From: Clostridiaceae bacterium
GTDB lineage: Bacteria; Bacillota; Clostridia; Lachnospirales; Lachnospiraceae
Direction of reading: 5' to 3'
NCBI GenBank assembly: GCA_910574345.1
Contig: CAJSZV010000002.1
Span: forward strand, 1 to 64,000
Length of the DNA: 64,000 nt
A model generated the notes under the pieces. It had not been told where the DNA came from. It was given only the letters and a program-made list of their open reading frames with translations, and searched no databases. Shown here piece by piece: positions 1-64,000 of this stretch (its first letter is position 1; each line of letters opens with the position of its first letter). The translations under genes and the position numbers were made by a program.

Positions 1-130
1 CAATAACTTCTGATGGAAGGGGAACCCTCCTTCAGTTATTCATCAGATATGACCTTGTAACTTATTAACTTTATAGCTCTTGTGGCTATATCATTATTAT
101 ACTAGGGAGGTAAATCGTTGTCATAAAAAC

Positions 131-2362
131 ATGACAGCGATTGGCGGTATGTGGAAGAATTATTCAATTGATTATATAAAAAATAACCGGGCATCCGGTA
201 TATCTATTATAGCAGCATCTTTTATTGCCGCTTTGTTTCTCTCTTTTCTCTGTTGTCTGTTTTATAATTTCTGGCTGGACAGCATTGAAGGGACAAAATT
301 GGAGGATGGCAGTTGGCATGGCCGTATTACCGGGAAAATCAGCGAAGACGAACTGGCAGTTATCAATAATTTTGCCAATGTGGAAAAAGCGGTAGTCAAT
401 GAGGAACTGTCCGGGGAACAGGGGACTGTGGCAGATGTGTATTTTTATAACAAAAGGACAGTCTATCAGGATATGACCGCCCTCGTAAATATTCTGGGAC
501 TTACAGAAGATGCGGCTAATTATAATTATCAGCTTTTATCGTTGTATTTTGTCCGTATTCCGGGTGACAATATGCCGAGACTCCTGATGCCGGCATATCT
601 GGCGATAGTGATGATTGTGTGTGTTTCTTTGATACTGGTAATCCATAATTCATTTGCTACATCTATGAACAGCAGGGTTCATCAGTTTGGGATTTTTTCA
701 AGCATCGGGGCTACGCCGGGGCAGATCCGGACATGTCTGGTACAGGAGGCACTCTTTCTGTCTATTGTACCGATTATGGCAGGGATCTTGTTGGGAATTA
801 TTTTCAGCTTTGGCACGGTTTGGGGAATGAACGCTTTCGCGGCGAATTTTGTGGGAGGAAGGCAGGCATCCTTTAGCTGCCATCCTGTTATTCTGCTCCT
901 TATCCTTTTTTTATCTATTTTTACAGTGCTTGTTTCTGCATGGCTTCCGGCGAGAAAACTGAGCAGGCTGACTCCGCTTGAATCAATCCGTGGAACGGAT
1001 GAATTGCAGCTAAAAAAGAAAAAGCATTCTCCCGTTTTGTCTGCGCTGTTCGGAATAGAGGGGGAAATGGCCGGAAATGCATTAAAGGCTCAGAAAAAGG
1101 CTCTGCGTACCACATCTTTGTCGTTAATGCTGGCCTTTCTGGGTTATATGATAATGCAGTGCTTTTGGACACTTTCCGGTATCAGCACAAACCATACCTA
1201 TTTTGAAAGATATCAGGATGCATGGGATGTCATGGCAACTGTAAAGGATACCCATATAGAGGATTTTGGGCTGATAAATGAACTTCGGGGACTGCCTAAA
1301 GCGGACAGCAGTGTTGTTTACCAAAAGGCAGAGGCAGTATGTATATTGCCGCAGGATGCACAAAGTAAGGAACTGCTGGCATTGGGTGGTTTGGAAGTGT
1401 TTTTGGGAGATGCAGCATTTTATGACAAGGGCTTGTTTCAGATAGAGGCTCCCATCTTTATATTGGATGACGAGAGTTTTGGTGAATTCTGCGGACAGAT
1501 AGGAATAGCTTCCCGTATGGATGGGACAATCGTCTTAAATCGGATATGGGACAGCGTTAACAGTAATTTTCGTTATCCGGAATACATTCCTTATGTAAAA
1601 GAAGATATGGAAGCAGTTGTTTTGAATAACGCTGCTGAAAAAGGAGACGAAAACACGGTAGAGCTCCCGGTGCTGGCCTGTACAGAGGAATATCCGCTCC
1701 TGCGGGAAGAATACGGGAAATCCGGCTGTCCTCTGGTACAATTTATGCCTTTGTCCTTGTGGAAAGAAATCGGAGGGCAGATAGGCGGGGCGGAGCAGGA
1801 TACTTATGTCCGGGTGTTGGCAAATGACAGGACAGAAGTGGATATATTGAATGGGCTGGAAAATGAAATAGCGCAGATAATCGGATCGGAATATGAAATA
1901 GAGAGTGAGAATCGTATTCAGGAAAGAGAAGACAACGATAAAATGATAGAGGGGTATGAACTGATATTAGGTGCGTTTTGCGTCCTGCTTGCAATCATTG
2001 GGATTGCCCATGTGTTTTCTCATACCCTTGGTTTCCTGCGTCAAAGGAAACGGGAATTTGCCCGGTATATGTCTGTTGGGCTTACACCGGAAGGGATACG
2101 GAAGATGTTCTGCATAGAGGCTTTGATGATTGTCGGACGTCCGCTGCTTGTCACATCGACACTGACAATAGTGGCTGTGGCATTCATGATAAGGGCAAGC
2201 TACTTAGATCCTATGGAATTTATTAAAGCGGCTCCGATAGCGCCGATTCTGGCGTTTGTTTCAGCTGTCTTTGCATTTGTGGCATTGGCATATTACCTCG
2301 GTGGGAGAAAGATACTGAAGGTCAGCCTGGCGGAGGCTTTACGTGATGATACTATGATGTAA
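131..2362 (+). CDS. FtsX-family ABC transporter permease
   Basis: Membrane permease of the FtsX/MacB-like class, which works with a separate ABC ATPase in peptide or antibiotic export and sensing. About eight hydrophobic helices are visible in the FtsX arrangement: one near the N-terminus, three around residues 155-290 that end in a PARKLSRLTPLESIRG-type loop, one near 340, and three in the last 130 residues. Two large extracellular segments lie between them. The reading frame is open from position 80, but ATG at 131 is preferred because the protein then starts just before the first helix; GGGAGG at 105-110 is the only upstream ribosome site and its spacing is long. No ATPase lies downstream, so the partner is probably left of the window. 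The substrate cannot be told. Confidence 0.85.
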   Translation: MTAIGGMWKNYSIDYIKNNRASGISIIAASFIAALFLSFLCCLFYNFWLDSIEGTKLEDGSWHGRITGKISEDELAVINNFANVEKAVVNEELSGEQGTVADVYFYNKRTVYQDMTALVNILGLTEDAANYNYQLLSLYFVRIPGDNMPRLLMPAYLAIVMIVCVSLILVIHNSFATSMNSRVHQFGIFSSIGATPGQIRTCLVQEALFLSIVPIMAGILLGIIFSFGTVWGMNAFAANFVGGRQASFSCHPVILLLILFLSIFTVLVSAWLPARKLSRLTPLESIRGTDELQLKKKKHSPVLSALFGIEGEMAGNALKAQKKALRTTSLSLMLAFLGYMIMQCFWTLSGISTNHTYFERYQDAWDVMATVKDTHIEDFGLINELRGLPKADSSVVYQKAEAVCILPQDAQSKELLALGGLEVFLGDAAFYDKGLFQIEAPIFILDDESFGEFCGQIGIASRMDGTIVLNRIWDSVNSNFRYPEYIPYVKEDMEAVVLNNAAEKGDENTVELPVLACTEEYPLLREEYGKSGCPLVQFMPLSLWKEIGGQIGGAEQDTYVRVLANDRTEVDILNGLENEIAQIIGSEYEIESENRIQEREDNDKMIEGYELILGAFCVLLAIIGIAHVFSHTLGFLRQRKREFARYMSVGLTPEGIRKMFCIEALMIVGRPLLVTSTLTIVAVAFMIRASYLDPMEFIKAAPIAPILAFVSAVFAFVALAYYLGGRKILKVSLAEALRDDTMM

Positions 2363-2632
2363 AACGAAAACTCCAATGACTGCATATCCCAATAAGCCAC
2401 GGAGGATAACATAGGGCTTGAAGGTTTGACTATGATTTTTTGAGATAAATGATATAATAGAATAAATATCAGGAAACAGGATATAAAGGACATGACTACC
2501 AAGGAGATCGCCCAGGGCGCATTTGCCTCTTTGCCGACCCTGCTTCGGATTGCCGCGAAGGCGAAATCCCAAAGGGTTTCCACCATTTGGTTCTGTATCT
2601 GTTTGATGTCTTATGTAGAGAAGGAGGATTTT

Positions 2633-3316
2633 ATGAGAGAGGATGTACATTCAAAGGAATTTTGGGATGAGGCTCAGAAAAAGGCTGCGTTTCAGAAACG
2701 GTTTGACAGGCCGGACTGTATCGTTCTTGACAGTGAGTACTGCAGCATGGGACGGATGATCGCCGTAAAGGCATGTGAAAGAGGCGGATATACTTACTAT
2801 GACGCGGAGAAGCTTATGAGTCTTCTTGGGCCGGAGGAGAGGGAGCTTGTGGCCCGGTATGATAAGGTGCTTGGGGATACTGAGATAACAGAAGAAGATT
2901 TAAAGAAGGATTCGGATTTTGAGCGCGTGTCCCGGCTGTATCAGCAGGCCATTGGGCAGGCTCTTAAAGATGGGCCGTGTCTCATCCATGAATGTGGGAT
3001 TAAGGAACGGATTGAGCCAGAGGGATTTCAATGTGTCAGCGTCCTGTTCTATGCCATGGACCAGCAGGAGAAGCGGGAGAGGGCAAGGACTGCTGCCATT
3101 TACAAGGATCTGGAAACGGCGGAGGAATTGGATAAAGCCATTGAGAGGGAAGATCACAGGAGGAGAATCTACCATAATGCTTTAAGTGAGAGGCCATGGG
3201 GAAGGAAGGAGGCTTATGATCTTTGTCTCAATACGGATGTTTTTGGGAGAAAGAAATCAGTGGAGCTTTTAGTGGCACTGATGGCAGCTGAGGATCAGAA
3301 TCATAAGCTTTTATAA
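2633..3316 (+). CDS. Cytidylate kinase-like family protein
   Basis: About 227 residues resembling the cytidylate-kinase-like family common in Clostridia, small P-loop-fold proteins of unknown substrate. The N-terminal part (VLDSEYCSMGRMIAVKA, then YTYYDAEKLM) matches the family pattern of a nucleotide-binding loop followed by a tyrosine-rich strand, but the canonical GxGKT is degenerate. The rest is charged and helical. ATG 2633 is chosen because AAGGAGG lies at 2621-2627; the frame is open further upstream to 2492 but that extension has no ribosome site. A TATAAT at 2453-2458 is a possible -10, with only a poorly spaced TTGACT upstream. Family assignment is moderate; function unknown. Confidence 0.6.
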   Translation: MREDVHSKEFWDEAQKKAAFQKRFDRPDCIVLDSEYCSMGRMIAVKACERGGYTYYDAEKLMSLLGPEERELVARYDKVLGDTEITEEDLKKDSDFERVSRLYQQAIGQALKDGPCLIHECGIKERIEPEGFQCVSVLFYAMDQQEKRERARTAAIYKDLETAEELDKAIEREDHRRRIYHNALSERPWGRKEAYDLCLNTDVFGRKKSVELLVALMAAEDQNHKLL

Positions 3317-3424
3317 ATGATTTACCAAGAACTACAAGCCATGGATTGGATATGATGGGAACAGATGATGGAGAGAGCGTATTACATCGATAGTAGAACG
3401 CGCCGTCGGCAAATACCGCAGGCA

Positions 3425-3447
3425 AAGGGGCGGGAGGACCGCCCCTT
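3425..3447. terminator. GC-rich hairpin between converging genes
   Basis: AAGGGGCGG pairs with CCGCCCCTT around a five-base loop, just past the stop of the minus-strand anti-sigma gene and downstream of the plus-strand kinase-like gene. There is no good T-run on either side, so it may stall rather than terminate transcription. Confidence 0.4.
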
Positions 3448-3454
3448 CCTTACA

Positions 3455-4360
3455 TCACTTTCTGATATCGTTCAATACATCCCCAGGTATTTCAAATTCC
3501 ACTGCCCCCATATACATGGGAGCCACATCGCCCTCATTGAATCCGATGACAACATTGCCGTTTTCATTGATATAAAACGATGTCTCATCTGTGACAGACT
3601 TAAAATTCCACTCCTCAATCTCATCATCCAGCCAATAATAGACATTTTCATCCGCATCCATCTGTGCCTGCATCTGTTCTTTGATTGCTTCGCTGATAGG
3701 CGTAATATAATCGGCTCCTTCCGCAAACACATCTTTTAACTGCAGGCGCTTTCCGGTATTCAGATCAATGGTATAGTAATAATTCCACTGGTAACCGCTG
3801 CCAGCGCCCTGATAACACAGGAGCTTTAATGTAAAGTAGTCGGCGGTTGCTGTCAGGATTTCGCTTTTTACCAGGATATCCTGATAGCCCTCCTCCTCCT
3901 CCAAATAGGTCTCAAACTCTTCTATGAGACTGTCCGTAATCTTTTTGATCTCCCTGTTTATTTCATCGGTTGTCCGCTCCAGATTTTCCAGAGTCTGATC
4001 TTCCGGCAGGCCAAGTTCCACCTTGATTTCCGGAACTTCGATATCCGCATGGTTCCTGTCTGATTCGTATTCATAATCACGGAACGTTACCACCTCAATT
4101 AATTTCCCCAGCACCGGTATTTGCTCCATTGCATGGGCAATAACCGGAGATGTGTTTGGCAGGAGCAAAAAGAATCCCACAAATGCGGCTGCTGTTAACG
4201 CGGCCCTGGTTCGTATTCTTTTTATCTTGTCTTTTTTATCTGCCATCTTTGCTTCCTCCATTTTTGCGCGCAGCTCTTCAAACTGTGCCTGTGACATTTG
4301 CGGTTTTTCATATTCCTTTTTTAACAACAGAAGTTCTTTTTCAACGAAATCGTGCATCAC
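3455..4360 (-). CDS. RsiV-like anti-sigma factor
   Basis: Probable membrane-anchored anti-sigma factor for the ECF sigma factor encoded just upstream. Visible parts are a charged cytoplasmic N-terminus of about 55 residues (MHDFVEKELLLLKKEYEKP), one transmembrane helix (AALTAAAFVGFFLLLP), and an extracellular region whose last ~130 residues match the DUF3298 pattern of RsiV, ending with the typical EGDVAPMYMGAVEFEIP segment. In Bacillus RsiV this part binds lysozyme, which triggers cleavage and frees SigV; that role here is inference. The start overlaps the sigma-factor stop by four bases (ATGA), so translation is probably coupled. Confidence 0.8.
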   Translation of the reverse strand: MMHDFVEKELLLLKKEYEKPQMSQAQFEELRAKMEEAKMADKKDKIKRIRTRAALTAAAFVGFFLLLPNTSPVIAHAMEQIPVLGKLIEVVTFRDYEYESDRNHADIEVPEIKVELGLPEDQTLENLERTTDEINREIKKITDSLIEEFETYLEEEEGYQDILVKSEILTATADYFTLKLLCYQGAGSGYQWNYYYTIDLNTGKRLQLKDVFAEGADYITPISEAIKEQMQAQMDADENVYYWLDDEIEEWNFKSVTDETSFYINENGNVVIGFNEGDVAPMYMGAVEFEIPGDVLNDIRK

Positions 4361-4917
4361 TTTGTCCCACCTGCCTTTTTGGTATGTTGGTCGTCATTGC
4401 CATAAGCTGGTCTGTCATCTAATACCATCCGCAGCTTTTTCATGGCGCGGTACAGCCTGCTTTTAACGGTGCTGATATTTTCGTCCAGGATATGGGAAAT
4501 CTCTTCCAGCTTTTTATCCTCAAAATATTTTAGGATAATCACCGCCTTATCTTTTTCAGGAAGCATATGGATGGCGTTCTGTAAATCTATGTTGGCATAG
4601 GTATCCTCCGTACTCCCCAAGTTTGCGTCTTCCTCATCCAGTATCCGTTCATATGAGATATGTTTGGGCCGGCGTACATATTGAAAACATTCATTGAGCA
4701 TGATCCGATACAGCCATGTCTCCGCCAGCTGAAGATCTTTTAAGGTATGGTGACTTCTTAAAGCCTTATATGCCCCGTTCTGCACAATATCCTTAGCGTC
4801 CTCTTCATTATGCGTGTAACTGAAGGCAAGGCGGTAATAATGGTTATATTTTTCTAAAATTATATGCTCTATCAACTCCTTGCTGGTTTTCTCTTTTTTC
4901 CCGGGAACTATTACCAA
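4357..4917 (-). CDS. ECF sigma factor (SigV-like)
   Basis: Extracytoplasmic-function sigma factor of about 186 residues. Region 2 is seen in YYRLAFSYTHNEEDAKDIVQ and the following helix; region 4 is seen in LPEKDKAVIILKYFEDKKLEEISHILD with the helix-turn-helix ISTVKSRLYRAMKKLR. A longer frame begins at ATG 4947, but UUG at 4917 is preferred: AAAAGGAGGT lies at 4934-4925, eight bases upstream, and the predicted transcription start (about 4945) would leave the ATG at 4947 outside the message. It is followed by its RsiV-like anti-sigma factor with a four-base overlap. Likely cell-envelope stress control. Confidence 0.88.
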   Translation of the reverse strand: MVIVPGKKEKTSKELIEHIILEKYNHYYRLAFSYTHNEEDAKDIVQNGAYKALRSHHTLKDLQLAETWLYRIMLNECFQYVRRPKHISYERILDEEDANLGSTEDTYANIDLQNAIHMLPEKDKAVIILKYFEDKKLEEISHILDENISTVKSRLYRAMKKLRMVLDDRPAYGNDDQHTKKAGGTK

Positions 4918-4951
4918 GGTAACCACCTCCTTTTGCCTTTCTATCATGTTT

Positions 4952-4978
4952 GATGCTGCAGGCAGATAAAAAGTTTCA
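4952..4978 (-). promoter_or_regulatory. ECF-type autoregulatory promoter of the sigma operon
   Basis: Reading the minus strand, TGAAAC (4978-4973) is followed after 17 bases by CATC (4955-4952). This matches the SigV-type -35 and closely resembles its CGTC -10. It implies that the sigma factor drives its own operon and supports the UUG start at 4917. Confidence 0.55.
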
Positions 4979-4989
4979 CCGGATTTTCA

Positions 4990-5018
4990 TTGACTTGAAA
5001 TTTACAGTCTTTTATAAT
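4990..5018 (+). promoter_or_regulatory. Sigma-A promoter, divergent from the sigma operon
   Basis: TTGACT (4990-4995), a 17-base spacer and a perfect TATAAT (5013-5018), 27 bases before the plus-strand ORF at 5046. Confidence 0.7.
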
Positions 5019-5045
5019 GAGGTATAAAAAGGAAAGAGGGCAGAT

Positions 5046-5450
5046 ATGAAAGCAAACAGGACGCGTCGCAGGTTTTCTCCCTGCTGTGTGGCAGCCGCCG
5101 CGCTGCTGATGATGGGCAGCGATATCATGCGCGGGCTGGTGCAGGAGGAGCAGGAGAAGCTGTTTGGGCTGTTGAAGACACCTGCCCGAAACGCGGAGAT
5201 CCATTACCGGGACACGTCAGACTGGGGGGAGGAACACACGGTTTACACCTTTGACTATGTGGCAAAGCCTGATATTGACACAAGCGGCGGAGTTGAAACC
5301 CGCATTAGATTTTACATATCCGAAACCCAACTCAAGGTGGCCTGGACATCCTATGAACCGGCGGGCAGCGGAGACTGGGAATACCTGGAGAAAGAGGTTT
5401 ATGAGATCCCCATTGGGGCAAATAGTGATAAATATGCCCATGGGCAGTGA
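5046..5450 (+). CDS. Small hypothetical protein, possibly truncated
   Basis: A 134-residue protein I do not recognise. The N-terminus has a basic stretch and a short hydrophobic run (CCVAAAALLMMG), a weak export signal. The rest is polar with many aromatic residues (WGEEHTVYTFDYVAKPD). A strong promoter (4990-5018) supports expression. The frame stops at 5450, but the following 60 bases in another frame read like a continuation (DLEFCFAEGRLC), so a small frameshift may have shortened the protein. Gene reality moderate, function unknown. Confidence 0.5.
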   Translation: MKANRTRRRFSPCCVAAAALLMMGSDIMRGLVQEEQEKLFGLLKTPARNAEIHYRDTSDWGEEHTVYTFDYVAKPDIDTSGGVETRIRFYISETQLKVAWTSYEPAGSGDWEYLEKEVYEIPIGANSDKYAHGQ

Positions 5451-5585
5451 TCTGGAATTCTGCTTTGCGGAGGGGAGGCTGTGTGCCTGACGGTGGTTTT
5501 TATGAATCCGGAGTATTATGTACTCTCGGAATCTCTCTTGCACCTGCTTTTGTGGCTGATAGAAACGGCACAGCCAGACTTCATA

Positions 5586-6467
5586 CTATTTCAAGCAGAG
5601 AGAACGGTACTTATTCGGTGCAACCCCTTTATATTCCCGAAATTTTCGTATAAAGTAACTAAAATTATCAAATCCAACAGAAAGTGCGATATTAGAAATC
5701 GGCGCTTCTGATTCTGACAGCATTTCGCAGGCTTTTTCTATTCTATATTCATTGATAAAACCGATCGGTGTCTTTCCAATTTCCTGTTTAAAGTAGTGGC
5801 AGAAATAATTGGGACTCATAAAGCAAATCTCAGACAATGTCCGCAAAGCGATTGATTCCGGGTAATGGACGTGAATATATTCAATCACTTGTTTTAATTT
5901 GTTTAAGGAGTCCTTTCCTTTGGGCGATAACGTATTCTTATAGAAATAATCCGCCTGAAAGAATAATTCAATCATGTGTAATATGTGGAGCTTAATACTT
6001 AAAAGGGCACAGGTGGGCAATGTGTGGTAAAGTTTGATAATTTCCTGCATATGGAGCAGGACTTGTTTATGGTCATCGGGTGAAAGCGTGGAGCAGAAGG
6101 TTGGAAACAGCAGTGTTCCGTTGGTAATCGGCCGGATAAAATTATGCTGGCAGGCATCATACAATGAAAAGTCTAAAAAGCTGGGATTAAATACAACGGC
6201 ATGGTGAAGGGACTCGCCCACGGATTTAATTTCATGCAGTTCTCCGGAATTGATAAAACAGAATTCCCCTGGGTTCAAGACAAGGGATTTTCCGCGGATA
6301 GTCAAATTAAGAATTCCATATTCTGCATATACCCATTCCAGTTCTTCGTGCCAGTGCTGTGATACAAAATAAAATCCGTCTTTGTCATGGTGAGAATATA
6401 CCTGTAAAGGAAAAACAGAAGTACCGTGGGTTTTATCTTCATGATAAGCTTGTGACATGGGTATCAA
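5586..6467 (-). CDS. AraC-family regulator (cupin plus HTH) of the alpha-glucoside genes
   Basis: A 293-residue transcription regulator. The N-terminal ~150 residues form a cupin-type sugar-sensing domain (QHWHEELEWVYAEYG, NPGEFCFINSGELHEI). The last ~100 residues carry the two AraC helix-turn-helix motifs, with the signature ISNIALSVGFDNFSYFIRKFREYKG near the end. It is transcribed divergently from the GH13/PTS/HAD operon, the usual place of its own local activator. The stop lies near the preceding plus-strand small ORF with no overlap. Confidence 0.88.
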   Translation of the reverse strand: MIPMSQAYHEDKTHGTSVFPLQVYSHHDKDGFYFVSQHWHEELEWVYAEYGILNLTIRGKSLVLNPGEFCFINSGELHEIKSVGESLHHAVVFNPSFLDFSLYDACQHNFIRPITNGTLLFPTFCSTLSPDDHKQVLLHMQEIIKLYHTLPTCALLSIKLHILHMIELFFQADYFYKNTLSPKGKDSLNKLKQVIEYIHVHYPESIALRTLSEICFMSPNYFCHYFKQEIGKTPIGFINEYRIEKACEMLSESEAPISNIALSVGFDNFSYFIRKFREYKGVAPNKYRSLCLK

Positions 6468-6578
6468 CTCCTAAATCATAAATTTGTGTTATTATTGAGT
6501 AAAATTATGCAAGCAATCAGGGCTTCTTTTCCAGTATACTAAAATCACCGAAGAAAAACAAGAGAGGTGAAAAGAACA
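6468..6578. promoter_or_regulatory. Divergent AraC / alpha-glucoside operon control region
   Basis: The rightward operon has a clear -10 (TATACT, 6535-6540) but no recognisable -35 at the correct distance, as expected of an AraC-activated promoter. AGAGAGGTG at 6561-6569 is the ribosome site for the GUG start at 6579. Confidence 0.45.
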
Positions 6579-8201
6579 GTGAAAGAAAAGTGGTGGAAAA
6601 GCAGTGTTGTATATCAGATATATCCACGAAGCTTCTGTGACAGCAATGGCGATGGAATCGGAGATATTAACGGTATCCGCTCCAAATTGTGGTATCTGAA
6701 AGAACTGGGGATCGACGTGATATGGCTCAGTCCGGTCTATGTCTCTCCCAATGCGGATAATGGCTATGATATATCCGATTATTATGGAATATCACCGGAG
6801 TACGGATCGATGGAGGATATGAAGACTCTAATCCGTGAATGTGAAAATCGTGGTATTAGGATTATCATGGATCTTGTCGTGAACCATACTTCGGATGAGC
6901 ATCCCTGGTTTGTGGAAGCGAAAAAATCGAAGGACAATCCGTACAGGGACTATTATATCTGGAGAGAAGGGAAAAAAGGCAGTCCGCCTAACGAACTGGA
7001 ATCCTGCTTCGGCGGTAATGCATGGGAATACTCGGAAGAAACAGGGGAGTATTATCTGCACTTCTATCATAAAAAGCAGCCGGATCTGAACTGGGAAAAT
7101 GAAGCGATGCGGAAAGAAATATGGAAAATGATGAATTTCTGGATTGATATGGGCATTGGCGGTTTCCGGATGGATGTGATTGATGTCATTGGAAAAATCC
7201 CGGATCAGGAGATAAAAGAAAACGGACCGAAGCTGCATGAATACCTCCAGGAAATGAACAGGGAAACATTCGGGGGGAAAAACCTGATGACTGTAGGAGA
7301 ATGCTGGGGAGCAGATATTGAGAACGGAAGTTTATATTCGGATCCGGAGCGGAAGGAACTGGATATGATTTTTCAGTTTGAGCAGATGCTGCTGGATCAG
7401 GTTCCAGGAGAACAGAAGTGGGATTTAAAGCCCCTGGAATTGAAACAGTTAAAACAGGCGTTTGCGAAATGGCAGAAGGCATTGGAAGGGAAAGGATGGA
7501 ACAGTCTTTTCTGGAACAGTCATGACCTTCCAAGAATCGTTTCCAGATGGGGGAATGATAAGGAGTACCGGGTGGAATCCGCAAAGATGCTGGCAACCGT
7601 GCTTCATGGCATGAAGGGGACGCCTTATATTTATCAGGGCGAAGAAATAGGGATGACCAACTATCCGTTTTCAGGTATTGAGGATTTTTTTGATGTAGAG
7701 TCTGTCAATATGTACCGGGAACGGAAGGAGATGGGATATCCCGAAGAAGAAATCATGAAATCCCTCTGCGCTAAGTCAAGGGATAATGCAAGAACACCCA
7801 TGCAGTGGGACAACGGTCCAGGTGCAGGATTTACGGAAGGGACACCATGGTGCAGGGTAAATCCCAATTATACAAAAATTAATGCAGAAGAGGCATTAAA
7901 GGATCAGGATTCCATTTTCTATTATTATAAAAAGCTGATCAGACTCCGAAAAGAAGAGCCTATATTGATTTATGGGACTTTTGAACTGCTCTGCCCGGAG
8001 GATGAGCATGTCTTTGCGTATACAAGGGAATGGAAGGGGAAAAAGTGGCTGGTGGCAGGTAATTTCTATGAGAAATCGGCATGTTTTGATTACCCTGGAA
8101 AAGGCAGGGTGCTCCTGTCCAATTATGAACAGGAATCTGAAACCCGGCTGGAACAGATGAAACTGCGTCCCTATGAAGCTGCTATCTATGAAATCATATA
8201 A
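6579..8201 (+). CDS. GH13 glucan-1,6-alpha-glucosidase / oligo-1,6-glucosidase (DexB-like)
   Basis: Cytoplasmic glycosidase of about 540 residues, the usual length for the DexB/isomaltase/TreC group. The catalytic triad is visible: nucleophile Asp199 in GGFRMDVID, acid/base Glu241 in VGECWGA, and Asp316 in NSHDLPR. DLVVNHTSDEHPWF and the valine following Asp199 are characteristic of enzymes preferring alpha-1,6 bonds (known for yeast isomaltase and relatives). The whole sequence reads closest to streptococcal DexB, so isomaltose-type or phosphorylated alpha-glucosides from the adjacent PTS are the likely substrates; phospho-trehalose is an alternative. GUG 6579 is chosen for its spacing from AGAGAGGTG; GUG 6567 overlaps that site. 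Confidence 0.85.
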   Translation: MKEKWWKSSVVYQIYPRSFCDSNGDGIGDINGIRSKLWYLKELGIDVIWLSPVYVSPNADNGYDISDYYGISPEYGSMEDMKTLIRECENRGIRIIMDLVVNHTSDEHPWFVEAKKSKDNPYRDYYIWREGKKGSPPNELESCFGGNAWEYSEETGEYYLHFYHKKQPDLNWENEAMRKEIWKMMNFWIDMGIGGFRMDVIDVIGKIPDQEIKENGPKLHEYLQEMNRETFGGKNLMTVGECWGADIENGSLYSDPERKELDMIFQFEQMLLDQVPGEQKWDLKPLELKQLKQAFAKWQKALEGKGWNSLFWNSHDLPRIVSRWGNDKEYRVESAKMLATVLHGMKGTPYIYQGEEIGMTNYPFSGIEDFFDVESVNMYRERKEMGYPEEEIMKSLCAKSRDNARTPMQWDNGPGAGFTEGTPWCRVNPNYTKINAEEALKDQDSIFYYYKKLIRLRKEEPILIYGTFELLCPEDEHVFAYTREWKGKKWLVAGNFYEKSACFDYPGKGRVLLSNYEQESETRLEQMKLRPYEAAIYEII

Positions 8202-8220
8202 TTAGGAGGAAGAAAGAATC

Positions 8221-10167
8221 ATGACAAAGGAAGAACGCTATCAGGCGTCTGCCGAAGAGCTTTTGAAGCTGGTTGGCGGAAAAGAAAACATTATCAGTGC
8301 CGCTCACTGCGCAACCAGACTCAGGCTGGTTCTGAAAGATGAGTCAAAGGCAGATGTGGACGGAATCCTGAAGGTGGATCTGGTGAAAGGCCAGTTTGCC
8401 AATGGAGGCCAGTTCCAGATAATTATCGGCAGCGGCACCGTAAACGAGGTTTACAAACGTTTCATAGAAACAGGAGGGATAGCCGAAGCGACGAAGAGTG
8501 AGGTAAAGCAGGCGGCTGCCCAGAAGATGAATCCACTGCAGCGTCTTGTAAAAACGCTGTCTGACGTATTTGTACCTTTGATTCCGGCATTGGTTGCCAG
8601 CGGTTTGATGATGGGGTTAAATAACGTGCTTACGGCAAACGGGCTGTTTATTCCGGGACAGTCTTTAGTAGAAGCCTATCCGGCCCTTTCTGACATTGCC
8701 GCTATGATTAATACCTTTGCCAGTGCCGCATATGCGTTTCTGCCTATCCTGATTGGATTTTCTGCCACAAAAATGTTTGGGGGCAATCCGTATCTGGGAG
8801 CAGTTATCGGCATGATCATGGTTTCGGGGGATCTGCTGAATGCCTATGCTTACGGTACTGCCGTAACAGAAGGGACAATCCCGGTATGGAATATTTTGGG
8901 GCTTACGATTGAAAAAGTAGGATATCAGGGAACGGTTCTCCCGGTGCTGGCTGCTTCGTATATCCTTTCGTTTGCGGAGAAGAAACTGCATAAGTATATC
9001 CCGGAGATTCTGGACAATCTTCTGACTCCGCTGCTTACCGTTATGATCACCGGTTTTGTTACTTTTACGGTGGTAGGCGGGATTATGAGGACTGCCGGTG
9101 ATATGCTGACAAACAGCTTTGTGTGGATGCATGATACATTGGGGATTGTGGGCGGTATGGTCCTGGGCTTTTTATATTCGCCTCTCACCATGACCGGTAT
9201 GCACCACAGCCTGCTTCCGGTGGATATCCAGATGGTGGCGGCGGGAGGTTCTTTCCTGCTTGCGATTGCGTCCTGTAATAACGTGGCGCAGGGCGGCGCA
9301 ACTCTTTGTGCCATGCTTCGGACAAAGGATAAGAAGTTAAAGAGTGTTGCGGCGACATCGGGTGTGTCTGCTATGCTGGGTATCACAGAACCTGCTATGT
9401 TTGGTGTAAACCTGAAACTGAAATATCCGTTCTATGGCGCTATGATCGGTGCGGCTCTTGGCGGCGGGTATGTAACGCTGACAAATGTTCTGAACACGGC
9501 TCCGGGAACTGCGGGAATTGTCGGGTTTGTCTGTGTTCCTGCGTCCAGTATGCTGAACTTTTTGATTGGTACGGCTATTTCTGCTGCGGCAGGATTTATC
9601 TTTACATATATCATGTCAAATATGAAGAAATTCAATAAAGAGCTAGAGAAAAGAGAAGCTGTTGCAGAAGAAAAGGCAGATACGTCTGCGGACATTTTTC
9701 CGATAACAGAGAAAGGCGTGATCTGCAGTCCCCTTACAGGAAAAGCGATTCCGATGAGCGAGGTGCCGGACGATACATTTGCCGCGGAAGTATTGGGGAA
9801 GGGAATGGCAGTCATTCCTTCGGAGGGGAAAGTGGTAGCACCCTGTTATGGTGTGATCTCTGCGCTGTTTGATACGAAACATGCCATTGGCATTACAACG
9901 AAAGACGGAGTAGAATTACTGATTCATGTGGGCGTCAATACGGTAGAGCTTAACGGAAAGTATTATGAGGCTCATGTGGCACAGGGCGATCAGATAAAGC
10001 CCGGACAGGTGCTTCTTACGTTTGATATCCAGAAAATCCAGGAAGCAGGTTATCCGGTGGCCACTCCGGTAATTATTGCCAATACACACGATTATAAAAA
10101 GGTGGAGGGGCTGAAGAATGGTGAGATTCACTGCATGGAGCCGCTTATTAAACTGGAGGAAGCATGA
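8221..10167 (+). CDS. PTS alpha-glucoside transporter, EIIBCA fusion
   Basis: Single-chain phosphotransferase permease of 648 residues. An EIIB domain comes first, with phosphorylated Cys30 in AHCATRLRL. The membrane EIIC of the sucrose/trehalose/glucoside class follows (residues ~105-460, with GMHHSLLPVDIQM and GITEPAMFGVNLKL). A C-terminal EIIA of the glucose type follows a charged linker, with active His569 in LLIHVGVNTVEL. It imports and phosphorylates an alpha-glucoside, which the upstream GH13 enzyme would then split. The exact sugar is not fixed by sequence; isomaltose, trehalose and sucrose are all handled by this class. AGGAGGAAG precedes the start by about ten bases. Confidence 0.9.
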   Translation: MTKEERYQASAEELLKLVGGKENIISAAHCATRLRLVLKDESKADVDGILKVDLVKGQFANGGQFQIIIGSGTVNEVYKRFIETGGIAEATKSEVKQAAAQKMNPLQRLVKTLSDVFVPLIPALVASGLMMGLNNVLTANGLFIPGQSLVEAYPALSDIAAMINTFASAAYAFLPILIGFSATKMFGGNPYLGAVIGMIMVSGDLLNAYAYGTAVTEGTIPVWNILGLTIEKVGYQGTVLPVLAASYILSFAEKKLHKYIPEILDNLLTPLLTVMITGFVTFTVVGGIMRTAGDMLTNSFVWMHDTLGIVGGMVLGFLYSPLTMTGMHHSLLPVDIQMVAAGGSFLLAIASCNNVAQGGATLCAMLRTKDKKLKSVAATSGVSAMLGITEPAMFGVNLKLKYPFYGAMIGAALGGGYVTLTNVLNTAPGTAGIVGFVCVPASSMLNFLIGTAISAAAGFIFTYIMSNMKKFNKELEKREAVAEEKADTSADIFPITEKGVICSPLTGKAIPMSEVPDDTFAAEVLGKGMAVIPSEGKVVAPCYGVISALFDTKHAIGITTKDGVELLIHVGVNTVELNGKYYEAHVAQGDQIKPGQVLLTFDIQKIQEAGYPVATPVIIANTHDYKKVEGLKNGEIHCMEPLIKLEEA

Positions 10168-11003
10168 TGGCAGATAAAAAAATTGTATTTTTAGATATCG
10201 ACGGGACATTTACTGTCCCGTTGGAAAAACCGACGGAGCTTGCGTCAAGGGCAGTACGGGAGGCAAGAAAAAATGGGCACAGGATTTTGATCAGCACAGG
10301 GCGTAATATGCCGATCGTAAGCGAGGATGTTTTGGAAGTAGGATTTGACGGTGTGGTTGCCAGTGCGGGAAGGCATATAGAAATTGACGGGAAAGTAATC
10401 CGTGACAGTGTACTTCCGGAAGAAACCATTAAGAAGTGCCTGGAAATTTTTCATCGATTTGGGATTTATTGCCGCATAGAAAGTCCGGAGGGGATCTATA
10501 TTGATGACAGCCTTCAGGAAATCCTCACAAGCGCAACGGCAGATCTGTCAAATTCGGAGTTAATCCGAATGAAGAGGGAACTGGATTCTGATGTGGGGGT
10601 AAAACCGTATACGGAATATCCTCACAAGGGAGCATATAAGCTGGGCTTTATCTGTACGGATCTGGCCGACATTGAGAAAACAAAACCGTATCTGGAGCAG
10701 GAGTTTCATTATGTAGTGCATCCCTATGCAGAAGATGCAGACTGCTATAATGGCGAGATTATACGGAAGGATATGGATAAGGGCGAGGCCATGGAACGTG
10801 TCTGTGAATACTATGGTGCGGATATGGCAGATACGGTTGCCTTTGGCGACAGTATGAATGATCAGCAGATGCTGGAATATGCGGGGGTTGCCGTTGCAAT
10901 GGGGAATTCCTGCCAGGAATTAAAAGACTGTGCAGATATTGTCTGCGAGAGCGTTGAGGAAGATGGGGTTTATTTTGAATTTAAGAGAATGAATCTGATA
11001 TAG
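10164..11003 (+). CDS. HAD-family (Cof-type) sugar phosphatase
   Basis: Haloacid-dehalogenase hydrolase of the Cof/IIB type, 279 residues. Motif I is DIDGTF, motif II LISTGR, and motif IV is the late GDSMNDQQMLE; the cap domain lies between. Such enzymes remove phosphate from sugar phosphates. Its start overlaps the PTS stop (ATGATGG), so translation is coupled and it is the third gene of the alpha-glucoside operon, probably relieving sugar-phosphate stress. Confidence 0.88.
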   Translation: MMADKKIVFLDIDGTFTVPLEKPTELASRAVREARKNGHRILISTGRNMPIVSEDVLEVGFDGVVASAGRHIEIDGKVIRDSVLPEETIKKCLEIFHRFGIYCRIESPEGIYIDDSLQEILTSATADLSNSELIRMKRELDSDVGVKPYTEYPHKGAYKLGFICTDLADIEKTKPYLEQEFHYVVHPYAEDADCYNGEIIRKDMDKGEAMERVCEYYGADMADTVAFGDSMNDQQMLEYAGVAVAMGNSCQELKDCADIVCESVEEDGVYFEFKRMNLI

Positions 11004-11025
11004 GGAGTTGATATTATACGAATTG

Positions 11026-11160
11026 ATGCAGTTTGGAATCGGAGAAGTAAGCCATAAGAAATATCTTAATGCTTTTTTGACAGGGCAATATCCAGGGTCT
11101 TTTGCAAGAGGAGAATTATATAATTCAGATCTTGTTTCAGGTGAAATATGCTCTAAATGA
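11026..11160 (+). CDS. Short ORF after the HAD gene, possibly a gene remnant
   Basis: A 44-codon frame (MQFGIGEVSHKKYLNAFLTG...) with GGGAG about 20 bases upstream. It stops inside the left arm of the 77-base inverted repeat. I do not recognise it. It may be the cut end of a backbone gene at the left edge of the accessory island. Confidence 0.25.
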   Translation: MQFGIGEVSHKKYLNAFLTGQYPGSFARGELYNSDLVSGEICSK

Positions 11161-11218
11161 CTTCTTAATCACGAGATTTTCTCATGATTAGTGAAGAACT
11201 CATTTAGAGCATATTTCA
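11142..11218. repeat. 77-base near-perfect inverted repeat
   Basis: Nineteen perfectly paired bases (11142-11160 with 11200-11218), continued inward by CTTC/GAAG and TAATCA..TGATTA with one mismatch, and a small TTTT loop. There is no T-run after it, so it is not a standard terminator. It sits 18 bases before the truncated recombinase start, at the island edge. Confidence 0.8.
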
Positions 11219-11236
11219 TGTAAGGAGGCAGACGCT

Positions 11237-11320
11237 ATGACGAAAACCAAGATTACCCCGCTGTACGAAAGGCTCTCCCGTGATGAACTCCAAGGCGAGA
11301 GTAATTCCATCAGCAATCAA
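11237..11320 (+). pseudogene. N-terminal stub of a large serine recombinase
   Basis: Starts after TAAGGAGG with 28 codons reading MTKTKITPLYERLSRDELQG then ESNSISNQ, the familiar N-terminus of ICE/transposon recombinases of gut Firmicutes. It includes the start of the resolvase domain and its LSRDDELQG motif, here with one Asp missing. The match ends at about 11320 and an unrelated stop follows at 11339. The C-terminal end of a recombinase of the same class lies on the other strand at 16975-17320. Confidence 0.75.
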
Positions 11321-11324
11321 GATG

Positions 11325-12213
11325 CCATTTGTCAAGGATAGTTTCACCAAAAATATTAAAGAGCCGCTGTCCACGCATACTTGCAGTGCGTTTGCCAGTT
11401 CCTCCACCTTCATCATGGTACCGCTGATGCTGATCTTACCCAGCACAGCCAGGGAACTAAGCGTTGGCTTTCCCAGTGCGATAGAACAGATATCGCCGTA
11501 CTGCTCATTCCGCAGTTCCCGGAGAAATTCCGCCAGATAGTCGGTAATAAACCCATAGTCATATGTAAAATGCCCTGGGCGGAACTTGGGGATTTCCCAG
11601 CCGGGGAGGCAGCAATGCATACGGTCAAGAAAGGCTGTATCCGTCCCCATTTCTGACGGGAACGGATCAAACAGGCTGGATGTTTTCAGGAGTATATCTG
11701 CGTTCTGATTGACATTCCCGACAAACACCATAGACGCAGAGGCGGCTTTTTCCTCTTTCCCACGGGCAAAGGAACCGGATGCCATATAGTCCTTCATGAT
11801 CTGGATACCATCTTTCTGCCCATATTATAAAACAGGTTCGCCACAGTCGTCTGACCGCCGGAAACAAGGATACTGTTAGGAGAGATTTCTTTATACAGGT
11901 GGGATTTTCCCGTACTGCGGGGGCCAAGCTCACAGAGGTTAATGTTGTTCTCCACCAGCGGCAGCATCCGGGCAAGCAAGAGCCACTTCACGCGCTCCTC
12001 CAATTCGTCTGGTTCCATGCCGATAGAGCGCAAAAGCACATCGAACCATTCATCCTTGGTAATGCCTTGCGTCCTGCTTTCAGATCCTCCATATCCACAT
12101 GGGGCATTTGGATTGGTGTCAGTATATAAATGCGGATCGGGTTTCCGTTTTTCTTATCTTCCTCAACATACTCATACTCCAACTGGACAATGCACCAGAT
12201 GCCTCCGCAGACG
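11325..12213 (-). pseudogene. brxL: Degraded brxL (BREX Lon-like AAA protease), locus 1
   Basis: BrxL pieces in changing frames. IWCIVQLEYEYVEEDKKNG to MPHVDMEDLKAGRKA comes first (about 12200-12070). After a frameshift, TKDEWFDVLLRSIGMEP and the Walker A segment ELGPRSTGKSHLYKEISP follow. Then, after loss of the Walker B stretch, there is KDGIQIMKDYMASGSFARG through GWEIPKFRPGHF. A deletion of about 200 residues or more leads to KPTLSSLAVLGKISISGTMM of the Lon domain, cut off at about 11325. The N-terminal third is also missing and the gene follows pglZ directly. It cannot make a working protein. Confidence 0.85.
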
Positions 12214-12215
12214 TG

Positions 12216-14741
12216 TTATATACCAAATCCGAAGTCATCCGAAAAGGCAAGGTCCATAAGCATGGGGTGGCGGAAAACTTCTAAACCTGTGTTATCATCA
12301 TATGCAACAAGGAAATACTGCTTGTCCCTGTCATATCGTTTGTCCTTGAACTGGAACTTCATTCGGAACATACGCTTTAGCGCATCCGGATCCCGGCTGT
12401 CGGCAAATAAGCTAACCTCGTTGGAAATACGCTCATTGTCCTCCGACACGAAGAACATTTTATAGGTTGTTGCTTTGACCGTATCGCTGACAGGCTCCGA
12501 CTGGATAAATTCCAATATGGTGATTTTATTGGTAATCTTCTGGACCATGCTGACCAGGGCGATCTCAGCGTTCTTCGTTTCGATATGCCCCTTTTCCATT
12601 CGTATATCAATGACCGGTACAAGCATTTCCTGCGGAGAAGACCCGCCGTGGACATAGTTATGACCGCCTCCGGCAACTTTGAACACATTGCTGCTGACAG
12701 GGAAGGATACAACTTTTGAATCATTGTTCCGCAATACGGTTCCCATGCTCATATTCGCAATCCCATTATACACAACAGGCGCAGAGGATACAATGAATCG
12801 GCGGTTCACAAAAGCTCCCTTATCGCTTACACCGCCAATCTTGCCGCTTTCGGTCACTTTGTCATACTTGTAAATAAAGCCGTGATCAGCTGTGACGATG
12901 AAATGAATCGTGTTTGCGCCGACCGCAATACGATGAATCAAATCAATAATTTCCTGGATTGCTTCCTGACAGGCGGAAAACACCTCGTTTTCTGTATTCA
13001 GTTTATCGCCGCGGGCATCAATCTGATTATGGTAGATGTAAACTACCTGTTTCCCGGTAATAATCTTCCGCAGTTCCATTTTTTTTAGAGCTTTCATATC
13101 GTCAAATTGGACGCAGACGCTTCCCGGTACATAGGATTGTAAAACCTTTTCCCGCCCGGCCAGGCTGTCGCAAAGAACATCATCTACAAGCACCTGGTAG
13201 TCATCCGTCATGGTCAGAGACTTATGGGGGAGCAGCGCAGCCATGCCCAGCCGGGTGTAAGAGGGCAGGACACCAAGCTGAATCTCCAGCTTCGCGGAGA
13301 CACACTTAGGAGCATCCTGCATCCTCCGGAACAATTCCCGACCGACTTCAAAGCGGAGCGCGTCGGAGATGATGACAACAACACGGTCCTTTGCGTTTTT
13401 AATATGCCGAGAAAAGAAGTCAACTTGCGCCGGAATACTTGTAAGCGAATCCCCATCGACAAGTCCGGCGTTCCATTTGGGGAGCAATTCGGCCAGGAAC
13501 TCATTGGTATAGATGTTTTCTATCAATTCCCGGAGCGTTTCAAAATCAGCCGTGTCTGCAAGCTGGTCATAAGCAAAGTAGAACCGCCTGTATGCGGAAT
13601 CAATCTGACAATCCGTATTCCGGTACTTATCCACAATAGCCTTGAATCCATCCGGACAATGATAGGCGGCAGCAGTTATCAGATGATATGCGCTGTCAAG
13701 AAGACTGTAGGACTGTTCCGTCTGCGGGCCAAAGTGCATCTTTTGCCGCTTTTCACAGACCTGCGGAATCGTCAGAGTCCCCAGCTTTGCGCCAATATCC
13801 TCGTTCAGGAGCCGGTCAGTCATCCACTTGATGATAATCTGGTCAAAGCAGAGGAATGTATCGCACCCCACCAAATCCTCCGGCAAGTATCCGGCAAAGA
13901 TCGTTCCGGCATTCAAGCTTTTTACGACATGAGCGGACAGTGCATCGTAGGTTTCCCGATAGATCACGCTATTCATCAGGTTGTCGAGAAAGGCGATAAT
14001 GTTGCCGGACTTATAGGACTGAAACACCTTCCATGATTTTGGCAGCTCCGCCCCGATATACTTTGCAGTATAGGTTACGAACATAGTGACGGTCAGCTTC
14101 TCCAATGTGGGCTTGACATCGGTATAGCCAAAATGCTGTTCGCAGAGCTTCCAGAAAGCGTCCAACAAATTATACCGCTCAAACTCGGCCATGAAGCTGT
14201 TATCCGCCAGCCCTCCGCCAGTCAGCACCACCCGGACTACATCCTCAAAGGAACAGGTGCGGGCAGAGCATAAGGCAGCCATAATGCCCACAAGGATATT
14301 GGTCTCGTTATAATTCTCAATCTCCAGGTCATAGAACCGCTGGGCTCGTTTTTTCTCCGCCCAAAACTTGATGTGCTTCTCAATGAGCGGCCTATATTTT
14401 TCGTTAATACCCAGGTCTGCTAAGAGGAGTGCGGCTCGATCCGCAAAAAACCGTTTGGAGTAGAGCAGGGTATCCTCCAAATGATTGTCGGCCGTCTCCG
14501 GCTTCGGGAACGGCGCATAGATCAGGTAATTTGTCGCGGTATCTACACGCTCCAGAAAATACTTCGTATAGAACTGATTGTCCCGCTGGAGGTAGTAGAC
14601 TTTAGCGTTTTCCAGCATTACGTTCTGCATATCTTCTTCAAATTCAGCCTTATCATCATACCAAAAAACCAACTTGCGGGTATCCCCGGCAAATTCGGCG
14701 TTCAGCCGGTCAATGATTTGTTTCAAATTTAATTCAGCCAT
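12216..14741 (-). CDS. pglZ: BREX-1 PglZ alkaline-phosphatase-superfamily protein, locus 1
   Basis: Intact frame of about 841 residues. The N-terminal half is helical (LVFWYDDKAEFEEDM near the start). The phosphatase core shows VVVIISDALRFEVGREL and, later, FIVTADHGFIYKYD, the two metal-binding signatures of the PglZ domain. PglZ is required for BREX methylation and exclusion. The start at 14741 (MAELNLKQ) is preferred over 14762 because the preceding HTH remnant ends in TAA at 14746-14744. Neighbours are all broken (pglX, HTH, brxL), so this open gene is probably an orphan. It is clearly diverged from the locus 2 copy and lacks that copy's internal repeat. Confidence 0.88.
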   Translation of the reverse strand: MAELNLKQIIDRLNAEFAGDTRKLVFWYDDKAEFEEDMQNVMLENAKVYYLQRDNQFYTKYFLERVDTATNYLIYAPFPKPETADNHLEDTLLYSKRFFADRAALLLADLGINEKYRPLIEKHIKFWAEKKRAQRFYDLEIENYNETNILVGIMAALCSARTCSFEDVVRVVLTGGGLADNSFMAEFERYNLLDAFWKLCEQHFGYTDVKPTLEKLTVTMFVTYTAKYIGAELPKSWKVFQSYKSGNIIAFLDNLMNSVIYRETYDALSAHVVKSLNAGTIFAGYLPEDLVGCDTFLCFDQIIIKWMTDRLLNEDIGAKLGTLTIPQVCEKRQKMHFGPQTEQSYSLLDSAYHLITAAAYHCPDGFKAIVDKYRNTDCQIDSAYRRFYFAYDQLADTADFETLRELIENIYTNEFLAELLPKWNAGLVDGDSLTSIPAQVDFFSRHIKNAKDRVVVIISDALRFEVGRELFRRMQDAPKCVSAKLEIQLGVLPSYTRLGMAALLPHKSLTMTDDYQVLVDDVLCDSLAGREKVLQSYVPGSVCVQFDDMKALKKMELRKIITGKQVVYIYHNQIDARGDKLNTENEVFSACQEAIQEIIDLIHRIAVGANTIHFIVTADHGFIYKYDKVTESGKIGGVSDKGAFVNRRFIVSSAPVVYNGIANMSMGTVLRNNDSKVVSFPVSSNVFKVAGGGHNYVHGGSSPQEMLVPVIDIRMEKGHIETKNAEIALVSMVQKITNKITILEFIQSEPVSDTVKATTYKMFFVSEDNERISNEVSLFADSRDPDALKRMFRMKFQFKDKRYDRDKQYFLVAYDDNTGLEVFRHPMLMDLAFSDDFGFGI

Positions 14742-14743
14742 AT

Positions 14744-14880
14744 TTATCCATTCACCTGCCATTTCCCAGAGCGGTTATTCCCAATACGAGTAATGACACC
14801 TTGCTTTTGAAGTCTTGCCATAATGCGCTTCACTGTACTGAGCGAATATCCCGTTGTATTCTGAACTATTCCATTTAACC
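14744..14880 (-). pseudogene. Winged-HTH remnant between pglX and pglZ
   Basis: About 45 codons ending LSTVKRIMARLQKQGVITRI then GNNRSGKWQVNG, the C-terminal winged helix of the AlbA_2-type regulator found at the same place in locus 2 (30280-30723). The rest of the gene is gone. The shared gene order shows that the two loci descend from the same BREX layout. Confidence 0.6.
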
Positions 14881-14884
14881 CTGC

Positions 14885-15391
14885 CTACTTCTTCCCCATA
14901 ATATTTTTGGAATCCGCCAGCACCTCATAGAACTTACTGTCCGAGGCGGTCTGCATCTTGCGATAGTTGACCTTTACGCCATCGTCCAGATCCAGCTCAA
15001 TGCGGCTCAGGGCCAAATGGCTGACTTTTTCGTCATATTCCCGGCACTCCTTGAGCTGCTTTTGCAGCTTTTCTCTGCGCTTGACGGAAGCGGCGACCTC
15101 ACGGGGATTCTTGCTGTGTTCAATCATGTCCTGCATCCGGTCAATCTCGTTTTCATAGACCCGCTGCATCCGGTGGAGGTAGTCAATGCGCACGTTGCCG
15201 ATAGTGTCCGGCGTGTAGCGGTGCAGATAAATCAGCGCCTTGAAGCCGCTTTGTTTGCCGCTGTCGAACAGCCAGTAGATGGGGCGCTTCTGGAAAATTT
15301 TGCAGTGGTTGGCAAAGAAGTCCTTCAGGAAATAATTCCGAATGACCTCCCGGGAAGTCGCGCCTTTGTTTCCCAGAGCCTTGGCAATGAA
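14885..15391 (-). pseudogene. pglX: C-terminal fragment of BREX methyltransferase pglX, locus 1
   Basis: The frame from FIAKALGNKGATSREVIRNY through IFQKRPIYWLFDSGKQSGFK to the stop aligns with the last ~200 residues of the intact PglX at 25513-28995. It contains the conserved HCKIFQKRPIYWLFDSG and IELDLDDGVKVNY. Upstream of FIAKALG the minus-strand frame turns to nonsense because the adjoining pglX piece lies on the plus strand. The methyltransferase domain is absent. Confidence 0.85.
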
Positions 15392-15791
15392 CTGCCGGGG
15401 CTGAGGAACGCGAACTGCTGGGCCCATTCCAGTTATTGATTCTATTAGGTGGAGAGGAAAAGTTGAATCTATTGTAGAGAACAATGTTACAATTTCTAAA
15501 ACCGACTTGGACGCTTTCGAGACCTCCTGGGATTTCCATCGGCATCCGCTGGTGCGGGGCGCAGCCACGGTGGCGGAGGCGTTTGGATTATGGGAAGCGG
15601 AGTGCGAGGGTCAATTCCAACAGCTCAAGACCAACGAGGAGGAACTGAACCGGATCTTCATCAACATCTACGGCTTGCAGGACGAGCTGACGCCGGAGGC
15701 GAGTGGGACGCATCCAAGTACAGCACATTTCTCCCCGACGCCGATGGTATCCTCCCCATCACCGACGAGGAAAATCTGGATTTCTTTGCCA
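15382..15791. repeat. Short inverted repeats bounding an inverted pglX segment
   Basis: TGGCAATGAA (15382-15391) and TTCTTTGCCA (15782-15791) are inverted copies matching at nine of ten positions. Flipping the 390 bases between them restores the reading ENLDFIAKALGNKG across the left junction, as in intact PglX (ENLKFIAGALGGKG). Confidence 0.7.
15420..15781 (+). pseudogene. pglX: Inverted middle fragment of pglX, locus 1
   Basis: The plus strand encodes VESIVENNVTISKTDLDAFE then TSWDFHRHPLVRG and NEEELNRIFINIYGLQDELT. These match residues of the intact PglX from about 830 (NIAISKNDWDAFETSWDF). After LTPE the frame shifts and continues as GGEWDASKYSTFLPDADGIL, because about 45 codons are deleted at a GGAGGCGAG-like microhomology. 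It ends at ENLDF. The piece is opposite in orientation to the adjoining C-terminal fragment. Confidence 0.85.
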
Positions 15792-15906
15792 CATTGTCAA
15801 GTGAAGAATTCATTCTTTTTGCCTTTTCATACACGGAATCTTGTAGATGTTCTATAAATGTGCTAAACTGAACGCAATAATAAATCGGATTTAGGAGGAT
15901 AACTTT

Positions 15907-16356
15907 GTGAACATAATCGAATATTTCAGTACAGATAACAAAGAATATTGGCTTTCAAAGATTAAAGAAAGTGATTGGGGGGCAGGTCAGTTTTTATATG
16001 AACTGTTAAAAAATCAAAAGTTAAGGGAATATGTCGGTGAAAATACAAAGGTGCTTATGTTGACAGAGGGAGGAGATCTGATTTCTTTTTGCACATTTGC
16101 TGATAAGGACGATATTCAGCCAACCGAATTAACACCATGGATTGGGTGGGTATATACCTTTCCGCATTATAGAGGACACCGTTATGTTGGAAAGCTGTTA
16201 AGTTACGCTGAAACATTGGCAAAAGCAGATGGAATTAATAGCATTTATATTTCAACAAATCATAATGGGCTATATGAGAAATATGGGTATGAGTTTTTTG
16301 GAATGATGAAAGATATGCATGGAGAAGATTCAAGAGTATATGTAAGATATCTGTAA
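15907..16356 (+). CDS. GNAT-family acetyltransferase
   Basis: Small cytoplasmic acetyltransferase of 149 residues. The acetyl-CoA binding motif A is seen in WIGWVYTFPHYRGHRYVGKL (RGHRYVG in place of RGxGxG/A), and the final strand-helix in LYEKYGYEFFGMM. The substrate is unknown; relatives include drug and small-metabolite acetyltransferases. GUG 15907 has TAGGAGG about ten bases upstream. It belongs to the AT-rich cargo between the two BREX loci. Confidence 0.8.
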   Translation: MNIIEYFSTDNKEYWLSKIKESDWGAGQFLYELLKNQKLREYVGENTKVLMLTEGGDLISFCTFADKDDIQPTELTPWIGWVYTFPHYRGHRYVGKLLSYAETLAKADGINSIYISTNHNGLYEKYGYEFFGMMKDMHGEDSRVYVRYL

Positions 16357-16402
16357 TTTCCAGTTTATAGAACTAAATATTCGTAATTTAACGGAGAAAG
16401 CT

Positions 16403-16897
16403 ATGAAAACATTATATATAATTGGAGGAACAATGGGAGTTGGCAAAACAACAGTAAGCCAGCAATTAAAAAAAGATTTGACTAACAGCGTTTTCCTTGA
16501 CGGAGATTGGTGTTGGGATGCCAGCCCATTTCAAGTAACCGAAGAAACAAAAGAAATGGTAGTTCACAATATTTGCTATTTGCTGAATAGCTTCTTACAC
16601 TGTTCTGTTTATGAAAATGTCATTTTTTGTTGGGTAATGCATGAGCAATCCATTATTGACCGTATAATAAAAGAGATTGATACAGAAAACTGCAAAGTCA
16701 AAAAAATTTCACTAATAGCTGATGAAAGCAGTCTGCGTGATAGATTGACCGTAGATGTAACATATGGGAAACGTACTGCTGATATTATTGACAGAAGTGT
16801 TCAGAGAATTCCGATGTATCAGACACTGGATACCGTAAAAATAGATACAAGCAATAAAACCGTTCGTGAGATAACAGATGAAATTATGGTACTTTAA
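16403..16897 (+). CDS. P-loop nucleotide kinase-like protein
   Basis: A 164-residue AAA/kinase-fold protein starting with a strand and Walker A loop, IIGGTMGVGKTTVS. FLDGDWCWD supplies the second acidic strand, and the lid-like segment ADESSLRDRLTVDV lies late. It resembles the shikimate-kinase/chloramphenicol-phosphotransferase-like P-loop proteins often found as mobile-element cargo. No specific substrate can be read. It follows the acetyltransferase by 46 bases, probably co-transcribed. Confidence 0.65.
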   Translation: MKTLYIIGGTMGVGKTTVSQQLKKDLTNSVFLDGDWCWDASPFQVTEETKEMVVHNICYLLNSFLHCSVYENVIFCWVMHEQSIIDRIIKEIDTENCKVKKISLIADESSLRDRLTVDVTYGKRTADIIDRSVQRIPMYQTLDTVKIDTSNKTVREITDEIMVL

Positions 16898-16931
16898 TGC
16901 TAACAACCCGGCTTTTTTTTCGTGTGCGGGC

Positions 16932-16966
16932 AAAAAGAAAACCCTTCCTCCGGAAAGAGAGAAGGG
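16932..16966 (-). terminator. Intrinsic terminator of the recombinase remnant
   Basis: On the minus strand CCCTTC pairs with GAAGGG, with an additional CTC/GAG inside, followed by GTTTTCTTTTT. It lies just after the stop of the recombinase C-terminal remnant. Confidence 0.65.
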
Positions 16967-16974
16967 CATTGCCG

Positions 16975-17320
16975 TTATTCTGTTACCGCCGGTATCTCAC
17001 TGACAAAGTTATAAATGATTTTGATTTCCTGAAACTTCTCCCCGCCAACCTTTTTCATTTCACCCACCAAAATCCGGCTGATAAGGCGGTTTAAGATACC
17101 CTCGTCCAGTTCCCGGACTTGTGGCGTACTGCCGGATTTCCCGGATAAAGGTGCGGACATCATTTTCCTGCTCGTTGGAGCGGTGCAGGGAGAGCGCCAA
17201 TTCCTTCAACTGCTTCTGTTTTTCCTCCTGTTCCCGCTCCATTGCCGCCGTCAGCTTCACAAACCGCTGTTCGGACAGGATTCCCTTTGCCTTGTCGGTA
17301 TACAGGTTCAGGAACATATC
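16975..17320 (-). pseudogene. C-terminal end of a serine recombinase (DUF4368 type), frameshifted
   Basis: Reads LYTDKAKGILSEQRFVKLTA then VRTFIREIRQYA, shifts frame around 17110-17150, and continues as ELDEGILNRLISRILVGEMK to EIKIIYNFVSEIPAVTE. This is the standard C-terminus of ICE-type large serine recombinases. It joins the truncated radical SAM gene at about 17325-17345. The N-terminal stub of such a gene lies at 11237-11320 on the opposite strand. Confidence 0.8.
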
Positions 17321-17344
17321 GTCAATCTTATTGCATTTCGATAA

Positions 17345-17877
17345 CCCGCGCCTTTTCCTGCTAATCCCGTCATATACACAAAATAGTACTCTATTCCAGC
17401 TTCATCTAATTTGCGACACTGTTCCAAAATATCCTGTGAAGTATATCCTTTAGTTGCTAATATAAGCGTATCATCATCACCACTTTCTGTGCCAATACTA
17501 AGCCCGTTTACACCCATAGCCCGCAATTTTCGCAACTGCCATACCTCTTTGTTTTTTATGTCCCGTATACTGGCAAACATAGCGATACTCTGACATTTAA
17601 TCAGATAATCACGGACGGTTAGAATATAGGGCTTTATCCTTTCATAGCTCAAAGCAAATGGATTCGCCCCTGTGATAAAAATTCTCCTTGCATTTGGCTG
17701 GTATGATTTAATCTCGTTTAAATCTTCCTCAAACTCTGACAGCGGTGATATTGCAAAGGGTTCATCTTTATACAGATTACAAAAATGGCATTTCTGATAA
17801 GTACAGCCAGAGGTTAATTGAATAATGCAGGAATCAGCTTCATAATTTGGCCGCCATGTTCTTCCTGTAAAGTGCAT
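17345..17877 (-). pseudogene. Truncated radical SAM protein
   Basis: First ~178 residues of a radical SAM enzyme: MHFTGRTWRPNYEADS, then the cluster motif GCTYQKCHFC (Cx4Cx2C), TGANPFALSYERI and LSIGTESGDDDTL. The neighbouring full copy (17889-18788) is 299 residues, so about 110 residues are missing here, lost at the junction with the recombinase end. A good ribosome site (AAGGAGTG) precedes the start. Confidence 0.75.
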
Positions 17878-17888
17878 ACAATCACTCC

Positions 17889-18788
17889 TTATAAGTGACG
17901 GAGATTTTTACGATAATCCCGTAATTCATCTTCGCTCACGCTTTCTATGATTTTATCCAAAACAGATAAAACTTTCTTTTTGTCATTAGGTAATGTACCT
18001 TGAATTGATATCGGGTTGGAAGCCCCTAACGCCCCAAACCAGACAGGGATTTCTAAATATTTAACTAAGGCTTTTAATTCCTCGTATTTTTTAATCTCGG
18101 TTTCTTCCTGCCAGTTTCCCTTTTGTATTTCCTTGTAAAGTTCTGAATTGGGGTAAATAGTCAACATGCTCGCCCCTATGATTTGGGGGTGGAGCTGGTT
18201 ACATATTCGGGCGGTTGCTTTTGCCCCCTGTTCACCTTTTCCCATGCCAGAAATACCTGTAAGGTAAAAGAAATTATAGCCAATACCAGCTTTATCAAGC
18301 CTTGAACATTGGGTAACAATATCCTTTGAAAGATACCCTTTGTGCATAAATTCCAATGCTTCATCATCACCTGTTTCAATTCCTATCGTTAAAAGGTCAA
18401 ATCCGGCTGCTGCTAATGCAGATAGTTCCTCATCTGTTTTCAAAGAAACATCTGTTATCCTTGAAAAACAGCCAATCGTTTTATTGCGCGGAAAGTATTT
18501 TTTTATAAGGTCTGCAATTTCCATTAACCGTGAAAATTTCAATACAAATGGATTTGCTCCCGTCAGAAATGTTCTTGAAATTCTGCTGTTTTTCCATAGC
18601 TTCATCTGTGCCTTTGCTTCTTTCAAATCAGCTTCTATATCTGTAAGCGGTGACATCTTGAATTTGAATGGCAAATCAGCATATAGCGTACAGAATTTAC
18701 AGCTATGATGTGTGCAGCCTGCGGTAACTTCCAAAAGCAGTGAGGACGCTTCATAAGGTGGACGCCATATTGTTCCTGTGTAGTGCAT
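17889..18788 (-). CDS. Radical SAM protein, full-length
   Basis: A 299-residue radical SAM enzyme. The Fe-S cluster motif is GCTHHSCKFC near residue 25, followed by TFLTGANPFVLKF and LLTIGIETGDDEALEFM (the SAM-binding GxE-type strand) and a complete C-terminus. It is a tandem paralogue of the truncated copy just downstream. The family is widespread in Clostridia and its reaction is not established. AAAGGAG precedes ATG 18788, overlapping the end of the tiny ORF upstream. Confidence 0.8.
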   Translation of the reverse strand: MHYTGTIWRPPYEASSLLLEVTAGCTHHSCKFCTLYADLPFKFKMSPLTDIEADLKEAKAQMKLWKNSRISRTFLTGANPFVLKFSRLMEIADLIKKYFPRNKTIGCFSRITDVSLKTDEELSALAAAGFDLLTIGIETGDDEALEFMHKGYLSKDIVTQCSRLDKAGIGYNFFYLTGISGMGKGEQGAKATARICNQLHPQIIGASMLTIYPNSELYKEIQKGNWQEETEIKKYEELKALVKYLEIPVWFGALGASNPISIQGTLPNDKKKVLSVLDKIIESVSEDELRDYRKNLRHL

Positions 18789-18792
18789 AATT

Positions 18793-18933
18793 TTATCGCT
18801 CCTTTTCTGTGGTTAATTGAATATTGTTAATTGCTTTTTTACTCTCAATTACTGACGCATATTCTCCTGTAATATCCTTTTCAGAAATAGCAGCTCTGTC
18901 CGTTACAGTAACTAATAATTTACTTTTTTTCAT
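18793..18933 (-). CDS. Tiny ORF ahead of the radical SAM gene
   Basis: 46 codons, MKKSKLLVTVTDRAAISEKD and onward, lysine- and glutamate-rich with no cysteine. It ends inside the ribosome site of the radical SAM gene, so it could couple translation or be a peptide substrate. AGGAG lies 17 bases before the ATG, which is too far for a good site, so its reality is uncertain. Confidence 0.3.
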   Translation of the reverse strand: MKKSKLLVTVTDRAAISEKDITGEYASVIESKKAINNIQLTTEKER

Positions 18934-18993
18934 ATGCGTCTGATGCGTTACTCCTTTCAAGTTGATACAATAAAAATATCTCAATAATTTGTA

Positions 18994-19091
18994 TACTTCA
19001 AGTACTGTCTTTTTTTAGTGGTAGTTCTATTTTAGATACTTAGAATAACAAAAGATAGCACCTTGATTTTTTCTTTTATTTGCAATATACT
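18994..19091. promoter_or_regulatory. Divergent radical SAM / HxlR control region
   Basis: Rightward: TTGATT (19063-19068), 17 bases, TATACT (19086-19091). Leftward: a TTGAAG...TATTTT pair with 17-base spacing overlaps the palindrome TACTTcAAGTA at 18994-19004, a plausible HxlR operator. Confidence 0.5.
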
Positions 19092-19113
19092 GTAAGCAAA
19101 AGGGGATGTTTCT

Positions 19114-19491
19114 ATGTCTGAAAACAAGTTTACTGACGAAAATGTAATCGCTCGCTGCGTTCCTATGAGCAAACTGCAATCAGTAATAGGCGGCAAGTGG
19201 AAAATTTTAATTTTATGGTATGTTGCCTTTTACAAAGTGCAAAGGTTTGGAGAGTTAATGCGCCGTCTTGATGGCGTTACACAATCCACACTTACAAAGC
19301 AGCTTCGGGAGTTAGAGAATGACGGTTTTCTACATAGGGAGATATACAAAGAGATTCCTCCAAAGGTTGAGTATTCGCTGACAGAATTTGGAGAAAGTTT
19401 TATCCCTGTTCTTCAAACCATGATGACTTGGAGTGAGAAATATCTATGCCCGGATTATGTAAATCCATATAAAGAAATCATGAATGAATGA
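19114..19491 (+). CDS. HxlR-family winged-helix regulator
   Basis: A 125-residue HxlR-type transcription factor: IGGKWKILILWYV (the GGKW signature after the N-terminal cysteine in IARCVPMSKL), the recognition helix TQSTLTKQLRELENDGFLHR, and the wing PPKVEYSLTEFG. HxlR proteins sense aldehydes, oxidants or quinones, often through the N-terminal cysteine (Cys15 here). It is divergent from the radical SAM genes and probably controls them. Confidence 0.88.
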   Translation: MSENKFTDENVIARCVPMSKLQSVIGGKWKILILWYVAFYKVQRFGELMRRLDGVTQSTLTKQLRELENDGFLHREIYKEIPPKVEYSLTEFGESFIPVLQTMMTWSEKYLCPDYVNPYKEIMNE

Positions 19492-19836
19492 GAGGGATTC
19501 CGTAGCAGACGGCATTGGTAACGATGATTGCCTTATGCTTGAGGTTATCAGTCGCTTCAATGACAGCAGCCTATTAGGAGGGGCATTGGCATATGCCCTT
19601 TGTCAATATTGACAAAGGACGCTCTTTCATGTAAGATAAACATATAAAAAACAAATAGAAAAGGTGATGAATGTCCGGCGTATCAGATGTCACACAATCG
19701 GTGGCATGAGTATGACTGGAGAAGAGCAGATAAAATCAATTCAATAGCTTAAAACTAACTGTTATTACGGTTTTGTTTTTATGCCTAGTGTTTGATTTTA
19801 TTTTACTCTTAACTATTTTTCGTCATTTGAGTGATT
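19492..19836 (+). other. Gene-free stretch with an orphan promoter
   Basis: No convincing gene. Short frames such as MNVRRIRCHTIGGMS (around 19670) look like gene scraps. The region holds a strong promoter inside a 22-base palindrome (listed separately) and GGGCAT/ATGCCC at about 19581-19598. Probably a deletion scar in the mobile cargo. Confidence 0.4.
19597..19637 (+). promoter_or_regulatory. Promoter inside a perfect 22-base palindrome
   Basis: CCTTTGTCAAT and its exact mirror complement form a palindrome at 19597-19618. The right half supplies a consensus TTGACA (19609-19614), followed after 17 bases by TAAGAT (19632-19637). This is the form of a TetR/MarR-type repressed promoter, but no such repressor or intact target gene is present. 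Confidence 0.6.
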
Positions 19837-19867
19837 AGCCGTAGAGTAAAATCTACGGCTTTTTCTT
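19837..19867 (+). terminator. Intrinsic terminator
   Basis: AGCCGTAGA and TCTACGGCT form a nine-base stem with a six-base loop, followed by TTTTCTTT. It isolates the next gene start at 19890. Confidence 0.8.
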
Positions 19868-19889
19868 TAGCTCACAGAAAGGAGAAGTA

Positions 19890-20081
19890 ATGTTAAAGAG
19901 TGTCGAAACTGTTTTAGAAAAACCACTCCTTTACAAAAAAACGGAGGGTGAATTTTGGAATGATGAGCATATCTCCAAGCAAATGCTAAAGGCTCATTAC
20001 TTCGGAAATTGGATAAAGACGGTGTTGCCAATCAATCGAGCTCTGTTTTTGCATACAAATTTATTACTGAATGTATTATAA
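19890..20081 (+). pseudogene. N-terminal stub of a SAM-dependent methyltransferase
   Basis: With AAAGGAG upstream, the first 36 codons (MLKSVETVLEKPLLY then EFWNDEHISKQMLKAH) match the N-terminus of a class I methyltransferase family that is common on mobile elements. After KAH the sequence turns into something unrelated (FGNWIKTVLPINRALF). The glycine-rich SAM-binding motif is absent, so the gene is a fusion scar. Confidence 0.55.
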
Positions 20082-20240
20082 CATGTCAATGTACAAAGGA
20101 AAATCTGGAAATCTTGCTTACAAAACGGGACTCTTGAGTTACAAATAGGATTTTCACCTTGCAATTCACCCTTGATTTCTAAAATAATAAATCTTAACTG
20201 CGAGTTCGTAAAGCATAAATTTGAAATTTTGATATTTTGA

Positions 20241-20269
20241 TTGTACTATTCGCACTTCTATGCTATGAT
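20241..20269 (+). promoter_or_regulatory. Promoter of BREX locus 2
   Basis: TTGTAC (20241-20246), 17 bases, TATGAT (20264-20269), about 57 bases before the Xre gene. It is the best promoter ahead of the whole brxA-pglZ series. Confidence 0.6.
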
Positions 20270-20326
20270 GGAGGAAGTAGCGAAAATACTGAACTTTGAG
20301 CAGGAATAATGGTAAGAGGTGACAAT

Positions 20327-20545
20327 ATGGCAGTATGCTATAAAAAGCTGTGGAAAATGCTGATTGATAAAGATATGATAAAAAAAGACTTGCGCTTGCA
20401 GACTGGTTTCAGCACGACAACAATGTCGAAGTTGTCTAAAGATGAAAATGTCAGCATGGATGTATTAGAAAAAATCTGTTCCGTATTAAATTGCGATGTT
20501 GGAGACATCATGGAATTTGTTCCTGATAAAAAAGAGGAACCGTAA
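20327..20545 (+). CDS. Small Xre-type HTH regulator of the BREX operon
   Basis: A 72-residue Cro/C1-type helix-turn-helix protein: LWKMLIDKDMIKKDLRLQTG, TTTMSKLSKDENVSMDVLEK, then LNCDVGDIMEF. AAGAGGTGA precedes ATG 20327; the frame also opens at 20309 without a ribosome site. It is the first gene before brxA and lies 14 bases from it, so it is probably an autoregulator of the defence operon. Confidence 0.75.
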   Translation: MAVCYKKLWKMLIDKDMIKKDLRLQTGFSTTTMSKLSKDENVSMDVLEKICSVLNCDVGDIMEFVPDKKEEP

Positions 20546-20559
20546 GGAGGCAAAACATT

Positions 20560-21171
20560 ATGGATTATTCTTATCCGTATATAGCGTCTTTGACCAGAGA
20601 ACCGTTTCTTTTCTATGAAATGCGTTCCACCGCAAAGCTGATGAGCGAAAGACTCTCAGATGAAGCAATAGTAACAGAAATTGTGGAGCAGAATCTTTTC
20701 CAGTATCCAACTGAAAAATCGATTACACGGATGGCAAAAGCCTGTATGAAACGACTTCATGCTCTAGAAGATGAAACTCTGGTTTCTGCGATTGCATCGC
20801 AGCCGACAGAGATAGCAAAGCAGATCTGCCTGTATGCGATGATGAAGCAGAGCCGACTTGTTTGGGAGTTTATGCTGACAGTCATTGGAGAGAAGTACCG
20901 GTTAAGGGACATGTCCTTTGGAAAGATAGATTTGAATACATTTTTTATGCGTTTGCAGGAGCAGAATGATACCGTAGCTTCCTGGAGCGACAGCACAATC
21001 ACAAAGTTAAAACAGATTATTGCCAGAGTGCTTGTGGAGACGGAGTATCTCGACAATCGGGGGGCAGATCATTTGAATCCAGTATGGCTGCATCCTGTTT
21101 TGGAGAATGCCATCATAAGCAATGGCGATACAGTGGTACTGCCAGCGTTTAATTGCTTTTCATACACATAA
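20560..21171 (+). CDS. brxA: BREX protein BrxA (DUF1819)
   Basis: A 203-residue helical protein matching BrxA: FYEMRSTAKLMSERLSDEAI near the start, MAKACMKRLHAL, KQICLYAMMKQSRLVWEFML and a C-terminal VLVETEYLDN. In type 1 BREX, BrxA is a small DNA-binding protein that is needed for defence to varying degrees. AAGGAGG precedes the start. A strong hairpin separates it from brxB. Confidence 0.85.
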   Translation: MDYSYPYIASLTREPFLFYEMRSTAKLMSERLSDEAIVTEIVEQNLFQYPTEKSITRMAKACMKRLHALEDETLVSAIASQPTEIAKQICLYAMMKQSRLVWEFMLTVIGEKYRLRDMSFGKIDLNTFFMRLQEQNDTVASWSDSTITKLKQIIARVLVETEYLDNRGADHLNPVWLHPVLENAIISNGDTVVLPAFNCFSYT

Positions 21172-21178
21172 GTATACA

Positions 21179-21205
21179 ACGCAATGCTTCAGTGAAGCAT
21201 TGCGT
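21179..21205 (+). promoter_or_regulatory. Perfect hairpin between brxA and brxB
   Basis: ACGCAATGCTTCA and TGAAGCATTGCGT pair perfectly around a single central G. No T-run follows and the brxB ribosome site begins four bases later. It probably affects message processing or brxB translation rather than terminating. Confidence 0.6.
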
Positions 21206-21219
21206 GTAGGAGGCAGCTA

Positions 21220-21864
21220 ATGAGTGACAAGGTGAATTTCGGCGCAGCCGAAAGACAAGAGGAGCCCGCAGGGGCGGGAAGGTGCCCTAGGGCAGAGTTT
21301 GGCCTGGGCCGCATAAAAGAACGTCTGGACAAAGTTCGGGCATTGATTCAGGAGCCGGAGTTCCTGGAAGGCAAGGGACTCAGCAATGAGGTGAATATCA
21401 GAATCTTCTGTTACGAGCCGGAATATGAAATGGTGGTTCGGCATTTTGTAAATCAGATGGAAACCGATCAGTCCCTGGATTGCCGTTTGATGGTTTGTAA
21501 TTTATATAAAACTTTTCTCTCTATCTGCGATGATATGGACATCACAGATGCGATTTCAGACATGGAAGAAACTGACGGGAGTGCTTATCTTCTGGAACAG
21601 CTTAACACTGCAATCGGCAATGGAGAGTTCATTGATAAAATTCAGTATGAGCCGCATGAGCCGGGCGATGTACTGATGCTGACGGGTGTGGGCGAAGTTT
21701 TTCCATTTATGAGAATCCATACGTTACTGGAAGCCTTGCAGCCGTATTTTTCGGATGTTCCGATTCTTGTTATGTATCCGGGTGAGTTTGACGGCCGCCA
21801 TGTAAAACTGTTCAATCGTCTGACACCAAATGATTATTACCGGGCATTCAACGTGATAGAGTGA
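21220..21864 (+). CDS. brxB: BREX protein BrxB (DUF1788) with an N-terminal repeat insertion
   Basis: A 214-residue BrxB. The family core runs from about residue 31 (IKERLDKVRALIQEPEFLEG) through LMVCNLYKTFLSICDDMDIT, VLMLTGVGEVFPFMRIHTLL and YPGEFDGRHVKLFNRL. BrxB is an essential part of the BREX methylation and exclusion complex. The first 30 residues are not BrxB: they are translated from an 86-base multi-hairpin repeat (see 21223-21311) placed directly after the start codon, giving MSDKVNFGAAERQEEP and a second stretch AGAGRCPRAEFGLGR. The frame is kept, so the tag should be part of the protein unless translation starts further in. Confidence 0.88.
   Translation: MSDKVNFGAAERQEEPAGAGRCPRAEFGLGRIKERLDKVRALIQEPEFLEGKGLSNEVNIRIFCYEPEYEMVVRHFVNQMETDQSLDCRLMVCNLYKTFLSICDDMDITDAISDMEETDGSAYLLEQLNTAIGNGEFIDKIQYEPHEPGDVLMLTGVGEVFPFMRIHTLLEALQPYFSDVPILVMYPGEFDGRHVKLFNRLTPNDYYRAFNVIE
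21223..21311 (+). repeat. ORF-invading palindromic repeat, copy A (in brxB)
   Basis: An 86-base core (21226-21311) beginning GACAAGGTGAATT and ending GGCCTGGGCCG, matching copy B in pglZ (31526-31611) at about 71 of 86 positions. Four successive hairpins can form: TTTCGGC/GCCGAAA, CCCGC/GCGGG, TGCCC/GGGCA and GGCC/GGCC. In frame it encodes 29 residues. Confidence 0.85.
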
Positions 21865-21878
21865 GTGTTAGCGAGAAA

Positions 21879-21934
21879 AATATGCCTGCATATTTGGCGA
21901 GCGGTGAACGATGATTATGGACAATGTCCATAAT
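21879..21934 (+). promoter_or_regulatory. Two perfect hairpins between brxB and brxC
   Basis: AATATGC/GCATATT (21879-21894) and ATTATGGACA/TGTCCATAAT (21914-21934) are perfect inverted repeats, followed by the brxC ribosome site AAGGGGGA. No terminator T-run is present. Confidence 0.6.
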
Positions 21935-21954
21935 AGATTAAGGGGGATAAAGCC

Positions 21955-24900
21955 ATGAAGATTCAAGATATGTTTACGGACGACATCAACCGTAAAATCA
22001 ATGGTGTAATTAAAGTAGATCAGGCTGCTGACGATGTAATTGAACAGGAGTTAAATGAATACGTCATCACCAGAGAATTGAAAAAACATTTTATTACATT
22101 TTTCAATTATTACGGAGATGCCTTTGATCAGCCTACAGCCGATATGGGTGTGTGGATCTCCGGTTTCTTTGGAAGTGGTAAATCTCATTTTCTGAAAATG
22201 CTTTCTTATCTTCTGGAAAATAAAGAAGTAAAAGGTGTCCGCAGTGTAGAGTGTTTCCGTAAAAAATTTGAAGATGATCCGGCAACCTTTATGCTGATTG
22301 ATCGTGCCACCAAGGGACAGACAGAGACAATTCTGTTTAATATCGACATCGAAGGATTCAGCAATAAAGACAAAACTGCTGTGCTTCGTGTTTTCGCAAA
22401 AATGTTTTATAACCATCTGGGATTTTACGGTGAAAATCTGAAAGTCGCCATGATGGAGCGTTATATTGACCAACAGGGAAAGACGGAGGAGTTTTGCAGA
22501 GTTTTTGAGGAAAAAAAAGGAAAATCCTGGATGGAAATGCGTCGTGCTTTTGCGTTCAATGGCAAGTTCATTATCCCAACGCTGATGGAAGTTTTGGATA
22601 TGAGCGAAGACGATGCACGAGGCTGGTTCAATGATAAAACCGCAACAGAAATTTCTATCGCACAGCTTGTGGAAGATATGAAAGTCTATGTGGATACCAA
22701 ACCGGCCAACTTCCGTCTGCTGTTTATGATTGACGAGGTTGGTCAGTATGTTGGTACAGATACCGATATGCTTTTGAATCTCCAGTCTTTGACAGAAAAG
22801 ATTGGCAGTGAGTGCGAAGGTAAGATTTGGGTCATCTGCACCGGACAGGAAGCGATCGATGAAATCATTAAAGTTCGAGCCGATGAGTTCTCCCGTATTC
22901 AGGCTCGTTTCAAAACAAGACTGAGCTTATCTTCTTCCTCTGTGGATGAAGTCATCCAGAAGCGTATTTTGAAAAAGAAACCAGAAGCATCTGCTGATTT
23001 GGAAAATGTTTATGAGCAGAATGATTCCGTTTTGCGTAACCTGTTCAGCTTCAATGGTTCCATTCTGGATATTAAAGGGTATTCTGGTTCGAGGGAGTTC
23101 ACTGAGAACTTCCCGTTCGTGCCATATCAGTTTATCATTATGCAGAAAGTATTTGCAGAAATCCGTAAGCACGGAAATTCCGGCAAGCATCTTTCCGGCG
23201 GTGAGCGTTCCATGCTTTCCGGCTTCCAGGAGGCGGCACAGAAAATTCAGGAGAAGGACGAATATGCACTTGTTCCGTTCTTTCGTTTTTATGATACCGT
23301 ACATACTTTCCTGGACGGTTCTATTCGCCGAGTCATTGAGCGCTGCCAGAAAGCCGCAGACAATGGTGATGGTATCAAACAGCAGGATGTAGATGTGCTG
23401 AAACTTTTGTATCTGATTCGGTATATTGATGATATTCCTTCTAATCTGGATAATATCGTTATTCTGATGGCAGATGATATTCGTGTGGATAAAATTATTA
23501 TGCGTGAAGCTGTCCGTGGCTGCCTTGACCGTCTGATTAGCCAGAACTATATTGGCAGAACAGGCGATACTTATAACTTCCTGACAGATGAAGAACAGGA
23601 TATTCAGCGTGAAATCCGGGATACCAACGTGGATACCGCTTCTATCGTGGAGCGTATTGCCCAGATGATTTATGGTGATATTTTTACAACCAAGAAATTC
23701 CGTTATGGAAAATATGACTTTGCGTTCGACCAGATGGTAGATGGCATTACGGTCGGCGTGGCTATGGGCGGTATGCGTTTGCGTTTTCTGACCGTTGCAA
23801 CCGATGCAACAGAAAAAACAGAGTTCCGTCTGATGACAGAATCAAAAGGTAACGAAGCTATTGTTGTTCTGACTGATACGCCATATTATGAATCGCTGGA
23901 ATCTGCCATGAAGATTCGTAAATATGTAAAGCAGAGAAACGTAAGCCAGCTTCCAAAGAGTGTGCAGAAAATTATCAGCGACCATCAGGATGAAGCCGGA
24001 AAATACGAGCTGAGTGCCATGACAGAATTGCAAAATGCCATCGAAGGGGCACAGTTCTATGTAGATGGGGAACATCTGGAAATGAAAGGTGGAAATGCCA
24101 AGAGTAAAATTGACCAGTCATTGGAATATCTGGTTGCTCATGTATATAGCAAGCTGGATCTGATTACAGAAAATGCGGGCAGTGACGCAGATATTATTGC
24201 TATTCTGACTGGTACTGTTACCATGCTCCCAGGCATGGAGCCGAACCGTGATGCTGCTTCTGCAATGGAAGAATATCTGGAAATGCAGGATGCGAAAAAG
24301 CTGCCCACATCTATGGCAGATGTGCAGAGCAAATACAGTGCAATTCCCTATGGCTGGAAGGAAATCGACATTGCCGCGGTTGCGGCACAGCTGATTTATT
24401 CCCAGAAAGTAACCATCAAATATGCAGGCAATACCATTCAGCCGGATGACCCGAAACTGCCGGATATGCTCCGTAAAAAGAGTGAAATCGGCAAGACTTC
24501 CATCAGCAAACGTAAAACCATTTCCGCTGCCATGATGCGGGATGTAAAAGAAATGCTCCGTGAGTATTTCGATATTATGGATGTGCCGGATGATGAAGAT
24601 GGTTTGATTCGCTTTGTAACCGAAAAATTCAGCGAACAGCGGGATTACTATGTTTCTTTGAATGACCGTTACGAAGGACATAAATACCCGGATCGTGGAC
24701 TGGTGCAGACAGCTATCAGTCTTATGGATGATGTTCTTTCTCAGAAGAAAGACAATATCGCACTGATTGAGCGTGTACTGAAAAAAGAGGATGACTTGTT
24801 TGAAAACAAAGAATCCATGAGCAACGGTATTGAGAATTTCTTCAAAACCCAGGTAACGGTATTTGACCAGTCAGTGCAGTTTGAAAAATCTCTGCATGCT

Positions 24901-25503
24901 GATCTTGACCGTATTGCGGAAAATGAAGAAGCTCATAAGGCGCTGAATACCATTCGTCTGATTACGATGGTTCAGCCAGGCAGTAAGTTCAACTATAACC
25001 GGATTCGGGAATTGAATCCACTGATGGATACCGTTCGTACTGCCCATGATAAGATGCTGGAAGAAAAACGAACCGAGGTTCTGGAAACAGTTCGTCAGTG
25101 TATGGAGGCAACCCATACTGCCGCAAATGGAGATTCCAAGGCATCTCATCTGATTGAAAAATCAGACAAGTATTTCAGCCAGTGCAAGGAGAAAATTGCA
25201 GAATTAAAGAGCCTTGCCCTTCTGGATGCCATGTTCCTGCCAATGTGCCAGTATAAGGATGATACGGTCAGCCATATTGAAACAGTTCTCGCACCGCCGG
25301 CTCCGAAGCCGCAGATTCAGCGGACTCAGACTGGAAAAGAACCGGTTCCGGCAAAGAAAAAGGTAGTCCGTGCTTATAATCGTCAGGTTGTATTCCAGGC
25401 AAAGACCTTGCAGAGTGAAGCGGACATTGATGATTATGTGGAGAAGATCCGTTCTCAGCTGAAGCAGTTGCTGAAAAATTGCGACGAGATTAAGCTGAAT
25501 TAG
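21955..25503 (+). CDS. brxC: BREX P-loop ATPase BrxC
   Basis: Large ATPase of 1182 residues, the usual BrxC size. A Walker A loop is visible at about residues 70-77 (GFFGSGKS, then HFLKML), and a Walker-B-like LLFMIDEVGQYVG lies near 255-267. The long remainder is helical with a basic C-terminus (AKKKVVRAYNRQVVFQAKTL). BrxC is the central ATPase of BREX and is needed for both methylation and phage exclusion. It ends ten bases before pglX. No frameshift or insertion is seen. Confidence 0.93.
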   Translation: MKIQDMFTDDINRKINGVIKVDQAADDVIEQELNEYVITRELKKHFITFFNYYGDAFDQPTADMGVWISGFFGSGKSHFLKMLSYLLENKEVKGVRSVECFRKKFEDDPATFMLIDRATKGQTETILFNIDIEGFSNKDKTAVLRVFAKMFYNHLGFYGENLKVAMMERYIDQQGKTEEFCRVFEEKKGKSWMEMRRAFAFNGKFIIPTLMEVLDMSEDDARGWFNDKTATEISIAQLVEDMKVYVDTKPANFRLLFMIDEVGQYVGTDTDMLLNLQSLTEKIGSECEGKIWVICTGQEAIDEIIKVRADEFSRIQARFKTRLSLSSSSVDEVIQKRILKKKPEASADLENVYEQNDSVLRNLFSFNGSILDIKGYSGSREFTENFPFVPYQFIIMQKVFAEIRKHGNSGKHLSGGERSMLSGFQEAAQKIQEKDEYALVPFFRFYDTVHTFLDGSIRRVIERCQKAADNGDGIKQQDVDVLKLLYLIRYIDDIPSNLDNIVILMADDIRVDKIIMREAVRGCLDRLISQNYIGRTGDTYNFLTDEEQDIQREIRDTNVDTASIVERIAQMIYGDIFTTKKFRYGKYDFAFDQMVDGITVGVAMGGMRLRFLTVATDATEKTEFRLMTESKGNEAIVVLTDTPYYESLESAMKIRKYVKQRNVSQLPKSVQKIISDHQDEAGKYELSAMTELQNAIEGAQFYVDGEHLEMKGGNAKSKIDQSLEYLVAHVYSKLDLITENAGSDADIIAILTGTVTMLPGMEPNRDAASAMEEYLEMQDAKKLPTSMADVQSKYSAIPYGWKEIDIAAVAAQLIYSQKVTIKYAGNTIQPDDPKLPDMLRKKSEIGKTSISKRKTISAAMMRDVKEMLREYFDIMDVPDDEDGLIRFVTEKFSEQRDYYVSLNDRYEGHKYPDRGLVQTAISLMDDVLSQKKDNIALIERVLKKEDDLFENKESMSNGIENFFKTQVTVFDQSVQFEKSLHADLDRIAENEEAHKALNTIRLITMVQPGSKFNYNRIRELNPLMDTVRTAHDKMLEEKRTEVLETVRQCMEATHTAANGDSKASHLIEKSDKYFSQCKEKIAELKSLALLDAMFLPMCQYKDDTVSHIETVLAPPAPKPQIQRTQTGKEPVPAKKKVVRAYNRQVVFQAKTLQSEADIDDYVEKIRSQLKQLLKNCDEIKLN

Positions 25504-25512
25504 GAGACGAGT

Positions 25513-28500
25513 ATGGATAAGAACGCGATTAAAAGGTTTGCTGTCTGGGCAAGAACAGAGCTGATCGCCCGTGTTTCACTGAAAGGTGTGGAATATGGTA
25601 TTACCGAGGATAATATTGTTGATGCTGCAGCTGACAGCGTGGGCGGTAAAGTTCTGACGGATGCAGAGAAAAAACAGCGGATGGCTTGTATTGCCGAGAT
25701 TAACGATAAAGGATACAAGCAGGTTATGGAGGAGGTTGCCTACACATGGTTTAACTGCTTTTCTGCCCTGCGTTTCATGGAGGTCAACGGTTATCTTCCT
25801 TCCCATGTGCGTGTGTTTACGGACGAGGAGAACAACTTCAAGCCGCAGATCATCACCGAAGCCATTCATCTGGATTTGGATGGACTCAATATGGAAAAGG
25901 TCTATGAGCTGAAAGAAGCTGAAAAGACCGAAGAACTGTATAAATATCTGCTGATTGTGCAGTGTAATGCCTTAAATAAGATTCTGCCGGGACTGTTCCA
26001 GAAAATCAGCGACTACACCGAGCTTCTTCTGCCGGACAACTTGCTCCGTGAAGGCAGTGTGATTCAGCAGATGATCGAGCGGATACCAGAGGATGACTGG
26101 AAAGATGCGGTGCAGATTATCGGATGGCTGTATCAGTATTATAATAGCGAAAAAAAGGATGATGTATTCGCTGCTCTGAAAAAGAATGTCAAAATCACAA
26201 AAGAAAACATACCTGCGGCAACCCAGCTTTTCACACCGGACTGGATTGTTCGTTACATGGTAGAGAACAGCCTTGGTCGTTTGTGGCTGGAAGGACACCC
26301 AGATGCTAAGAATCAGCTTCTGCCAACGGAAGAAGAACAGTCTGCCTATGTTGCCAGAAATCGTGACCCAGAAGATACCAAATGGCATTATTATCTGGAA
26401 GAAGCCGAGCAGGAACCGGAAGTGCAGGCACAGCTTGCCGAGATTCGCAGGGAATACGCAGCACTGACACCGGATCAGCTGAAAGTCATTGACCCTTGCT
26501 CCGGTTCTGGTCATATCCTTGCGTATATGTTCGATGTGCTGATGAAGATTTATGAATCCTACGGCTATACCACCCGTGAAGCGGTGGCGAGTATTGTGGA
26601 GAATAACATCTATGGTCTGGATATTGACGACCGTGCGGCACAGCTGGCTTACTTTGCGGTCATGATGAAAGCGCGTCAGTATGACCGCCGGTTCTTCAGC
26701 CGTGGTATTCAGCCCCATGTGTATGCTATTGTGGAGAGCAATCATGTGGACAAATTTGCTGTGGAGTATTTCTGTAATGGGGATGCAAAGCTGAAAGCGA
26801 CAATGGATACGATTATCAGCAAATTACATGATGCAAAGGAGTATGGCTCGATTCTAACGGTAATTCCACAGGACTGGTCTGCTCTGTATGACCGCTTTGC
26901 AGAGATTACAGAGGATATTCATATGTCCCGTGATGTGGTATTGGCAGAACTTTTGCCGTTGGTGCAGGTGGCAGAAGCATTGGCACAAAAGTATGATGTG
27001 GTGGTGACGAATCCGCCATATATGGGTAGCTCTGGTATGAGTACAAAGCTCTCTGATTATGTTAAAAAATATTATTCCGATAGTAAAAGTGATTTGTTTG
27101 CAGTATTTGTTGAACATTGTGGTCAGATGGCAAAGAAAAACCGTTATCAAGCAATGATTACGCAACACGCATGGATGTTCTTGTCCAGCTTTGAAAAACT
27201 GCGTATTAAATTGCTTAATGCAGATATTGTCAATTTGGCACATCTTGGGGCAAGAGCTTTTGAAGAAATTGGTGGCGAAGTGGTACAAACTACATCATTT
27301 GTTATGCGAAAAAGCTACATTTCAGATTATAATGGAAAATATTGCCGCTTGATTGAACCGACGACACAGCAGGGTAAGGAAGATATGTTCCTTGCGAAAG
27401 AAAATCGTTATGTAGCTAACCAGTCAAATTTTTCAAAAATTCCTGGTAGTCCTGTGGCATATTGGGTTAGCAAACCAGTCTATCAAGCATTTGATAATGA
27501 AAAAATCGGAAAGTATGCGATTTCTGATGGACAAACGAAGACAGGCAATAATGATAAATACCTTCGTATGCTGTGGGAAGTTCCTGTTTCGGAAATTGGA
27601 AAAGGAAAGCATTGGATCCTTCATGCGAAGGGAGGCTCTTTTAGACGTTGGTATGGAAATATTGACACGCTAATTGATTGGTCTGATTCTGCCAGAGAAC
27701 ATTATCGTAAAGATCGTGTAGCGAGAATTGCGCCTGAGTATATTTGGTTTAGGAATGGAATATGTTGGACTTTAATTTCGAGTAATAAATTGCATGGATT
27801 TAGATTGTTGCAAGATAATTCGACATTTAATTTGGCTGCCCCCTCTGTTTTTTTTAATGATGATAGGATGATGTTCTATATATTGGGATATCTTAACTCA
27901 AAATTTAGCCAAGAAATCATTGCACTGCTAAATCCAACACTCAATACAAATATCAGTGATATAACATCTCAGCCACTGTGTTATGGGAAACTGCCAGAAC
28001 AAGATAATTGCGTTATAGACTTAGTTAAAAACAATATAGCTATTTCAAAAAATGACTGGGACGCCTTTGAAACTTCATGGGATTTCCAACACCATCCACT
28101 GCTTCGCAAAGTTCCGACCATTGCCGAGGCATTTGACCAATGGCAAGCTGAATGTGATGACCGTTTCTATCAGCTGAAAGCCAACGAGGAAGAACTGAAT
28201 CGTATCTTCATTGACATTTACGGCTTGCAGGAAGAACTGACACCGGAGGTTGAGAATAAGGATGTGACTGTCCGCAAGGCGGATCTAGGGCGAGATATTC
28301 GTTCTTTCATTTCCTACGCTGTAGGTTGTATGTTCGGTCGATACTCTCTGGATGTGGATGGTCTTGCCTATGCAGGCGGCGAATGGGAGGCAAGCAAGTA
28401 TGCTTCTTTTGCTGCTGACAAAGATAACATTATCCCGATTTGCGACGATGAATATTTTGAGGATGATATTGTGGGTCTGTTCGTAGAATTTGTGAAAACA

Positions 28501-28995
28501 GTTTATGGTGCAGAGACATTGGATGAAAATCTGAAATTCATCGCCGGTGCACTGGGCGGTAAAGGTCAGCCGAAAGATGTGATTCGGTATTACTTCATGA
28601 GTGATTTTTATTCTGACCATTGCAAAATTTATCAGAAACGCCCGATTTACTGGCTGTTTGACAGCGGTAAAAAGAACGGTTTTAAAGCTCTGGTTTACAT
28701 GCACCGCTATCAGCCAGACACCATTGCCCGTATCCGTACCGATTATGTGCATGAACAGCAGGCTCGTTATCGTACAGCTATTGCCGATCTGGAACAGCGT
28801 ATAGCTAATGCTTCCACCGGCGAACGTGTGAAGCTGAACAAAAAACTGACCGCTTTGCAGGCTCAAGATACCGAGATCCGTACCTATGAGGAAAAGATTC
28901 ACCACCTTGCCGACCAGATGATATCCATCGACCTGGATGACGGTGTGAAGAAGAACTATGCAATTTTCCAGGACGTTTTGGCTAAAATAAAGTAA
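25513..28995 (+). CDS. pglX: BREX adenine-specific DNA methyltransferase PglX
   Basis: Full-length PglX of 1160 residues. The N-terminal helical part is followed by TPDWIVRYMVENSLGRLWLE, the SAM-binding motif VIDPCSGSGHILAYM near residue 325, and the catalytic NPPY motif near residue 500 (VVVTNPPYMGSSGM), the signature of N6-adenine methylation. A specificity and C-terminal region carries DAFETSWDFQHHPLL, QKRPIYWLFDSGKKNGFKAL and IDLDDGVKKNY. It methylates the BREX recognition site on host DNA. GAGACGAG precedes the start. This intact copy is the reference against which the broken locus 1 fragments were recognised. Confidence 0.95.
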   Translation: MDKNAIKRFAVWARTELIARVSLKGVEYGITEDNIVDAAADSVGGKVLTDAEKKQRMACIAEINDKGYKQVMEEVAYTWFNCFSALRFMEVNGYLPSHVRVFTDEENNFKPQIITEAIHLDLDGLNMEKVYELKEAEKTEELYKYLLIVQCNALNKILPGLFQKISDYTELLLPDNLLREGSVIQQMIERIPEDDWKDAVQIIGWLYQYYNSEKKDDVFAALKKNVKITKENIPAATQLFTPDWIVRYMVENSLGRLWLEGHPDAKNQLLPTEEEQSAYVARNRDPEDTKWHYYLEEAEQEPEVQAQLAEIRREYAALTPDQLKVIDPCSGSGHILAYMFDVLMKIYESYGYTTREAVASIVENNIYGLDIDDRAAQLAYFAVMMKARQYDRRFFSRGIQPHVYAIVESNHVDKFAVEYFCNGDAKLKATMDTIISKLHDAKEYGSILTVIPQDWSALYDRFAEITEDIHMSRDVVLAELLPLVQVAEALAQKYDVVVTNPPYMGSSGMSTKLSDYVKKYYSDSKSDLFAVFVEHCGQMAKKNRYQAMITQHAWMFLSSFEKLRIKLLNADIVNLAHLGARAFEEIGGEVVQTTSFVMRKSYISDYNGKYCRLIEPTTQQGKEDMFLAKENRYVANQSNFSKIPGSPVAYWVSKPVYQAFDNEKIGKYAISDGQTKTGNNDKYLRMLWEVPVSEIGKGKHWILHAKGGSFRRWYGNIDTLIDWSDSAREHYRKDRVARIAPEYIWFRNGICWTLISSNKLHGFRLLQDNSTFNLAAPSVFFNDDRMMFYILGYLNSKFSQEIIALLNPTLNTNISDITSQPLCYGKLPEQDNCVIDLVKNNIAISKNDWDAFETSWDFQHHPLLRKVPTIAEAFDQWQAECDDRFYQLKANEEELNRIFIDIYGLQEELTPEVENKDVTVRKADLGRDIRSFISYAVGCMFGRYSLDVDGLAYAGGEWEASKYASFAADKDNIIPICDDEYFEDDIVGLFVEFVKTVYGAETLDENLKFIAGALGGKGQPKDVIRYYFMSDFYSDHCKIYQKRPIYWLFDSGKKNGFKALVYMHRYQPDTIARIRTDYVHEQQARYRTAIADLEQRIANASTGERVKLNKKLTALQAQDTEIRTYEEKIHHLADQMISIDLDDGVKKNYAIFQDVLAKIK

Positions 28996-29005
28996 AGGGG
29001 AAAGT

Positions 29006-29467
29006 ATGAGTGATGAGATCAATATGACGATTTCTATTCCCACAGATAATGACGGCTATGTTCTTTTACAATGTGAGCATTGTGGCACATATTTTAAGGG
29101 GACATCTTCTGATTTAAAGGATGACGGCGTATTTAATATATTTTGTCCAAGTTGCGGCTTGATAAGCGAAAACTACGTTACCGATGATGTACTTGAACTT
29201 GCTATGAAAATGGTGACGAATGCTGACAATGATATGATTTATGATGGATTCAAAAAATTAGAACGTCATAATAAAAAAGGAGTCATTTTATTCAAGGCTG
29301 GAAAACGCCCAAAGCATGAAAGTGAAGATCCTATTCGGCCAAGTATAGAAGCAATGGAAATTTGTAATTTTCCCTGCTGTAAGCGTACTGCCAAAATTAA
29401 GCCATTATTAAAAATGACGGGTGCGTATTGCCCGTTTTGTGGGGTGAAAAATTATGAAATTGAATAA
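29006..29467 (+). CDS. Double zinc-ribbon protein in the BREX operon
   Basis: A 153-residue protein with two treble-clef or ribbon-like cysteine sets: CEHCGTYFKG with FCPSCGLISE, and a C-terminal set CNFPCCKRT with YCPFCGVKN. Between them is a charged helical stretch. It is not one of the six core type 1 BREX proteins. It lies ten bases after pglX, has AAAGGGGAAAG upstream, and overlaps the next gene by 14 bases, so the pair is co-translated. It could be a nucleic-acid-binding accessory factor; that is inference. Confidence 0.7.
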   Translation: MSDEINMTISIPTDNDGYVLLQCEHCGTYFKGTSSDLKDDGVFNIFCPSCGLISENYVTDDVLELAMKMVTNADNDMIYDGFKKLERHNKKGVILFKAGKRPKHESEDPIRPSIEAMEICNFPCCKRTAKIKPLLKMTGAYCPFCGVKNYEIE

Positions 29468-30242
29468 AAAAGAACTGAGAAAAATCCAATATGATTTTAA
29501 CAGCTGTTCTAATCGACTGCTTCAGGCAGATTATGAAGATTATGCAGGTGTGCTTGCAAAATTTGTGAAATATATGGATAGCACACCAATTATAAATGAT
29601 TATATCTGTGGTTGTGGTAGTTGTGATTGGAATTTAGAAGAAGAAATCAAGGAAGTGCAAGGCTCATACGGGCGTTTGATTTTTTTGTTGGGCGAAACAG
29701 ATGAGGAAGAAGTACGAAACGTGTATGCCGTTTTACGATTTTTAGTAGAAACAAACAATTCTGTATATCGTGGCGTTGCCATGGGATATTCTTCTTCGTC
29801 TAAATGGCAAGATAAAATCAAAGGATTTAATGAACGGTTTGTTATGGTGTTGATTCGCCATGTAGAAAGGTATTTAACGAAAATAGGTATTGATATGGGA
29901 ATAGATGAAAAGAATGTTTATAATGTGACTGTACAAAATGGTCAAGCTATTATTGCAAATGATAATTCGACCGTTACGGCAACTACGCATATTGGTGTAA
30001 ATGCAAATGAACTGGAACGGTTGATTGCTTCGGTACGAACAAAAATGGATACACTTACAGATACAGATAAAGAAACTGCATCTGAGAGCTTGGAAGTTAT
30101 AGAAGCAGAAATTGTATCTGAAAAGCCCAAAAAATCCATGATAAAAACAGCAATAACTTCATTGCAGGCAATAAAGGGAGCTGCAGAATTTGGAGCTGCT
30201 GTTTCAGCATTGATTCAATTTATTGGACCTATGCTATCGTGA
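29454..30242 (+). CDS. Unknown protein coupled to the zinc-ribbon gene
   Basis: A 262-residue protein of no recognised family. The N-terminal ~145 residues are helical, with a small cysteine cluster YICGCGSCDWNLEEE. A middle beta-like stretch reads NVTVQNGQAIIANDNSTVTA, a serine/threonine/asparagine-rich strand pattern also seen in some defence effectors. A charged linker and an apolar C-terminal helix (ITSLQAIKGAAEFGAAVSAL and IQFIGPMLS) that could insert in a membrane follow. Its overlap with the zinc-ribbon gene and its place inside the BREX operon suggest a joint role with it. Confidence 0.6.
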   Translation: MKLNKKELRKIQYDFNSCSNRLLQADYEDYAGVLAKFVKYMDSTPIINDYICGCGSCDWNLEEEIKEVQGSYGRLIFLLGETDEEEVRNVYAVLRFLVETNNSVYRGVAMGYSSSSKWQDKIKGFNERFVMVLIRHVERYLTKIGIDMGIDEKNVYNVTVQNGQAIIANDNSTVTATTHIGVNANELERLIASVRTKMDTLTDTDKETASESLEVIEAEIVSEKPKKSMIKTAITSLQAIKGAAEFGAAVSALIQFIGPMLS

Positions 30243-30279
30243 CAGTACATAAAGCTGTAAAAGAGAGCGGGGTGCTATC

Positions 30280-30723
30280 ATGACCATAGAAGAAATTCTT
30301 GCAGGGGAATCGAAGAATGTAGAGTTCAAAGAAACCCTGCCGGAAAAAAGTATTAAATATATGAAATCTGTAGCTGCCTTTGCCATTTTGACTGGTAATC
30401 GAGGTCAGAATAACGACAATAATATCAAAAATGGCGTTAATGCAGATGCTGACAGCATTGATGGCGTTGAAAATGGCGCTAGTGACATTAAAAATGACGT
30501 TGATGAAGTGGTATATACAGACAAAGTTTTTCCAGATCATATTCAAAAACTGCTGAAGATCATTGCCGAAAATCCGGCAGAAACGCAGGCACAGTATGCA
30601 GAGAAGCTTGGAATATCAAAAAGAACAATTTCCAGAATTTTTGCGGAGTTAAAAGAACAAGGCATACTCGAACAGCAAGGAAACAGAAGAAAAGCAAAAT
30701 GGCTTATTATAAAGAAAAGATAG
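30280..30723 (+). CDS. AlbA_2-type regulator with internal deletion, HTH retained
   Basis: A 147-residue chimera. The first 35 residues (MTIEEILAGESKNVEFKETL...KSVAAFA) are the beginning of an AlbA_2/Schlafen-like DNA-binding domain that normally continues FANxxGG. The sequence then jumps to a low-complexity linker with GVN/GVE echoes (NGVNADADSIDGVENGASD) and a C-terminal winged helix (ETQAQYAEKLGISKRTISRI then FAELKEQGILEQQ). Full-length relatives are about 450 residues, so roughly 300 are missing, yet the frame is kept. It may still be made as a small regulator. The locus 1 remnant at 14744-14880 is the same gene. Confidence 0.6.
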   Translation: MTIEEILAGESKNVEFKETLPEKSIKYMKSVAAFAILTGNRGQNNDNNIKNGVNADADSIDGVENGASDIKNDVDEVVYTDKVFPDHIQKLLKIIAENPAETQAQYAEKLGISKRTISRIFAELKEQGILEQQGNRRKAKWLIIKKR

Positions 30724-30733
30724 GAGGTGCAGC

Positions 30734-33460
30734 ATGGATACCGACAAAGTAATACAAGACCTGAACCGGCGGTTTGCTGCCCCTTTGCCGGAATTTTATC
30801 AGCGTCGTATCATCTTCTGGTACGATGAAGATAAAGAATTTGAGGACAAGTTGGACGAGATGATTCTTGAGAATGCAAAGGTGGTTGCACTGACTGGAGA
30901 CAACGCATTTTCTGTGAAGAAGCTGCTTTCCGTAGACGATTTGACCACAAACTATCTGGTTTACAGTCCGATGGTGTACAACCGACTGGATGATAACTGG
31001 CTTTTAGATATAGAGCTTTACAGCGAGGAGTTCCGGGCAGATTTGATCTCTATTTGGATGGATGAAATGGGACTTGCATCGAATCCGGCCATGAGAAAGC
31101 AGGTAAAAAATTATCGTGCCTATTTCAATGCGAAAGACCGTCGTTTGAAAATCAGCACTCAGAATAAAGTTCCGGCAACTCTGGCACAGCTGCATATGGC
31201 TGTTATGGCAGCCATATGCGGATTGAAGGACGCACAGCCGAACCAGATTTTACGCCGTGTGTTCCATGTGGGACTTGATTTGAATCACAATGCAGTTTAT
31301 CAGGATTTTGTAAAGTATCATGCAGACGGTCCATTCTGGGCGATGGTTCGCCAGGGATGCGGATTTTGTGAGGAAGAACCTGACCTTGGACGGCTGGCAA
31401 TTCATTTACTGCTGACCGCTGCTACCCGTACCATAGGGCAGGAATATCTTGCCGGACTGGACGGATTTATTTCCATGCCGCACCAGGCGTATTGCTACGA
31501 TTTCATTTCGGAATGGCTTCATAGCGACAAGGTGAATTCCGGAGAATTCGGAAGACAAGGGGAGCCCGTTAAGGCGGGAAGGTGCCCTGGGGCAGAGGGC
31601 GGCCTGGGCCGAGATATTCTGCAGCTTTATGATGTGGCAAGATATGTGGAAGATGAAGCACGTCTGCATCAGCGGTTTGAAAAACTGACGGTTGACGATC
31701 TGGTTGGTACAGAGTGCTTCCCGTGCATCAACGAAGTGATTCTGACAAAGCTGATGACCGAAATCAGCGACCATATCATTGATGTGAATACCATTACGGG
31801 GACGGTGGAGAAACGTAGAACCTGTGCATGGTATGAGCCATTTGAGAATTTTTATGACGGTATTTTGCAGGTTGCAAATATGCAGAGCTTCTTCAAGGAA
31901 CACTCTGCCGGATTCCATACCGCAGAAGCAAAGGGCATCTGGAAGGAATACACCGAAAGCTATTATCAGATGGACACTTACTACCGTTTGTTCCACCTGA
32001 GTTTCCAAAAGAGCCTGGAGACTTCCAATATTCTGCTGGACGATCTGTTCAAACACGTTGTTGATAAAGTGGAAGGACTTTATACGCACTGGTTCTTAGG
32101 TGAACTGGGTAACAACTGGTCGGATGTGTCTGCAGACGAACTGGCAACCTATGGCAAGGTTCTGGAAATACCGCAACAGGAAGAATTTTATTGTTCCCGC
32201 ATTAAAACTTCAGATACCAGGGTATTTGTGATTATTTCGGATGCTATGCGTTATGAAGTGGCGGCAGCGATGGCAGATCAGCTTCGCAGAGAAACACAGA
32301 GTAAGGTTTCTCTTGGCAGTATGCAGAGTATCTTCCCTTCTATCACAAAGTTTGGTATGGCAGCACTGCTTCCACATAAGGAACTGACGGTAGAACTTCG
32401 GAACGATATTTTGACTGTGCTGGCAGACGGGCAGTCTACGGCAAGCGGCTATCGTGATAAGGTTCTGAAATCAGAAGATCCGGCGAGTGTAGCATTGAAA
32501 TATAATGACATTATCGCCATGAAGCGGGCAGAACGAAGCGCATTGGTGAAAGGAATGGATGTAGTTTACATCTATCATGATACCATTGATGAAGCAAGCC
32601 ACACTTCTGATACCGCTGTTTTTGCCGCCTGTGATAAAGCTATTTCAGAGCTGAAAAACCTTGTGCGTATTATTGTAAATGAATTTGGCGGTACGAATAT
32701 TTTGATTACAGCTGACCATGGATTCCTTTATACATACAGCCCGTTGACTGAGGATGACAAAGTAGGAAAAAATGAGTTTTACGATGCGGACAGGGAAAAC
32801 ATAAGTGATCTTAAAAAAGAAAGTGCGAAGCGTTGTGTGGAGTATGGCAGACGATATGCAATTGTGCAAAAAGGCGTACAGCCAAACTACTTATTGCCTG
32901 TGAAGTTCCTGGACGGGAAGTCTGACTTTGGCGGTTTTGCACCAAGAGAAAGCATTCGTATTAAGATGAATGGCGGCGGCATGAACTTTGTGCATGGCGG
33001 TATCAGCTTGCAGGAAATGGTTGTTCCGGTCATCGAGTATCACTATCTCCGCAACGATTCTATGGAGTATAAACGTAATAAAGAGAAATATGATACGAAG
33101 CCGGTAACGGTTAATCTGTTGTCAGCAAACCGTAAAATCAGTAATATGATTTTTTCACTGAATTTCTATCAGAAGGATGCTGTTGGCGCCAACCGTGAAG
33201 CAGCTGCCTATCAGGTTTACTTTACGGATGAAAATGGCAGGCAGATCAGTGATGTTCAGAAGATTATTGCAGATAAGACAAGCGATAATGGTGCAGAGCG
33301 TACTTTCCGTTGCCAGTTTAATCTGAAATCTCTGAAATACAGCAAGACAGCTACTTATTATCTGGTCATTGCAGACGAGCAGGGATTGCAGATGCCGCAG
33401 CGTGAGCCATTCCAGATTGACATCGCTTTTGCGGTGGATGAGTTTGATTTCTTTAGCTAA
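30734..33460 (+). CDS. pglZ: BREX-1 PglZ with an internal in-frame repeat insertion, locus 2
   Basis: A 908-residue PglZ, about 60 longer than the locus 1 copy. It begins with IIFWYDEDKEFEDKLDEMIL. The phosphatase core has VFVIISDAMRYEVAAAMADQ (Asp503) and ILITADHGFLYTYSP (about residue 660), with a conserved NFVHGGISLQEMVVPVIEY after it. At residues ~265-293 there is a 29-residue segment (DKVNSGEFGRQGEP, VKAGRCPGAEGGLGR) translated from the same multi-hairpin repeat as in brxB; it sits between WLHS and DILQLYD, where the locus 1 protein has no such insert. The insert is in the helical half, away from the catalytic motifs. TAGGAGGTG precedes the start. Confidence 0.92.
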   Translation: MDTDKVIQDLNRRFAAPLPEFYQRRIIFWYDEDKEFEDKLDEMILENAKVVALTGDNAFSVKKLLSVDDLTTNYLVYSPMVYNRLDDNWLLDIELYSEEFRADLISIWMDEMGLASNPAMRKQVKNYRAYFNAKDRRLKISTQNKVPATLAQLHMAVMAAICGLKDAQPNQILRRVFHVGLDLNHNAVYQDFVKYHADGPFWAMVRQGCGFCEEEPDLGRLAIHLLLTAATRTIGQEYLAGLDGFISMPHQAYCYDFISEWLHSDKVNSGEFGRQGEPVKAGRCPGAEGGLGRDILQLYDVARYVEDEARLHQRFEKLTVDDLVGTECFPCINEVILTKLMTEISDHIIDVNTITGTVEKRRTCAWYEPFENFYDGILQVANMQSFFKEHSAGFHTAEAKGIWKEYTESYYQMDTYYRLFHLSFQKSLETSNILLDDLFKHVVDKVEGLYTHWFLGELGNNWSDVSADELATYGKVLEIPQQEEFYCSRIKTSDTRVFVIISDAMRYEVAAAMADQLRRETQSKVSLGSMQSIFPSITKFGMAALLPHKELTVELRNDILTVLADGQSTASGYRDKVLKSEDPASVALKYNDIIAMKRAERSALVKGMDVVYIYHDTIDEASHTSDTAVFAACDKAISELKNLVRIIVNEFGGTNILITADHGFLYTYSPLTEDDKVGKNEFYDADRENISDLKKESAKRCVEYGRRYAIVQKGVQPNYLLPVKFLDGKSDFGGFAPRESIRIKMNGGGMNFVHGGISLQEMVVPVIEYHYLRNDSMEYKRNKEKYDTKPVTVNLLSANRKISNMIFSLNFYQKDAVGANREAAAYQVYFTDENGRQISDVQKIIADKTSDNGAERTFRCQFNLKSLKYSKTATYYLVIADEQGLQMPQREPFQIDIAFAVDEFDFFS
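31523..31611 (+). repeat. ORF-invading palindromic repeat, copy B (in pglZ)
   Basis: The 86-base core 31526-31611 matches copy A in brxB. Relative to copy A, the first hairpin has two compensated pair changes (T-A to C-G and C-G to A-T) and one G-C to G-U change. The later hairpins keep their stems. It encodes 29 residues in frame. Confidence 0.85.
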
Positions 33461-33481
33461 GTACCGTAGGAGGATGGAAAG

Positions 33482-33665
33482 ATGGAGCAATTTACAGAGG
33501 GTGATAGCACCCGTGAAGAAATAAGGAACAAGCACCGCCAGAACTTTGACGGTAAAAATGCGTCGCCGTGTCAAGGAACAGCTGAAAAAGCTGGGCGGCA
33601 TGGAGTTTTATGATGTGAATTTCTCTTATATTAACCTGGATGGTTACCTTGACCGGGGATTATAA
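33482..33665 (+). pseudogene. brxL: brxL remnant, locus 2
   Basis: GTAGGAGG precedes an ATG with about 24 codons resembling a BrxL N-terminus (EEIRNKHRQNFDGK). These are joined out of frame to a piece from the middle of BrxL (MRRRVKEQLKKLGGMEFYDV then NFSYI), which ends at 33665. The ATPase, Walker motifs and Lon protease domain are all absent. Its position directly after pglZ is the canonical brxL place. Confidence 0.65.
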
Positions 33666-33835
33666 GATACTGTATGAACGGTTTATGGAGAGAAACGGAA
33701 AGCCGGAAAGGCATAGGGGGCATGTGGTCAATGACTGTGATCCGGAAAAGGAAGATACCAGGCCGGCCGTTATCGCATAGGAAAATTTTGCCGATGGGAT
33801 AAGAAGGTATCTTTCTTTGGAGATCTAATTTTCCA

Positions 33836-33864
33836 TTGCCTAAATATACAGTCAATGGTACAAT
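33836..33864 (+). promoter_or_regulatory. Promoter of the TRIC-type channel gene
   Basis: TTGCCT (33836-33841), 17 bases, TACAAT (33859-33864), 43 bases before ATG 33907. The preceding 170 bases hold only a short frame (KILYERFMERNGKPERH...) that I do not recognise, probably island-edge debris. Confidence 0.5.
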
Positions 33865-33906
33865 AGCCATGAAAAATGAAGCGCTGATTCAAAAGAGGTT
33901 AAGATC

Positions 33907-34551
33907 ATGATTTTTATACTTGAGATCATAGGTACCATTGCATTTGCATTTTCAGGCTGTATGGTGGCTAATTCAAAAAGGATGGACGTATTTGGCGTAT
34001 GGGTGCTGGGGACGGTGACAGCTGTGGGGGGCGGTGCCCTGCGGGATGTGCTTCTGGGACAGTTTCCCCCGAATATGTTCCGGAATGGGGTATATGTGGC
34101 CATAGCCACAGCTACGGTAGTATTCTGGCTGTGGATGGCAGCCAGAAAGGGGGCTTTGCCGAGACGTCACTTTCATCAGCTGGCCTGGCTGATGGATATC
34201 TTTGACTCCATTGGTTTAGGCGTGTTTGCAGTGGTAGGGTCTCGGACGGCTATTGACTGCGGGTATGGTGATAATTGGTTTTTGGTTATTTTTGTAGGGG
34301 TGCTGACCGGAGTAGGCGGCGGTCTTATGAGAGATGTGATGGCCAATATGATGCCGGTGATTTTCAGAAAGAGAGTTTATGCCAGTGCGGCTCTGGCAGG
34401 AAGCGGCATCTATGTAATTCTTCTTTCCTGGAGTTCGGAAGTTTGGGCGGTATCGGCAGGGGTTGTGACCGTCTTTTTCATCCGGACCATGGCAAGTCTG
34501 CGCCGCTGGGATCTGCCGGTCTATGTACTGGAGCCGGAAGATCAGGAGTAG
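33907..34551 (+). CDS. TRIC-type cation channel family protein (UPF0126, YadS-like)
   Basis: A 214-residue membrane protein with about seven helices in two similar halves. Each half carries the glycine-rich motif GGGALRDVLLG or GGGLMRDVMAN of the prokaryotic TRIC/UPF0126 family. Prokaryotic TRIC proteins are homotrimeric monovalent cation channels. It has its own promoter and a terminator, so it is a single-gene unit marking the return to chromosomal backbone after the BREX island. AAGAGG lies just before the start. Confidence 0.9.
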   Translation: MIFILEIIGTIAFAFSGCMVANSKRMDVFGVWVLGTVTAVGGGALRDVLLGQFPPNMFRNGVYVAIATATVVFWLWMAARKGALPRRHFHQLAWLMDIFDSIGLGVFAVVGSRTAIDCGYGDNWFLVIFVGVLTGVGGGLMRDVMANMMPVIFRKRVYASAALAGSGIYVILLSWSSEVWAVSAGVVTVFFIRTMASLRRWDLPVYVLEPEDQE

Positions 34552-34593
34552 GCTATGGGCTTGCAGCGGTGTCTTTGGCTGCTGCCCTGCAGT

Positions 34594-34649
34594 CAAAAAA
34601 ATCCTGGACATCCTCTAACCGTAATGGTTCAGAATGTCCAGGATTTTTT
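34594..34649. terminator. Bidirectional intrinsic terminator
   Basis: AAAAAATCCTGGACAT pairs with ATGTCCAGGATTTTTT, with an inner TAACC/GGTT stem. A-run and T-run flank both sides, so it serves the plus-strand channel gene and the minus-strand tRNA. Confidence 0.85.
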
Positions 34650-34651
34650 AA

Positions 34652-34724
34652 TGGAGCATATGGGATTCGAACCCACGGCCTTTTGAATGCCATTCAAACG
34701 CGCTCCCAGCTGCGCCAATGCCCC
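34652..34724 (-). tRNA. tRNA-Ala (anticodon GGC)
   Basis: A 73-base cloverleaf on the minus strand: acceptor GGGGCAT/ATGCTCC, D arm GCGC..GCGC, anticodon arm TTTGA/TCAAA with loop ATGGCAT, T arm with TTCGAAT. The anticodon GGC reads GCC. The 3' CCA is not encoded. Confidence 0.9.
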
Positions 34725-34816
34725 ACAACCTCAGACGAATTTCATCTACTCCCATAGTCTATCACAAAAGAAACATTTTGTACAGTACTATTTTTTATTT
34801 CTTGTGCCTATTTCTT

Positions 34817-35176
34817 GTGGCTGTCTACAGCTGGGAAAGCGGATACCGTGCTGCCTGCAGACTTTTTTCCTTAGATCCTCTTCCGACTGCGATTTTTGCA
34901 GCCAATGATATTATGGCAATCGGAGTGATCAAGGCTGCGGAAAAGGCCCGGATCCTTATACCCCATAAGCTTTCTGTCATGGGATATGATGATATTGAAA
35001 TGAGTAATTTGTGCACTCCCGCTCTGACCACCATTCACCAGCCAAAATACGAGGTGGGAACGGAGGCTGCAAGAATACTGATCAATTCTCTGCAGAAAAA
35101 GGAAGAGCAGGAAAAGAAGGTCACTTTGGAGATTCATGTTGTGGAGAGAGAAAGTGTGACAAATTCACTGAAATAA
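34817..35176 (+). pseudogene. C-terminal fragment of a LacI-family regulator
   Basis: Roughly 120 codons of the sugar-binding half of a LacI repressor: YSWESGYRAACRLFSLDPLP, TAIFAANDIMAIGVIKAAEK, LSVMGYDDIEMSNLCTPALT and TTIHQPKYEVGTEAARIL. The HTH and first half are missing; upstream lies the tRNA-Ala. No start or ribosome site fits, so this is a decayed gene. Confidence 0.8.
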
Positions 35177-35298
35177 TCACAGTCTCTTCAGTACGTAATG
35201 GGAATAATGGGGTTTAAAAGCCTGATATCGGAAAATTGATGAGCCGGATGGGGAAAAACGCTATTGCCGGATATCTGGCCTTTGGGCGGAAGTTATGC

Positions 35299-35304
35299 TA
35301 CAAT
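35299..35304 (+). promoter_or_regulatory. Possible extended -10 for the LysR gene
   Basis: TATGCTACAAT contains TACAAT (35299-35304) with an upstream TGC as an extended -10, 45 bases before the LysR start. No good -35 is visible. Confidence 0.3.
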
Positions 35305-35349
35305 ACGTGTGTCGGGAAACAAAAAAGAACGATTAAAAAGAGGGCAGGG

Positions 35350-36258
35350 ATGGATTTAAATGTACTGAAATATGTAGTGGAAGTGGTAGAAACCGGCAGT
35401 ATTTCCAAGGCTGCCGCAAACCTTTTTATGTCTCAGTCCACCCTGAGCACCCAGATCGCCGCCATGGAAAAGGAACTTGGACGGGCTGTTTTTCAGCGAA
35501 CAAACCGGGGCGTTCAGCTTACGGGTTACGGCGCAGAGGTGTATCACCACGCCAGAGCAGTGGTGCGTCAGTGTGATATCATCACTCAGAAACTTTTTGA
35601 GGATGTTAATGAACATAAGATAAAGATAGCTGCTTTTAGTTCGGATATTATTAGTGTGGAATTTCTTCGTGTGTGCGGATTTTACACGGAGGCCAACTAT
35701 GAGTTTGAACTCTGCGAGTGCGGGACGGAGACTGTCTTGGAGCGGGTAAAGAGCCGGGATTCAGATATAGGAATTGTCATGTACAGTCAGTTTCAGGAGA
35801 AGAAGCTGCGCTCCCTGATCCAGCCCAATGACCTGACGATACGGAACCTTTTTATCGGTGATCTTCGGATTTGGGTGGGAGCGAACTCTCCTCTGGCCAG
35901 CCGGGACAGCGTTGCGGCATCTGACCTGGAGGGCCTGTTTTATGTAGAGAAAACCCACTGGCCGGAGGGAATGTTCTCCATGGACTATGAGATAGAGTAT
36001 ATGGGAGCACCCCGAAGCAGACGCCGTCTTCTGGTTAACGGGAACAAGACGTACCACGAAGCCCTTTCCCAGCTGCCGTCCTACTCGGCAGGCCCCTCCT
36101 GGAGCTGTAAATGGAATGTGGGAAATGATTTAAAAAGTATTCCTTTTCAGGGCTCCCAAGTTACATTGACATGCGGGGTGATTTCCCGAAAAAACGAGTT
36201 GCTGAAAGAAGAGTATGAGAATTTTATCCGCCATCTGCTGGAAGCCTATGGAGGATGA
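35350..36258 (+). CDS. LysR-family transcription regulator
   Basis: A 302-residue LysR protein: N-terminal winged HTH (YVVEVVETGSISKAAANLFM, STLSTQIAAMEKELGRAVFQ, RTNRGVQLTGYG) and a type 2 periplasmic-binding effector domain. The frame is open from 35236, but ATG 35350 has GAGGGCAGGG before it and begins at the family's usual first residue. It lies 72 bases upstream of the flavodoxin-fold lipoprotein in the same direction, so that gene may be its target. Confidence 0.88.
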   Translation: MDLNVLKYVVEVVETGSISKAAANLFMSQSTLSTQIAAMEKELGRAVFQRTNRGVQLTGYGAEVYHHARAVVRQCDIITQKLFEDVNEHKIKIAAFSSDIISVEFLRVCGFYTEANYEFELCECGTETVLERVKSRDSDIGIVMYSQFQEKKLRSLIQPNDLTIRNLFIGDLRIWVGANSPLASRDSVAASDLEGLFYVEKTHWPEGMFSMDYEIEYMGAPRSRRRLLVNGNKTYHEALSQLPSYSAGPSWSCKWNVGNDLKSIPFQGSQVTLTCGVISRKNELLKEEYENFIRHLLEAYGG

Positions 36259-36330
36259 ACCCTGTTCAAACACAACGGGTAGCGCTGCCTGCTGTTTTGA
36301 TAAACAATAAACAAAAAGGAGAATTTTGTC

Positions 36331-37359
36331 ATGATAAAGAAACATTTTTCCCTGTTGATGGCAGGCGTTCTGTTAGCCGGGGCACTGTCCGCCTGCGGTC
36401 AGAAGGCGGCTGCTCCAGCCCCTGAATCTACCGCTGCTCCTGTTGCCGGTTCTGAAGCTGCCAGCACCTCTGCCGCGGAGTCTGAAACTACGGGTACTTC
36501 TGCTGCGAAGTCCGAAACTGCCAGTACTCCTGCCGCAGAGTCTGAGGCTGCCGCTGCTCCAGCCGGAGAATCCGGTTCCAGCGATGCCGTTTCCGGTGCT
36601 ACCAGCACTGCAGCAGCAGAGTCGGGCGCTGATGTGGATATGGTGACATCGGCTTCAGTGGTGCCTGGGGAGGTAATGGAAGACTATACGCCTAAGGGAT
36701 TTACGGACGGCGAGGCAAAAAAGGCGCTTTTCGTAGTGGCTGATCCCCGCTATGCAACCGTAACCCGGGTGCTGGCCAACACAGCTATGAGTCACTTGGA
36801 AGATAAGGGCGTTGAGGTGGAAGTTCGGGACCTCTATGCCATAGGCTTTGACCCGGTTCTGTCGGCTGAGGATTTCTACTACGCCAAGGACGGCATAGGC
36901 GAACCCACAGATGCTGTCAAAACGGAGCAGGAGTATGTGACAAAGGCGGATTATCTGATCTTTGTCTATCCCAATTGGCATGATACGCCCACTGCTATGG
37001 CAAAAGGATATATGGAGAAGGTCTTTGCCAAAAAGTTTGCTTATCAGGATCTGCCTGGCGGCGGTCTGGAGGGACTGCTGACCGGGAAAGGCATGTATAC
37101 GATTATGAACTGCGGCTACCTGGGCGGCGGCCGGGGCTGGATCGGCGACGGCGTGGGAATTGAAGATGAGAAGTGGGACCGCTACATGGAGGCCTTCAAA
37201 GTTTTTGACGACGACACTGCCGCCTTCTGGGGAGTGGAAAATCTGGGACGTTTTGTAAACGACCGTACCCCTGCCAACAGCTCAGAGCAGTATAGTCAGG
37301 AGCTGGAGGAACTGAAGGGAACCCTGATAGAGCATCTGGACCGGGTATTCTTTTCATAA
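36331..37359 (+). CDS. Exported lipoprotein with a flavodoxin/NQO-like fold
   Basis: A 342-residue protein. A lipoprotein signal (LLMAGVLLAGALSACG, lipobox cysteine near residue 22) is followed by ~90 residues of Ala/Ser/Thr/Glu repeats (units like AAESETTGTS). The last ~230 residues form a flavodoxin_2 / NAD(P)H-quinone-oxidoreductase-like domain (KKALFVVADPRYATVTRVLA, ADYLIFVYPNWHDTPTAMAK, MYTIMNCGYLGGGRGW). The family is normally cytoplasmic. FMN binding is expected from the fold but not shown. AAAGGAGAA precedes ATG 36331. Confidence 0.75.
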   Translation: MIKKHFSLLMAGVLLAGALSACGQKAAAPAPESTAAPVAGSEAASTSAAESETTGTSAAKSETASTPAAESEAAAAPAGESGSSDAVSGATSTAAAESGADVDMVTSASVVPGEVMEDYTPKGFTDGEAKKALFVVADPRYATVTRVLANTAMSHLEDKGVEVEVRDLYAIGFDPVLSAEDFYYAKDGIGEPTDAVKTEQEYVTKADYLIFVYPNWHDTPTAMAKGYMEKVFAKKFAYQDLPGGGLEGLLTGKGMYTIMNCGYLGGGRGWIGDGVGIEDEKWDRYMEAFKVFDDDTAAFWGVENLGRFVNDRTPANSSEQYSQELEELKGTLIEHLDRVFFS

Positions 37360-37432
37360 ACCGAAGGTTTTTCTGTATAGAAGACCAATATATTGTCAAA
37401 GAGTTATCGTTCGCTGGATATCAGCGGCCGGC

Positions 37433-37476
37433 ACCCTCCGTGAACAAGGGCGTGTATTCCCTTGTCCACGGAGGGT
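37433..37476 (+). terminator. Long hairpin after the lipoprotein gene
   Basis: ACCCTCCGTG and AACAAGGG pair with CCCTTGT and CCACGGAGGGT around an eight-base loop. TAATTTAG follows, a poor T-run, so termination is possible but not certain. Confidence 0.45.
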
Positions 37477-37538
37477 AATTTAGTTTGCTGACTTCTGCAG
37501 CATATCCTCTGCCGTCTGGATGACCGGGGCTGGCACAT

Positions 37539-37679
37539 TTGGATTTCAAGGAGATATTGACTGCATTAAGGGTTATCCGTTATGATGGATGGGGATCCAT
37601 TGAGATTCTTCCGGGAGATAATCCTGACGAGATGGCACGCAGTGCAGTCCAATTTATAAAGCTTCTGATAAACGGATAG
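37539..37679 (+). pseudogene. C-terminal scrap of a sugar isomerase/epimerase
   Basis: About 46 codons (LDFKEILTALRVIRYDGWGS, IEILPGDNPDEMARSAVQFI) that match the end of TIM-barrel sugar phosphate isomerases/epimerases. No start is present. This is the first of several decayed sugar genes ahead of 38307. Confidence 0.6.
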
Positions 37680-37698
37680 ATTCTTAAGGAGGAGAAAG

Positions 37699-37806
37699 AT
37701 GACCACAGAGAAGAAATTGGAACTGGAGAAAAAATGCCTGCAGTTTCGAAAGGACTTTATTGATCTGCTTTACAGGATTCAGCCAGGGCATCCGAGAGGG
37801 AAATGA
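37699..37806 (+). pseudogene. Transketolase N-terminal-subunit stub
   Basis: With AAGGAGGAG upstream, 35 codons read ELEKKCLQFRKDFIDLLYRI then QPGHPRGK, the start of the clostridial split transketolase N-subunit (normally SGHPGGSLS). The frame then stops. The thiamine-diphosphate domain is gone. Confidence 0.65.
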
Positions 37807-38276
37807 CAGCGATTCGCGACGCTTATGGATAGGCTTTAAGAGACCTGGGAGCGGAGAATGACAGGATTGTGGCCCTGGAAGGGTTTATTCCCTATGTGAA
37901 CACCTTTGCCGTATTTATAGCTTCCCGTGCCATTGATTCCGTATAGTCTCTTATTGCCTATGATAAACTGAATGTCCGTTTGTGCGGAACTTACTGCGGG
38001 CTCTCCGATTCCTACGACGGCGCCAGCCACTAGGCAATCACGGATATTGCAGCTAAGAGGGCAATTCCCGGCATGACCGTAGAGGAACATTCCGTACATG
38101 GAGGTCTGGGAAGCGCCGTAGCGGAAGTTTTGGCCCAGAGCCCCATACCGGCGAAACTTTCCATCCTTGGCATGAGGGATTTCGGAGAGTCCGGGGACCT
38201 GGGGGAGCTTCTTGAGAAGTATGGATTTGATGCCGGAACCATAGCCAAAAAGGCAAAAGAGATGTTAGGAAAATAA
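37803..38276 (+). pseudogene. Transketolase C-terminal subunit, deleted and with three amber stops
   Basis: One frame reads MTAIRDAYG-stop-ALRDLGAENDRIVALE, GFIPYVNTFAVFIASRAIDS V-stop-SLIAYDKLNVRLCGTYCG, YDGASH-stop-AITDIA, then EEHSVHGGLGSAVAEVLAQS to the normal end KEMLGK. All three stops are TAG, two at places where relatives have Gln (CAG). Two internal stretches (after VALE and after AITDIA) are deleted. It is clearly dead. Confidence 0.75.
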
Positions 38277-38306
38277 AAGATGCAGCGAAAGGAGCAAAAT
38301 GAAATT

Positions 38307-39203
38307 ATGAGAGAATCCATTCATAAGTACTTTCAGGTGGGAACCATCCGGTGGATGTCATTTCCCAAAATGGGTGTTGTCGAGTCGGTGAAAAGAATTG
38401 CTTCCGATGATTACTTTGACGCCGTCGAGATTAGCCAGTGTAAGGATGAGGAGGAGCGAAAGGCCGTTAAAGAGATACTGGAGCAGTCTCATCTGAAAGT
38501 ATGTTACGGCGCCCAGCCCAGGCTTTTGGGACCGAAACTGAACCCCAATGATCTTAATGAGGAGGGGCGAAAAAAGGCGGAAGCCACACTCATTGAGGCT
38601 GTTGACGAGGCGGAATATCTGGGAGCAGAGGGAATTGCCTTTTTGGCAGGAAAGTGGGAGGAGAGCACAAAAGACCTGGCTTACGGGCAGCTTTTAAAGA
38701 CCACCAGAAATCTCTGTACCTATGCGGCAGAGAAGAATATGACGGTTGAACTGGAAGTGTTTGACTATGACTTAGATAAGGCCGCCCTCATAGGTCCGGC
38801 TCCCTATGCCGCCAGATTTGCCGCGGATATGCGTACGACACACAATAATTTCGGACTTTTAGTGGATTTGTCTCATTTCCCCACAACATATGAGACCTCA
38901 AAGTTTGTGATTCAGACTCTGCGACCTTATATCACCCATCTTCATTTCGGAAATGCAGTGGTAAAGAAGGGCTGCCCAGGCTATGGAGATAAGCATCCCC
39001 GGTTTGGATTCCCTGAAAGTGCCAATGATACGCCGGAGCTGACGGATTATCTGACGGTATTAAAGCAGGAGGGATTTTTTGATGCATCAGCTCCTTTGGT
39101 ATTGTCTATGGAAGTGACGCCTATGGGGGACGAGGATGAGGAGATTGTCTTGGCCAGCACAAAGAGAGTATTAAACCGTGCATGGGCTTTGGTGGAAGAC
39201 TAG
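38307..39203 (+). CDS. Sugar phosphate isomerase/epimerase (TIM barrel)
   Basis: About 298 residues of the AP-endonuclease-2-like xylose-isomerase fold: FDAVEISQCKDEEERKAVKE, GAEGIAFLAGKW, MTVELEVFDYDLDKAALIG with metal-binding Glu and Asp, NFGLLVDLSHFPTTYETSKF, and a late ITHLHFGNAVV histidine. It probably interconverts a ketose or sugar acid in a dissimilation pathway. ATG 38307 is preferred to 38280, which precedes the ribosome site AAAGGAG. It overlaps the open frame of the next gene only upstream of that gene's real start. Confidence 0.75.
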   Translation: MRESIHKYFQVGTIRWMSFPKMGVVESVKRIASDDYFDAVEISQCKDEEERKAVKEILEQSHLKVCYGAQPRLLGPKLNPNDLNEEGRKKAEATLIEAVDEAEYLGAEGIAFLAGKWEESTKDLAYGQLLKTTRNLCTYAAEKNMTVELEVFDYDLDKAALIGPAPYAARFAADMRTTHNNFGLLVDLSHFPTTYETSKFVIQTLRPYITHLHFGNAVVKKGCPGYGDKHPRFGFPESANDTPELTDYLTVLKQEGFFDASAPLVLSMEVTPMGDEDEEIVLASTKRVLNRAWALVED

Positions 39204-39226
39204 AAAACGAAAGAAGGGACAGGCAT

Positions 39227-40210
39227 ATGAAAATCGTGGTGCTGGACGGATATACGGAAAATCCGGGAGACTTAAGCTGGGAGGAACTAAGAAAACTGGG
39301 AGATGTGACCATCTATGACAGAACTTCTTATACGGACGATCCTGTGATTGCCGAGCGCATCGGGGACGCGCAGATCGTGGTGGTCAATAAGACCCCCATC
39401 ACAAGGAAGACTTTGGATCAGTGTCCCAATGTGAGGCTCATTGCCGTTCTTGCCACAGGCTACAATGTGGTGGATTACAAGTATGCAGGGGAAAAGGGAA
39501 TTCCCGTGGTAAATGTTCCCACCTACGGGACTCAGATCGTAGGGCAGTATGCGGTGGGACTTTTAATGGAGATCTGTTCTCATTACGGCCATCATGACCG
39601 AACGGTCAAGGAGGGGAAATGGGAAAATAACATGGATTGGTGTTACTGGGACTATCCTATGATTGAACTTTGCGGAAAAGTGGCAGGAATTATCGGCCTT
39701 GGACGCATTGGCCGGGCCACGGCCAGAATTCTGAATGCTATGGATATGAAGGTGCTGGCTTATGATTCTTCACCTGACAGCCAGGGGAGCCGGGTGGCGG
39801 AATATGTGGATCTGGACACCTTATTTGAACAGTCGGATGTGATCTTCCTTCACTGTCCTTTGTTCCCGGACACGGAGGGAATCATCAGCAAGGAAAATAT
39901 CTCGAAAATGAAAGACGGAGTCATAATCATCAATAACAGCCGCGGGCAGCTGGTGGTGGAGCAGGATCTGGCGGACGGGCTGAACAGCGGCAAGGTGTAT
40001 GCGGCAGGCCTGGATGTGGTTTCCACAGAGCCCATAAAAGGGGATAATCCTCTGCTGACGGCGAAAAATTGCTTTATCACTCCTCATATCTCCTGGGCGG
40101 CCCGTGATTCCCGCCAGAGGATTATGGATATTACCGTAAACAATATCAGGGCATTTATAAATGGAGAGCCGGTAAATGTGGTGAATGGTTACTGTCCACA
40201 CCAAGACTAA
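39227..40210 (+). CDS. NAD-dependent D-2-hydroxyacid dehydrogenase
   Basis: A 327-residue dehydrogenase of the D-2-hydroxyacid / glycerate-hydroxypyruvate type. The Rossmann motif is GIIGLGRIGRATARIL. The substrate arginine lies in INNSRGQLVVEQDL and the catalytic histidine in CFITPHISWAARDSR. ATG 39227 is chosen for GAAGGGA upstream and because MKIVVLDGY is the usual N-terminus. It follows the isomerase by 23 bases, forming an operon that may reduce or oxidise a sugar-acid intermediate. Its last codons form the first arm of a hairpin. Confidence 0.85.
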   Translation: MKIVVLDGYTENPGDLSWEELRKLGDVTIYDRTSYTDDPVIAERIGDAQIVVVNKTPITRKTLDQCPNVRLIAVLATGYNVVDYKYAGEKGIPVVNVPTYGTQIVGQYAVGLLMEICSHYGHHDRTVKEGKWENNMDWCYWDYPMIELCGKVAGIIGLGRIGRATARILNAMDMKVLAYDSSPDSQGSRVAEYVDLDTLFEQSDVIFLHCPLFPDTEGIISKENISKMKDGVIIINNSRGQLVVEQDLADGLNSGKVYAAGLDVVSTEPIKGDNPLLTAKNCFITPHISWAARDSRQRIMDITVNNIRAFINGEPVNVVNGYCPHQD

Positions 40211-40333
40211 TCACTCCGCTGATTAGTCTTGGGCCAATGCCGTTATGGGGCCAAAGCATATGCCCCATTGCCGTAGGCAATTTTAATTGGGCATATGCCG
40301 TTACATTCACAGGGTACCTGTGAACAGTAACGG
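40201..40333 (+). promoter_or_regulatory. Three successive long hairpins
   Basis: CCAAGACTAATCA/TGATTAGTCTTGG (40201-40232); GCATATGCCC/GGGCATATGC with an inner ATTGCC/GGCAAT (40256-40298); and CCGTTAC/GTAACGG with an inner TTCACAGG/CCTGTGAA (40298-40333). ATGGGGC (40245-40251) can also pair with GCCCCAT (40262-40268), which would exclude the second stem. Confidence 0.65.
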
Positions 40334-40343
40334 TGAATGGAGT

Positions 40344-40502
40344 ATGATTTCCCTTGTAAAATCTTTCTCCCTGCAGTATAATAATCTCATCTGCCAGTTC
40401 CGGGAGGAGTATGGCCTAAGCTGTATCGGAGGTGTCCGGTCTCACATTGATTATCCCGGGAACACGCTCCGGCTGGCAGGTATTTACCTGTCTGATCTTT
40501 GA
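40344..40502 (+). CDS. Short ORF of unknown nature
   Basis: 52 codons (MISLVKSFSLQYNNLICQFR, EEYGLSCIGGVRSHIDYPGN) without a clear ribosome site. It could be the end of a lost regulator. A promoter-like pair overlaps its start. I do not recognise it. Confidence 0.2.
   Translation: MISLVKSFSLQYNNLICQFREEYGLSCIGGVRSHIDYPGNTLRLAGIYLSDL
40354..40382 (+). promoter_or_regulatory. Promoter ahead of the discoidin-like gene
   Basis: TTGTAA (40354-40359), 17 bases, perfect TATAAT (40377-40382), about 275 bases upstream of ATG 40658. Confidence 0.45.
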
Positions 40503-40657
40503 TCTGATCTCCGGACGAAAAAACCACATGATTTTCTAAAAAAAGCACATGGACATTTTCCCTGTTTTGAGAGATACTATAGTCAGAATATTTTTGGATA
40601 CGGACAGTCCGATGAGAATTGGGCTGGAAAAAATGCAGCGAAAAAGGAGAATATGTC

Positions 40658-41449
40658 ATGGCAGAGTTAGGAATTATCATACAGAGTGAACAGGGAACAC
40701 CCAAGTGTCAGGTCAGAGGCGAAGATCAGATTCTTATGGTCTACGAGGGAGAATATGAGCCGGGAGACCGGATTCTATTTGAGACAAATGAGAAAGGCGG
40801 ATACTATGTCATCCGGGTAGACGGTTCCATGGATGAGGCTTATGTGTATCTGACCAGGGAAAGGGTGGAATATATCATTCCCTTTGACGAGAAAAAGATT
40901 TCCTATAACCCGGCATGCTTTACAGGGGAGCGCCATTACATAACCATGCGCAGGGCAGAGGATTATGAGAACAAGGCCTACATAAATCTTGCCAAGAATG
41001 TTATGGACCAGCACGGAGATCCAGGCTGTTATCCCCATGCCCACGCCAATGTGGAGACCAGGGGTGAGGCCGTGTTTGCCGCCCGCAATGCCATCGACGG
41101 CGTGGTGGCCAATGAGTCCCACGGGCCATGGCCCTATGAGTCCTGGGGAATCAACCGCCGGGACGACGCAGAGATTACCCTGGAATTCGGCCGTCCGGTG
41201 GACATGGATAAGCTTGTTTTGTACACAAGGGCGGACTTCCCCCACGATAACTGGTGGGTACAGGCCACGGTTACTTTCTCCGACGGTACGAAAGAAGTGG
41301 TGAAGATGGAGAAGAGCGTAAAACCTCATGTATTTTCCATGGTGAAAAAGGGGATTACCTGGCTGAAATTAAGCGAGCTCATAAAGGCGGACGACCCGTC
41401 CCCCTTCCCGGCCCTGACGCAGATTGAGGTTTATGGGGTGAACGGATAA
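40658..41449 (+). CDS. Discoidin (F5/8-type C)-like carbohydrate-binding protein
   Basis: A 263-residue cytoplasmic-looking protein with no signal peptide. The N-terminal half is beta-rich (YEGEYEPGDRILFETNEKGG). The C-terminal ~140 residues resemble a discoidin jelly roll: AARNAIDGVVANESHGPWPY, ESWGINRRDDAEITLEFGRP, LVLYTRADFPHDNWWVQATV and a final LTQIEVYG. Such domains bind sugars. Its place after the sugar isomerase and dehydrogenase supports a carbohydrate role. AAAAGGAGAA precedes ATG 40658. Confidence 0.6.
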   Translation: MAELGIIIQSEQGTPKCQVRGEDQILMVYEGEYEPGDRILFETNEKGGYYVIRVDGSMDEAYVYLTRERVEYIIPFDEKKISYNPACFTGERHYITMRRAEDYENKAYINLAKNVMDQHGDPGCYPHAHANVETRGEAVFAARNAIDGVVANESHGPWPYESWGINRRDDAEITLEFGRPVDMDKLVLYTRADFPHDNWWVQATVTFSDGTKEVVKMEKSVKPHVFSMVKKGITWLKLSELIKADDPSPFPALTQIEVYGVNG

Positions 41450-41456
41450 AACATAA

Positions 41457-41508
41457 GGGGCATGTGTTCCTCCGGTGTTCTACCGGGGAGGAGACATGCC
41501 CACTTTTT
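41457..41508 (+). terminator. Intrinsic terminator
   Basis: GGGGCATGT and inner TCCTCCGGT pair with ACCGGGGAGGA and ACATGCCC, followed by ACTTTTT. It sits between converging genes. Confidence 0.8.
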
Positions 41509-41514
41509 ATGTAG

Positions 41515-42552
41515 TTAGAAATTATCCGGGGTCATAACCTTTCCTGCCAGAATCTCTTCATAATCCTTTAAGTTCCTTGCCAGGAGTTCCGGTGTGTTCA
41601 GCCCGTAAGGACAATGGCTCATGCACTTGTTGCAGTGGAGGCAGTCCTTGATCTTCATCATCTTCGCCTGGCCCTCAGGGGAGAGATGGCTGGCTGCCGG
41701 GGAGCGGCGCAGAAGCAGGGACATGCGGGCGCAGTTGTTGATCTCAATGCCTGCGGGGCATGGCATGCAGTAGCCGCAACCCCGGCAGAAGCTGCCGGAG
41801 AGCTGTGCCCGGTCTTTGTCAATAAGCCGGCGGATTTCAGGTGTCATGGAGGCGGGATGGTCAATGTAGCTTAAGAATTCATCAAGCTCCGACTCCTTCT
41901 GGATGCCCCATATGGGAAGCACATTGTCATACTGGTCTGCGAATGCATAGGCGGCGGCAGAGTTGGTGATCAGTCCGCCGGACAGGGATTTCATGGCGAT
42001 GAACCCCATATTATGTTCTTTGCAGGATCTTACAAGCTCCGTCTCCTTCTCACCGGACAGGTAGCAGAAGGGGAACTGAAGGGTCTCATAGAGGCCGCTC
42101 TCTATGGCCTCCACGGCAACAGCCAGGCGGTGATTGGTAATGCCGATGTGGCGGATCTTCCCCTGCTCTTTTGCTTCAAGCATGGCTTCATAGAGGCCGG
42201 TGCCGTCTCCCGGTTTGGGACAGAAGGAGGGGTTATGGAACTGATAGATGTCCACATAGTCCGTCTTAAGGAGGGAAAGGCTGGTCTCTAAGTCCTTCCA
42301 GAATCCTTCCACTGTGGTGGACATGGTTTTGGTGGCTATGTAGATATGTTCACGGACGTCAGAAAGACCAAGGCCGATCTTTTCTTCGCTGTCGGAATAT
42401 GCTCTGGCCGTGTCAAAGAAAGTGATGCCTCCTTCGTAAGCCCTGCGCAGAAGGGCCGCCCCTTCTTCCTTGGGGATTCTCTGGACAGGCAGCGCACCGA
42501 AAGCGTTCTTGTTGACTGTGATGCCGGTGGAACCTAAGGTAACGGTTGTCAT
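41515..42552 (-). CDS. Aldo/keto reductase with C-terminal 4Fe-4S domain
   Basis: About 345 residues. The aldo/keto reductase barrel carries the tetrad Asp and Tyr in FFDTARAYSDSEEK, Lys in IATKTM, and His in DIYQFHNPS. Two ferredoxin-type clusters follow at the end: CRGCGYCMPCPAGIEINNC and CLHCNKCMSHCPYG. Such fusions are frequent in anaerobes and probably take electrons from ferredoxin. ATG 42552 is chosen because AGAAGGA lies before it and MTTVTLGSTG is the family start. It follows an AraC gene in the same direction. Confidence 0.88.
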   Translation of the reverse strand: MTTVTLGSTGITVNKNAFGALPVQRIPKEEGAALLRRAYEGGITFFDTARAYSDSEEKIGLGLSDVREHIYIATKTMSTTVEGFWKDLETSLSLLKTDYVDIYQFHNPSFCPKPGDGTGLYEAMLEAKEQGKIRHIGITNHRLAVAVEAIESGLYETLQFPFCYLSGEKETELVRSCKEHNMGFIAMKSLSGGLITNSAAAYAFADQYDNVLPIWGIQKESELDEFLSYIDHPASMTPEIRRLIDKDRAQLSGSFCRGCGYCMPCPAGIEINNCARMSLLLRRSPAASHLSPEGQAKMMKIKDCLHCNKCMSHCPYGLNTPELLARNLKDYEEILAGKVMTPDNF

Positions 42553-42656
42553 GAAAATTCCTTCTTTCTGTAATTGGATTTCGTTGATGTTCGAAAATAT
42601 TGTATCATGGGGGCAAAGCAAAAATCAAGAGTGAATGTCATGACAAGTCACTGTGT

Positions 42657-43469
42657 TTATTCGTCCTGGGTATGATCGGATTGTCTGCGGTAGGCCAAAG
42701 GGGTCATGCCGCATTCCTTTTTAAAACAGCGGTGAAAATGGCTTTTCTCCTGGAAACCCACTTCCTCAATAATGGTCTGAACCGGAAGGGTGGTTTCCTT
42801 CAGGAGAAACCTGGCCTGTTCTAAGCGGATTTTTAAAAGCTGGCGCCGGAAGGTGATATGGGCATGTTTTTTAAACCAGGATGAGAAATATGCAGGGTGG
42901 TAGTGGAATGCCTCAGCGGTGGATTCCAGGGTAATATCCCGGTAGTGATCTGACATAAAGGTAAGTACCCGGCCGATCTTGTGTTCCATCATCATGGTGG
43001 AGCGGCCGATGAGAAGACGCTCTCTGTGAATCTCATGAAGATTGGTAAAGAGAAGGGTGCAGGCGGCATGGACCGTCTTAAGGGTGTAGAATTCTTTGGA
43101 AGCTTCAAAAAATAATATCTGGCCCATGGTCCAGCAGGCGTCTGTGACGAAGCAGTCAAAATGCAGCAGCCTGGCGGAGCCGGAACTCGTCCTGAGAAAA
43201 TCATAGAACAGGGGGCAGTCCATTATCTGGGCGAAAAAAAGGGAGTCGAAAAAGTGTTCTTTTAAAAGCAGGGCCTGAATCTCCTCCCCCGGTGTCAGAG
43301 TCAGGCTCCCGCCTTTTATAACCAGGATATTGCCGGGAGTACAGGTAATAGGCTGCCCTTCAAAAACCGGCTGACAGCGGCTGCAGGTCAGGATAATGAG
43401 CACATCCCTGTTTTGGGGAGAAGGCAGGGAATCAAGGGTTCCCAATTGATAATCGGCAGATGGATTCAT
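42657..43469 (-). CDS. AraC-family regulator
   Basis: A 270-residue regulator: an N-terminal cupin-like part (PITCTPGNILVIKGGSLTLT) and a C-terminal double HTH (DITLESTAEAFHYHPAYFSS, then PVQTIIEEVGFQEKSHFHRC). It lies between the Fe-S aldo/keto reductase (same strand, downstream) and the divergent flavin lipoprotein. AAAGGAG precedes the start by ten bases. It may control both sides. Confidence 0.85.
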   Translation of the reverse strand: MNPSADYQLGTLDSLPSPQNRDVLIILTCSRCQPVFEGQPITCTPGNILVIKGGSLTLTPGEEIQALLLKEHFFDSLFFAQIMDCPLFYDFLRTSSGSARLLHFDCFVTDACWTMGQILFFEASKEFYTLKTVHAACTLLFTNLHEIHRERLLIGRSTMMMEHKIGRVLTFMSDHYRDITLESTAEAFHYHPAYFSSWFKKHAHITFRRQLLKIRLEQARFLLKETTLPVQTIIEEVGFQEKSHFHRCFKKECGMTPLAYRRQSDHTQDE

Positions 43470-43546
43470 GATAAGACAACTCCTTTACGTTTAAGCAGGC
43501 ACAATCGTTGATCTTGGTGTTATCATATCACAATATCTTAAAATAA

Positions 43547-43572
43547 ACCACTTTTTTGACAAAAATAGTGGT
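43547..43572. promoter_or_regulatory. Inverted-repeat operator over a TTGACA -35
   Basis: ACCACT (43547-43552) mirrors AGTGGT (43567-43572), with T-run and A-run between them and TTGACA (43556-43561) at the centre. A -10 of the form TAAATA lies about 16 bases on. It is likely the control site of the flavin lipoprotein gene, for the divergent AraC protein or another factor. Confidence 0.5.
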
Positions 43573-43660
43573 CTCGATAAATATACCCTTTCGTGTTACA
43601 ATAAGACTTGCAATGAGGTGTTAAATAAATAACAAACACACAGACCGGGAGGTAAGTACA

Positions 43661-45640
43661 ATGAGAAAAAGGGGAAGAAAGTTACTGAGTATGCTTACGG
43701 CAGCCACTATGACGGCAGCTATGGTGTCAGGATGTTCCGGCGGTTCAGGTGAAAATCAAACCACGGCGGTCCAGACTTCCGCCGCGGAGAGTACGGCGGC
43801 AGAAAGCACTGTACAGGAGACGGAGAAGGGAGACAGCCAGGAATCCGGCGGTGCAAAGGAGGGAACATACGAGGCCACAGAGAAAGGATTCGGCGGAGAT
43901 GTGACCGTGAAGGTGACTGTGGACAAAGACGGCAAGGTGACGGCCGTGGACGTGGAGGCGGACAGTGAGACACCGGATTTAGGCGGCAAGGCGGCTCCTA
44001 AGATTGCCCAGGATATTCTGGATAATCAAAGTCTGGCAGTGGATACGGTATCAGGTGCTACCATTACTTCCGACGCGGTTTTGGCAGCAGCGGAGACAGC
44101 TCTTTTAAAGGCAGGCATAGATGTGGAGAGCTGGAAGAACAAAGCCGTGGAAAAAGTCCAGGGAGAGGCGGAGGAAGTAACCGTAGATGTTGTGGTTGTA
44201 GGGGCAGGCGGTTCCGGCACGGGTGCGGCCCTGGCAGCAGCGGAGACGGGAGCCAAGGTTATGGTTGTGGAGAAACTTGGCAGTGTAGGCGGCAATTCCA
44301 AGCTGGCCAGCGGATTTTTCGCCATCGACTCCAAATGGCAGAAGGAAGAAGGACTGAATCTTGATGTGGACGTGGCAGTGAATCGTCTCCTGGTATTCAA
44401 CAATTATCTGTCCAACGGTCCTTTGACCAGGGCTGTTGTGGAGAAGGCGGCAGATACCGTGCAGTGGCTGGATGATTACGGAATGAAATTCTATCTCCAG
44501 CAGGAAACCACTCAGTTTGCCCATGAGAATGATCCCTATGAATATAAGTGTTACCATAAATATGAGGACAGCGGCGCGGGTTTTGAGGCTTTGTACAAGA
44601 AGCTTGACGAGATGGGAGCCGAGCTTAGGCTGAATACCACATTTCATGAACTGATTCAGGAGAGCGACGGAACCGTAACCGGTATTGTAGCGACGAAAGA
44701 GGACGGAGGAACCCTGACTGTCCACGCGGGAGCCACGATTCTGTGTACAGGCGGATACGGCGGCGACAGCGAGAGGGCAGCGGGAAAGGTAAAGAATAAC
44801 TATATGGCATCTATCGGAATGCCTAACATGGGCGAGGGATATGATGCCCTCGTGGGAGCAGGAGCCATTGATCTGGACGGAACCCCTCTCCTCCATGCAT
44901 GCCAGCTGGCGGAGGCGGAAGTTACCACAGTTTCCAGTGCGGAGACATTGGCAGGATTTTCAAACAGCAGTCTGACCCAGCTTTTAATGTCCCCCCTTCT
45001 GTGGGTGGACGCTTCCGGCAGCCGCTTTACCAACGAGGATGTGGTGTATGACACGGCATTCTGGGCCAATGCGGCAGTATCCGCCGGCGGAAGATATTAT
45101 TTCATCGTGGACGAGAAAACCCTTCAGTCCTATACGGACGGGGATACCTTAAGAATCTCTAAGTCAGGCCCCGGAGCTTGTATGGATTCGGCGGATTTTG
45201 TGGAACTGGCGGATGGAGCAGTAGAGGCGGGAACCGCCTTTAAGGGCGCTACAGCGGCGGAACTGGCTGAGGCGGCAGGCATGAATCCGGAGGAACTGGA
45301 GGCATCCATCAGCCGGTACAACACCATGGTTGCAGGGGGAAAAGATACGGATTATCATAAGTCTGCCGCTTCTTTGAAGTTCACCGTGGAAGAAGGCAAT
45401 CTGTATGCATTTGACTGCCGGGCAGTATATCTGGGAACCGTAGGCGGCGTGAAAGTGGATGAGCATCTCCAGGTTATTGACGGAGACTACCGTCCGATTC
45501 CGGGCTTGTATGCGGCAGGAACCAATGCGGGAGGATACTATAACGGCCTTGGCTATCCGCCATATGAAGGATTGGCATGCGGATTTGCATGGACATCCGG
45601 ACGAATCGCGGGAGAGAGCGCCGGGAAATATGTAAAATAA
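43661..45640 (+). CDS. Flavinylated lipoprotein reductase (FMN_bind plus FAD_binding_2)
   Basis: A 659-residue exported protein of the fumarate/urocanate-reductase-like group. The lipobox is MVSGCSGG. After a Ser/Glu-rich linker, an FMN-binding domain (residues ~65-150) contains DTVSGATIT, in which Thr136 is the expected site of covalent FMN attachment by ApbE. A flavocytochrome-c-type FAD domain starts at VDVVVVGAGGSGTGAALAAA and ends with GLYAAGTNAGGYYNGLGYPP. Such enzymes let gut bacteria reduce organic acceptors outside the cell. The substrate is unknown. GGAGGTAAG precedes the start. Confidence 0.88.
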   Translation: MRKRGRKLLSMLTAATMTAAMVSGCSGGSGENQTTAVQTSAAESTAAESTVQETEKGDSQESGGAKEGTYEATEKGFGGDVTVKVTVDKDGKVTAVDVEADSETPDLGGKAAPKIAQDILDNQSLAVDTVSGATITSDAVLAAAETALLKAGIDVESWKNKAVEKVQGEAEEVTVDVVVVGAGGSGTGAALAAAETGAKVMVVEKLGSVGGNSKLASGFFAIDSKWQKEEGLNLDVDVAVNRLLVFNNYLSNGPLTRAVVEKAADTVQWLDDYGMKFYLQQETTQFAHENDPYEYKCYHKYEDSGAGFEALYKKLDEMGAELRLNTTFHELIQESDGTVTGIVATKEDGGTLTVHAGATILCTGGYGGDSERAAGKVKNNYMASIGMPNMGEGYDALVGAGAIDLDGTPLLHACQLAEAEVTTVSSAETLAGFSNSSLTQLLMSPLLWVDASGSRFTNEDVVYDTAFWANAAVSAGGRYYFIVDEKTLQSYTDGDTLRISKSGPGACMDSADFVELADGAVEAGTAFKGATAAELAEAAGMNPEELEASISRYNTMVAGGKDTDYHKSAASLKFTVEEGNLYAFDCRAVYLGTVGGVKVDEHLQVIDGDYRPIPGLYAAGTNAGGYYNGLGYPPYEGLACGFAWTSGRIAGESAGKYVK

Positions 45641-45680
45641 AGCATTCAGTGAAAAGATTTTTTCTATATCTCAGAGCCAT

Positions 45681-45707
45681 GAACCTGTCGGAATTTTCGA
45701 CAGGTTC
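45681..45707 (+). terminator. Probable terminator after the flavin lipoprotein
   Basis: GAACCTGTCG and CGACAGGTTC form a ten-base stem with a seven-base loop, followed by AGTTTCTATT. Confidence 0.55.
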
Positions 45708-45776
45708 AGTTTCTATTCCGGACAAACCTCCGATTTTTATAGCGCAGGGAAACATCCTCAAAAGCCGGGATTTCAT

Positions 45777-45805
45777 TTGCGTTTTATTAAGGAATTCGAT
45801 ATACT
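45777..45805 (+). promoter_or_regulatory. Promoter of the AAA/nuclease-lipoprotein pair
   Basis: TTGCGT (45777-45782), 17 bases, TATACT (45800-45805), 67 bases before ATG 45872. Confidence 0.5.
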
Positions 45806-45871
45806 AGAGATGCAGAAAGAGAAATAGGGGTTGAATGAATTTTAATAGAAGGAAAGGGAAAATGAACTTAT

Positions 45872-47569
45872 ATGGCAAGGACTGTAGGGATCGGGCATCA
45901 GAATTTTGAGGTGATACGAACGAAAAACTATTTTTATATTGACAAGACTCATTTTATAAAAGAGTGGTGGGAGGGAGGAGACAGTGTAACACTTATTACG
46001 CGTCCCAGAAGATTCGGAAAGACTCTGAATATGAGTATGGTTGAGAAGTTTTTTTCAGTTCGATATAAAAACCGGGAGGAATTGTTTTGCAATCTGAAAG
46101 TATGGGAGGATAAAGCCTGCAGAGAGCTTCACGGAACGTATCCGGTTCTGCTTTTTAGTTTTGCCGATATAAAAGAAAATTCTTACATCCAGACAAAGAA
46201 GAAGATATGCAGCATTGTTAAAGACCTTTATAATCAGAACAGATTCCTTCTGGAAGGCGATTTGTTAAGCGAAAGCGAAAAACAGGAATTTGAACATATT
46301 TCTGCCGATATGGAGGATTATGCGGCCTCCGGCTCTATAAAAGCCCTGTCTGAATATCTTTTCAGATATTTTGGGAAACGTGTTATTATTTTGCTGGATG
46401 AATACGATACACCTATGCAGGAGGCCTATGTAAACGGATTCTGGGAAGAGTTGGTCTCGTTTACCAGGAGTATGTTTAATTCTACATTTAAGACGAATCC
46501 GTATCTGGAGCGGGCAATCATGACCGGAATTACGAGAGTGAGCCGGGAATCTGTCTTCTCGGATCTGAATAATCTGGAGGTAGTGACAACAACTTCAAAA
46601 AAATACGCTGATTGCTTTGGATTTACGGAGAAAGAGGTGTTTGAGGCTCTGGATGAATTTGGTTTATCCGACAGAAAACGAGAAGTTAAAGGATGGTATG
46701 ACGGATTCACTTTTGGGAGTCAGACAGATATCTATAATCCATGGTCTATTTTGAATTACCTGGACAAAAAGGAGTTTGGGACATACTGGGCCAATTCCAG
46801 TTCCAACAGTCTGGTGGGGAAACTGATTCGCGAGGGGAGTAAAGAACTGAAAGTTTCTTTTGAAAGCCTGCTTCGGGGCGAAAGCATTACAGCAGACATT
46901 GATGAGCAGATTGTGTATAATCAGTTGGATGATGAACAGGCAGTATGGAGTCTTTTTCTTGCCAGCGGATATCTGAAGGTGAAGCAATTTAAAGCATATA
47001 TGTCTGATTTGGGAGACTGGAAGCAGGAGTATGAACTGGAATTGACTAACTTTGAAGTAAAAACGATGTTTCGCAAAATGGTAAAGCAGTGGTTTGCCGG
47101 TGCGGTGTCAGACTACAATGATTTTGTGAAGGCGCTGCTTTTAGGTGACGTAGATGCCATGAATGAATACATGAACCATGTTGCTCAATTTACTTTTAGC
47201 AGCTTTGATACAGGGAAGCAACCGTCGAGATCGGAACCAGAAAGATTTTTTCATGGATTTGTACTCGGACTTATGGTAGATCTTTCTGATCGATATGCTG
47301 TGATATCCAATCGGGAAAGTGGTTTTGGGCGATATGATGTAATGCTGGAACCTTTGGATTTAAAGAAAGACGGGGGAATTATTCTGGAGTTTAAAGTATT
47401 TAAGAAGAAGGAAAAAACGTTGGAAAATACGGTGAAAGCGGCTTTGCAGCAGATTGAGGAAAAGAATTATGAAGCCTCTTTGATTGCCAAAGGAATTCCC
47501 AAAGAGCGGATTCGAAAGTATGGATTTGCATTTAAAGGGAAAGAAGTGCTGATTGGAGAGCGTATATGA
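45872..47569 (+). CDS. AAA-ATPase-like / PD-(D/E)XK nuclease protein (DUF1703 type)
   Basis: A 565-residue protein of a family present in many copies in gut Firmicutes and Bacteroides. The N-terminal ATPase has YFYIDKTHFIKEWW and an atypical Walker A RPRRFGKTLNMSM, then VIILLDEYDTPMQEAYVNGF as Walker B. The C-terminal ~120 residues form a PD-(D/E)XK-like fold with HGFVLGLMVDLSDRYAVISN, RYDVMLEPLD and IILEFKVFKKKEKTLE. The biological role is not established. Its stop overlaps the next gene's start by four bases. Confidence 0.82.
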   Translation: MARTVGIGHQNFEVIRTKNYFYIDKTHFIKEWWEGGDSVTLITRPRRFGKTLNMSMVEKFFSVRYKNREELFCNLKVWEDKACRELHGTYPVLLFSFADIKENSYIQTKKKICSIVKDLYNQNRFLLEGDLLSESEKQEFEHISADMEDYAASGSIKALSEYLFRYFGKRVIILLDEYDTPMQEAYVNGFWEELVSFTRSMFNSTFKTNPYLERAIMTGITRVSRESVFSDLNNLEVVTTTSKKYADCFGFTEKEVFEALDEFGLSDRKREVKGWYDGFTFGSQTDIYNPWSILNYLDKKEFGTYWANSSSNSLVGKLIREGSKELKVSFESLLRGESITADIDEQIVYNQLDDEQAVWSLFLASGYLKVKQFKAYMSDLGDWKQEYELELTNFEVKTMFRKMVKQWFAGAVSDYNDFVKALLLGDVDAMNEYMNHVAQFTFSSFDTGKQPSRSEPERFFHGFVLGLMVDLSDRYAVISNRESGFGRYDVMLEPLDLKKDGGIILEFKVFKKKEKTLENTVKAALQQIEEKNYEASLIAKGIPKERIRKYGFAFKGKEVLIGERI

Positions 47570-49944
47570 CTAAGAGTTTAAAGAAGAGAAAAATTGCAGC
47601 AATCTTGTTCCTGCTCAGCTTTTTTGTGCAGTCTGCCTTTTTGGCTGCCTGCAGCGGCAAAGAGACTCCCGGCGTGGCGCCGACGGATACAAAGACCGCG
47701 GAATCCGCCAAAGAGCAGGAGGAGTCCGCCTCTGTCCCGGAGACAGTTTCGGTGACAGACACAGAAGCGGACACAAACACAGAGACAAACCCGGAAGAAG
47801 ACAGTACCGGACGGGACATTCAGGCGCCGAAGATGACAAGGGAAGAATATCCAAAGGTGGACGGTTCCACGGCGACGATCCCCTTATCCACGGCCCTGTA
47901 TCAGCTGGTGACCGGCGTATCCGAGGAGGAGGCCCGGTTAGCCGTGGAGCATACCAAGACGACCAACGCATACAGGCGGCTCATGTACGGCGAAGTAGAT
48001 CTGGTCATAGCCTATGAGCCGGCCGAGTCCGTGTATGAGTCCATGGAAGAATCGGGACAGGAGCTGATCATAAAGCCCATCGGCAAAGACGCCCTGGTAT
48101 TTATGACTAACGAAGGGAATCCCGTCCCTTCCCTTACAGCCAGTCAGCTGCTCCATATCTACACAGGGAAGTATAAAGACTGGTCCCAGGTCGGAGGAGA
48201 GCATAAAGAGATCATGGCGTTCCAGCGGCCCGTGAATTCCGGAAGCCAGACCCTTATGGAAAAACTGGTGATGAAGGGGGCAGCCATGGCAGAGGCTCCC
48301 ATATCCCAAGTGATCGGAGACATGGGAGAACTAATCGAGCAGGTGGCGTCCTATAATAACGAGGAAAACGCCCTGGGGTATTCCGTGTATTTTTATGCCA
48401 GGAACATGTACCAGGTGCCGGGACTGCGCTTTCTGGCCGTAGACGGAGTGATGCCGGACAATGAAACCATTAAAAGCGGCGAGTACCCTTATGTCAATGA
48501 ATTTTATGGGGCTGTCAGGGCGGATGAGCCAAAAGAGTCACCTGCGTATCAGCTGTTTCAGTGGCTGACCACAGAGGACGGTCAGGCCCTCATAGAATCT
48601 CTGGGGTATGTGGGAATGGAGGAGGCCGGGGACATCCGGGTGGAAGTGGAGACGGCAGAGAATCCAAAGCCCGGTACCCTGACCTTAAAAGAGGGCTTAA
48701 GGATTCTTGCGGACGGCAGTTATCTTTATGGCTCCGAAGGCATTGTGGTACTGGATCATAATCTGGCAGTGGAGAAGATCATAACCGACAAGGTACTTGA
48801 GACAAATGTGGTAAACATTATGGGAAATGAAGCGGCGGCCATGAAGGATAAGGCCAGTGACAAATGGGGGCTTTACAGCATTGAGGAAGACAGATGGGTC
48901 ATGGAGCCTGTTTATGACCGGATTGATTATGGAAGGGACCAGACAGGAACTTTGGATGCATATAAGGGGGAGGAGTGCTATAAACTCTGGAAGAATGAAA
49001 AGAATGGGCAGTATGAGGCGCTGAAAGGGTGGTTTCACAGGGTTGGGAATTATTGGTGGCAGGAAAAGGGAGAGACATATGAGATCTTTGAGGGGGAAGA
49101 ACTGCCGGGCGAGGGCAGCACTCCTGTAAGAGTGCTGGACTTTTCAGGCAAAGGGTATCGCTATGGATATGACAGCGGGGATTATTTTGTGGTTATCTTT
49201 GACGACGGAAACCGCGCCTATGATGCCGGGGGAGAACTGGTCTTTGGGGAGGAGAAGACAAAAAGAAAGTCTTCTATCCGCAATCTGAATTCTTACTGGG
49301 CCTGGTCTGCAGAGATAGGAGGGGAACAGCCGGAAGCGGCTTACTATATCTATAATCTGAAGCAGGGAAGAATCATCACGTTACCCGGCGACAAGGTGGA
49401 GGACGGTTACGGTTTTAGGTATTTTTCTGTCGTGAGAGAGGGAGAGAAAATGGTCCTTGATGAGAACGGGGAACGGGTGTATTCTTCGGACGGAAAGCCT
49501 TTTGACCGTATATTGGGAAGAAGTTTTTGCGGAAGATGGGAAAACGGCGTCATGACCGCAGAGAATCCGGCTACAGGCCAGAGGTATGAGATTGCATGCG
49601 GCCAGTCAGCCCGTGTATATATGGTAACAGACAAAATCATATACTGTTATGAGGAAAGGGGCTCCGACTCTCTTCAGAAGATTTATCTGGAAAATACTCC
49701 CATAGTCCAGGGGAAAAATGTATTCTACTGCAATTATGGGAATCTATGGGAAATTAATGGGGAAGAGGGAAGCGTTCTTGTAAATGAGGAAGGAGATATC
49801 CTCTACAGGGTAAAGGAAAATGAAAGGATCGCAGGTGTATACCCGGAATACCTGCTCCTTCAAAGGGGAAATTACCTGTGCTTCACAGACTACGAGGGAA
49901 CCTGCGGCTTCCGGGCTTTGAGCGGCTATATGGGGGATGACTGA
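47566..49944 (+). CDS. Lipoprotein: PstS-like binding domain plus WG/beta-propeller-like region
   Basis: A 792-residue exported protein. Signal and lipobox are FFVQSAFLAACSGK. Residues ~95-350 look like a phosphate-binding-protein (PBP-like) domain: DGSTATIPLSTALYQLVTGV, LLHIYTGKYKDWSQVGG, PVNSGSQTLMEKLVMKG and ALGYSVYFYA, the PstS layout. The rest resembles WG-type repeats that read out status (WGLYSIEEDRWVMEPVYDRI, YDAGGELVFGEE, VYSSDGKPFDRILGRSFCGR). A separate pst transporter is not present. It overlaps the AAA/nuclease gene by ATGA, which suggests coupling. The fused architecture is unusual. Confidence 0.7.
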   Translation: MTKSLKKRKIAAILFLLSFFVQSAFLAACSGKETPGVAPTDTKTAESAKEQEESASVPETVSVTDTEADTNTETNPEEDSTGRDIQAPKMTREEYPKVDGSTATIPLSTALYQLVTGVSEEEARLAVEHTKTTNAYRRLMYGEVDLVIAYEPAESVYESMEESGQELIIKPIGKDALVFMTNEGNPVPSLTASQLLHIYTGKYKDWSQVGGEHKEIMAFQRPVNSGSQTLMEKLVMKGAAMAEAPISQVIGDMGELIEQVASYNNEENALGYSVYFYARNMYQVPGLRFLAVDGVMPDNETIKSGEYPYVNEFYGAVRADEPKESPAYQLFQWLTTEDGQALIESLGYVGMEEAGDIRVEVETAENPKPGTLTLKEGLRILADGSYLYGSEGIVVLDHNLAVEKIITDKVLETNVVNIMGNEAAAMKDKASDKWGLYSIEEDRWVMEPVYDRIDYGRDQTGTLDAYKGEECYKLWKNEKNGQYEALKGWFHRVGNYWWQEKGETYEIFEGEELPGEGSTPVRVLDFSGKGYRYGYDSGDYFVVIFDDGNRAYDAGGELVFGEEKTKRKSSIRNLNSYWAWSAEIGGEQPEAAYYIYNLKQGRIITLPGDKVEDGYGFRYFSVVREGEKMVLDENGERVYSSDGKPFDRILGRSFCGRWENGVMTAENPATGQRYEIACGQSARVYMVTDKIIYCYEERGSDSLQKIYLENTPIVQGKNVFYCNYGNLWEINGEEGSVLVNEEGDILYRVKENERIAGVYPEYLLLQRGNYLCFTDYEGTCGFRALSGYMGDD

Positions 49945-50834
49945 CCTGTATCGTGATCTCCGCGGCGGAACTGTCTGGGTGTGACTCCGTACATAGCCTT
50001 GAAACTTCGATTAAAATAGGACAGATTGTCAAAGCCTGTCTCCTGGGCTACCGTGAGGACAGAGGCACAGGAGGACAAGAGAAGCCTGGCAGCCATGGTG
50101 AGGCGGTATTCTTTCAGGTATGCCACGAAGGAGGTTCCGAAAGAGTTCTTAAAAAACTTCATAAAATGAGACTGGCTGAAGCCGCAGGCTTCGGCCATTT
50201 CTTTTATGGTGAGATTCTCGGCATAGTGGGTTTCTATGTACTTGAGGATAAGCTTGGTTTTGTCCAGAGCCCGGTTTTTGGCGGAGCCAGGGGAGAGCTT
50301 CACCTGTACGGCGTGGGAAAACAGGACATAAAAGAATTGGAACAGCTGCGCCTTTACCGAGAGCTGATAGGCAAAAGGCCGGTTTTTGCACAGTTCATCC
50401 GCCGCATCCAGACAGGCTGCGGCTTCCCTGTAGAATTCCCAGCCTGCGGGGAGGTAGGTGGGAATTTCCACATGGCGCTGCATAAGGGGGAGAAAGTAAT
50501 CGGTGACGCAGATGTCTTCCTGGCGGAAAAAAATCATGTCTGTCTGAAAAATAATATTTTCGTATTCCATGGACTGTTCCGGCGCCTGGTCGATGGAATG
50601 GAGCTTTCCGGGGATAATCACCAGAATGTCGCCGGCTGACACCTGAAAGGTAACGAGATCCACAGTGACGATGCCAAATCCCTTTTTGATGTAGATAATC
50701 TCCATCTCGTCATGCCAGTGAAGGGGCACCCTTGGGAAATCAAGAGGGATGGAGCAGGGATAGGTGGTATAGGGAAAAGAAAGGGAACCGTGGGTTTTCT
50801 TTTCCTGATAGTTTTCGTACTCAATAATATTCAT
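49926..50834 (-). CDS. AraC-family regulator
   Basis: A 302-residue AraC protein. The cupin part is RVPLHWHDEMEIIYIKKGFG and SAGDILVIIPGKLHSI. The DNA-binding end has LTIKEMAEACGFSQSHFMKF and TVAQETGFDNLSYFNRSFKA. The frame opens at 50978, but ATG 50834 (MNIIEYENYQEKK) has AATGAGG before it and matches family starts. Its 3' end overlaps the convergent lipoprotein gene by 19 bases. It is divergent from glycogen phosphorylase. Confidence 0.86.
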   Translation of the reverse strand: MNIIEYENYQEKKTHGSLSFPYTTYPCSIPLDFPRVPLHWHDEMEIIYIKKGFGIVTVDLVTFQVSAGDILVIIPGKLHSIDQAPEQSMEYENIIFQTDMIFFRQEDICVTDYFLPLMQRHVEIPTYLPAGWEFYREAAACLDAADELCKNRPFAYQLSVKAQLFQFFYVLFSHAVQVKLSPGSAKNRALDKTKLILKYIETHYAENLTIKEMAEACGFSQSHFMKFFKNSFGTSFVAYLKEYRLTMAARLLLSSCASVLTVAQETGFDNLSYFNRSFKAMYGVTPRQFRRGDHDTGQSSPI

Positions 50835-51027
50835 AAATACCTCATTTTTCCGTATATTTTTTAGTGGCATAAAGAAAAATTTGATAGAATTGTACCATAT
50901 TTTGCCATGATATGACAAGAAAAAAATGCAGGTTCCATGTATACTGTTTTCATAGGCGTGCATTATGGCGTCTCCCAAAGGGTATACTGATACTATGGAA
51001 TAAGTGATTGAGAAAAGAGGAGTAATG

Positions 51028-53289
51028 ATGTTTTCTGTAAAAGAGTATGTAAAGAAGATGTATCAAAGGGAAGTTGGCGCATGTTCTGACAGGGAATTAT
51101 ACGAAGCCCTTTTGAATATGACTCAGGAAGCGGCAAAGGAGCAGGAAAGCAGCAAGGGAAAGAAGAAACTGTATTATATTTCAGCAGAGTTTCTCATAGG
51201 AAAACTTCTTTCCAATAACCTGATTAACCTTGGATTGTATGACCAGGTGAAAAAGGAACTGGAGGAGGCAGGAAAGCTCTTGACGGAGATTGAGGAGATT
51301 GAGCCGGAACCGTCTTTAGGCAACGGCGGACTTGGCCGTCTGGCTGCATGTTTCCTGGACTCCATCGCTACTTTAGGCCTTAACGGCGACGGAATCGGCC
51401 TGAATTACCACTTAGGCCTGTTTAAGCAAGAGTTTGAGAATAACCTGCAGAAAGAGACGGTGAATCCGTGGATAGAAGAGCATAGCTGGCTTACCAGAAG
51501 AGAAGTAAGCTATCCCGTAACATTCGGTAACCTGACCGTTCATTCCTGTCTCTATGATATTGCGGTTACAGGGTTACACAACCGCACCAACAAACTTCAT
51601 CTCTTTGACATCGACACAGTGGATGAGGGAATCGTGACAGAGGGTATTTCCTTTGACAAAGAAGATATCGAGAAGAACCTGACGCTGTTTTTGTATCCTG
51701 ACGACAGCGACGAGAAAGGCCATCTCCTTCGAATCTTCCAGCAGTATTTCATGGTGAGCAACGGCGCTCAGTATATTCTGGATGAGGCGGTGAAGAAGGG
51801 CTGCAACCTTCATGACCTGCCGGAGTATGCAGTAATCCAGATCAATGACACTCATCCCACCATGGTGATTCCGGAACTCATCCGTCTTCTGGTACAGAAA
51901 GGCATTGATCTTGACGAGGCCATTGAGATCGTGTCAAAGACCTGTGCCTATACCAACCACACCATCCTGGCGGAAGCCCTGGAGAAGTGGCCCATCCGCT
52001 ACTTAAAGAAAGTGGTTCCCCAGCTTGTGCCCATTATCGAGATACTTGACGACAAGGTGAGAAGGAAATTTGACGATACGGATCTTGCTGTCATTGATAA
52101 AAACGACAATGTGCATATGGCACATATTGATATCCATTACGGCTTCAGCGTCAACGGCGTGGCATATCTGCACACTGAGATTTTAAAGAAAAATGAGCTC
52201 CGCAAGTTTTATGAGATCTATCCTGAGAAGTTCAACAACAAGACCAACGGCATTACATTCCGCCGGTGGCTTCTTCACTGCAACCACCTTCTCGCCGACT
52301 GGATTACATCAAAAATCGGAAGAGGATATAAGGAAGATGCTATGGAACTGGAAAAGCTGGAGGCTTTGCTGGATGATAAAAAGGCTCTCCATGAGGTTCA
52401 GGCCATTAAGCATGAGAACAAGAAGATTTTAAAAGAGTACCTTTTGAGAACCCAGGGGATTGAGATTGACGATCATTCCATTTTCGATATTCAGGTCAAG
52501 AGGCTTCACGAGTACAAGAGGCAGCAGATGAATGCCCTGTATGTGATCCACAAGTACCTGGAGATCAAGAGAGGGAAAAAGCCGGGACGCCCCATTACCA
52601 TTATGTTCGGCGCCAAGGCAGCGCCGGCCTATGTGATCGCCAAGGATATTATCCATCTGATTCTGTGTCTGGAAGAACTGGTGAACAATGACCCGGATGT
52701 AAGCCCCTACATGAAAGTGGTGATGGTGGAGAATTATAACGTGACTCTGGCCGAGAAGCTGATTCCTGCCTGTGATATCTCCGAGCAGATTTCCTTAGCT
52801 TCTAAGGAGGCAAGCGGAACAGGCAACATGAAGTTCATGTTAAACGGCGCTGTGACTTTAGGTACCATGGACGGAGCCAATGTGGAGATTGCAGAACTGG
52901 TGGGCAGAGACAATATCTATATCTTTGGTGAGAACAGTGAGACGGTAATTGAGCATTACAAGAAAGGGGATTACTGTTCTAAGGATTATTACGAGAAAAA
53001 TGCCCAGATCAAGGAAGCTGTGGACTTTATTGTAGGACCGGAGCTGATGAAGCTTGGACAGAAGGAGAATCTGGAGCGGCTTTATAAGGAACTGCTGAAC
53101 AAGGACTGGTTCATGACCCTCCTTGACTTTGAAGATTATGTGAAGGTGAAGGAACAGGCATACAAGGATTTTGAGGACAGGGATGTATGGATGCGGAAAA
53201 TGCTTGTGAATATCAGCAAGGCAGGATTCTTCTCTTCTGACAGGACCATTGAGCAGTATAATGAGGATATCTGGAAACTGGAGAAGTAA
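51028..53289 (+). CDS. glgP: Glycogen/alpha-glucan phosphorylase
   Basis: Cytoplasmic phosphorylase of about 753 residues, the short clostridial form. It releases glucose-1-phosphate from alpha-1,4-glucan using pyridoxal phosphate. The N-terminal signature is [20 protein letters not shown], and [20 protein letters not shown] lies in the middle. The PLP lysine is Lys602 in [27 protein letters not shown] lies five bases before ATG 51028. A TATACT sits upstream (about 50982) without a good -35. A strong terminator follows. Confidence 0.95.
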
Positions 53290-53298
53290 AAGGAAAGA

Positions 53299-53338
53299 GG
53301 AGACTGGGCAACTTGAGGGTTGCGGCAGTCTCCTTTTT
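53299..53338 (+). terminator. Intrinsic terminator of glgP
   Basis: GGAGACTG with inner GCAAC pairs with GTTGC and CAGTCTCC, followed by TTTTT. Confidence 0.85.
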
Positions 53339-53377
53339 GAGTTATGCTATATAAAAATGAAAAGGGGGTTAACAGCA

Positions 53378-54241
53378 ATGGAACAGGGAAACGGCTTTGG
53401 GGCCCCTGGAAGCTCGAAACAGAAAAAAGTCGCTGTAATCAATGATATAGCCGGTTTTGGACGGTGCGCCCTCAGTGTGGCCCTGCCTGTGATCTCCAGG
53501 CTGAAAGTTCAGTGCTGCCCCGTGCCAACTGCCGTGCTGTCCAGCAACGCGGCCATTCCCGGTTTTTATATGGACGACTATACGGACCGCATGGAAAATT
53601 ATATAAGTCAATGGAGGGAACTGGGGCTTACCTTTGACGGCATCGGAACAGGTTTTTTAGGGTCGGAGCGGCAGATTGAGATTGTGGGGGAATTGATAAA
53701 GAATTTCCGCAGGGAAGATACCATGGTGCTGGTGGATCCGATTATGGGGGATAACGGGAAGCTTTATGGCGCCTGTACAGAGAAGGTATGTGGGAAGATG
53801 AAAAAACTGGTGACTTACGGAAATCTTGTGACACCCAATGTGACGGAAGGCTGTATCCTGACAGGGCGTGCTTATCATGAGGGGAACTGGAAAGAGGAAG
53901 AGCTTTTTTCCATGGCAAGGGAACTTTCCGCCATGGGGCCGGAGAAAGTGGTGATCACGGGAGTGCCCCAGGGAACCTATATAGGCAATTACTGTTATGA
54001 GAAAGGTGAGGATAAGGGCGTCCTTCGGCGCGTCAAGCGGGTAGGCGAGACGAGATGCGGGACAGGTGATATTTTCTCGGCTGTTCTCCTGGCCGATGGG
54101 GTCAACGGAGTACCTTTGGAAAAGTCGGTGAAAAAGGCGGCGGATTTTATTAAGGACTGTATCCGGGTGTCTGTGAAGATGGAGGTTCCCCTGACAGACG
54201 GGGTCTGCTTTGAGGAGGTTCTTGGTGAGCTCAGGCCATAG
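53378..54241 (+). CDS. Pyridoxal/pyridoxamine kinase-like protein
   Basis: A 287-residue ribokinase-fold kinase of the PdxY/PdxK type: KKVAVINDIAGFGRCALSVA, CCPVPTAVLSSNAAIPGF, VDPIMGDNGKLY, LVTPNVTEGCILTG and the catalytic GETRCGTGDIFSAVLLADGV. It phosphorylates pyridoxal to supply PLP, the cofactor of both the preceding phosphorylase and the following aminotransferase. ATG 53378 is chosen for AAAAGGGG about ten bases upstream; the frame is open from 53249 through the terminator, which cannot be real. Confidence 0.85.
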   Translation: MEQGNGFGAPGSSKQKKVAVINDIAGFGRCALSVALPVISRLKVQCCPVPTAVLSSNAAIPGFYMDDYTDRMENYISQWRELGLTFDGIGTGFLGSERQIEIVGELIKNFRREDTMVLVDPIMGDNGKLYGACTEKVCGKMKKLVTYGNLVTPNVTEGCILTGRAYHEGNWKEEELFSMARELSAMGPEKVVITGVPQGTYIGNYCYEKGEDKGVLRRVKRVGETRCGTGDIFSAVLLADGVNGVPLEKSVKKAADFIKDCIRVSVKMEVPLTDGVCFEEVLGELRP

Positions 54242-54303
54242 AAGGAGGAAAAAGATGAAGTATGCTGGTAATTAGAAAATGAACTGCAAGGGAGGACAAA
54301 ACC

Positions 54304-55500
54304 ATGATAAACGAGACTTATAAAAAAATGCTTCAGGGAAAATCAATCATCCGGGAACTGAGCGAGTATGCCACAGCTAGGGGAAAGGAGATCGGCTATG
54401 ACAATGTATTTGACTTCAGTCTTGGCAATCCCAGCGTGCCCTGCCCCGATGATTATACTGATGGCTTAATTCATATGCTGCGGGATGAGGATCCCATGGC
54501 AATCCACGGTTACAGCCCTTCTCTCGGAATCGAGAGCGTGAGGAAGGCCGTGGCGGACAGTCTAAACCGCCGGTTTGCCATGGATTATGAGGCAAAACAT
54601 ATCTTTATGGCGTCGGGAGCAGCGGGGGCGTTGGCCCATGCTTTTCGATGTGTGACTGTACCTGGGGACGAAATCCTTACCTTTGCCCCCTTTTTCCCGG
54701 AGTATACCCCCTATGTGAATCTGACCGGGGCCTGTCTTAAGGTAGTGCCGGCGGACACGAAGAACTTTCAGATTAACTTTCAGGCCTTGGAGCAGGTGAT
54801 GAATGAAAGGGTTATGGCAGTTCTTGTGAATACTCCCAACAATCCCTCAGGCGCTGCATACAATACGGAGACCATTGAGAAACTGGCGGATTTTCTTTAT
54901 GAAAAGCAGAAGGAGTATGGCCATGATATCTTCTTAATCAGCGATGAGCCCTACCGGGAGATCGTGTTTGAGGGGACGGACTGCCCTTATGTATCGAAGT
55001 TTTATGACAATTCCATCTCCTGCTATTCCTATTCCAAGAGCTTAAGCCTTCCGGGAGAGCGTATCGGATACGTGGCAGTGAATCCCAGATGTAAAGATGC
55101 GGATGTTTTAGCCGTGATGTGCGGCCAGATCAGCCGTGGGATCGGCCATAACTGCCCGGCCTCCAGCATCCAGCTGGCAGTGGCAGCGGTTCTTGATAAG
55201 ACCAGTGATTTGTCTGTCTATGAGACCAATATGAATCTGCTCTACGAAGCGCTGACGGGCTTGGGATTTGAGGTGGTGAAGCCTGGGGGAACATTCTATA
55301 TCTTCCCTAAGGCTTTGGAAGAGGATGCAGGTGCTTTCTGCATGAAGGCAAAGAACTATGATCTGATTTTGGTGCCCTCTGACAATTTCGGTGTGCCGGG
55401 GTATTTCCGTATGGCGTACTGTATTGATACGGAGAAGGTGAGACGGTCCATTCCGGTTCTTCGGAGGTTTGTCAGGGAAGAGTACGGAAGACAAGAATGA
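54304..55500 (+). CDS. PLP-dependent class I/II aminotransferase
   Basis: A 398-residue fold type I aminotransferase: FDFSLGNPSVPCPDDYTDGL, HIFMASGAAGALAHAFRC, VNTPNNPSGAAYN, DIFLISDEPYREIVFEG, and PLP lysine Lys245 in CYSYSKSLSLPGERIGYVAV. Substrate not determined; aspartate- or alanine-type activity is typical. GGGAGGAC precedes the start. It follows the pyridoxal kinase gene by 62 bases. Confidence 0.9.
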   Translation: MINETYKKMLQGKSIIRELSEYATARGKEIGYDNVFDFSLGNPSVPCPDDYTDGLIHMLRDEDPMAIHGYSPSLGIESVRKAVADSLNRRFAMDYEAKHIFMASGAAGALAHAFRCVTVPGDEILTFAPFFPEYTPYVNLTGACLKVVPADTKNFQINFQALEQVMNERVMAVLVNTPNNPSGAAYNTETIEKLADFLYEKQKEYGHDIFLISDEPYREIVFEGTDCPYVSKFYDNSISCYSYSKSLSLPGERIGYVAVNPRCKDADVLAVMCGQISRGIGHNCPASSIQLAVAAVLDKTSDLSVYETNMNLLYEALTGLGFEVVKPGGTFYIFPKALEEDAGAFCMKAKNYDLILVPSDNFGVPGYFRMAYCIDTEKVRRSIPVLRRFVREEYGRQE

Positions 55501-55540
55501 AAGAATGAGAGTCCTGTTTTGTTGTATGGATATCAAAAAA

Positions 55541-55593
55541 ACTCCCGGCTGACGGCAAGTGTTTGGGAACACGGATGTCAGCCGGGAGTTTTG
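55541..55593. terminator. Bidirectional terminator between converging genes
   Basis: AACTCCCGGCTGAC and GTCAGCCGGGAGTT form a 14-base stem with A-run before and TTTT after. Confidence 0.85.
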
Positions 55594-55601
55594 GCTAAGT
55601 C

Positions 55602-56612
55602 TTAGTCAGTTACCGTAGGAAGTCCGGCTCCTAACCAGCCGCTTCCGTTGTCGGCATTGCCCATGCCGCCTGCTAAGTTGTAGGCTTCAAAGCCAAGCAT
55701 GCGCAGAACCGCCATGGTCTGAGACGCGGTCTGTCCGGTGTAGCAGTATACGACTACAGGTTTATCCGCTGGGATCTCGGAGAACTGCTCCTGCATTCCT
55801 TTGGCAAAAGGAATCAGCATGGCGCCCTGGATATGGCCTTCGTCATAATCCTTAGCCTGGCGGACTGACAGGATGGTATAATCCTCGCTCTCTGCCTCCA
55901 CTAATTCCCCAAGAGCATCTGCAGGGAAGTTGAAGGAGGAAAAGGTATCGGATGTAGCCTTTGCATAGTAGTCGGCAATGGCGCTGACGATGGCCGGGTC
56001 TACTTCATAGGTCTCATCGGGAAGCACATTCTCTTCCGTCTCTATGTAAGCTTCATAGCCTTCCAGAACCTTAATGCCGTTGTTGTATCCGCTCTGGACA
56101 TTGGTGGCATATTTGCCTGCAATATTTAAGAGGGCAACGGTCTGGGAGGAAGTCTGTCCGCTGTAGCAATTCACATACAGCATTACGTCGTCGGGAATCT
56201 TCTCTAAGTTCTCAGCGACAGCCGGTCCGTAAGGAATGTTAACGGCTCCCTTCAAATGGCCTTCCGCATAGGCATCAGGCTGGCGGATGTCGATAATCAG
56301 CATGTCCTCGCCTGCATCCATCTTGGCGAACAGATCTTTTACATTGATCATATGTCTGTCCTCCGGGAAATCGGCAAAGTAACTCATGGCTGCTTCTTTT
56401 ACGGGATCAGCGGCTTCCGGCGCCTCTGTGGGAGCGGAAGTTTCCGCTTCCGCTTTGGTCTCGGCGGCAGCCGTTGTCTCTGCTTTGGTCTCGGCAGGAG
56501 CGGCGGCAGCGGTAGCAGCGGCCGTGGTTTCCTGTACGGTCTTGGCTGCACAGCCTGTCATGCTGGAGCCAAAGAGGGCAGCGGTTAAAAGTAACGGTAA
56601 GATTTTTTTCAT
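55602..56612 (-). CDS. Exported lipoprotein with two rhodanese domains
   Basis: A 336-residue protein with lipobox GSSMTGCAAK and an Ala/Glu/Thr-rich linker of ~60 residues. Two rhodanese domains follow, each with a catalytic cysteine: VNCYSGQTSSQTVALL and VYCYTGQTASQTMAVL. The domains begin MLIIDIRQPDAYAEGHLKGA and TILSVRQAKDYDEGHIQGAM. It would transfer sulfane sulfur or bind sulfur species at the cell surface. ATG 56612 is chosen for AGAAGGGA and the signal peptide; the frame extends upstream to 56723 into the preceding gene. Confidence 0.85.
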   Translation of the reverse strand: MKKILPLLLTAALFGSSMTGCAAKTVQETTAAATAAAAPAETKAETTAAAETKAEAETSAPTEAPEAADPVKEAAMSYFADFPEDRHMINVKDLFAKMDAGEDMLIIDIRQPDAYAEGHLKGAVNIPYGPAVAENLEKIPDDVMLYVNCYSGQTSSQTVALLNIAGKYATNVQSGYNNGIKVLEGYEAYIETEENVLPDETYEVDPAIVSAIADYYAKATSDTFSSFNFPADALGELVEAESEDYTILSVRQAKDYDEGHIQGAMLIPFAKGMQEQFSEIPADKPVVVYCYTGQTASQTMAVLRMLGFEAYNLAGGMGNADNGSGWLGAGLPTVTD

Positions 56613-56647
56613 GGTATCGTCCCTTCTTTCATTGTTATCATGCACCA

Positions 56648-57565
56648 TTAAGATGCATCTTTTGCAGCAGGAGCGGCAGCCCCTGACGGCATCTCTATGG
56701 GGTTGCTGGAGTTGGAAGACCATTCCAGATAAGCGCCGTCATAGAGACGGATGTTGCGGTATCCGGCCTCATAGAGCTGGACAAACACAGGAGCGGCCCG
56801 CAGGGAAGTCTGGCAGTAAATGATAATATCATTTTCCGGGAAAATCTTTTCTTCCATATAATTGATCTTCGTGATATCCTTGGTCTTAAAGGTCTTGTCG
56901 CCGAAAAAGTTGGTATTGTAATCCATCATGACGGAAGTGGGAACTTTTCCTGCCTCATAGTATTCGTCCATGCTTCTTACATCCAGAAGAATCACATTCT
57001 TATCAGGTGTATTGACCTGGGCAAGTACTTCCTCCTGAGTAGCCAGCCAATTGGAAGTGGGTTCCTGGGCTGTGAATATGGCCTCCGCCGGAGTGGGTAC
57101 TGCTGTGCTGGACGCCAGACTGCAGGCATTTATGGCTTCAAAACCGCCGTCTACCACCTTTACATCCCTGTGACCATACATGAATAAGGTCCAGAGAAGA
57201 CGGGAAGCTCCCATCTTATTGGAATCATAGGCGATAACTGTGGTCGTGTTGGAGATACCGGCAGCTCCCATGACTTTTTCGATCTTCTTTTGGGAAGTCA
57301 GCATATTCTTTACGGGAACATTGATCACGATCTCCTCTGTGGGAATATTCACTGCGCCTTCCACATGGCCTGCGGCATATTCATCAGCGGAGCGAGTGTC
57401 TACGATAACAACTCCATCCTTGCCGATGTATTCGGACAGATCTTTGGCACCCAGTATCAGTGATGGCTCTGTCTGGACAAAGGTGTGGGAACTGCAGCCG
57501 TATAGTCCGACAGCGAACAGAGCAAATACCAGAAACAATGCTATTTTCTTAGCATATGGGCGCAT
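56648..57565 (-). CDS. Exported tandem-rhodanese sulfurtransferase lipoprotein
   Basis: A 305-residue lipoprotein (VGLYGCSS lipobox) of the thiosulfate sulfurtransferase layout. The first rhodanese domain is inactive: VVIVDTRSADEYAAGHVEGA is present, but its loop reads VIAYDSNKMGASRL with Asp in place of Cys. The second is active, with IIYCQTSLRAAPVFVQLY. It is followed 35 bases later by the second rhodanese lipoprotein, so the two form an operon. Sulfur acceptor and donor are unknown. Confidence 0.85.
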   Translation of the reverse strand: MRPYAKKIALFLVFALFAVGLYGCSSHTFVQTEPSLILGAKDLSEYIGKDGVVIVDTRSADEYAAGHVEGAVNIPTEEIVINVPVKNMLTSQKKIEKVMGAAGISNTTTVIAYDSNKMGASRLLWTLFMYGHRDVKVVDGGFEAINACSLASSTAVPTPAEAIFTAQEPTSNWLATQEEVLAQVNTPDKNVILLDVRSMDEYYEAGKVPTSVMMDYNTNFFGDKTFKTKDITKINYMEEKIFPENDIIIYCQTSLRAAPVFVQLYEAGYRNIRLYDGAYLEWSSNSSNPIEMPSGAAAPAAKDAS

Positions 57566-57729
57566 AAAAACCCCCCTTTCCTTTCTTTCTCAATTATGTG
57601 TAGTAATGCGTATAAATCAGAGGCAAAAGGGGCCTCAATCCTTTTGCTGCCTTCTATTGTACTTGATTTTTAAGGGGAGAGGCCATAGCATTTTCTTATA
57701 CTGTATCTGTTAATTTAATAACAGTTACC

Positions 57730-58169
57730 GTTGACGGGGCGGGGAAAAACGGATAAAAACAGGCGTCAAGCTTGCTTGTAAGCCTGCTTTTATCCGTTTT
57801 TCCACATCGGGTGAATAACCCGATGCTTCTTGTCCGTCCCCGACGGGCAAGAAGATGCCCCTTCCCAATAGACACGTTAGTTGACGGGGCGGGGAAAAAC
57901 AGATAAAAACAGGCGTCAAGCTTGCTTGTAAGACTGATTTTATCTGTTTATCCACATCGGGTGAATAACCCGGTGCTTCTTGTCCGTCCCCGACGGGCAA
58001 GAAGATGCCCCTTCCCAATAGACACGTTACCGTTGACGGGGCGGGGAAAAACAGATAAAAACAGGCGTCAAGCTTGCTTGTAAGACTGATTTTATCTGTT
58101 TATCCACATCGGGTGAATAACCCGATGCTTCTTGTCCGTCCCCGACGGGCAAGAAGATGCCCCTTCCCA
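57730..58169. repeat. Three tandem ~150-base structured repeats
   Basis: Units start at 57730, 57880 and 58032 with GTTGACGGGGCGGGGAAAAA. Each folds into an outer stem (GGATAAAA...TTTTATCC in unit 1, AGATAAAA...TTTTATCT in units 2 and 3), a CATCGGGT/ACCCGATG hairpin, and CTTCTTG-CCGTC/GACGG-CAAGAAG with a CCC loop. Unit 3 lacks the ATAGACACGTTA tail. No gene is convincing in the 57566-58333 interval. Confidence 0.9.
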
Positions 58170-58333
58170 CAAACAGTAACAATAAGGCAGGAAGACCACC
58201 GGCCAGCTTGCTTTCAAAGGGGCGGGATGGTATCATAATACCGGAAACCAAAGGCGGCCGCAGTCAGCTTTGCATAAAGAACCGCAGTGCCGGGACTCGC
58301 AAACCCATAAGTATGAGCAGAAGGAGAGAGAAC

Positions 58334-59935
58334 ATGGAAGAGAGAAGAAAAATAAGACCATATTACGGGGCAGCCATACTCTATATTGTGCTCCACACGC
58401 TTATATCTCTGGCATTTCTGGAAAGGTTCCCTTATGTCCATTCCGATGAGAGCTGGCTTGCAGGCCTTACCAGGGCTATGATGGAGGAAAAGAGTCTGGC
58501 GGTTACGGAACCCTTTTTCGATCTGGTGCCCAGATACCCTCACGGCATCAAGACTTTGTTTCATCTTCTGCAGATGGGGGCAGTATCCCTTTTTGGATAC
58601 CGGATTTTTTCCGTGCGTCTTTTGTCCCTTCTGGCGGGAGCGGGGGTTCTGTGGTTTTCTTATGAGGCGGGAAGCCGGTTTTTAGAAAGCCGGAGGAAAG
58701 GGCTTCTCCTCATGACAGTGTTCAGCGTGGATATTCAGTTTCTCTATGCATCCCATTTTGCAAGGCAGGAGATCTTTCTGTCTGTGATTCAGTGGGCTTG
58801 TCTGTGGAATCTGTTTGATCCGAAAGGCTTTTACTGTGAGAAAAAGGCTGTGATTCTGGGGCTTCTTACGGGAATCTCCATAGGGTTTCATCCCAACAGC
58901 TTTGTATTGGGAATGATGAACGGGTTCTGTTTTCTTATGGAGGCCATAACCCTGAAAGACAGCAGGGGCAGTTTTTTTTGGAAACCCCTTATGCTGTATG
59001 CAGCCGTAACAGGAGGCTTTGCCCTGGCTTTTGCGGGCATCAGCTTTAGGATGGACAGCGGGTTTGTCGGACATTACTTTGCTTACGGAAAGAGGGAATT
59101 TGGTATTGACGCATCCTGGTGGGAGAAGATTACAGGATTTTTCGGATTTCTCAGCCGTCTGTACCACCGCAACAGCGGAACTTATTATCTTCCCGATATC
59201 CGTCCTCAGTTCTTTCTCTTCGGAATCAGCGGGATTATGGCGGGGGCGGGGGCCTGGGTAATGAAGGCGGAGCTGCCAAGCCTGGCGCGGAAAAATAAAA
59301 TCCTTTTTACAGCAGCTGCAGGCCTGGCCTGCGGAATCATATGCATTGGAAGATATAATCAGACCAGCATCCTTTTTTTCTTCCCCTTTGGGTATCTGGC
59401 CGCGGCCCAGGCTCTGGAACTGTATGAGGGCCGGCTTCAAAAGGGTTTGTGGGCCGGGCTTTTGACGGCGGTTTTGATTCTTACAGGGATTCAGGCAGTG
59501 CCGGAGATTCAGAAGACGGATTATGACCACTATGGACGGCAGATCAGAGAGCTGGTGCCGAAAGGCGCCAAAGTATTAGGGAATCTGAATATGGAATTTT
59601 TCATGGAGTATGACTGTTTCAGGGATTACCGGAATCTTCCCTATGCCGTGGAGGGGGAGGGACTTTCTTCCTATCTGGAGCGCAATGGGATTGAGTATAT
59701 TATCTATCATGAAGAACTGGACTATCTGTGGGAGCACCGGCCCTTTTATAATGTGATCTACGGGAATGTCATGTTTGTTCAGGAACTGAAAGAGTACTGC
59801 AGGGATTTCTGCCAGGAAGCGGGAAGTTTTCAGAATCCCCGCTATGGAATCCGGGTGGCGGGAATTCTGGGACAGGAAGAATACGGAAAAGTGACGGTTT
59901 ACCGGAGAGCCTCCTCCAGTTCTTCTTTGAGGTGA
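58334..59935 (+). CDS. GT39/ArnT-like membrane glycosyltransferase
   Basis: A 533-residue GT-C-type protein with about ten hydrophobic helices. The first loop has the acidic motif HSDESWLAGLTRAMMEE typical of polyprenyl-phosphate-sugar-dependent glycosyltransferases, and FASHFARQEIFL-like (YASHFARQEIFLSVIQWACL) lies in the next loop. A soluble C-terminal part follows. It would add a sugar from a lipid carrier to a surface molecule. ATG 58334 has AAGGAGAG upstream; the frame is open back to 58157 inside the repeats. It fits with the GT2 fragment at the window end. Confidence 0.72.
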   Translation: MEERRKIRPYYGAAILYIVLHTLISLAFLERFPYVHSDESWLAGLTRAMMEEKSLAVTEPFFDLVPRYPHGIKTLFHLLQMGAVSLFGYRIFSVRLLSLLAGAGVLWFSYEAGSRFLESRRKGLLLMTVFSVDIQFLYASHFARQEIFLSVIQWACLWNLFDPKGFYCEKKAVILGLLTGISIGFHPNSFVLGMMNGFCFLMEAITLKDSRGSFFWKPLMLYAAVTGGFALAFAGISFRMDSGFVGHYFAYGKREFGIDASWWEKITGFFGFLSRLYHRNSGTYYLPDIRPQFFLFGISGIMAGAGAWVMKAELPSLARKNKILFTAAAGLACGIICIGRYNQTSILFFFPFGYLAAAQALELYEGRLQKGLWAGLLTAVLILTGIQAVPEIQKTDYDHYGRQIRELVPKGAKVLGNLNMEFFMEYDCFRDYRNLPYAVEGEGLSSYLERNGIEYIIYHEELDYLWEHRPFYNVIYGNVMFVQELKEYCRDFCQEAGSFQNPRYGIRVAGILGQEEYGKVTVYRRASSSSSLR

Positions 59936-60615
59936 GGGCGGTCTTTGGGATGGTCATACCAGAAGGAGAGCCGGTGGGAGTCTTTATCCAGAATGGCGAT
60001 CTTTGTTCCAAGCCTCAGGGCTTCCTCAATGTCGTGGGTAACCAGAATCACCGTGGAGCCGTTGGACGACACCAGATTAATGAGAGAGGCCTGAGCCGCC
60101 TTTCTGGTCAGGTAGTCCAGACTGGAAAAGGGTTCGTCCATAAGCAGAAGTCTGGGCTTTAAGGCCATGGCTCTGGCAAGGGCGCCCCGCTGTTTCATGC
60201 CGCCGGACAACGTATGGGGATAGTGGTCCCCAAATTCCAGGAGGCCCGTTATCTCAAGATAATGGCGGGCAGTTTCCATGCGTGCGTGGGCATCTTTGAT
60301 TTTTTTGGTCTTTTTTAAGGCATAGGCAATATTTTCTTCCAGGGTGAACCAGGGAAAAAGCTGATCAAAGCTCTGAAAGATCATAATCATCTGATCAGAG
60401 GGTTCGTCCACGGGCCTCTGGTCTAAGAGGACAGAGCCGGAGTCGGCAGGGAGAAATCCGCCGATAATTCGCAGGAGGGTAGTTTTGCCGCAGCCGCTTT
60501 TCCCAAGAATTACAAGAAAATCCCCTTCCTCCACAGTAAAATTTACCCCTGAGAGGACGGGAAGGGTTCCGGAAGGGCCGGTATATTGTTTACATAACTC
60601 AGAGATTGTCAGCAT
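59899..60615 (-). CDS. ABC transporter ATPase (NitT/TauT type)
   Basis: A 238-residue ATPase with Walker A LGKSGCGKTTLLRI, Q-loop IFQSFDQLFPW, signature TLSGGMKQRGALARA, Walker B LLLMDEPFSSLD and switch VTHDIEEALRLG. It matches the SsuB/TauB/NrtD group. ATG 60615 overlaps the permease stop (ATGCTGA) and has GGGGGA upstream, so translation is coupled. Its 3' end overlaps the convergent glycosyltransferase gene by 37 bases. Confidence 0.92.
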   Translation of the reverse strand: MLTISELCKQYTGPSGTLPVLSGVNFTVEEGDFLVILGKSGCGKTTLLRIIGGFLPADSGSVLLDQRPVDEPSDQMIMIFQSFDQLFPWFTLEENIAYALKKTKKIKDAHARMETARHYLEITGLLEFGDHYPHTLSGGMKQRGALARAMALKPRLLLMDEPFSSLDYLTRKAAQASLINLVSSNGSTVILVTHDIEEALRLGTKIAILDKDSHRLSFWYDHPKDRPHLKEELEEALR

Positions 60616-61400
60616 GGATTGGTCCCCCATTTTTTCAGTGTGCGGGATTCAATGGCGCCAAAGACCACATCTTCCACAAAGATTCCGATGAGAATCACCA
60701 GGATGATTCCGGCAAAAAGGCCGGAGGTGTCCATAAAGGTCCGTTGGTTTAAAAGATACCAGCCGATTCCGCCTTTGCTTCCCACGGCGCCGAAGACCAT
60801 CTCAGCGCTGATTAAGGCTCTCCAGGCTCTTGCCCAGCCGATTTTCACACCGGACAGAAGATAGCCGAGGCAGGCCCGTGCCATGATCTCCAGAGTGATG
60901 GAAAACGAACTCATGGAATAGTTCCGTCCCGTGTCAATATAGATTTCGGGCACGGAAGAAAACCCGGCGGTGAGATTCAGGATCATGGGCCACAGGGCGG
61001 AATGGATGATAATGGCCAGAATGGCCTTGGTTCCCGTTCCGAACCACATGATGATGAGAGGCAGGAGAGCCAGGCCGGGCAGAGGGTGGGCGATGGCAGT
61101 GAGGGTGTCCGTCAGGCTTCTAAGGAAAGGAGAGCGAAGGGACATAAGGCTGAGAAAAAAAGCCAGAACCAGTGCAATGACAAGCCCCAGGCCGATAAGC
61201 CCCAGGGAGGACAGGGTCTGTGCCAGAAGGCTGCCGTGAAACAAGTCCTCCCATAGTGTAACCGTCACATCTTCCACAGACGGAAAGAGCATGGGGGAAA
61301 CATGGGAAAGCTTTACCCACAGCTCCCATACAAGAAGGAGAAGGACACAAAAGAAACCGCGTCCCGGCCCAGGTGATTTTTGACGAAATGGCGTTTTCAT
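60609..61400 (-). CDS. ABC transporter permease (SsuC/TauC type)
   Basis: A 263-residue inner-membrane permease with about six helices and the BPD loop ALISAEMVFGAVGSKGGIGW that contacts the ATPase. It sits between the binding protein and ATPase genes, five bases from the former. It belongs to the nitrate/taurine/sulfonate importer class. Confidence 0.92.
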   Translation of the reverse strand: MKTPFRQKSPGPGRGFFCVLLLLVWELWVKLSHVSPMLFPSVEDVTVTLWEDLFHGSLLAQTLSSLGLIGLGLVIALVLAFFLSLMSLRSPFLRSLTDTLTAIAHPLPGLALLPLIIMWFGTGTKAILAIIIHSALWPMILNLTAGFSSVPEIYIDTGRNYSMSSFSITLEIMARACLGYLLSGVKIGWARAWRALISAEMVFGAVGSKGGIGWYLLNQRTFMDTSGLFAGIILVILIGIFVEDVVFGAIESRTLKKWGTNPC

Positions 61401-61405
61401 AAGTG

Positions 61406-62368
61406 TTACTCCTTGTCCTGATTTACATTGTCAAAGATAATGGTGTCAAAATCGGGATTATCTGATGTAATGCCCATATGTTTCATAGCGGCGCTGATCT
61501 TCTCCACACCTTCCAGGCGGTTGGAGTAGATGGTTCCGTTGTGGGTCATCTGGGCCATAAGGTCCTCCTCAGATACGCCGTAGAGGGGAGCCAGAATGGG
61601 GACGCATTCTTCCATATGGTTGTTTATATAGTCTATGGATTCGTCCAGTGCCTGGATAAAGGCGTCATACCAGTCCCGGTGATTGTCGTAAAAATCCGTC
61701 ATGGCCACGCCGCTGATAAAGGTAAAGGGCTGTCCCATGATCTCTTCCCCTGTTGTCATGACGGACATGCCTGCCTGGACTTCCTGCTGAATATAGGGGG
61801 GAGTGGCAATGTGGGCCGTGATCTCCGTGCCGGAAAGAAGGGCCTGCATGGCATCGGGATGGGACATGGATACGATCTGGCCGTCCAGGGCATGGGGATC
61901 CCCCAGCTGCTCCTCTGCCAGCATGCACAGAAGAATGTGCTGGGTGCATCCGGGGGAGAGGATGGCGATGCGGTCTTTCGAAGAAAAATCTTTCAGGGTT
62001 TTTATATTCGGGTCAGCGGTGACTATGGCCACCTCATTGGAACTGATGCCTGTGGCGTATTTCCACTCCATGCCGTTGTCAATGCCGATGAGTACGGGGC
62101 CTACTCCCATGAAGCCGAAATCCACCTCTCCGCTCAGCATGCTTTCCCGAATAGCCGTGGGGCCGCCGAACTGTTTCCATTCAATTTTGACTCCTGGAAG
62201 TTTTTTCTCCAGAATTCCCAGTTCTTTCATAATATTGAGGGGAGCATAGGCGATGCCGTACTGCTCTCCGATGCCGATTACCTGATCTTCCTTTTCTCTG
62301 CAGCCTGTCAGAAGCAGGAGCATAAGGAGAAGGGGAAGGATTGGGTATTTTCTTTGAAATATATTCAT
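61406..62368 (-). CDS. ABC substrate-binding lipoprotein (NitT/TauT, NMT1/THI5-like)
   Basis: A 320-residue binding protein with lipobox LLLLTGCREK. It has the family pattern GIGEQYGIAYAPLNIMKELG, GPTAIRESMLSGEVDFGFMG and later DFYDNHRDWYDAFIQALDES. Relatives bind sulfonates, nitrate, or pyrimidine thiamine precursors. No riboswitch is seen ahead of it. The two rhodanese lipoproteins nearby make a sulfur compound an attractive but unproven ligand. Confidence 0.9.
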   Translation of the reverse strand: MNIFQRKYPILPLLLMLLLLTGCREKEDQVIGIGEQYGIAYAPLNIMKELGILEKKLPGVKIEWKQFGGPTAIRESMLSGEVDFGFMGVGPVLIGIDNGMEWKYATGISSNEVAIVTADPNIKTLKDFSSKDRIAILSPGCTQHILLCMLAEEQLGDPHALDGQIVSMSHPDAMQALLSGTEITAHIATPPYIQQEVQAGMSVMTTGEEIMGQPFTFISGVAMTDFYDNHRDWYDAFIQALDESIDYINNHMEECVPILAPLYGVSEEDLMAQMTHNGTIYSNRLEGVEKISAAMKHMGITSDNPDFDTIIFDNVNQDKE

Positions 62369-62443
62369 GACTGTTCTCTTTTCTGTATTTTACTGGTGTG
62401 AAAGCCGGAAAGGGGAAGGCAGGATGTTTTCAGGCTTTCCTCA

Positions 62444-63718
62444 TTATTTTTCCGGATACAGCCTGTGTATCAGGTTATCCCCTGTGACGGATACTACCTT
62501 AAGGGTATCATAAAACTGCCGGATATGTTCTTCTATGGTATCTTCATCCCCTACAATCACTCCGTGACCGAACCGGGCCGTGGCATTTTGAGCGGCAGGT
62601 ATCTCCTGCCCGGGTTCATAGTTGTATCCGCAGTCCAGCAGGAAAGGCAGCTTTTTAAGCTCTGACAGGGGTGTGCACCGGCGGATGGTTCCGGAGCGGC
62701 AGAACATAAGCTGCACGGCGGCGCAGGTTTTGATTCTGTCTGCACGGAAATCTTTTGGAAGATCCAGGGTTACTTCCCGGCCAAAAGACAAGTCCATGAC
62801 GGCCCCTAAGATATCGAATCCCGTAAGATAGGGAATGATCACATCCTCAAAGGCGCCGCCGATGCGGCAGGCCAGTTCATTGACGAAAATCCCCTCCCGG
62901 CCTATGAGAAGCTGAAGGTAAAAGGGGCCTTCTTTCAGCTGAAAGGCACAGGTTACCTTTTGGCTCATATCCGCGATTTCTTCATAGCGGTCCATGTGGA
63001 CGGAAGGAAAACGATGTCCGATGCAGATCCCGATGTGGACGGGGTCAGGGTAAAGAAGGCGGTCAGTGACAGTGAGGACAGTCAGACGTCCGTCTTTTAC
63101 CCAGCCGCTGACCGTAATCTCGTCACTTGGGTAAAACTGTTCCGCCAGGGCCTCCCGGCATCGGGAAAAGGACAGGGTTTCAGGCAGATGGGAGAGAAGC
63201 TCTTTCCTCCCCTGACATTTGAAGATACCCCTCTGTCCCTGGGAATCCAAAGGCTTTATGACAAGGGGAGGAGTCAGGGTCCATAAGTCTTCGGGAAGGG
63301 ACGTGTGGTCAATGAGCCGGTAGAGGGCCGTGGGAATGCCGTGATCCGTCAAAATCTGCTTCATGACCTTTTTGTTGGTTACAGCCAGGGCTTCTTTTGG
63401 CGTCAGGAAGGAGGGGAGCCCTAATTCCTGACTGACACAGGCGGCAGTATACACCGGCTGGTCTGTTCCCATAGTCATAACGGCCTGTACCCCTTCTTCC
63501 CTGGCCGCTTTTATGCATTCCGGCACGTCGAAGGTGCTGACTTTACGGTGTACATGGGCATAATGTGCGCCCGGCGGTTCATCGGTGTAGTCTGCGAGAA
63601 CCACCCGGTATCCTTCCTTTTCTGCCCGCATCAGGGCGTGAAGCTGGCAGTTTGAGCCGCCTAAGACCATAATGGCTGCCGGCTGGGACGGCTGGAAGGT
63701 TCGTTCTTCATACAGCAT
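62444..63718 (-). CDS. ATP-grasp domain protein
   Basis: About 424 residues of the carbamoyl-phosphate-synthase-like ATP-grasp fold: AAIMVLGGSNCQLHALMRAE, ALAVTNKKVMKQILTDHGIP, LVIKPLDSQGQRGIFKC (ATP-binding lysine) and GIFVNELACRIGGAFEDVII with metal-binding Glu and Asn. Such enzymes ligate a carboxylate to an amine. ATG 63718 has AAAAAGGAGA nine bases upstream. The frame continues without a stop into the GT2 sequence further up. It lies directly ahead of the ABC transporter genes on the same strand. Confidence 0.8.
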   Translation of the reverse strand: MLYEERTFQPSQPAAIMVLGGSNCQLHALMRAEKEGYRVVLADYTDEPPGAHYAHVHRKVSTFDVPECIKAAREEGVQAVMTMGTDQPVYTAACVSQELGLPSFLTPKEALAVTNKKVMKQILTDHGIPTALYRLIDHTSLPEDLWTLTPPLVIKPLDSQGQRGIFKCQGRKELLSHLPETLSFSRCREALAEQFYPSDEITVSGWVKDGRLTVLTVTDRLLYPDPVHIGICIGHRFPSVHMDRYEEIADMSQKVTCAFQLKEGPFYLQLLIGREGIFVNELACRIGGAFEDVIIPYLTGFDILGAVMDLSFGREVTLDLPKDFRADRIKTCAAVQLMFCRSGTIRRCTPLSELKKLPFLLDCGYNYEPGQEIPAAQNATARFGHGVIVGDEDTIEEHIRQFYDTLKVVSVTGDNLIHRLYPEK

Positions 63719-63997
63719 GGCCTGTCTCCTTTTTCTTGATGTTAAATATGGCCCTAAGGGGCTGTAGAACCGGATAATATCGGCGTAAAGCCGTATTAGC
63801 TTTGATAAGGTGTAACCGCTTTTCCCGTATTGCCGCGGACGGGCCTCATAATAACAGGTTTTGGCCTTCCTTGGGCGCCGAAACACGGCGGCTGACAGAT
63901 AGAAAAAGCCCGACGCCCCCTGGGATATCTCTCCCGCCAGTTCTCCCGTCATGATTCGAAAGCTGCTGACTTTTACATGATTTGGCAGCCTCAGCAT
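63719..63997 (-). CDS. C-terminal part of a GT2 glycosyltransferase, partial at window edge
   Basis: In frame with the ATP-grasp gene and open to the window end: NHVKVSSFRIMTGELAGEIS, then YYEARPRQYGKSGYTLSKLI and RLYADIIRFYSPLG. This is the end of a DPM1/GtrB-like family 2 glycosyltransferase (KxHGKSGYTLxKLI motif), which makes polyprenyl-phosphate sugars, the donors used by GT39-type enzymes such as 58334-59935. Its own stop is not visible before the ATP-grasp start. Confidence 0.6.
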
Positions 63998-64000
63998 GGA

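Follow-up and report, generated by a model that had tools for sequence, protein, structure and literature searches.

Short palindromic DNA segments inserted in frame into protein-coding genes are best known from Rickettsia and Wolbachia. No enzyme is known to mobilise elements of this kind. The Rickettsia palindromic elements (RPE) are described as 105-146 bp long, with long stem-loops and terminal inverted repeats, and as occurring in Rickettsia and Wolbachia (PMC2229807, PMC3767692); a guanylate kinase carrying an RPE is reported there to be translated and active (PMC2229807). REP sequences are short hairpin repeats, some of which lie within genes and some within other palindromes (PMC3733652), and the mitochondrial double-hairpin elements and yeast GC clusters have paired hairpins, occur in both genes and spacers, and are found in tandem (PMC2800124, PMC4478555). 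Bacterial MITEs with open frames, such as Correia (107 bp), ERIC and YPAL, are non-autonomous and give rise to in-frame fusions with host genes (PMC2229807); a further source on the known kinds is PMC12306157.

Here we describe a unit of ~45 nt with two short hairpins, present in enlarged form in two genes of a BREX operon within the 64,000-nt stretch of DNA that was analysed (hereafter, the window). A preliminary description of this DNA had likened the segment to the RPE of Rickettsia. In behaviour the likeness holds, as both are structured and tolerated and occur between genes and, in frame, within conserved protein genes; in size, fold and host range it does not, as the unit is only ~45 nt long, has two short separate hairpins and crosses phyla, which sets it apart from RPE as these are described. 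The ends of the unit are not inverted repeats of each other, and its two hairpins are accompanied by unpaired linkers. With REP sequences it shares the character of a short hairpin repeat found in genes and in other palindromes, but it differs in having two hairpins in fixed order and long conserved linkers, and column counts over 71 sequences revealed no GTAG or CGTC tag at an end. The fungal double-hairpin elements are, by description, similar in shape, although those are mitochondrial. Correia, ERIC and YPAL elements are larger (about 100-200 bp) and, unlike the unit, mostly have terminal inverted repeats and target duplications. No description of the unit was found in the full-text literature searched, in which coverage of subscription papers is thin.

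Two BREX genes and their empty counterparts

Comparison of the window with itself yields an 89-nt direct repeat, 21223-21311 against 31523-31611, with 82% identity (~73 of 89 positions). This bears out the earlier statement that a second copy of the brxB segment lies in pglZ, and it accounts for the ~71 of 86 matches given at the time for a shorter core. Both host genes were assigned by Pfam and lie on the plus strand (brxB, 21220-21864, BrxB at E 2.6e-35; pglZ, 30734-33460, PglZ at E 2.6e-51), and both copies are in frame, with brxB carrying its copy at the start and pglZ internally. Within the window, a conserved stretch of 34 bases is confined to the two repeat places, with 0 expected from 100 window shuffles. 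E-values of 1.7e-40 and 5e-19 were obtained for the two copies by BLAST of their whole genome, in which a weak match led to a third, L047 (~7775-7821), which has the 45-nt form with hairpin 1 and the last hairpin only. Its host is a short pglZ fragment standing alone on another contig (contig 11) of the same genome, G000.

A genome of the same family (G072) contains a closely related BREX operon (locus L040), with ~84-87% nucleotide identity to that of the window, in which both sites are empty. In its brxB, ATGAGTGA-TATAAAAG is contiguous where the window has 84 additional nucleotides, and in its pglZ the same is true of CATAGTGA-GGACATTC. Judged from these alignments, both window segments are insertions of 84 nt on the plus strand, with limits at 21228-21311 and 31528-31611. 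The segment had been placed directly after the brxB start codon; the repeat does run from the second codon (Met-Ser-Asp...), but the insert proper begins only after Met-Ser-Asp. On translation, the brxB insert gives the peptide KVNFGAAERQEEPAGAGRCPRAEFGLGR (codons 4-31, including the neighbouring base), which would add a probably disordered N-terminal tail to BrxB. In a structure model of BrxB (mean pLDDT 65.5), residues 1-27 fall below 50, which fits disorder, although the alignment behind the model is shallow (9 sequences). The pglZ insert is in the same reading frame and, as translated, would add 28 residues to PglZ, for which the structure model (mean pLDDT 36) cannot be used.

The same sites are filled differently in other genomes. 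The brxB site holds a 45-nt form in L058 and L106, and the pglZ site holds one in L102. A 45-nt insert is also present in pglX of L087 and L114, at a place where the window's own pglX is empty, and a REP loop provides a further empty/filled pair inside one genome (G249). No target-site duplication was seen at any of the pairs compared, which cover the brxB, pglZ and pglX sites and the G249 REP loop. The base 3' of the insert in L058, L064 and L084 is T, as in the empty site, which places the left boundary at CAAGG, give or take one base. A boundary at AAGG was rejected: the brxB, pglZ and REP empty sites would then each require a substitution, whereas CAAGG requires none, and the pglX site requires one under either choice.

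Relatives of pglZ were found in 29 of 245 genomes searched, the window's own included. The stretches around these comprise 37 loci, some fragmentary, and a match to the covariance model described below was confined to the window's own pglZ, the stretches from the 28 other genomes giving none. Together with the empty sites, this shows that BREX genes do not normally contain the segment. Two outcomes named beforehand as telling against a mobile element were its presence in all related brxB and pglZ genes and a lack of further copies anywhere; instead, a close BREX operon is empty at both sites and copies occur in many genomes.

A second insertion relative to L040 lies between brxA and brxB (window 21165-21210). 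Within it, immediately before the ribosome-binding site of brxB, lies a 12-bp perfect palindrome, CGCAATGCTTCA-G-TGAAGCATTGCG (21180-21204). A diverged version of this palindrome, with a stem that seems partly conserved, is present in L106 and L058.

The basic unit and its enlarged forms

The basic unit of ~45 nt reads CAAGGTGAAT–hairpin 1–AAGAGARGG–hairpin 2, and hairpin 2 is the end of the element. Hairpin 1 of the common form has 7 bp and a 3-nt loop. Measured by the spans of model matches, 73 of 92 listed copies are 45 nt long (range 37-51). The 86-base core had been taken for the unit itself; it proves to be an enlarged version, in which 39 extra nucleotides with two more hairpins bring the length to 84 nt.

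In the brxB copy, hairpin 1 (7-bp stem, 3-nt loop) lies at 21237-21253, the internal segment with its two further hairpins at 21256-21294, and the right end with terminal hairpin 2 (GGCC-TG-GGCC) at 21295-21311. The corresponding parts of the pglZ copy are at 31537-31553, 31556-31594 and 31595-31611, all on the plus strand as in brxB. The hairpins were read from the sequence, with family covariation behind hairpin 1 in both copies and the covariance model behind the right end in pglZ, and the internal segments are what the 45-nt forms at the same sites lack (L106 and L058 for brxB, L102 for pglZ). The model itself matches the brxB copy at 21227-21278 and the pglZ copy at 31527-31567 and 31594-31612, likewise on the plus strand. 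Enlarged forms overall measure about 66-99 nt, with segments after hairpin 1 of ~21 nt in L222, ~24 nt in L100 and ~54 nt in L093 beside the 39 nt of the window, and tandem arrays occur in records named Methylotenera, Cellvibrionaceae and Thiohalobacter and in An138.

A pattern scan with the conserved left part against 84,980 species genomes returned 63 loci. A script blind to pairing recognised a right end in 36 of them (29 short, 7 enlarged by an internal segment), and another four (L053, L068, L078, L109) score 44-76 bits with the covariance model, which gives 40 loci counted as real. The other 23 reach at most 26.8 bits or have no score and look like chance matches. Three loci (L186, 2577-2605; L187, 1567-1592; L191, 1506-1532) are shorter relatives without hairpin 1, in which CAAGGTCAAGARRG is followed by the terminal hairpin.

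A proposed mobile element and its carriers

We consider it likely that the unit is a non-autonomous double-hairpin DNA element that is moved in trans and tolerated in genes. At the compared sites the surrounding sequence aligns and the unit is either wholly there or wholly missing, and it is found in and between genes, on either strand relative to its neighbours, in tandem, and with extra internal hairpins. Insertion is precise, duplicates no bases and shows no preference of orientation, and what is conserved is the linkers and the pairing; on these grounds, a trans-acting enzyme working on folded DNA would be the most likely agent. We postulate that such an enzyme recognises the conserved linkers and hairpins, the DNA probably being extruded or single-stranded. 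Survival within genes may be owed to the absence of stops from five of the six frames of the consensus, as read by eye, to a length that is usually a multiple of three, and to a small, Gly-rich peptide. REP sequences, a transposase-like gene, other repeats and BREX operons would serve as vehicles for further spread, part of which can be seen directly, and in this window the unit would have invaded brxB and pglZ. It is tempting to speculate further that the unit represents an undescribed class of mobile DNA, only ~45 nt long with two hairpins, that leaves no target duplication and has spread across several bacterial phyla. Such DNA would depend on a putative enzyme acting on it in single-stranded or folded form, and would time and again supply functional genes, those for ribosomal, cell-division and antiphage proteins among them, with ready-made peptide segments in frame; we offer this wider proposal tentatively and would not, at present, lean towards it.

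Perhaps the unit is instead a passive passenger, descended from one or a few old insertions that were spread by REP/RAYT, insertion sequences and BREX operons and having no mobility today. Such carriers do exist. In G249, the loop of the REP hairpins may be empty (GCTTGCCC-TGCAAGC) or contain the unit. Most G988 copies lie in another repeat or in a transposase-like gene, and those of G1023 in a longer repeat; in both genomes nearly identical copies share the same flanks. The brxB and pglZ copies of related genomes occupy common sites. Independent events are therefore fewer than the copy counts in G249, G988 and G1023, and the high copy number in these genomes is largely secondary. We nevertheless regard a purely passive origin as unlikely, as copies occur in unrelated genes (ribosomal protein L4, FtsQ, Mur ligase, CcmE, D12 methyltransferase, pglX, ABC transporters), as the unit alone is extra at the aligned brxB, pglZ and pglX sites (brxB also having the separate upstream palindrome), and as tandem and enlarged copies exist.

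No longer parent element emerged from a search for the left-end pattern (one spacing, one mismatch) in 19 genomes. By reading, this search contained one clear left half without a right end, which is truncated and has no gene attached, and a left/right scan of the loci from L047 on found only short internal segments. The lone left half is L318 (~1486-1513, minus strand, contig 209 of G249) and consists of CAAGGTGAAT and hairpin 1. An internally deleted transposon, that is, a MITE of a larger element, was rejected on account of the lack of longer relatives around a gene in these scans and of a target-site duplication at the compared sites.

Covariation of the two stems

Both stems covary. Among 71 distinct sequences chosen by linker sequence only (CAAGGTGAA and GAGAR), some of them from structure-model loci, 95.2% of cells in the 13 hairpin pairs are paired, compared with a mean of 74.7% and a maximum of 77.6% after shuffling, which leaves relatedness among the sequences in place. 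Double-sided changes number 205 cells against a shuffled maximum of 92, G-U pairs make up 8.6% of cells, and pairing falls to 45-50% when partners are slid by one or two columns. The 35 sequences from pattern scans alone behave similarly (96.5% paired; 85 double changes against a shuffled maximum of 41), and the seven pairs taken as free of the search patterns are 95.1% paired in this set. An alignment of 26 sequences (A1) was picked with a stem filter that biases its pair counts, a filter from which the 71-sequence count is free. Part of the compensatory pattern could be yielded by palindrome-correcting mutation.

The compensated differences noted earlier in hairpin 1 are correct for the two window copies and hold across the family. 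The four consecutive hairpins proposed for the window form fared less evenly: they fit the sequence as read, but minimum-energy folds do not contain all four. Folding energies of the window copies are ordinary (z -0.78 and -0.18), and the two-hairpin fold is best in four of six copies folded, the other two preferring another fold. Four of the five positions can pair between consensus columns 2-6 (CAAGG, fixed by selection of the sequences) and 38-42 (CCTGG, in 54 of 71), and an alternative fold of this CAAGG/CCTGG type is predicted for some copies (L193, L065).

Strong covariation that includes G-U pairs, in hairpins that would lie in the mRNA, is also what a structured RNA would show, whether it served programmed ribosomal bypassing, translation control or mRNA processing. 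We think such a function improbable. There is no orientation preference between genes, where 15 copies run along both neighbours and 13 opposite to both; insertion at the RNA level on the sense strand was also rejected as a rule on this ground. Inserts within genes are open and have lengths in multiples of three (43 of 44, against 38 of 48 between genes, in copies hand-listed from the 130 described below with enlarged and some tandem ones omitted), which makes a bypass unnecessary, and in brxB the codon before the insert (GAC) does not match the last insert codon (CGC), whereas programmed bypassing would call for matching take-off and landing codons. Single-copy folding energies are, as noted, ordinary, and Rfam 15 gave no match above the gathering score for window 20500-34000 and seven further loci.

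Reading frame and host genes

Under a longest-ORF rule, 57 of 130 distinct copies fall in sense ORFs in one frame (KVN...REG.LG) and another 57 between ORFs, while two have a different sense frame and 14 are in antisense ORFs. Each orthologous or tandem copy is an entry of its own here, so the copies are not independent. At least two of the 14 antisense calls among 73 ORF calls are wrong, the copies of L060 and L110 actually being sense, in an ABC transporter and in brxB, respectively. Coding copies in another frame are known from two places, a tandem tail on PdxA (L224) and the transposase-like gene of G988, a gene type assigned by reading of the sequence.

A Pfam family was found for 18 of 20 host proteins scanned. 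They comprise PglZ domain, ribosomal protein L4, FtsQ, Mur ligase, CcmE, PdxA, TonB receptor, ABC transporters, D12 methyltransferase, AAA-ATPase-like, GntR, M29 peptidase-like and beta-helix proteins, and a 3D-domain protein on a viral contig; the list was taken almost wholly from ORFs in the KVN frame and is uninformative on frame. By eye, the insert lies inside the best-scoring Pfam stretch in only two of the 18, L4 and the D12 methyltransferase. In the other 16 it is found in tails, in linkers or at domain borders, as would be expected if a translated insert is tolerated.

The constancy of the frame raises the question of whether the peptide is what is selected, with KVN...REG.LG acting to the host protein's benefit as a linker or tag, for instance in BREX assembly. 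The 57 of 59 sense copies in a single frame would suit this idea, as would the 19 of 40 real loci in BrxB, PglZ-domain or PglX proteins, although that share may stem from a search pattern derived from BREX copies. Copies between genes conserve the same nucleotides equally well, however, which argues that DNA, not peptide, is what is conserved. Furthermore, the pglZ stretches of the 28 relatives do without the unit, the PdxA tail and the transposase-like gene have the unit in another frame, and the best loci of 10 other relatives below 1e-6 have no BREX match by tblastn. Selection on the peptide is, if anything, slightly harder to credit than an RNA function. The preference for coding insertion suggested earlier did not hold either, as all but two of the copies examined in G249, the genome with the highest copy number, are between ORFs. 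The broader idea of an inserted element with open frames and changes that keep its structure is supported by the empty sites, the covariation and the frames.

Among the explanations considered, we give least credence to mobilisation of the unit, as a REP element, by a RAYT (Y1 tyrosine) transposase: conserved bases do precede the hairpins and Y1 genes were found in eight of 11 genomes searched, but the GTAG/CGTC end tag is absent, no Y1 match was obtained in G258 (25 copies), G246 or the window's genome, one of 15 Y1 loci has a copy of the unit nearby, and in G249 the hairpin repeat flanking the Y1 locus that was read is a different one, with GTAG. The RAYT link is weak, and no associated transposase was found for the non-autonomous element that we favour.

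Distribution among genomes

The unit is rare. A BLAST search with a window copy at E 0.001 gave no match in the other 194 of 195 relatives, and a covariance model (R1) was needed to detect further copies. With this model, 22 of 245 relatives, the window's genome included, have matches at E 0.01, the weakest of which may be chance, as pattern matches without a right end reach 26.8 bits; besides the window's genome, 10 of the 245 fall below 1e-6. At 1e-6, matches were obtained in three of 398 genomes sampled across the phylum, one of them the window's own, and, for the class to which G249 belongs, in 25 of 369, including G249 and G250. The highest counts at E 0.01, in which weak matches may likewise be chance, are 35 in G249 (Cellvibrionaceae) and 25 in G258 (Lachnoclostridium An138), and at 1e-4 there are 17 in G988 and 14 in G1023. 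Eleven viral contigs matched a loose pattern; six hold copies of at least 33.8 bits, five have no model match, and one has copies in two ORFs, including that of the 3D-domain protein. E. coli genomes gave no match, plasmid collections only three partial matches and phage collections only one.

The records containing real loci are named Lachnospiraceae and other Eubacteriales, Synergistaceae, Patescibacteria, Methylotenera, Thiohalobacter, Cellvibrionaceae and Myxococcales, the non-Bacillota records being metagenome bins, in which single cases could be mis-binned. If records named Bacillota, Pseudomonadota, Synergistota, Patescibacteria and Myxococcota do have such a compact unit in common, this would point to insertion into coding sequence as a more widespread origin of new protein segments. 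Its defined sequence and structure also provide a handle for an enzyme search. For annotation, N-terminal tags or inserts like that of BrxB can be inserted DNA and not conserved protein.

BREX genes as hosts

By tblastn, the 19 of 40 real loci that lie in BREX-type proteins comprise nine in BrxB, six in PglZ-domain proteins and four in PglX, which looks like enrichment in BREX, though the scan pattern was built from BREX copies and may inflate the share. Two BrxB lineages that are ~35% identical both have the unit at the N terminus, and in pglZ there are at least two insertion sites (L053 and the window).

A distant second PglZ, 33% identical to the window's BREX PglZ, is encoded at 12216-14762 on the minus strand, ~17 kb upstream of the BREX pglZ. 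Parts of pglX are repeated nearby in direct and inverted orientation (15201-15699 against 28030-28724). The interval between pglX and pglZ (29006-30723) differs from that of the related operon L040 and contains three genes; one encodes a winged-helix domain, and the other two gave no Pfam family. Further along the window, at 57730-58181, three copies of a ~150-nt sequence stand in tandem, 90-96% identical to the first.
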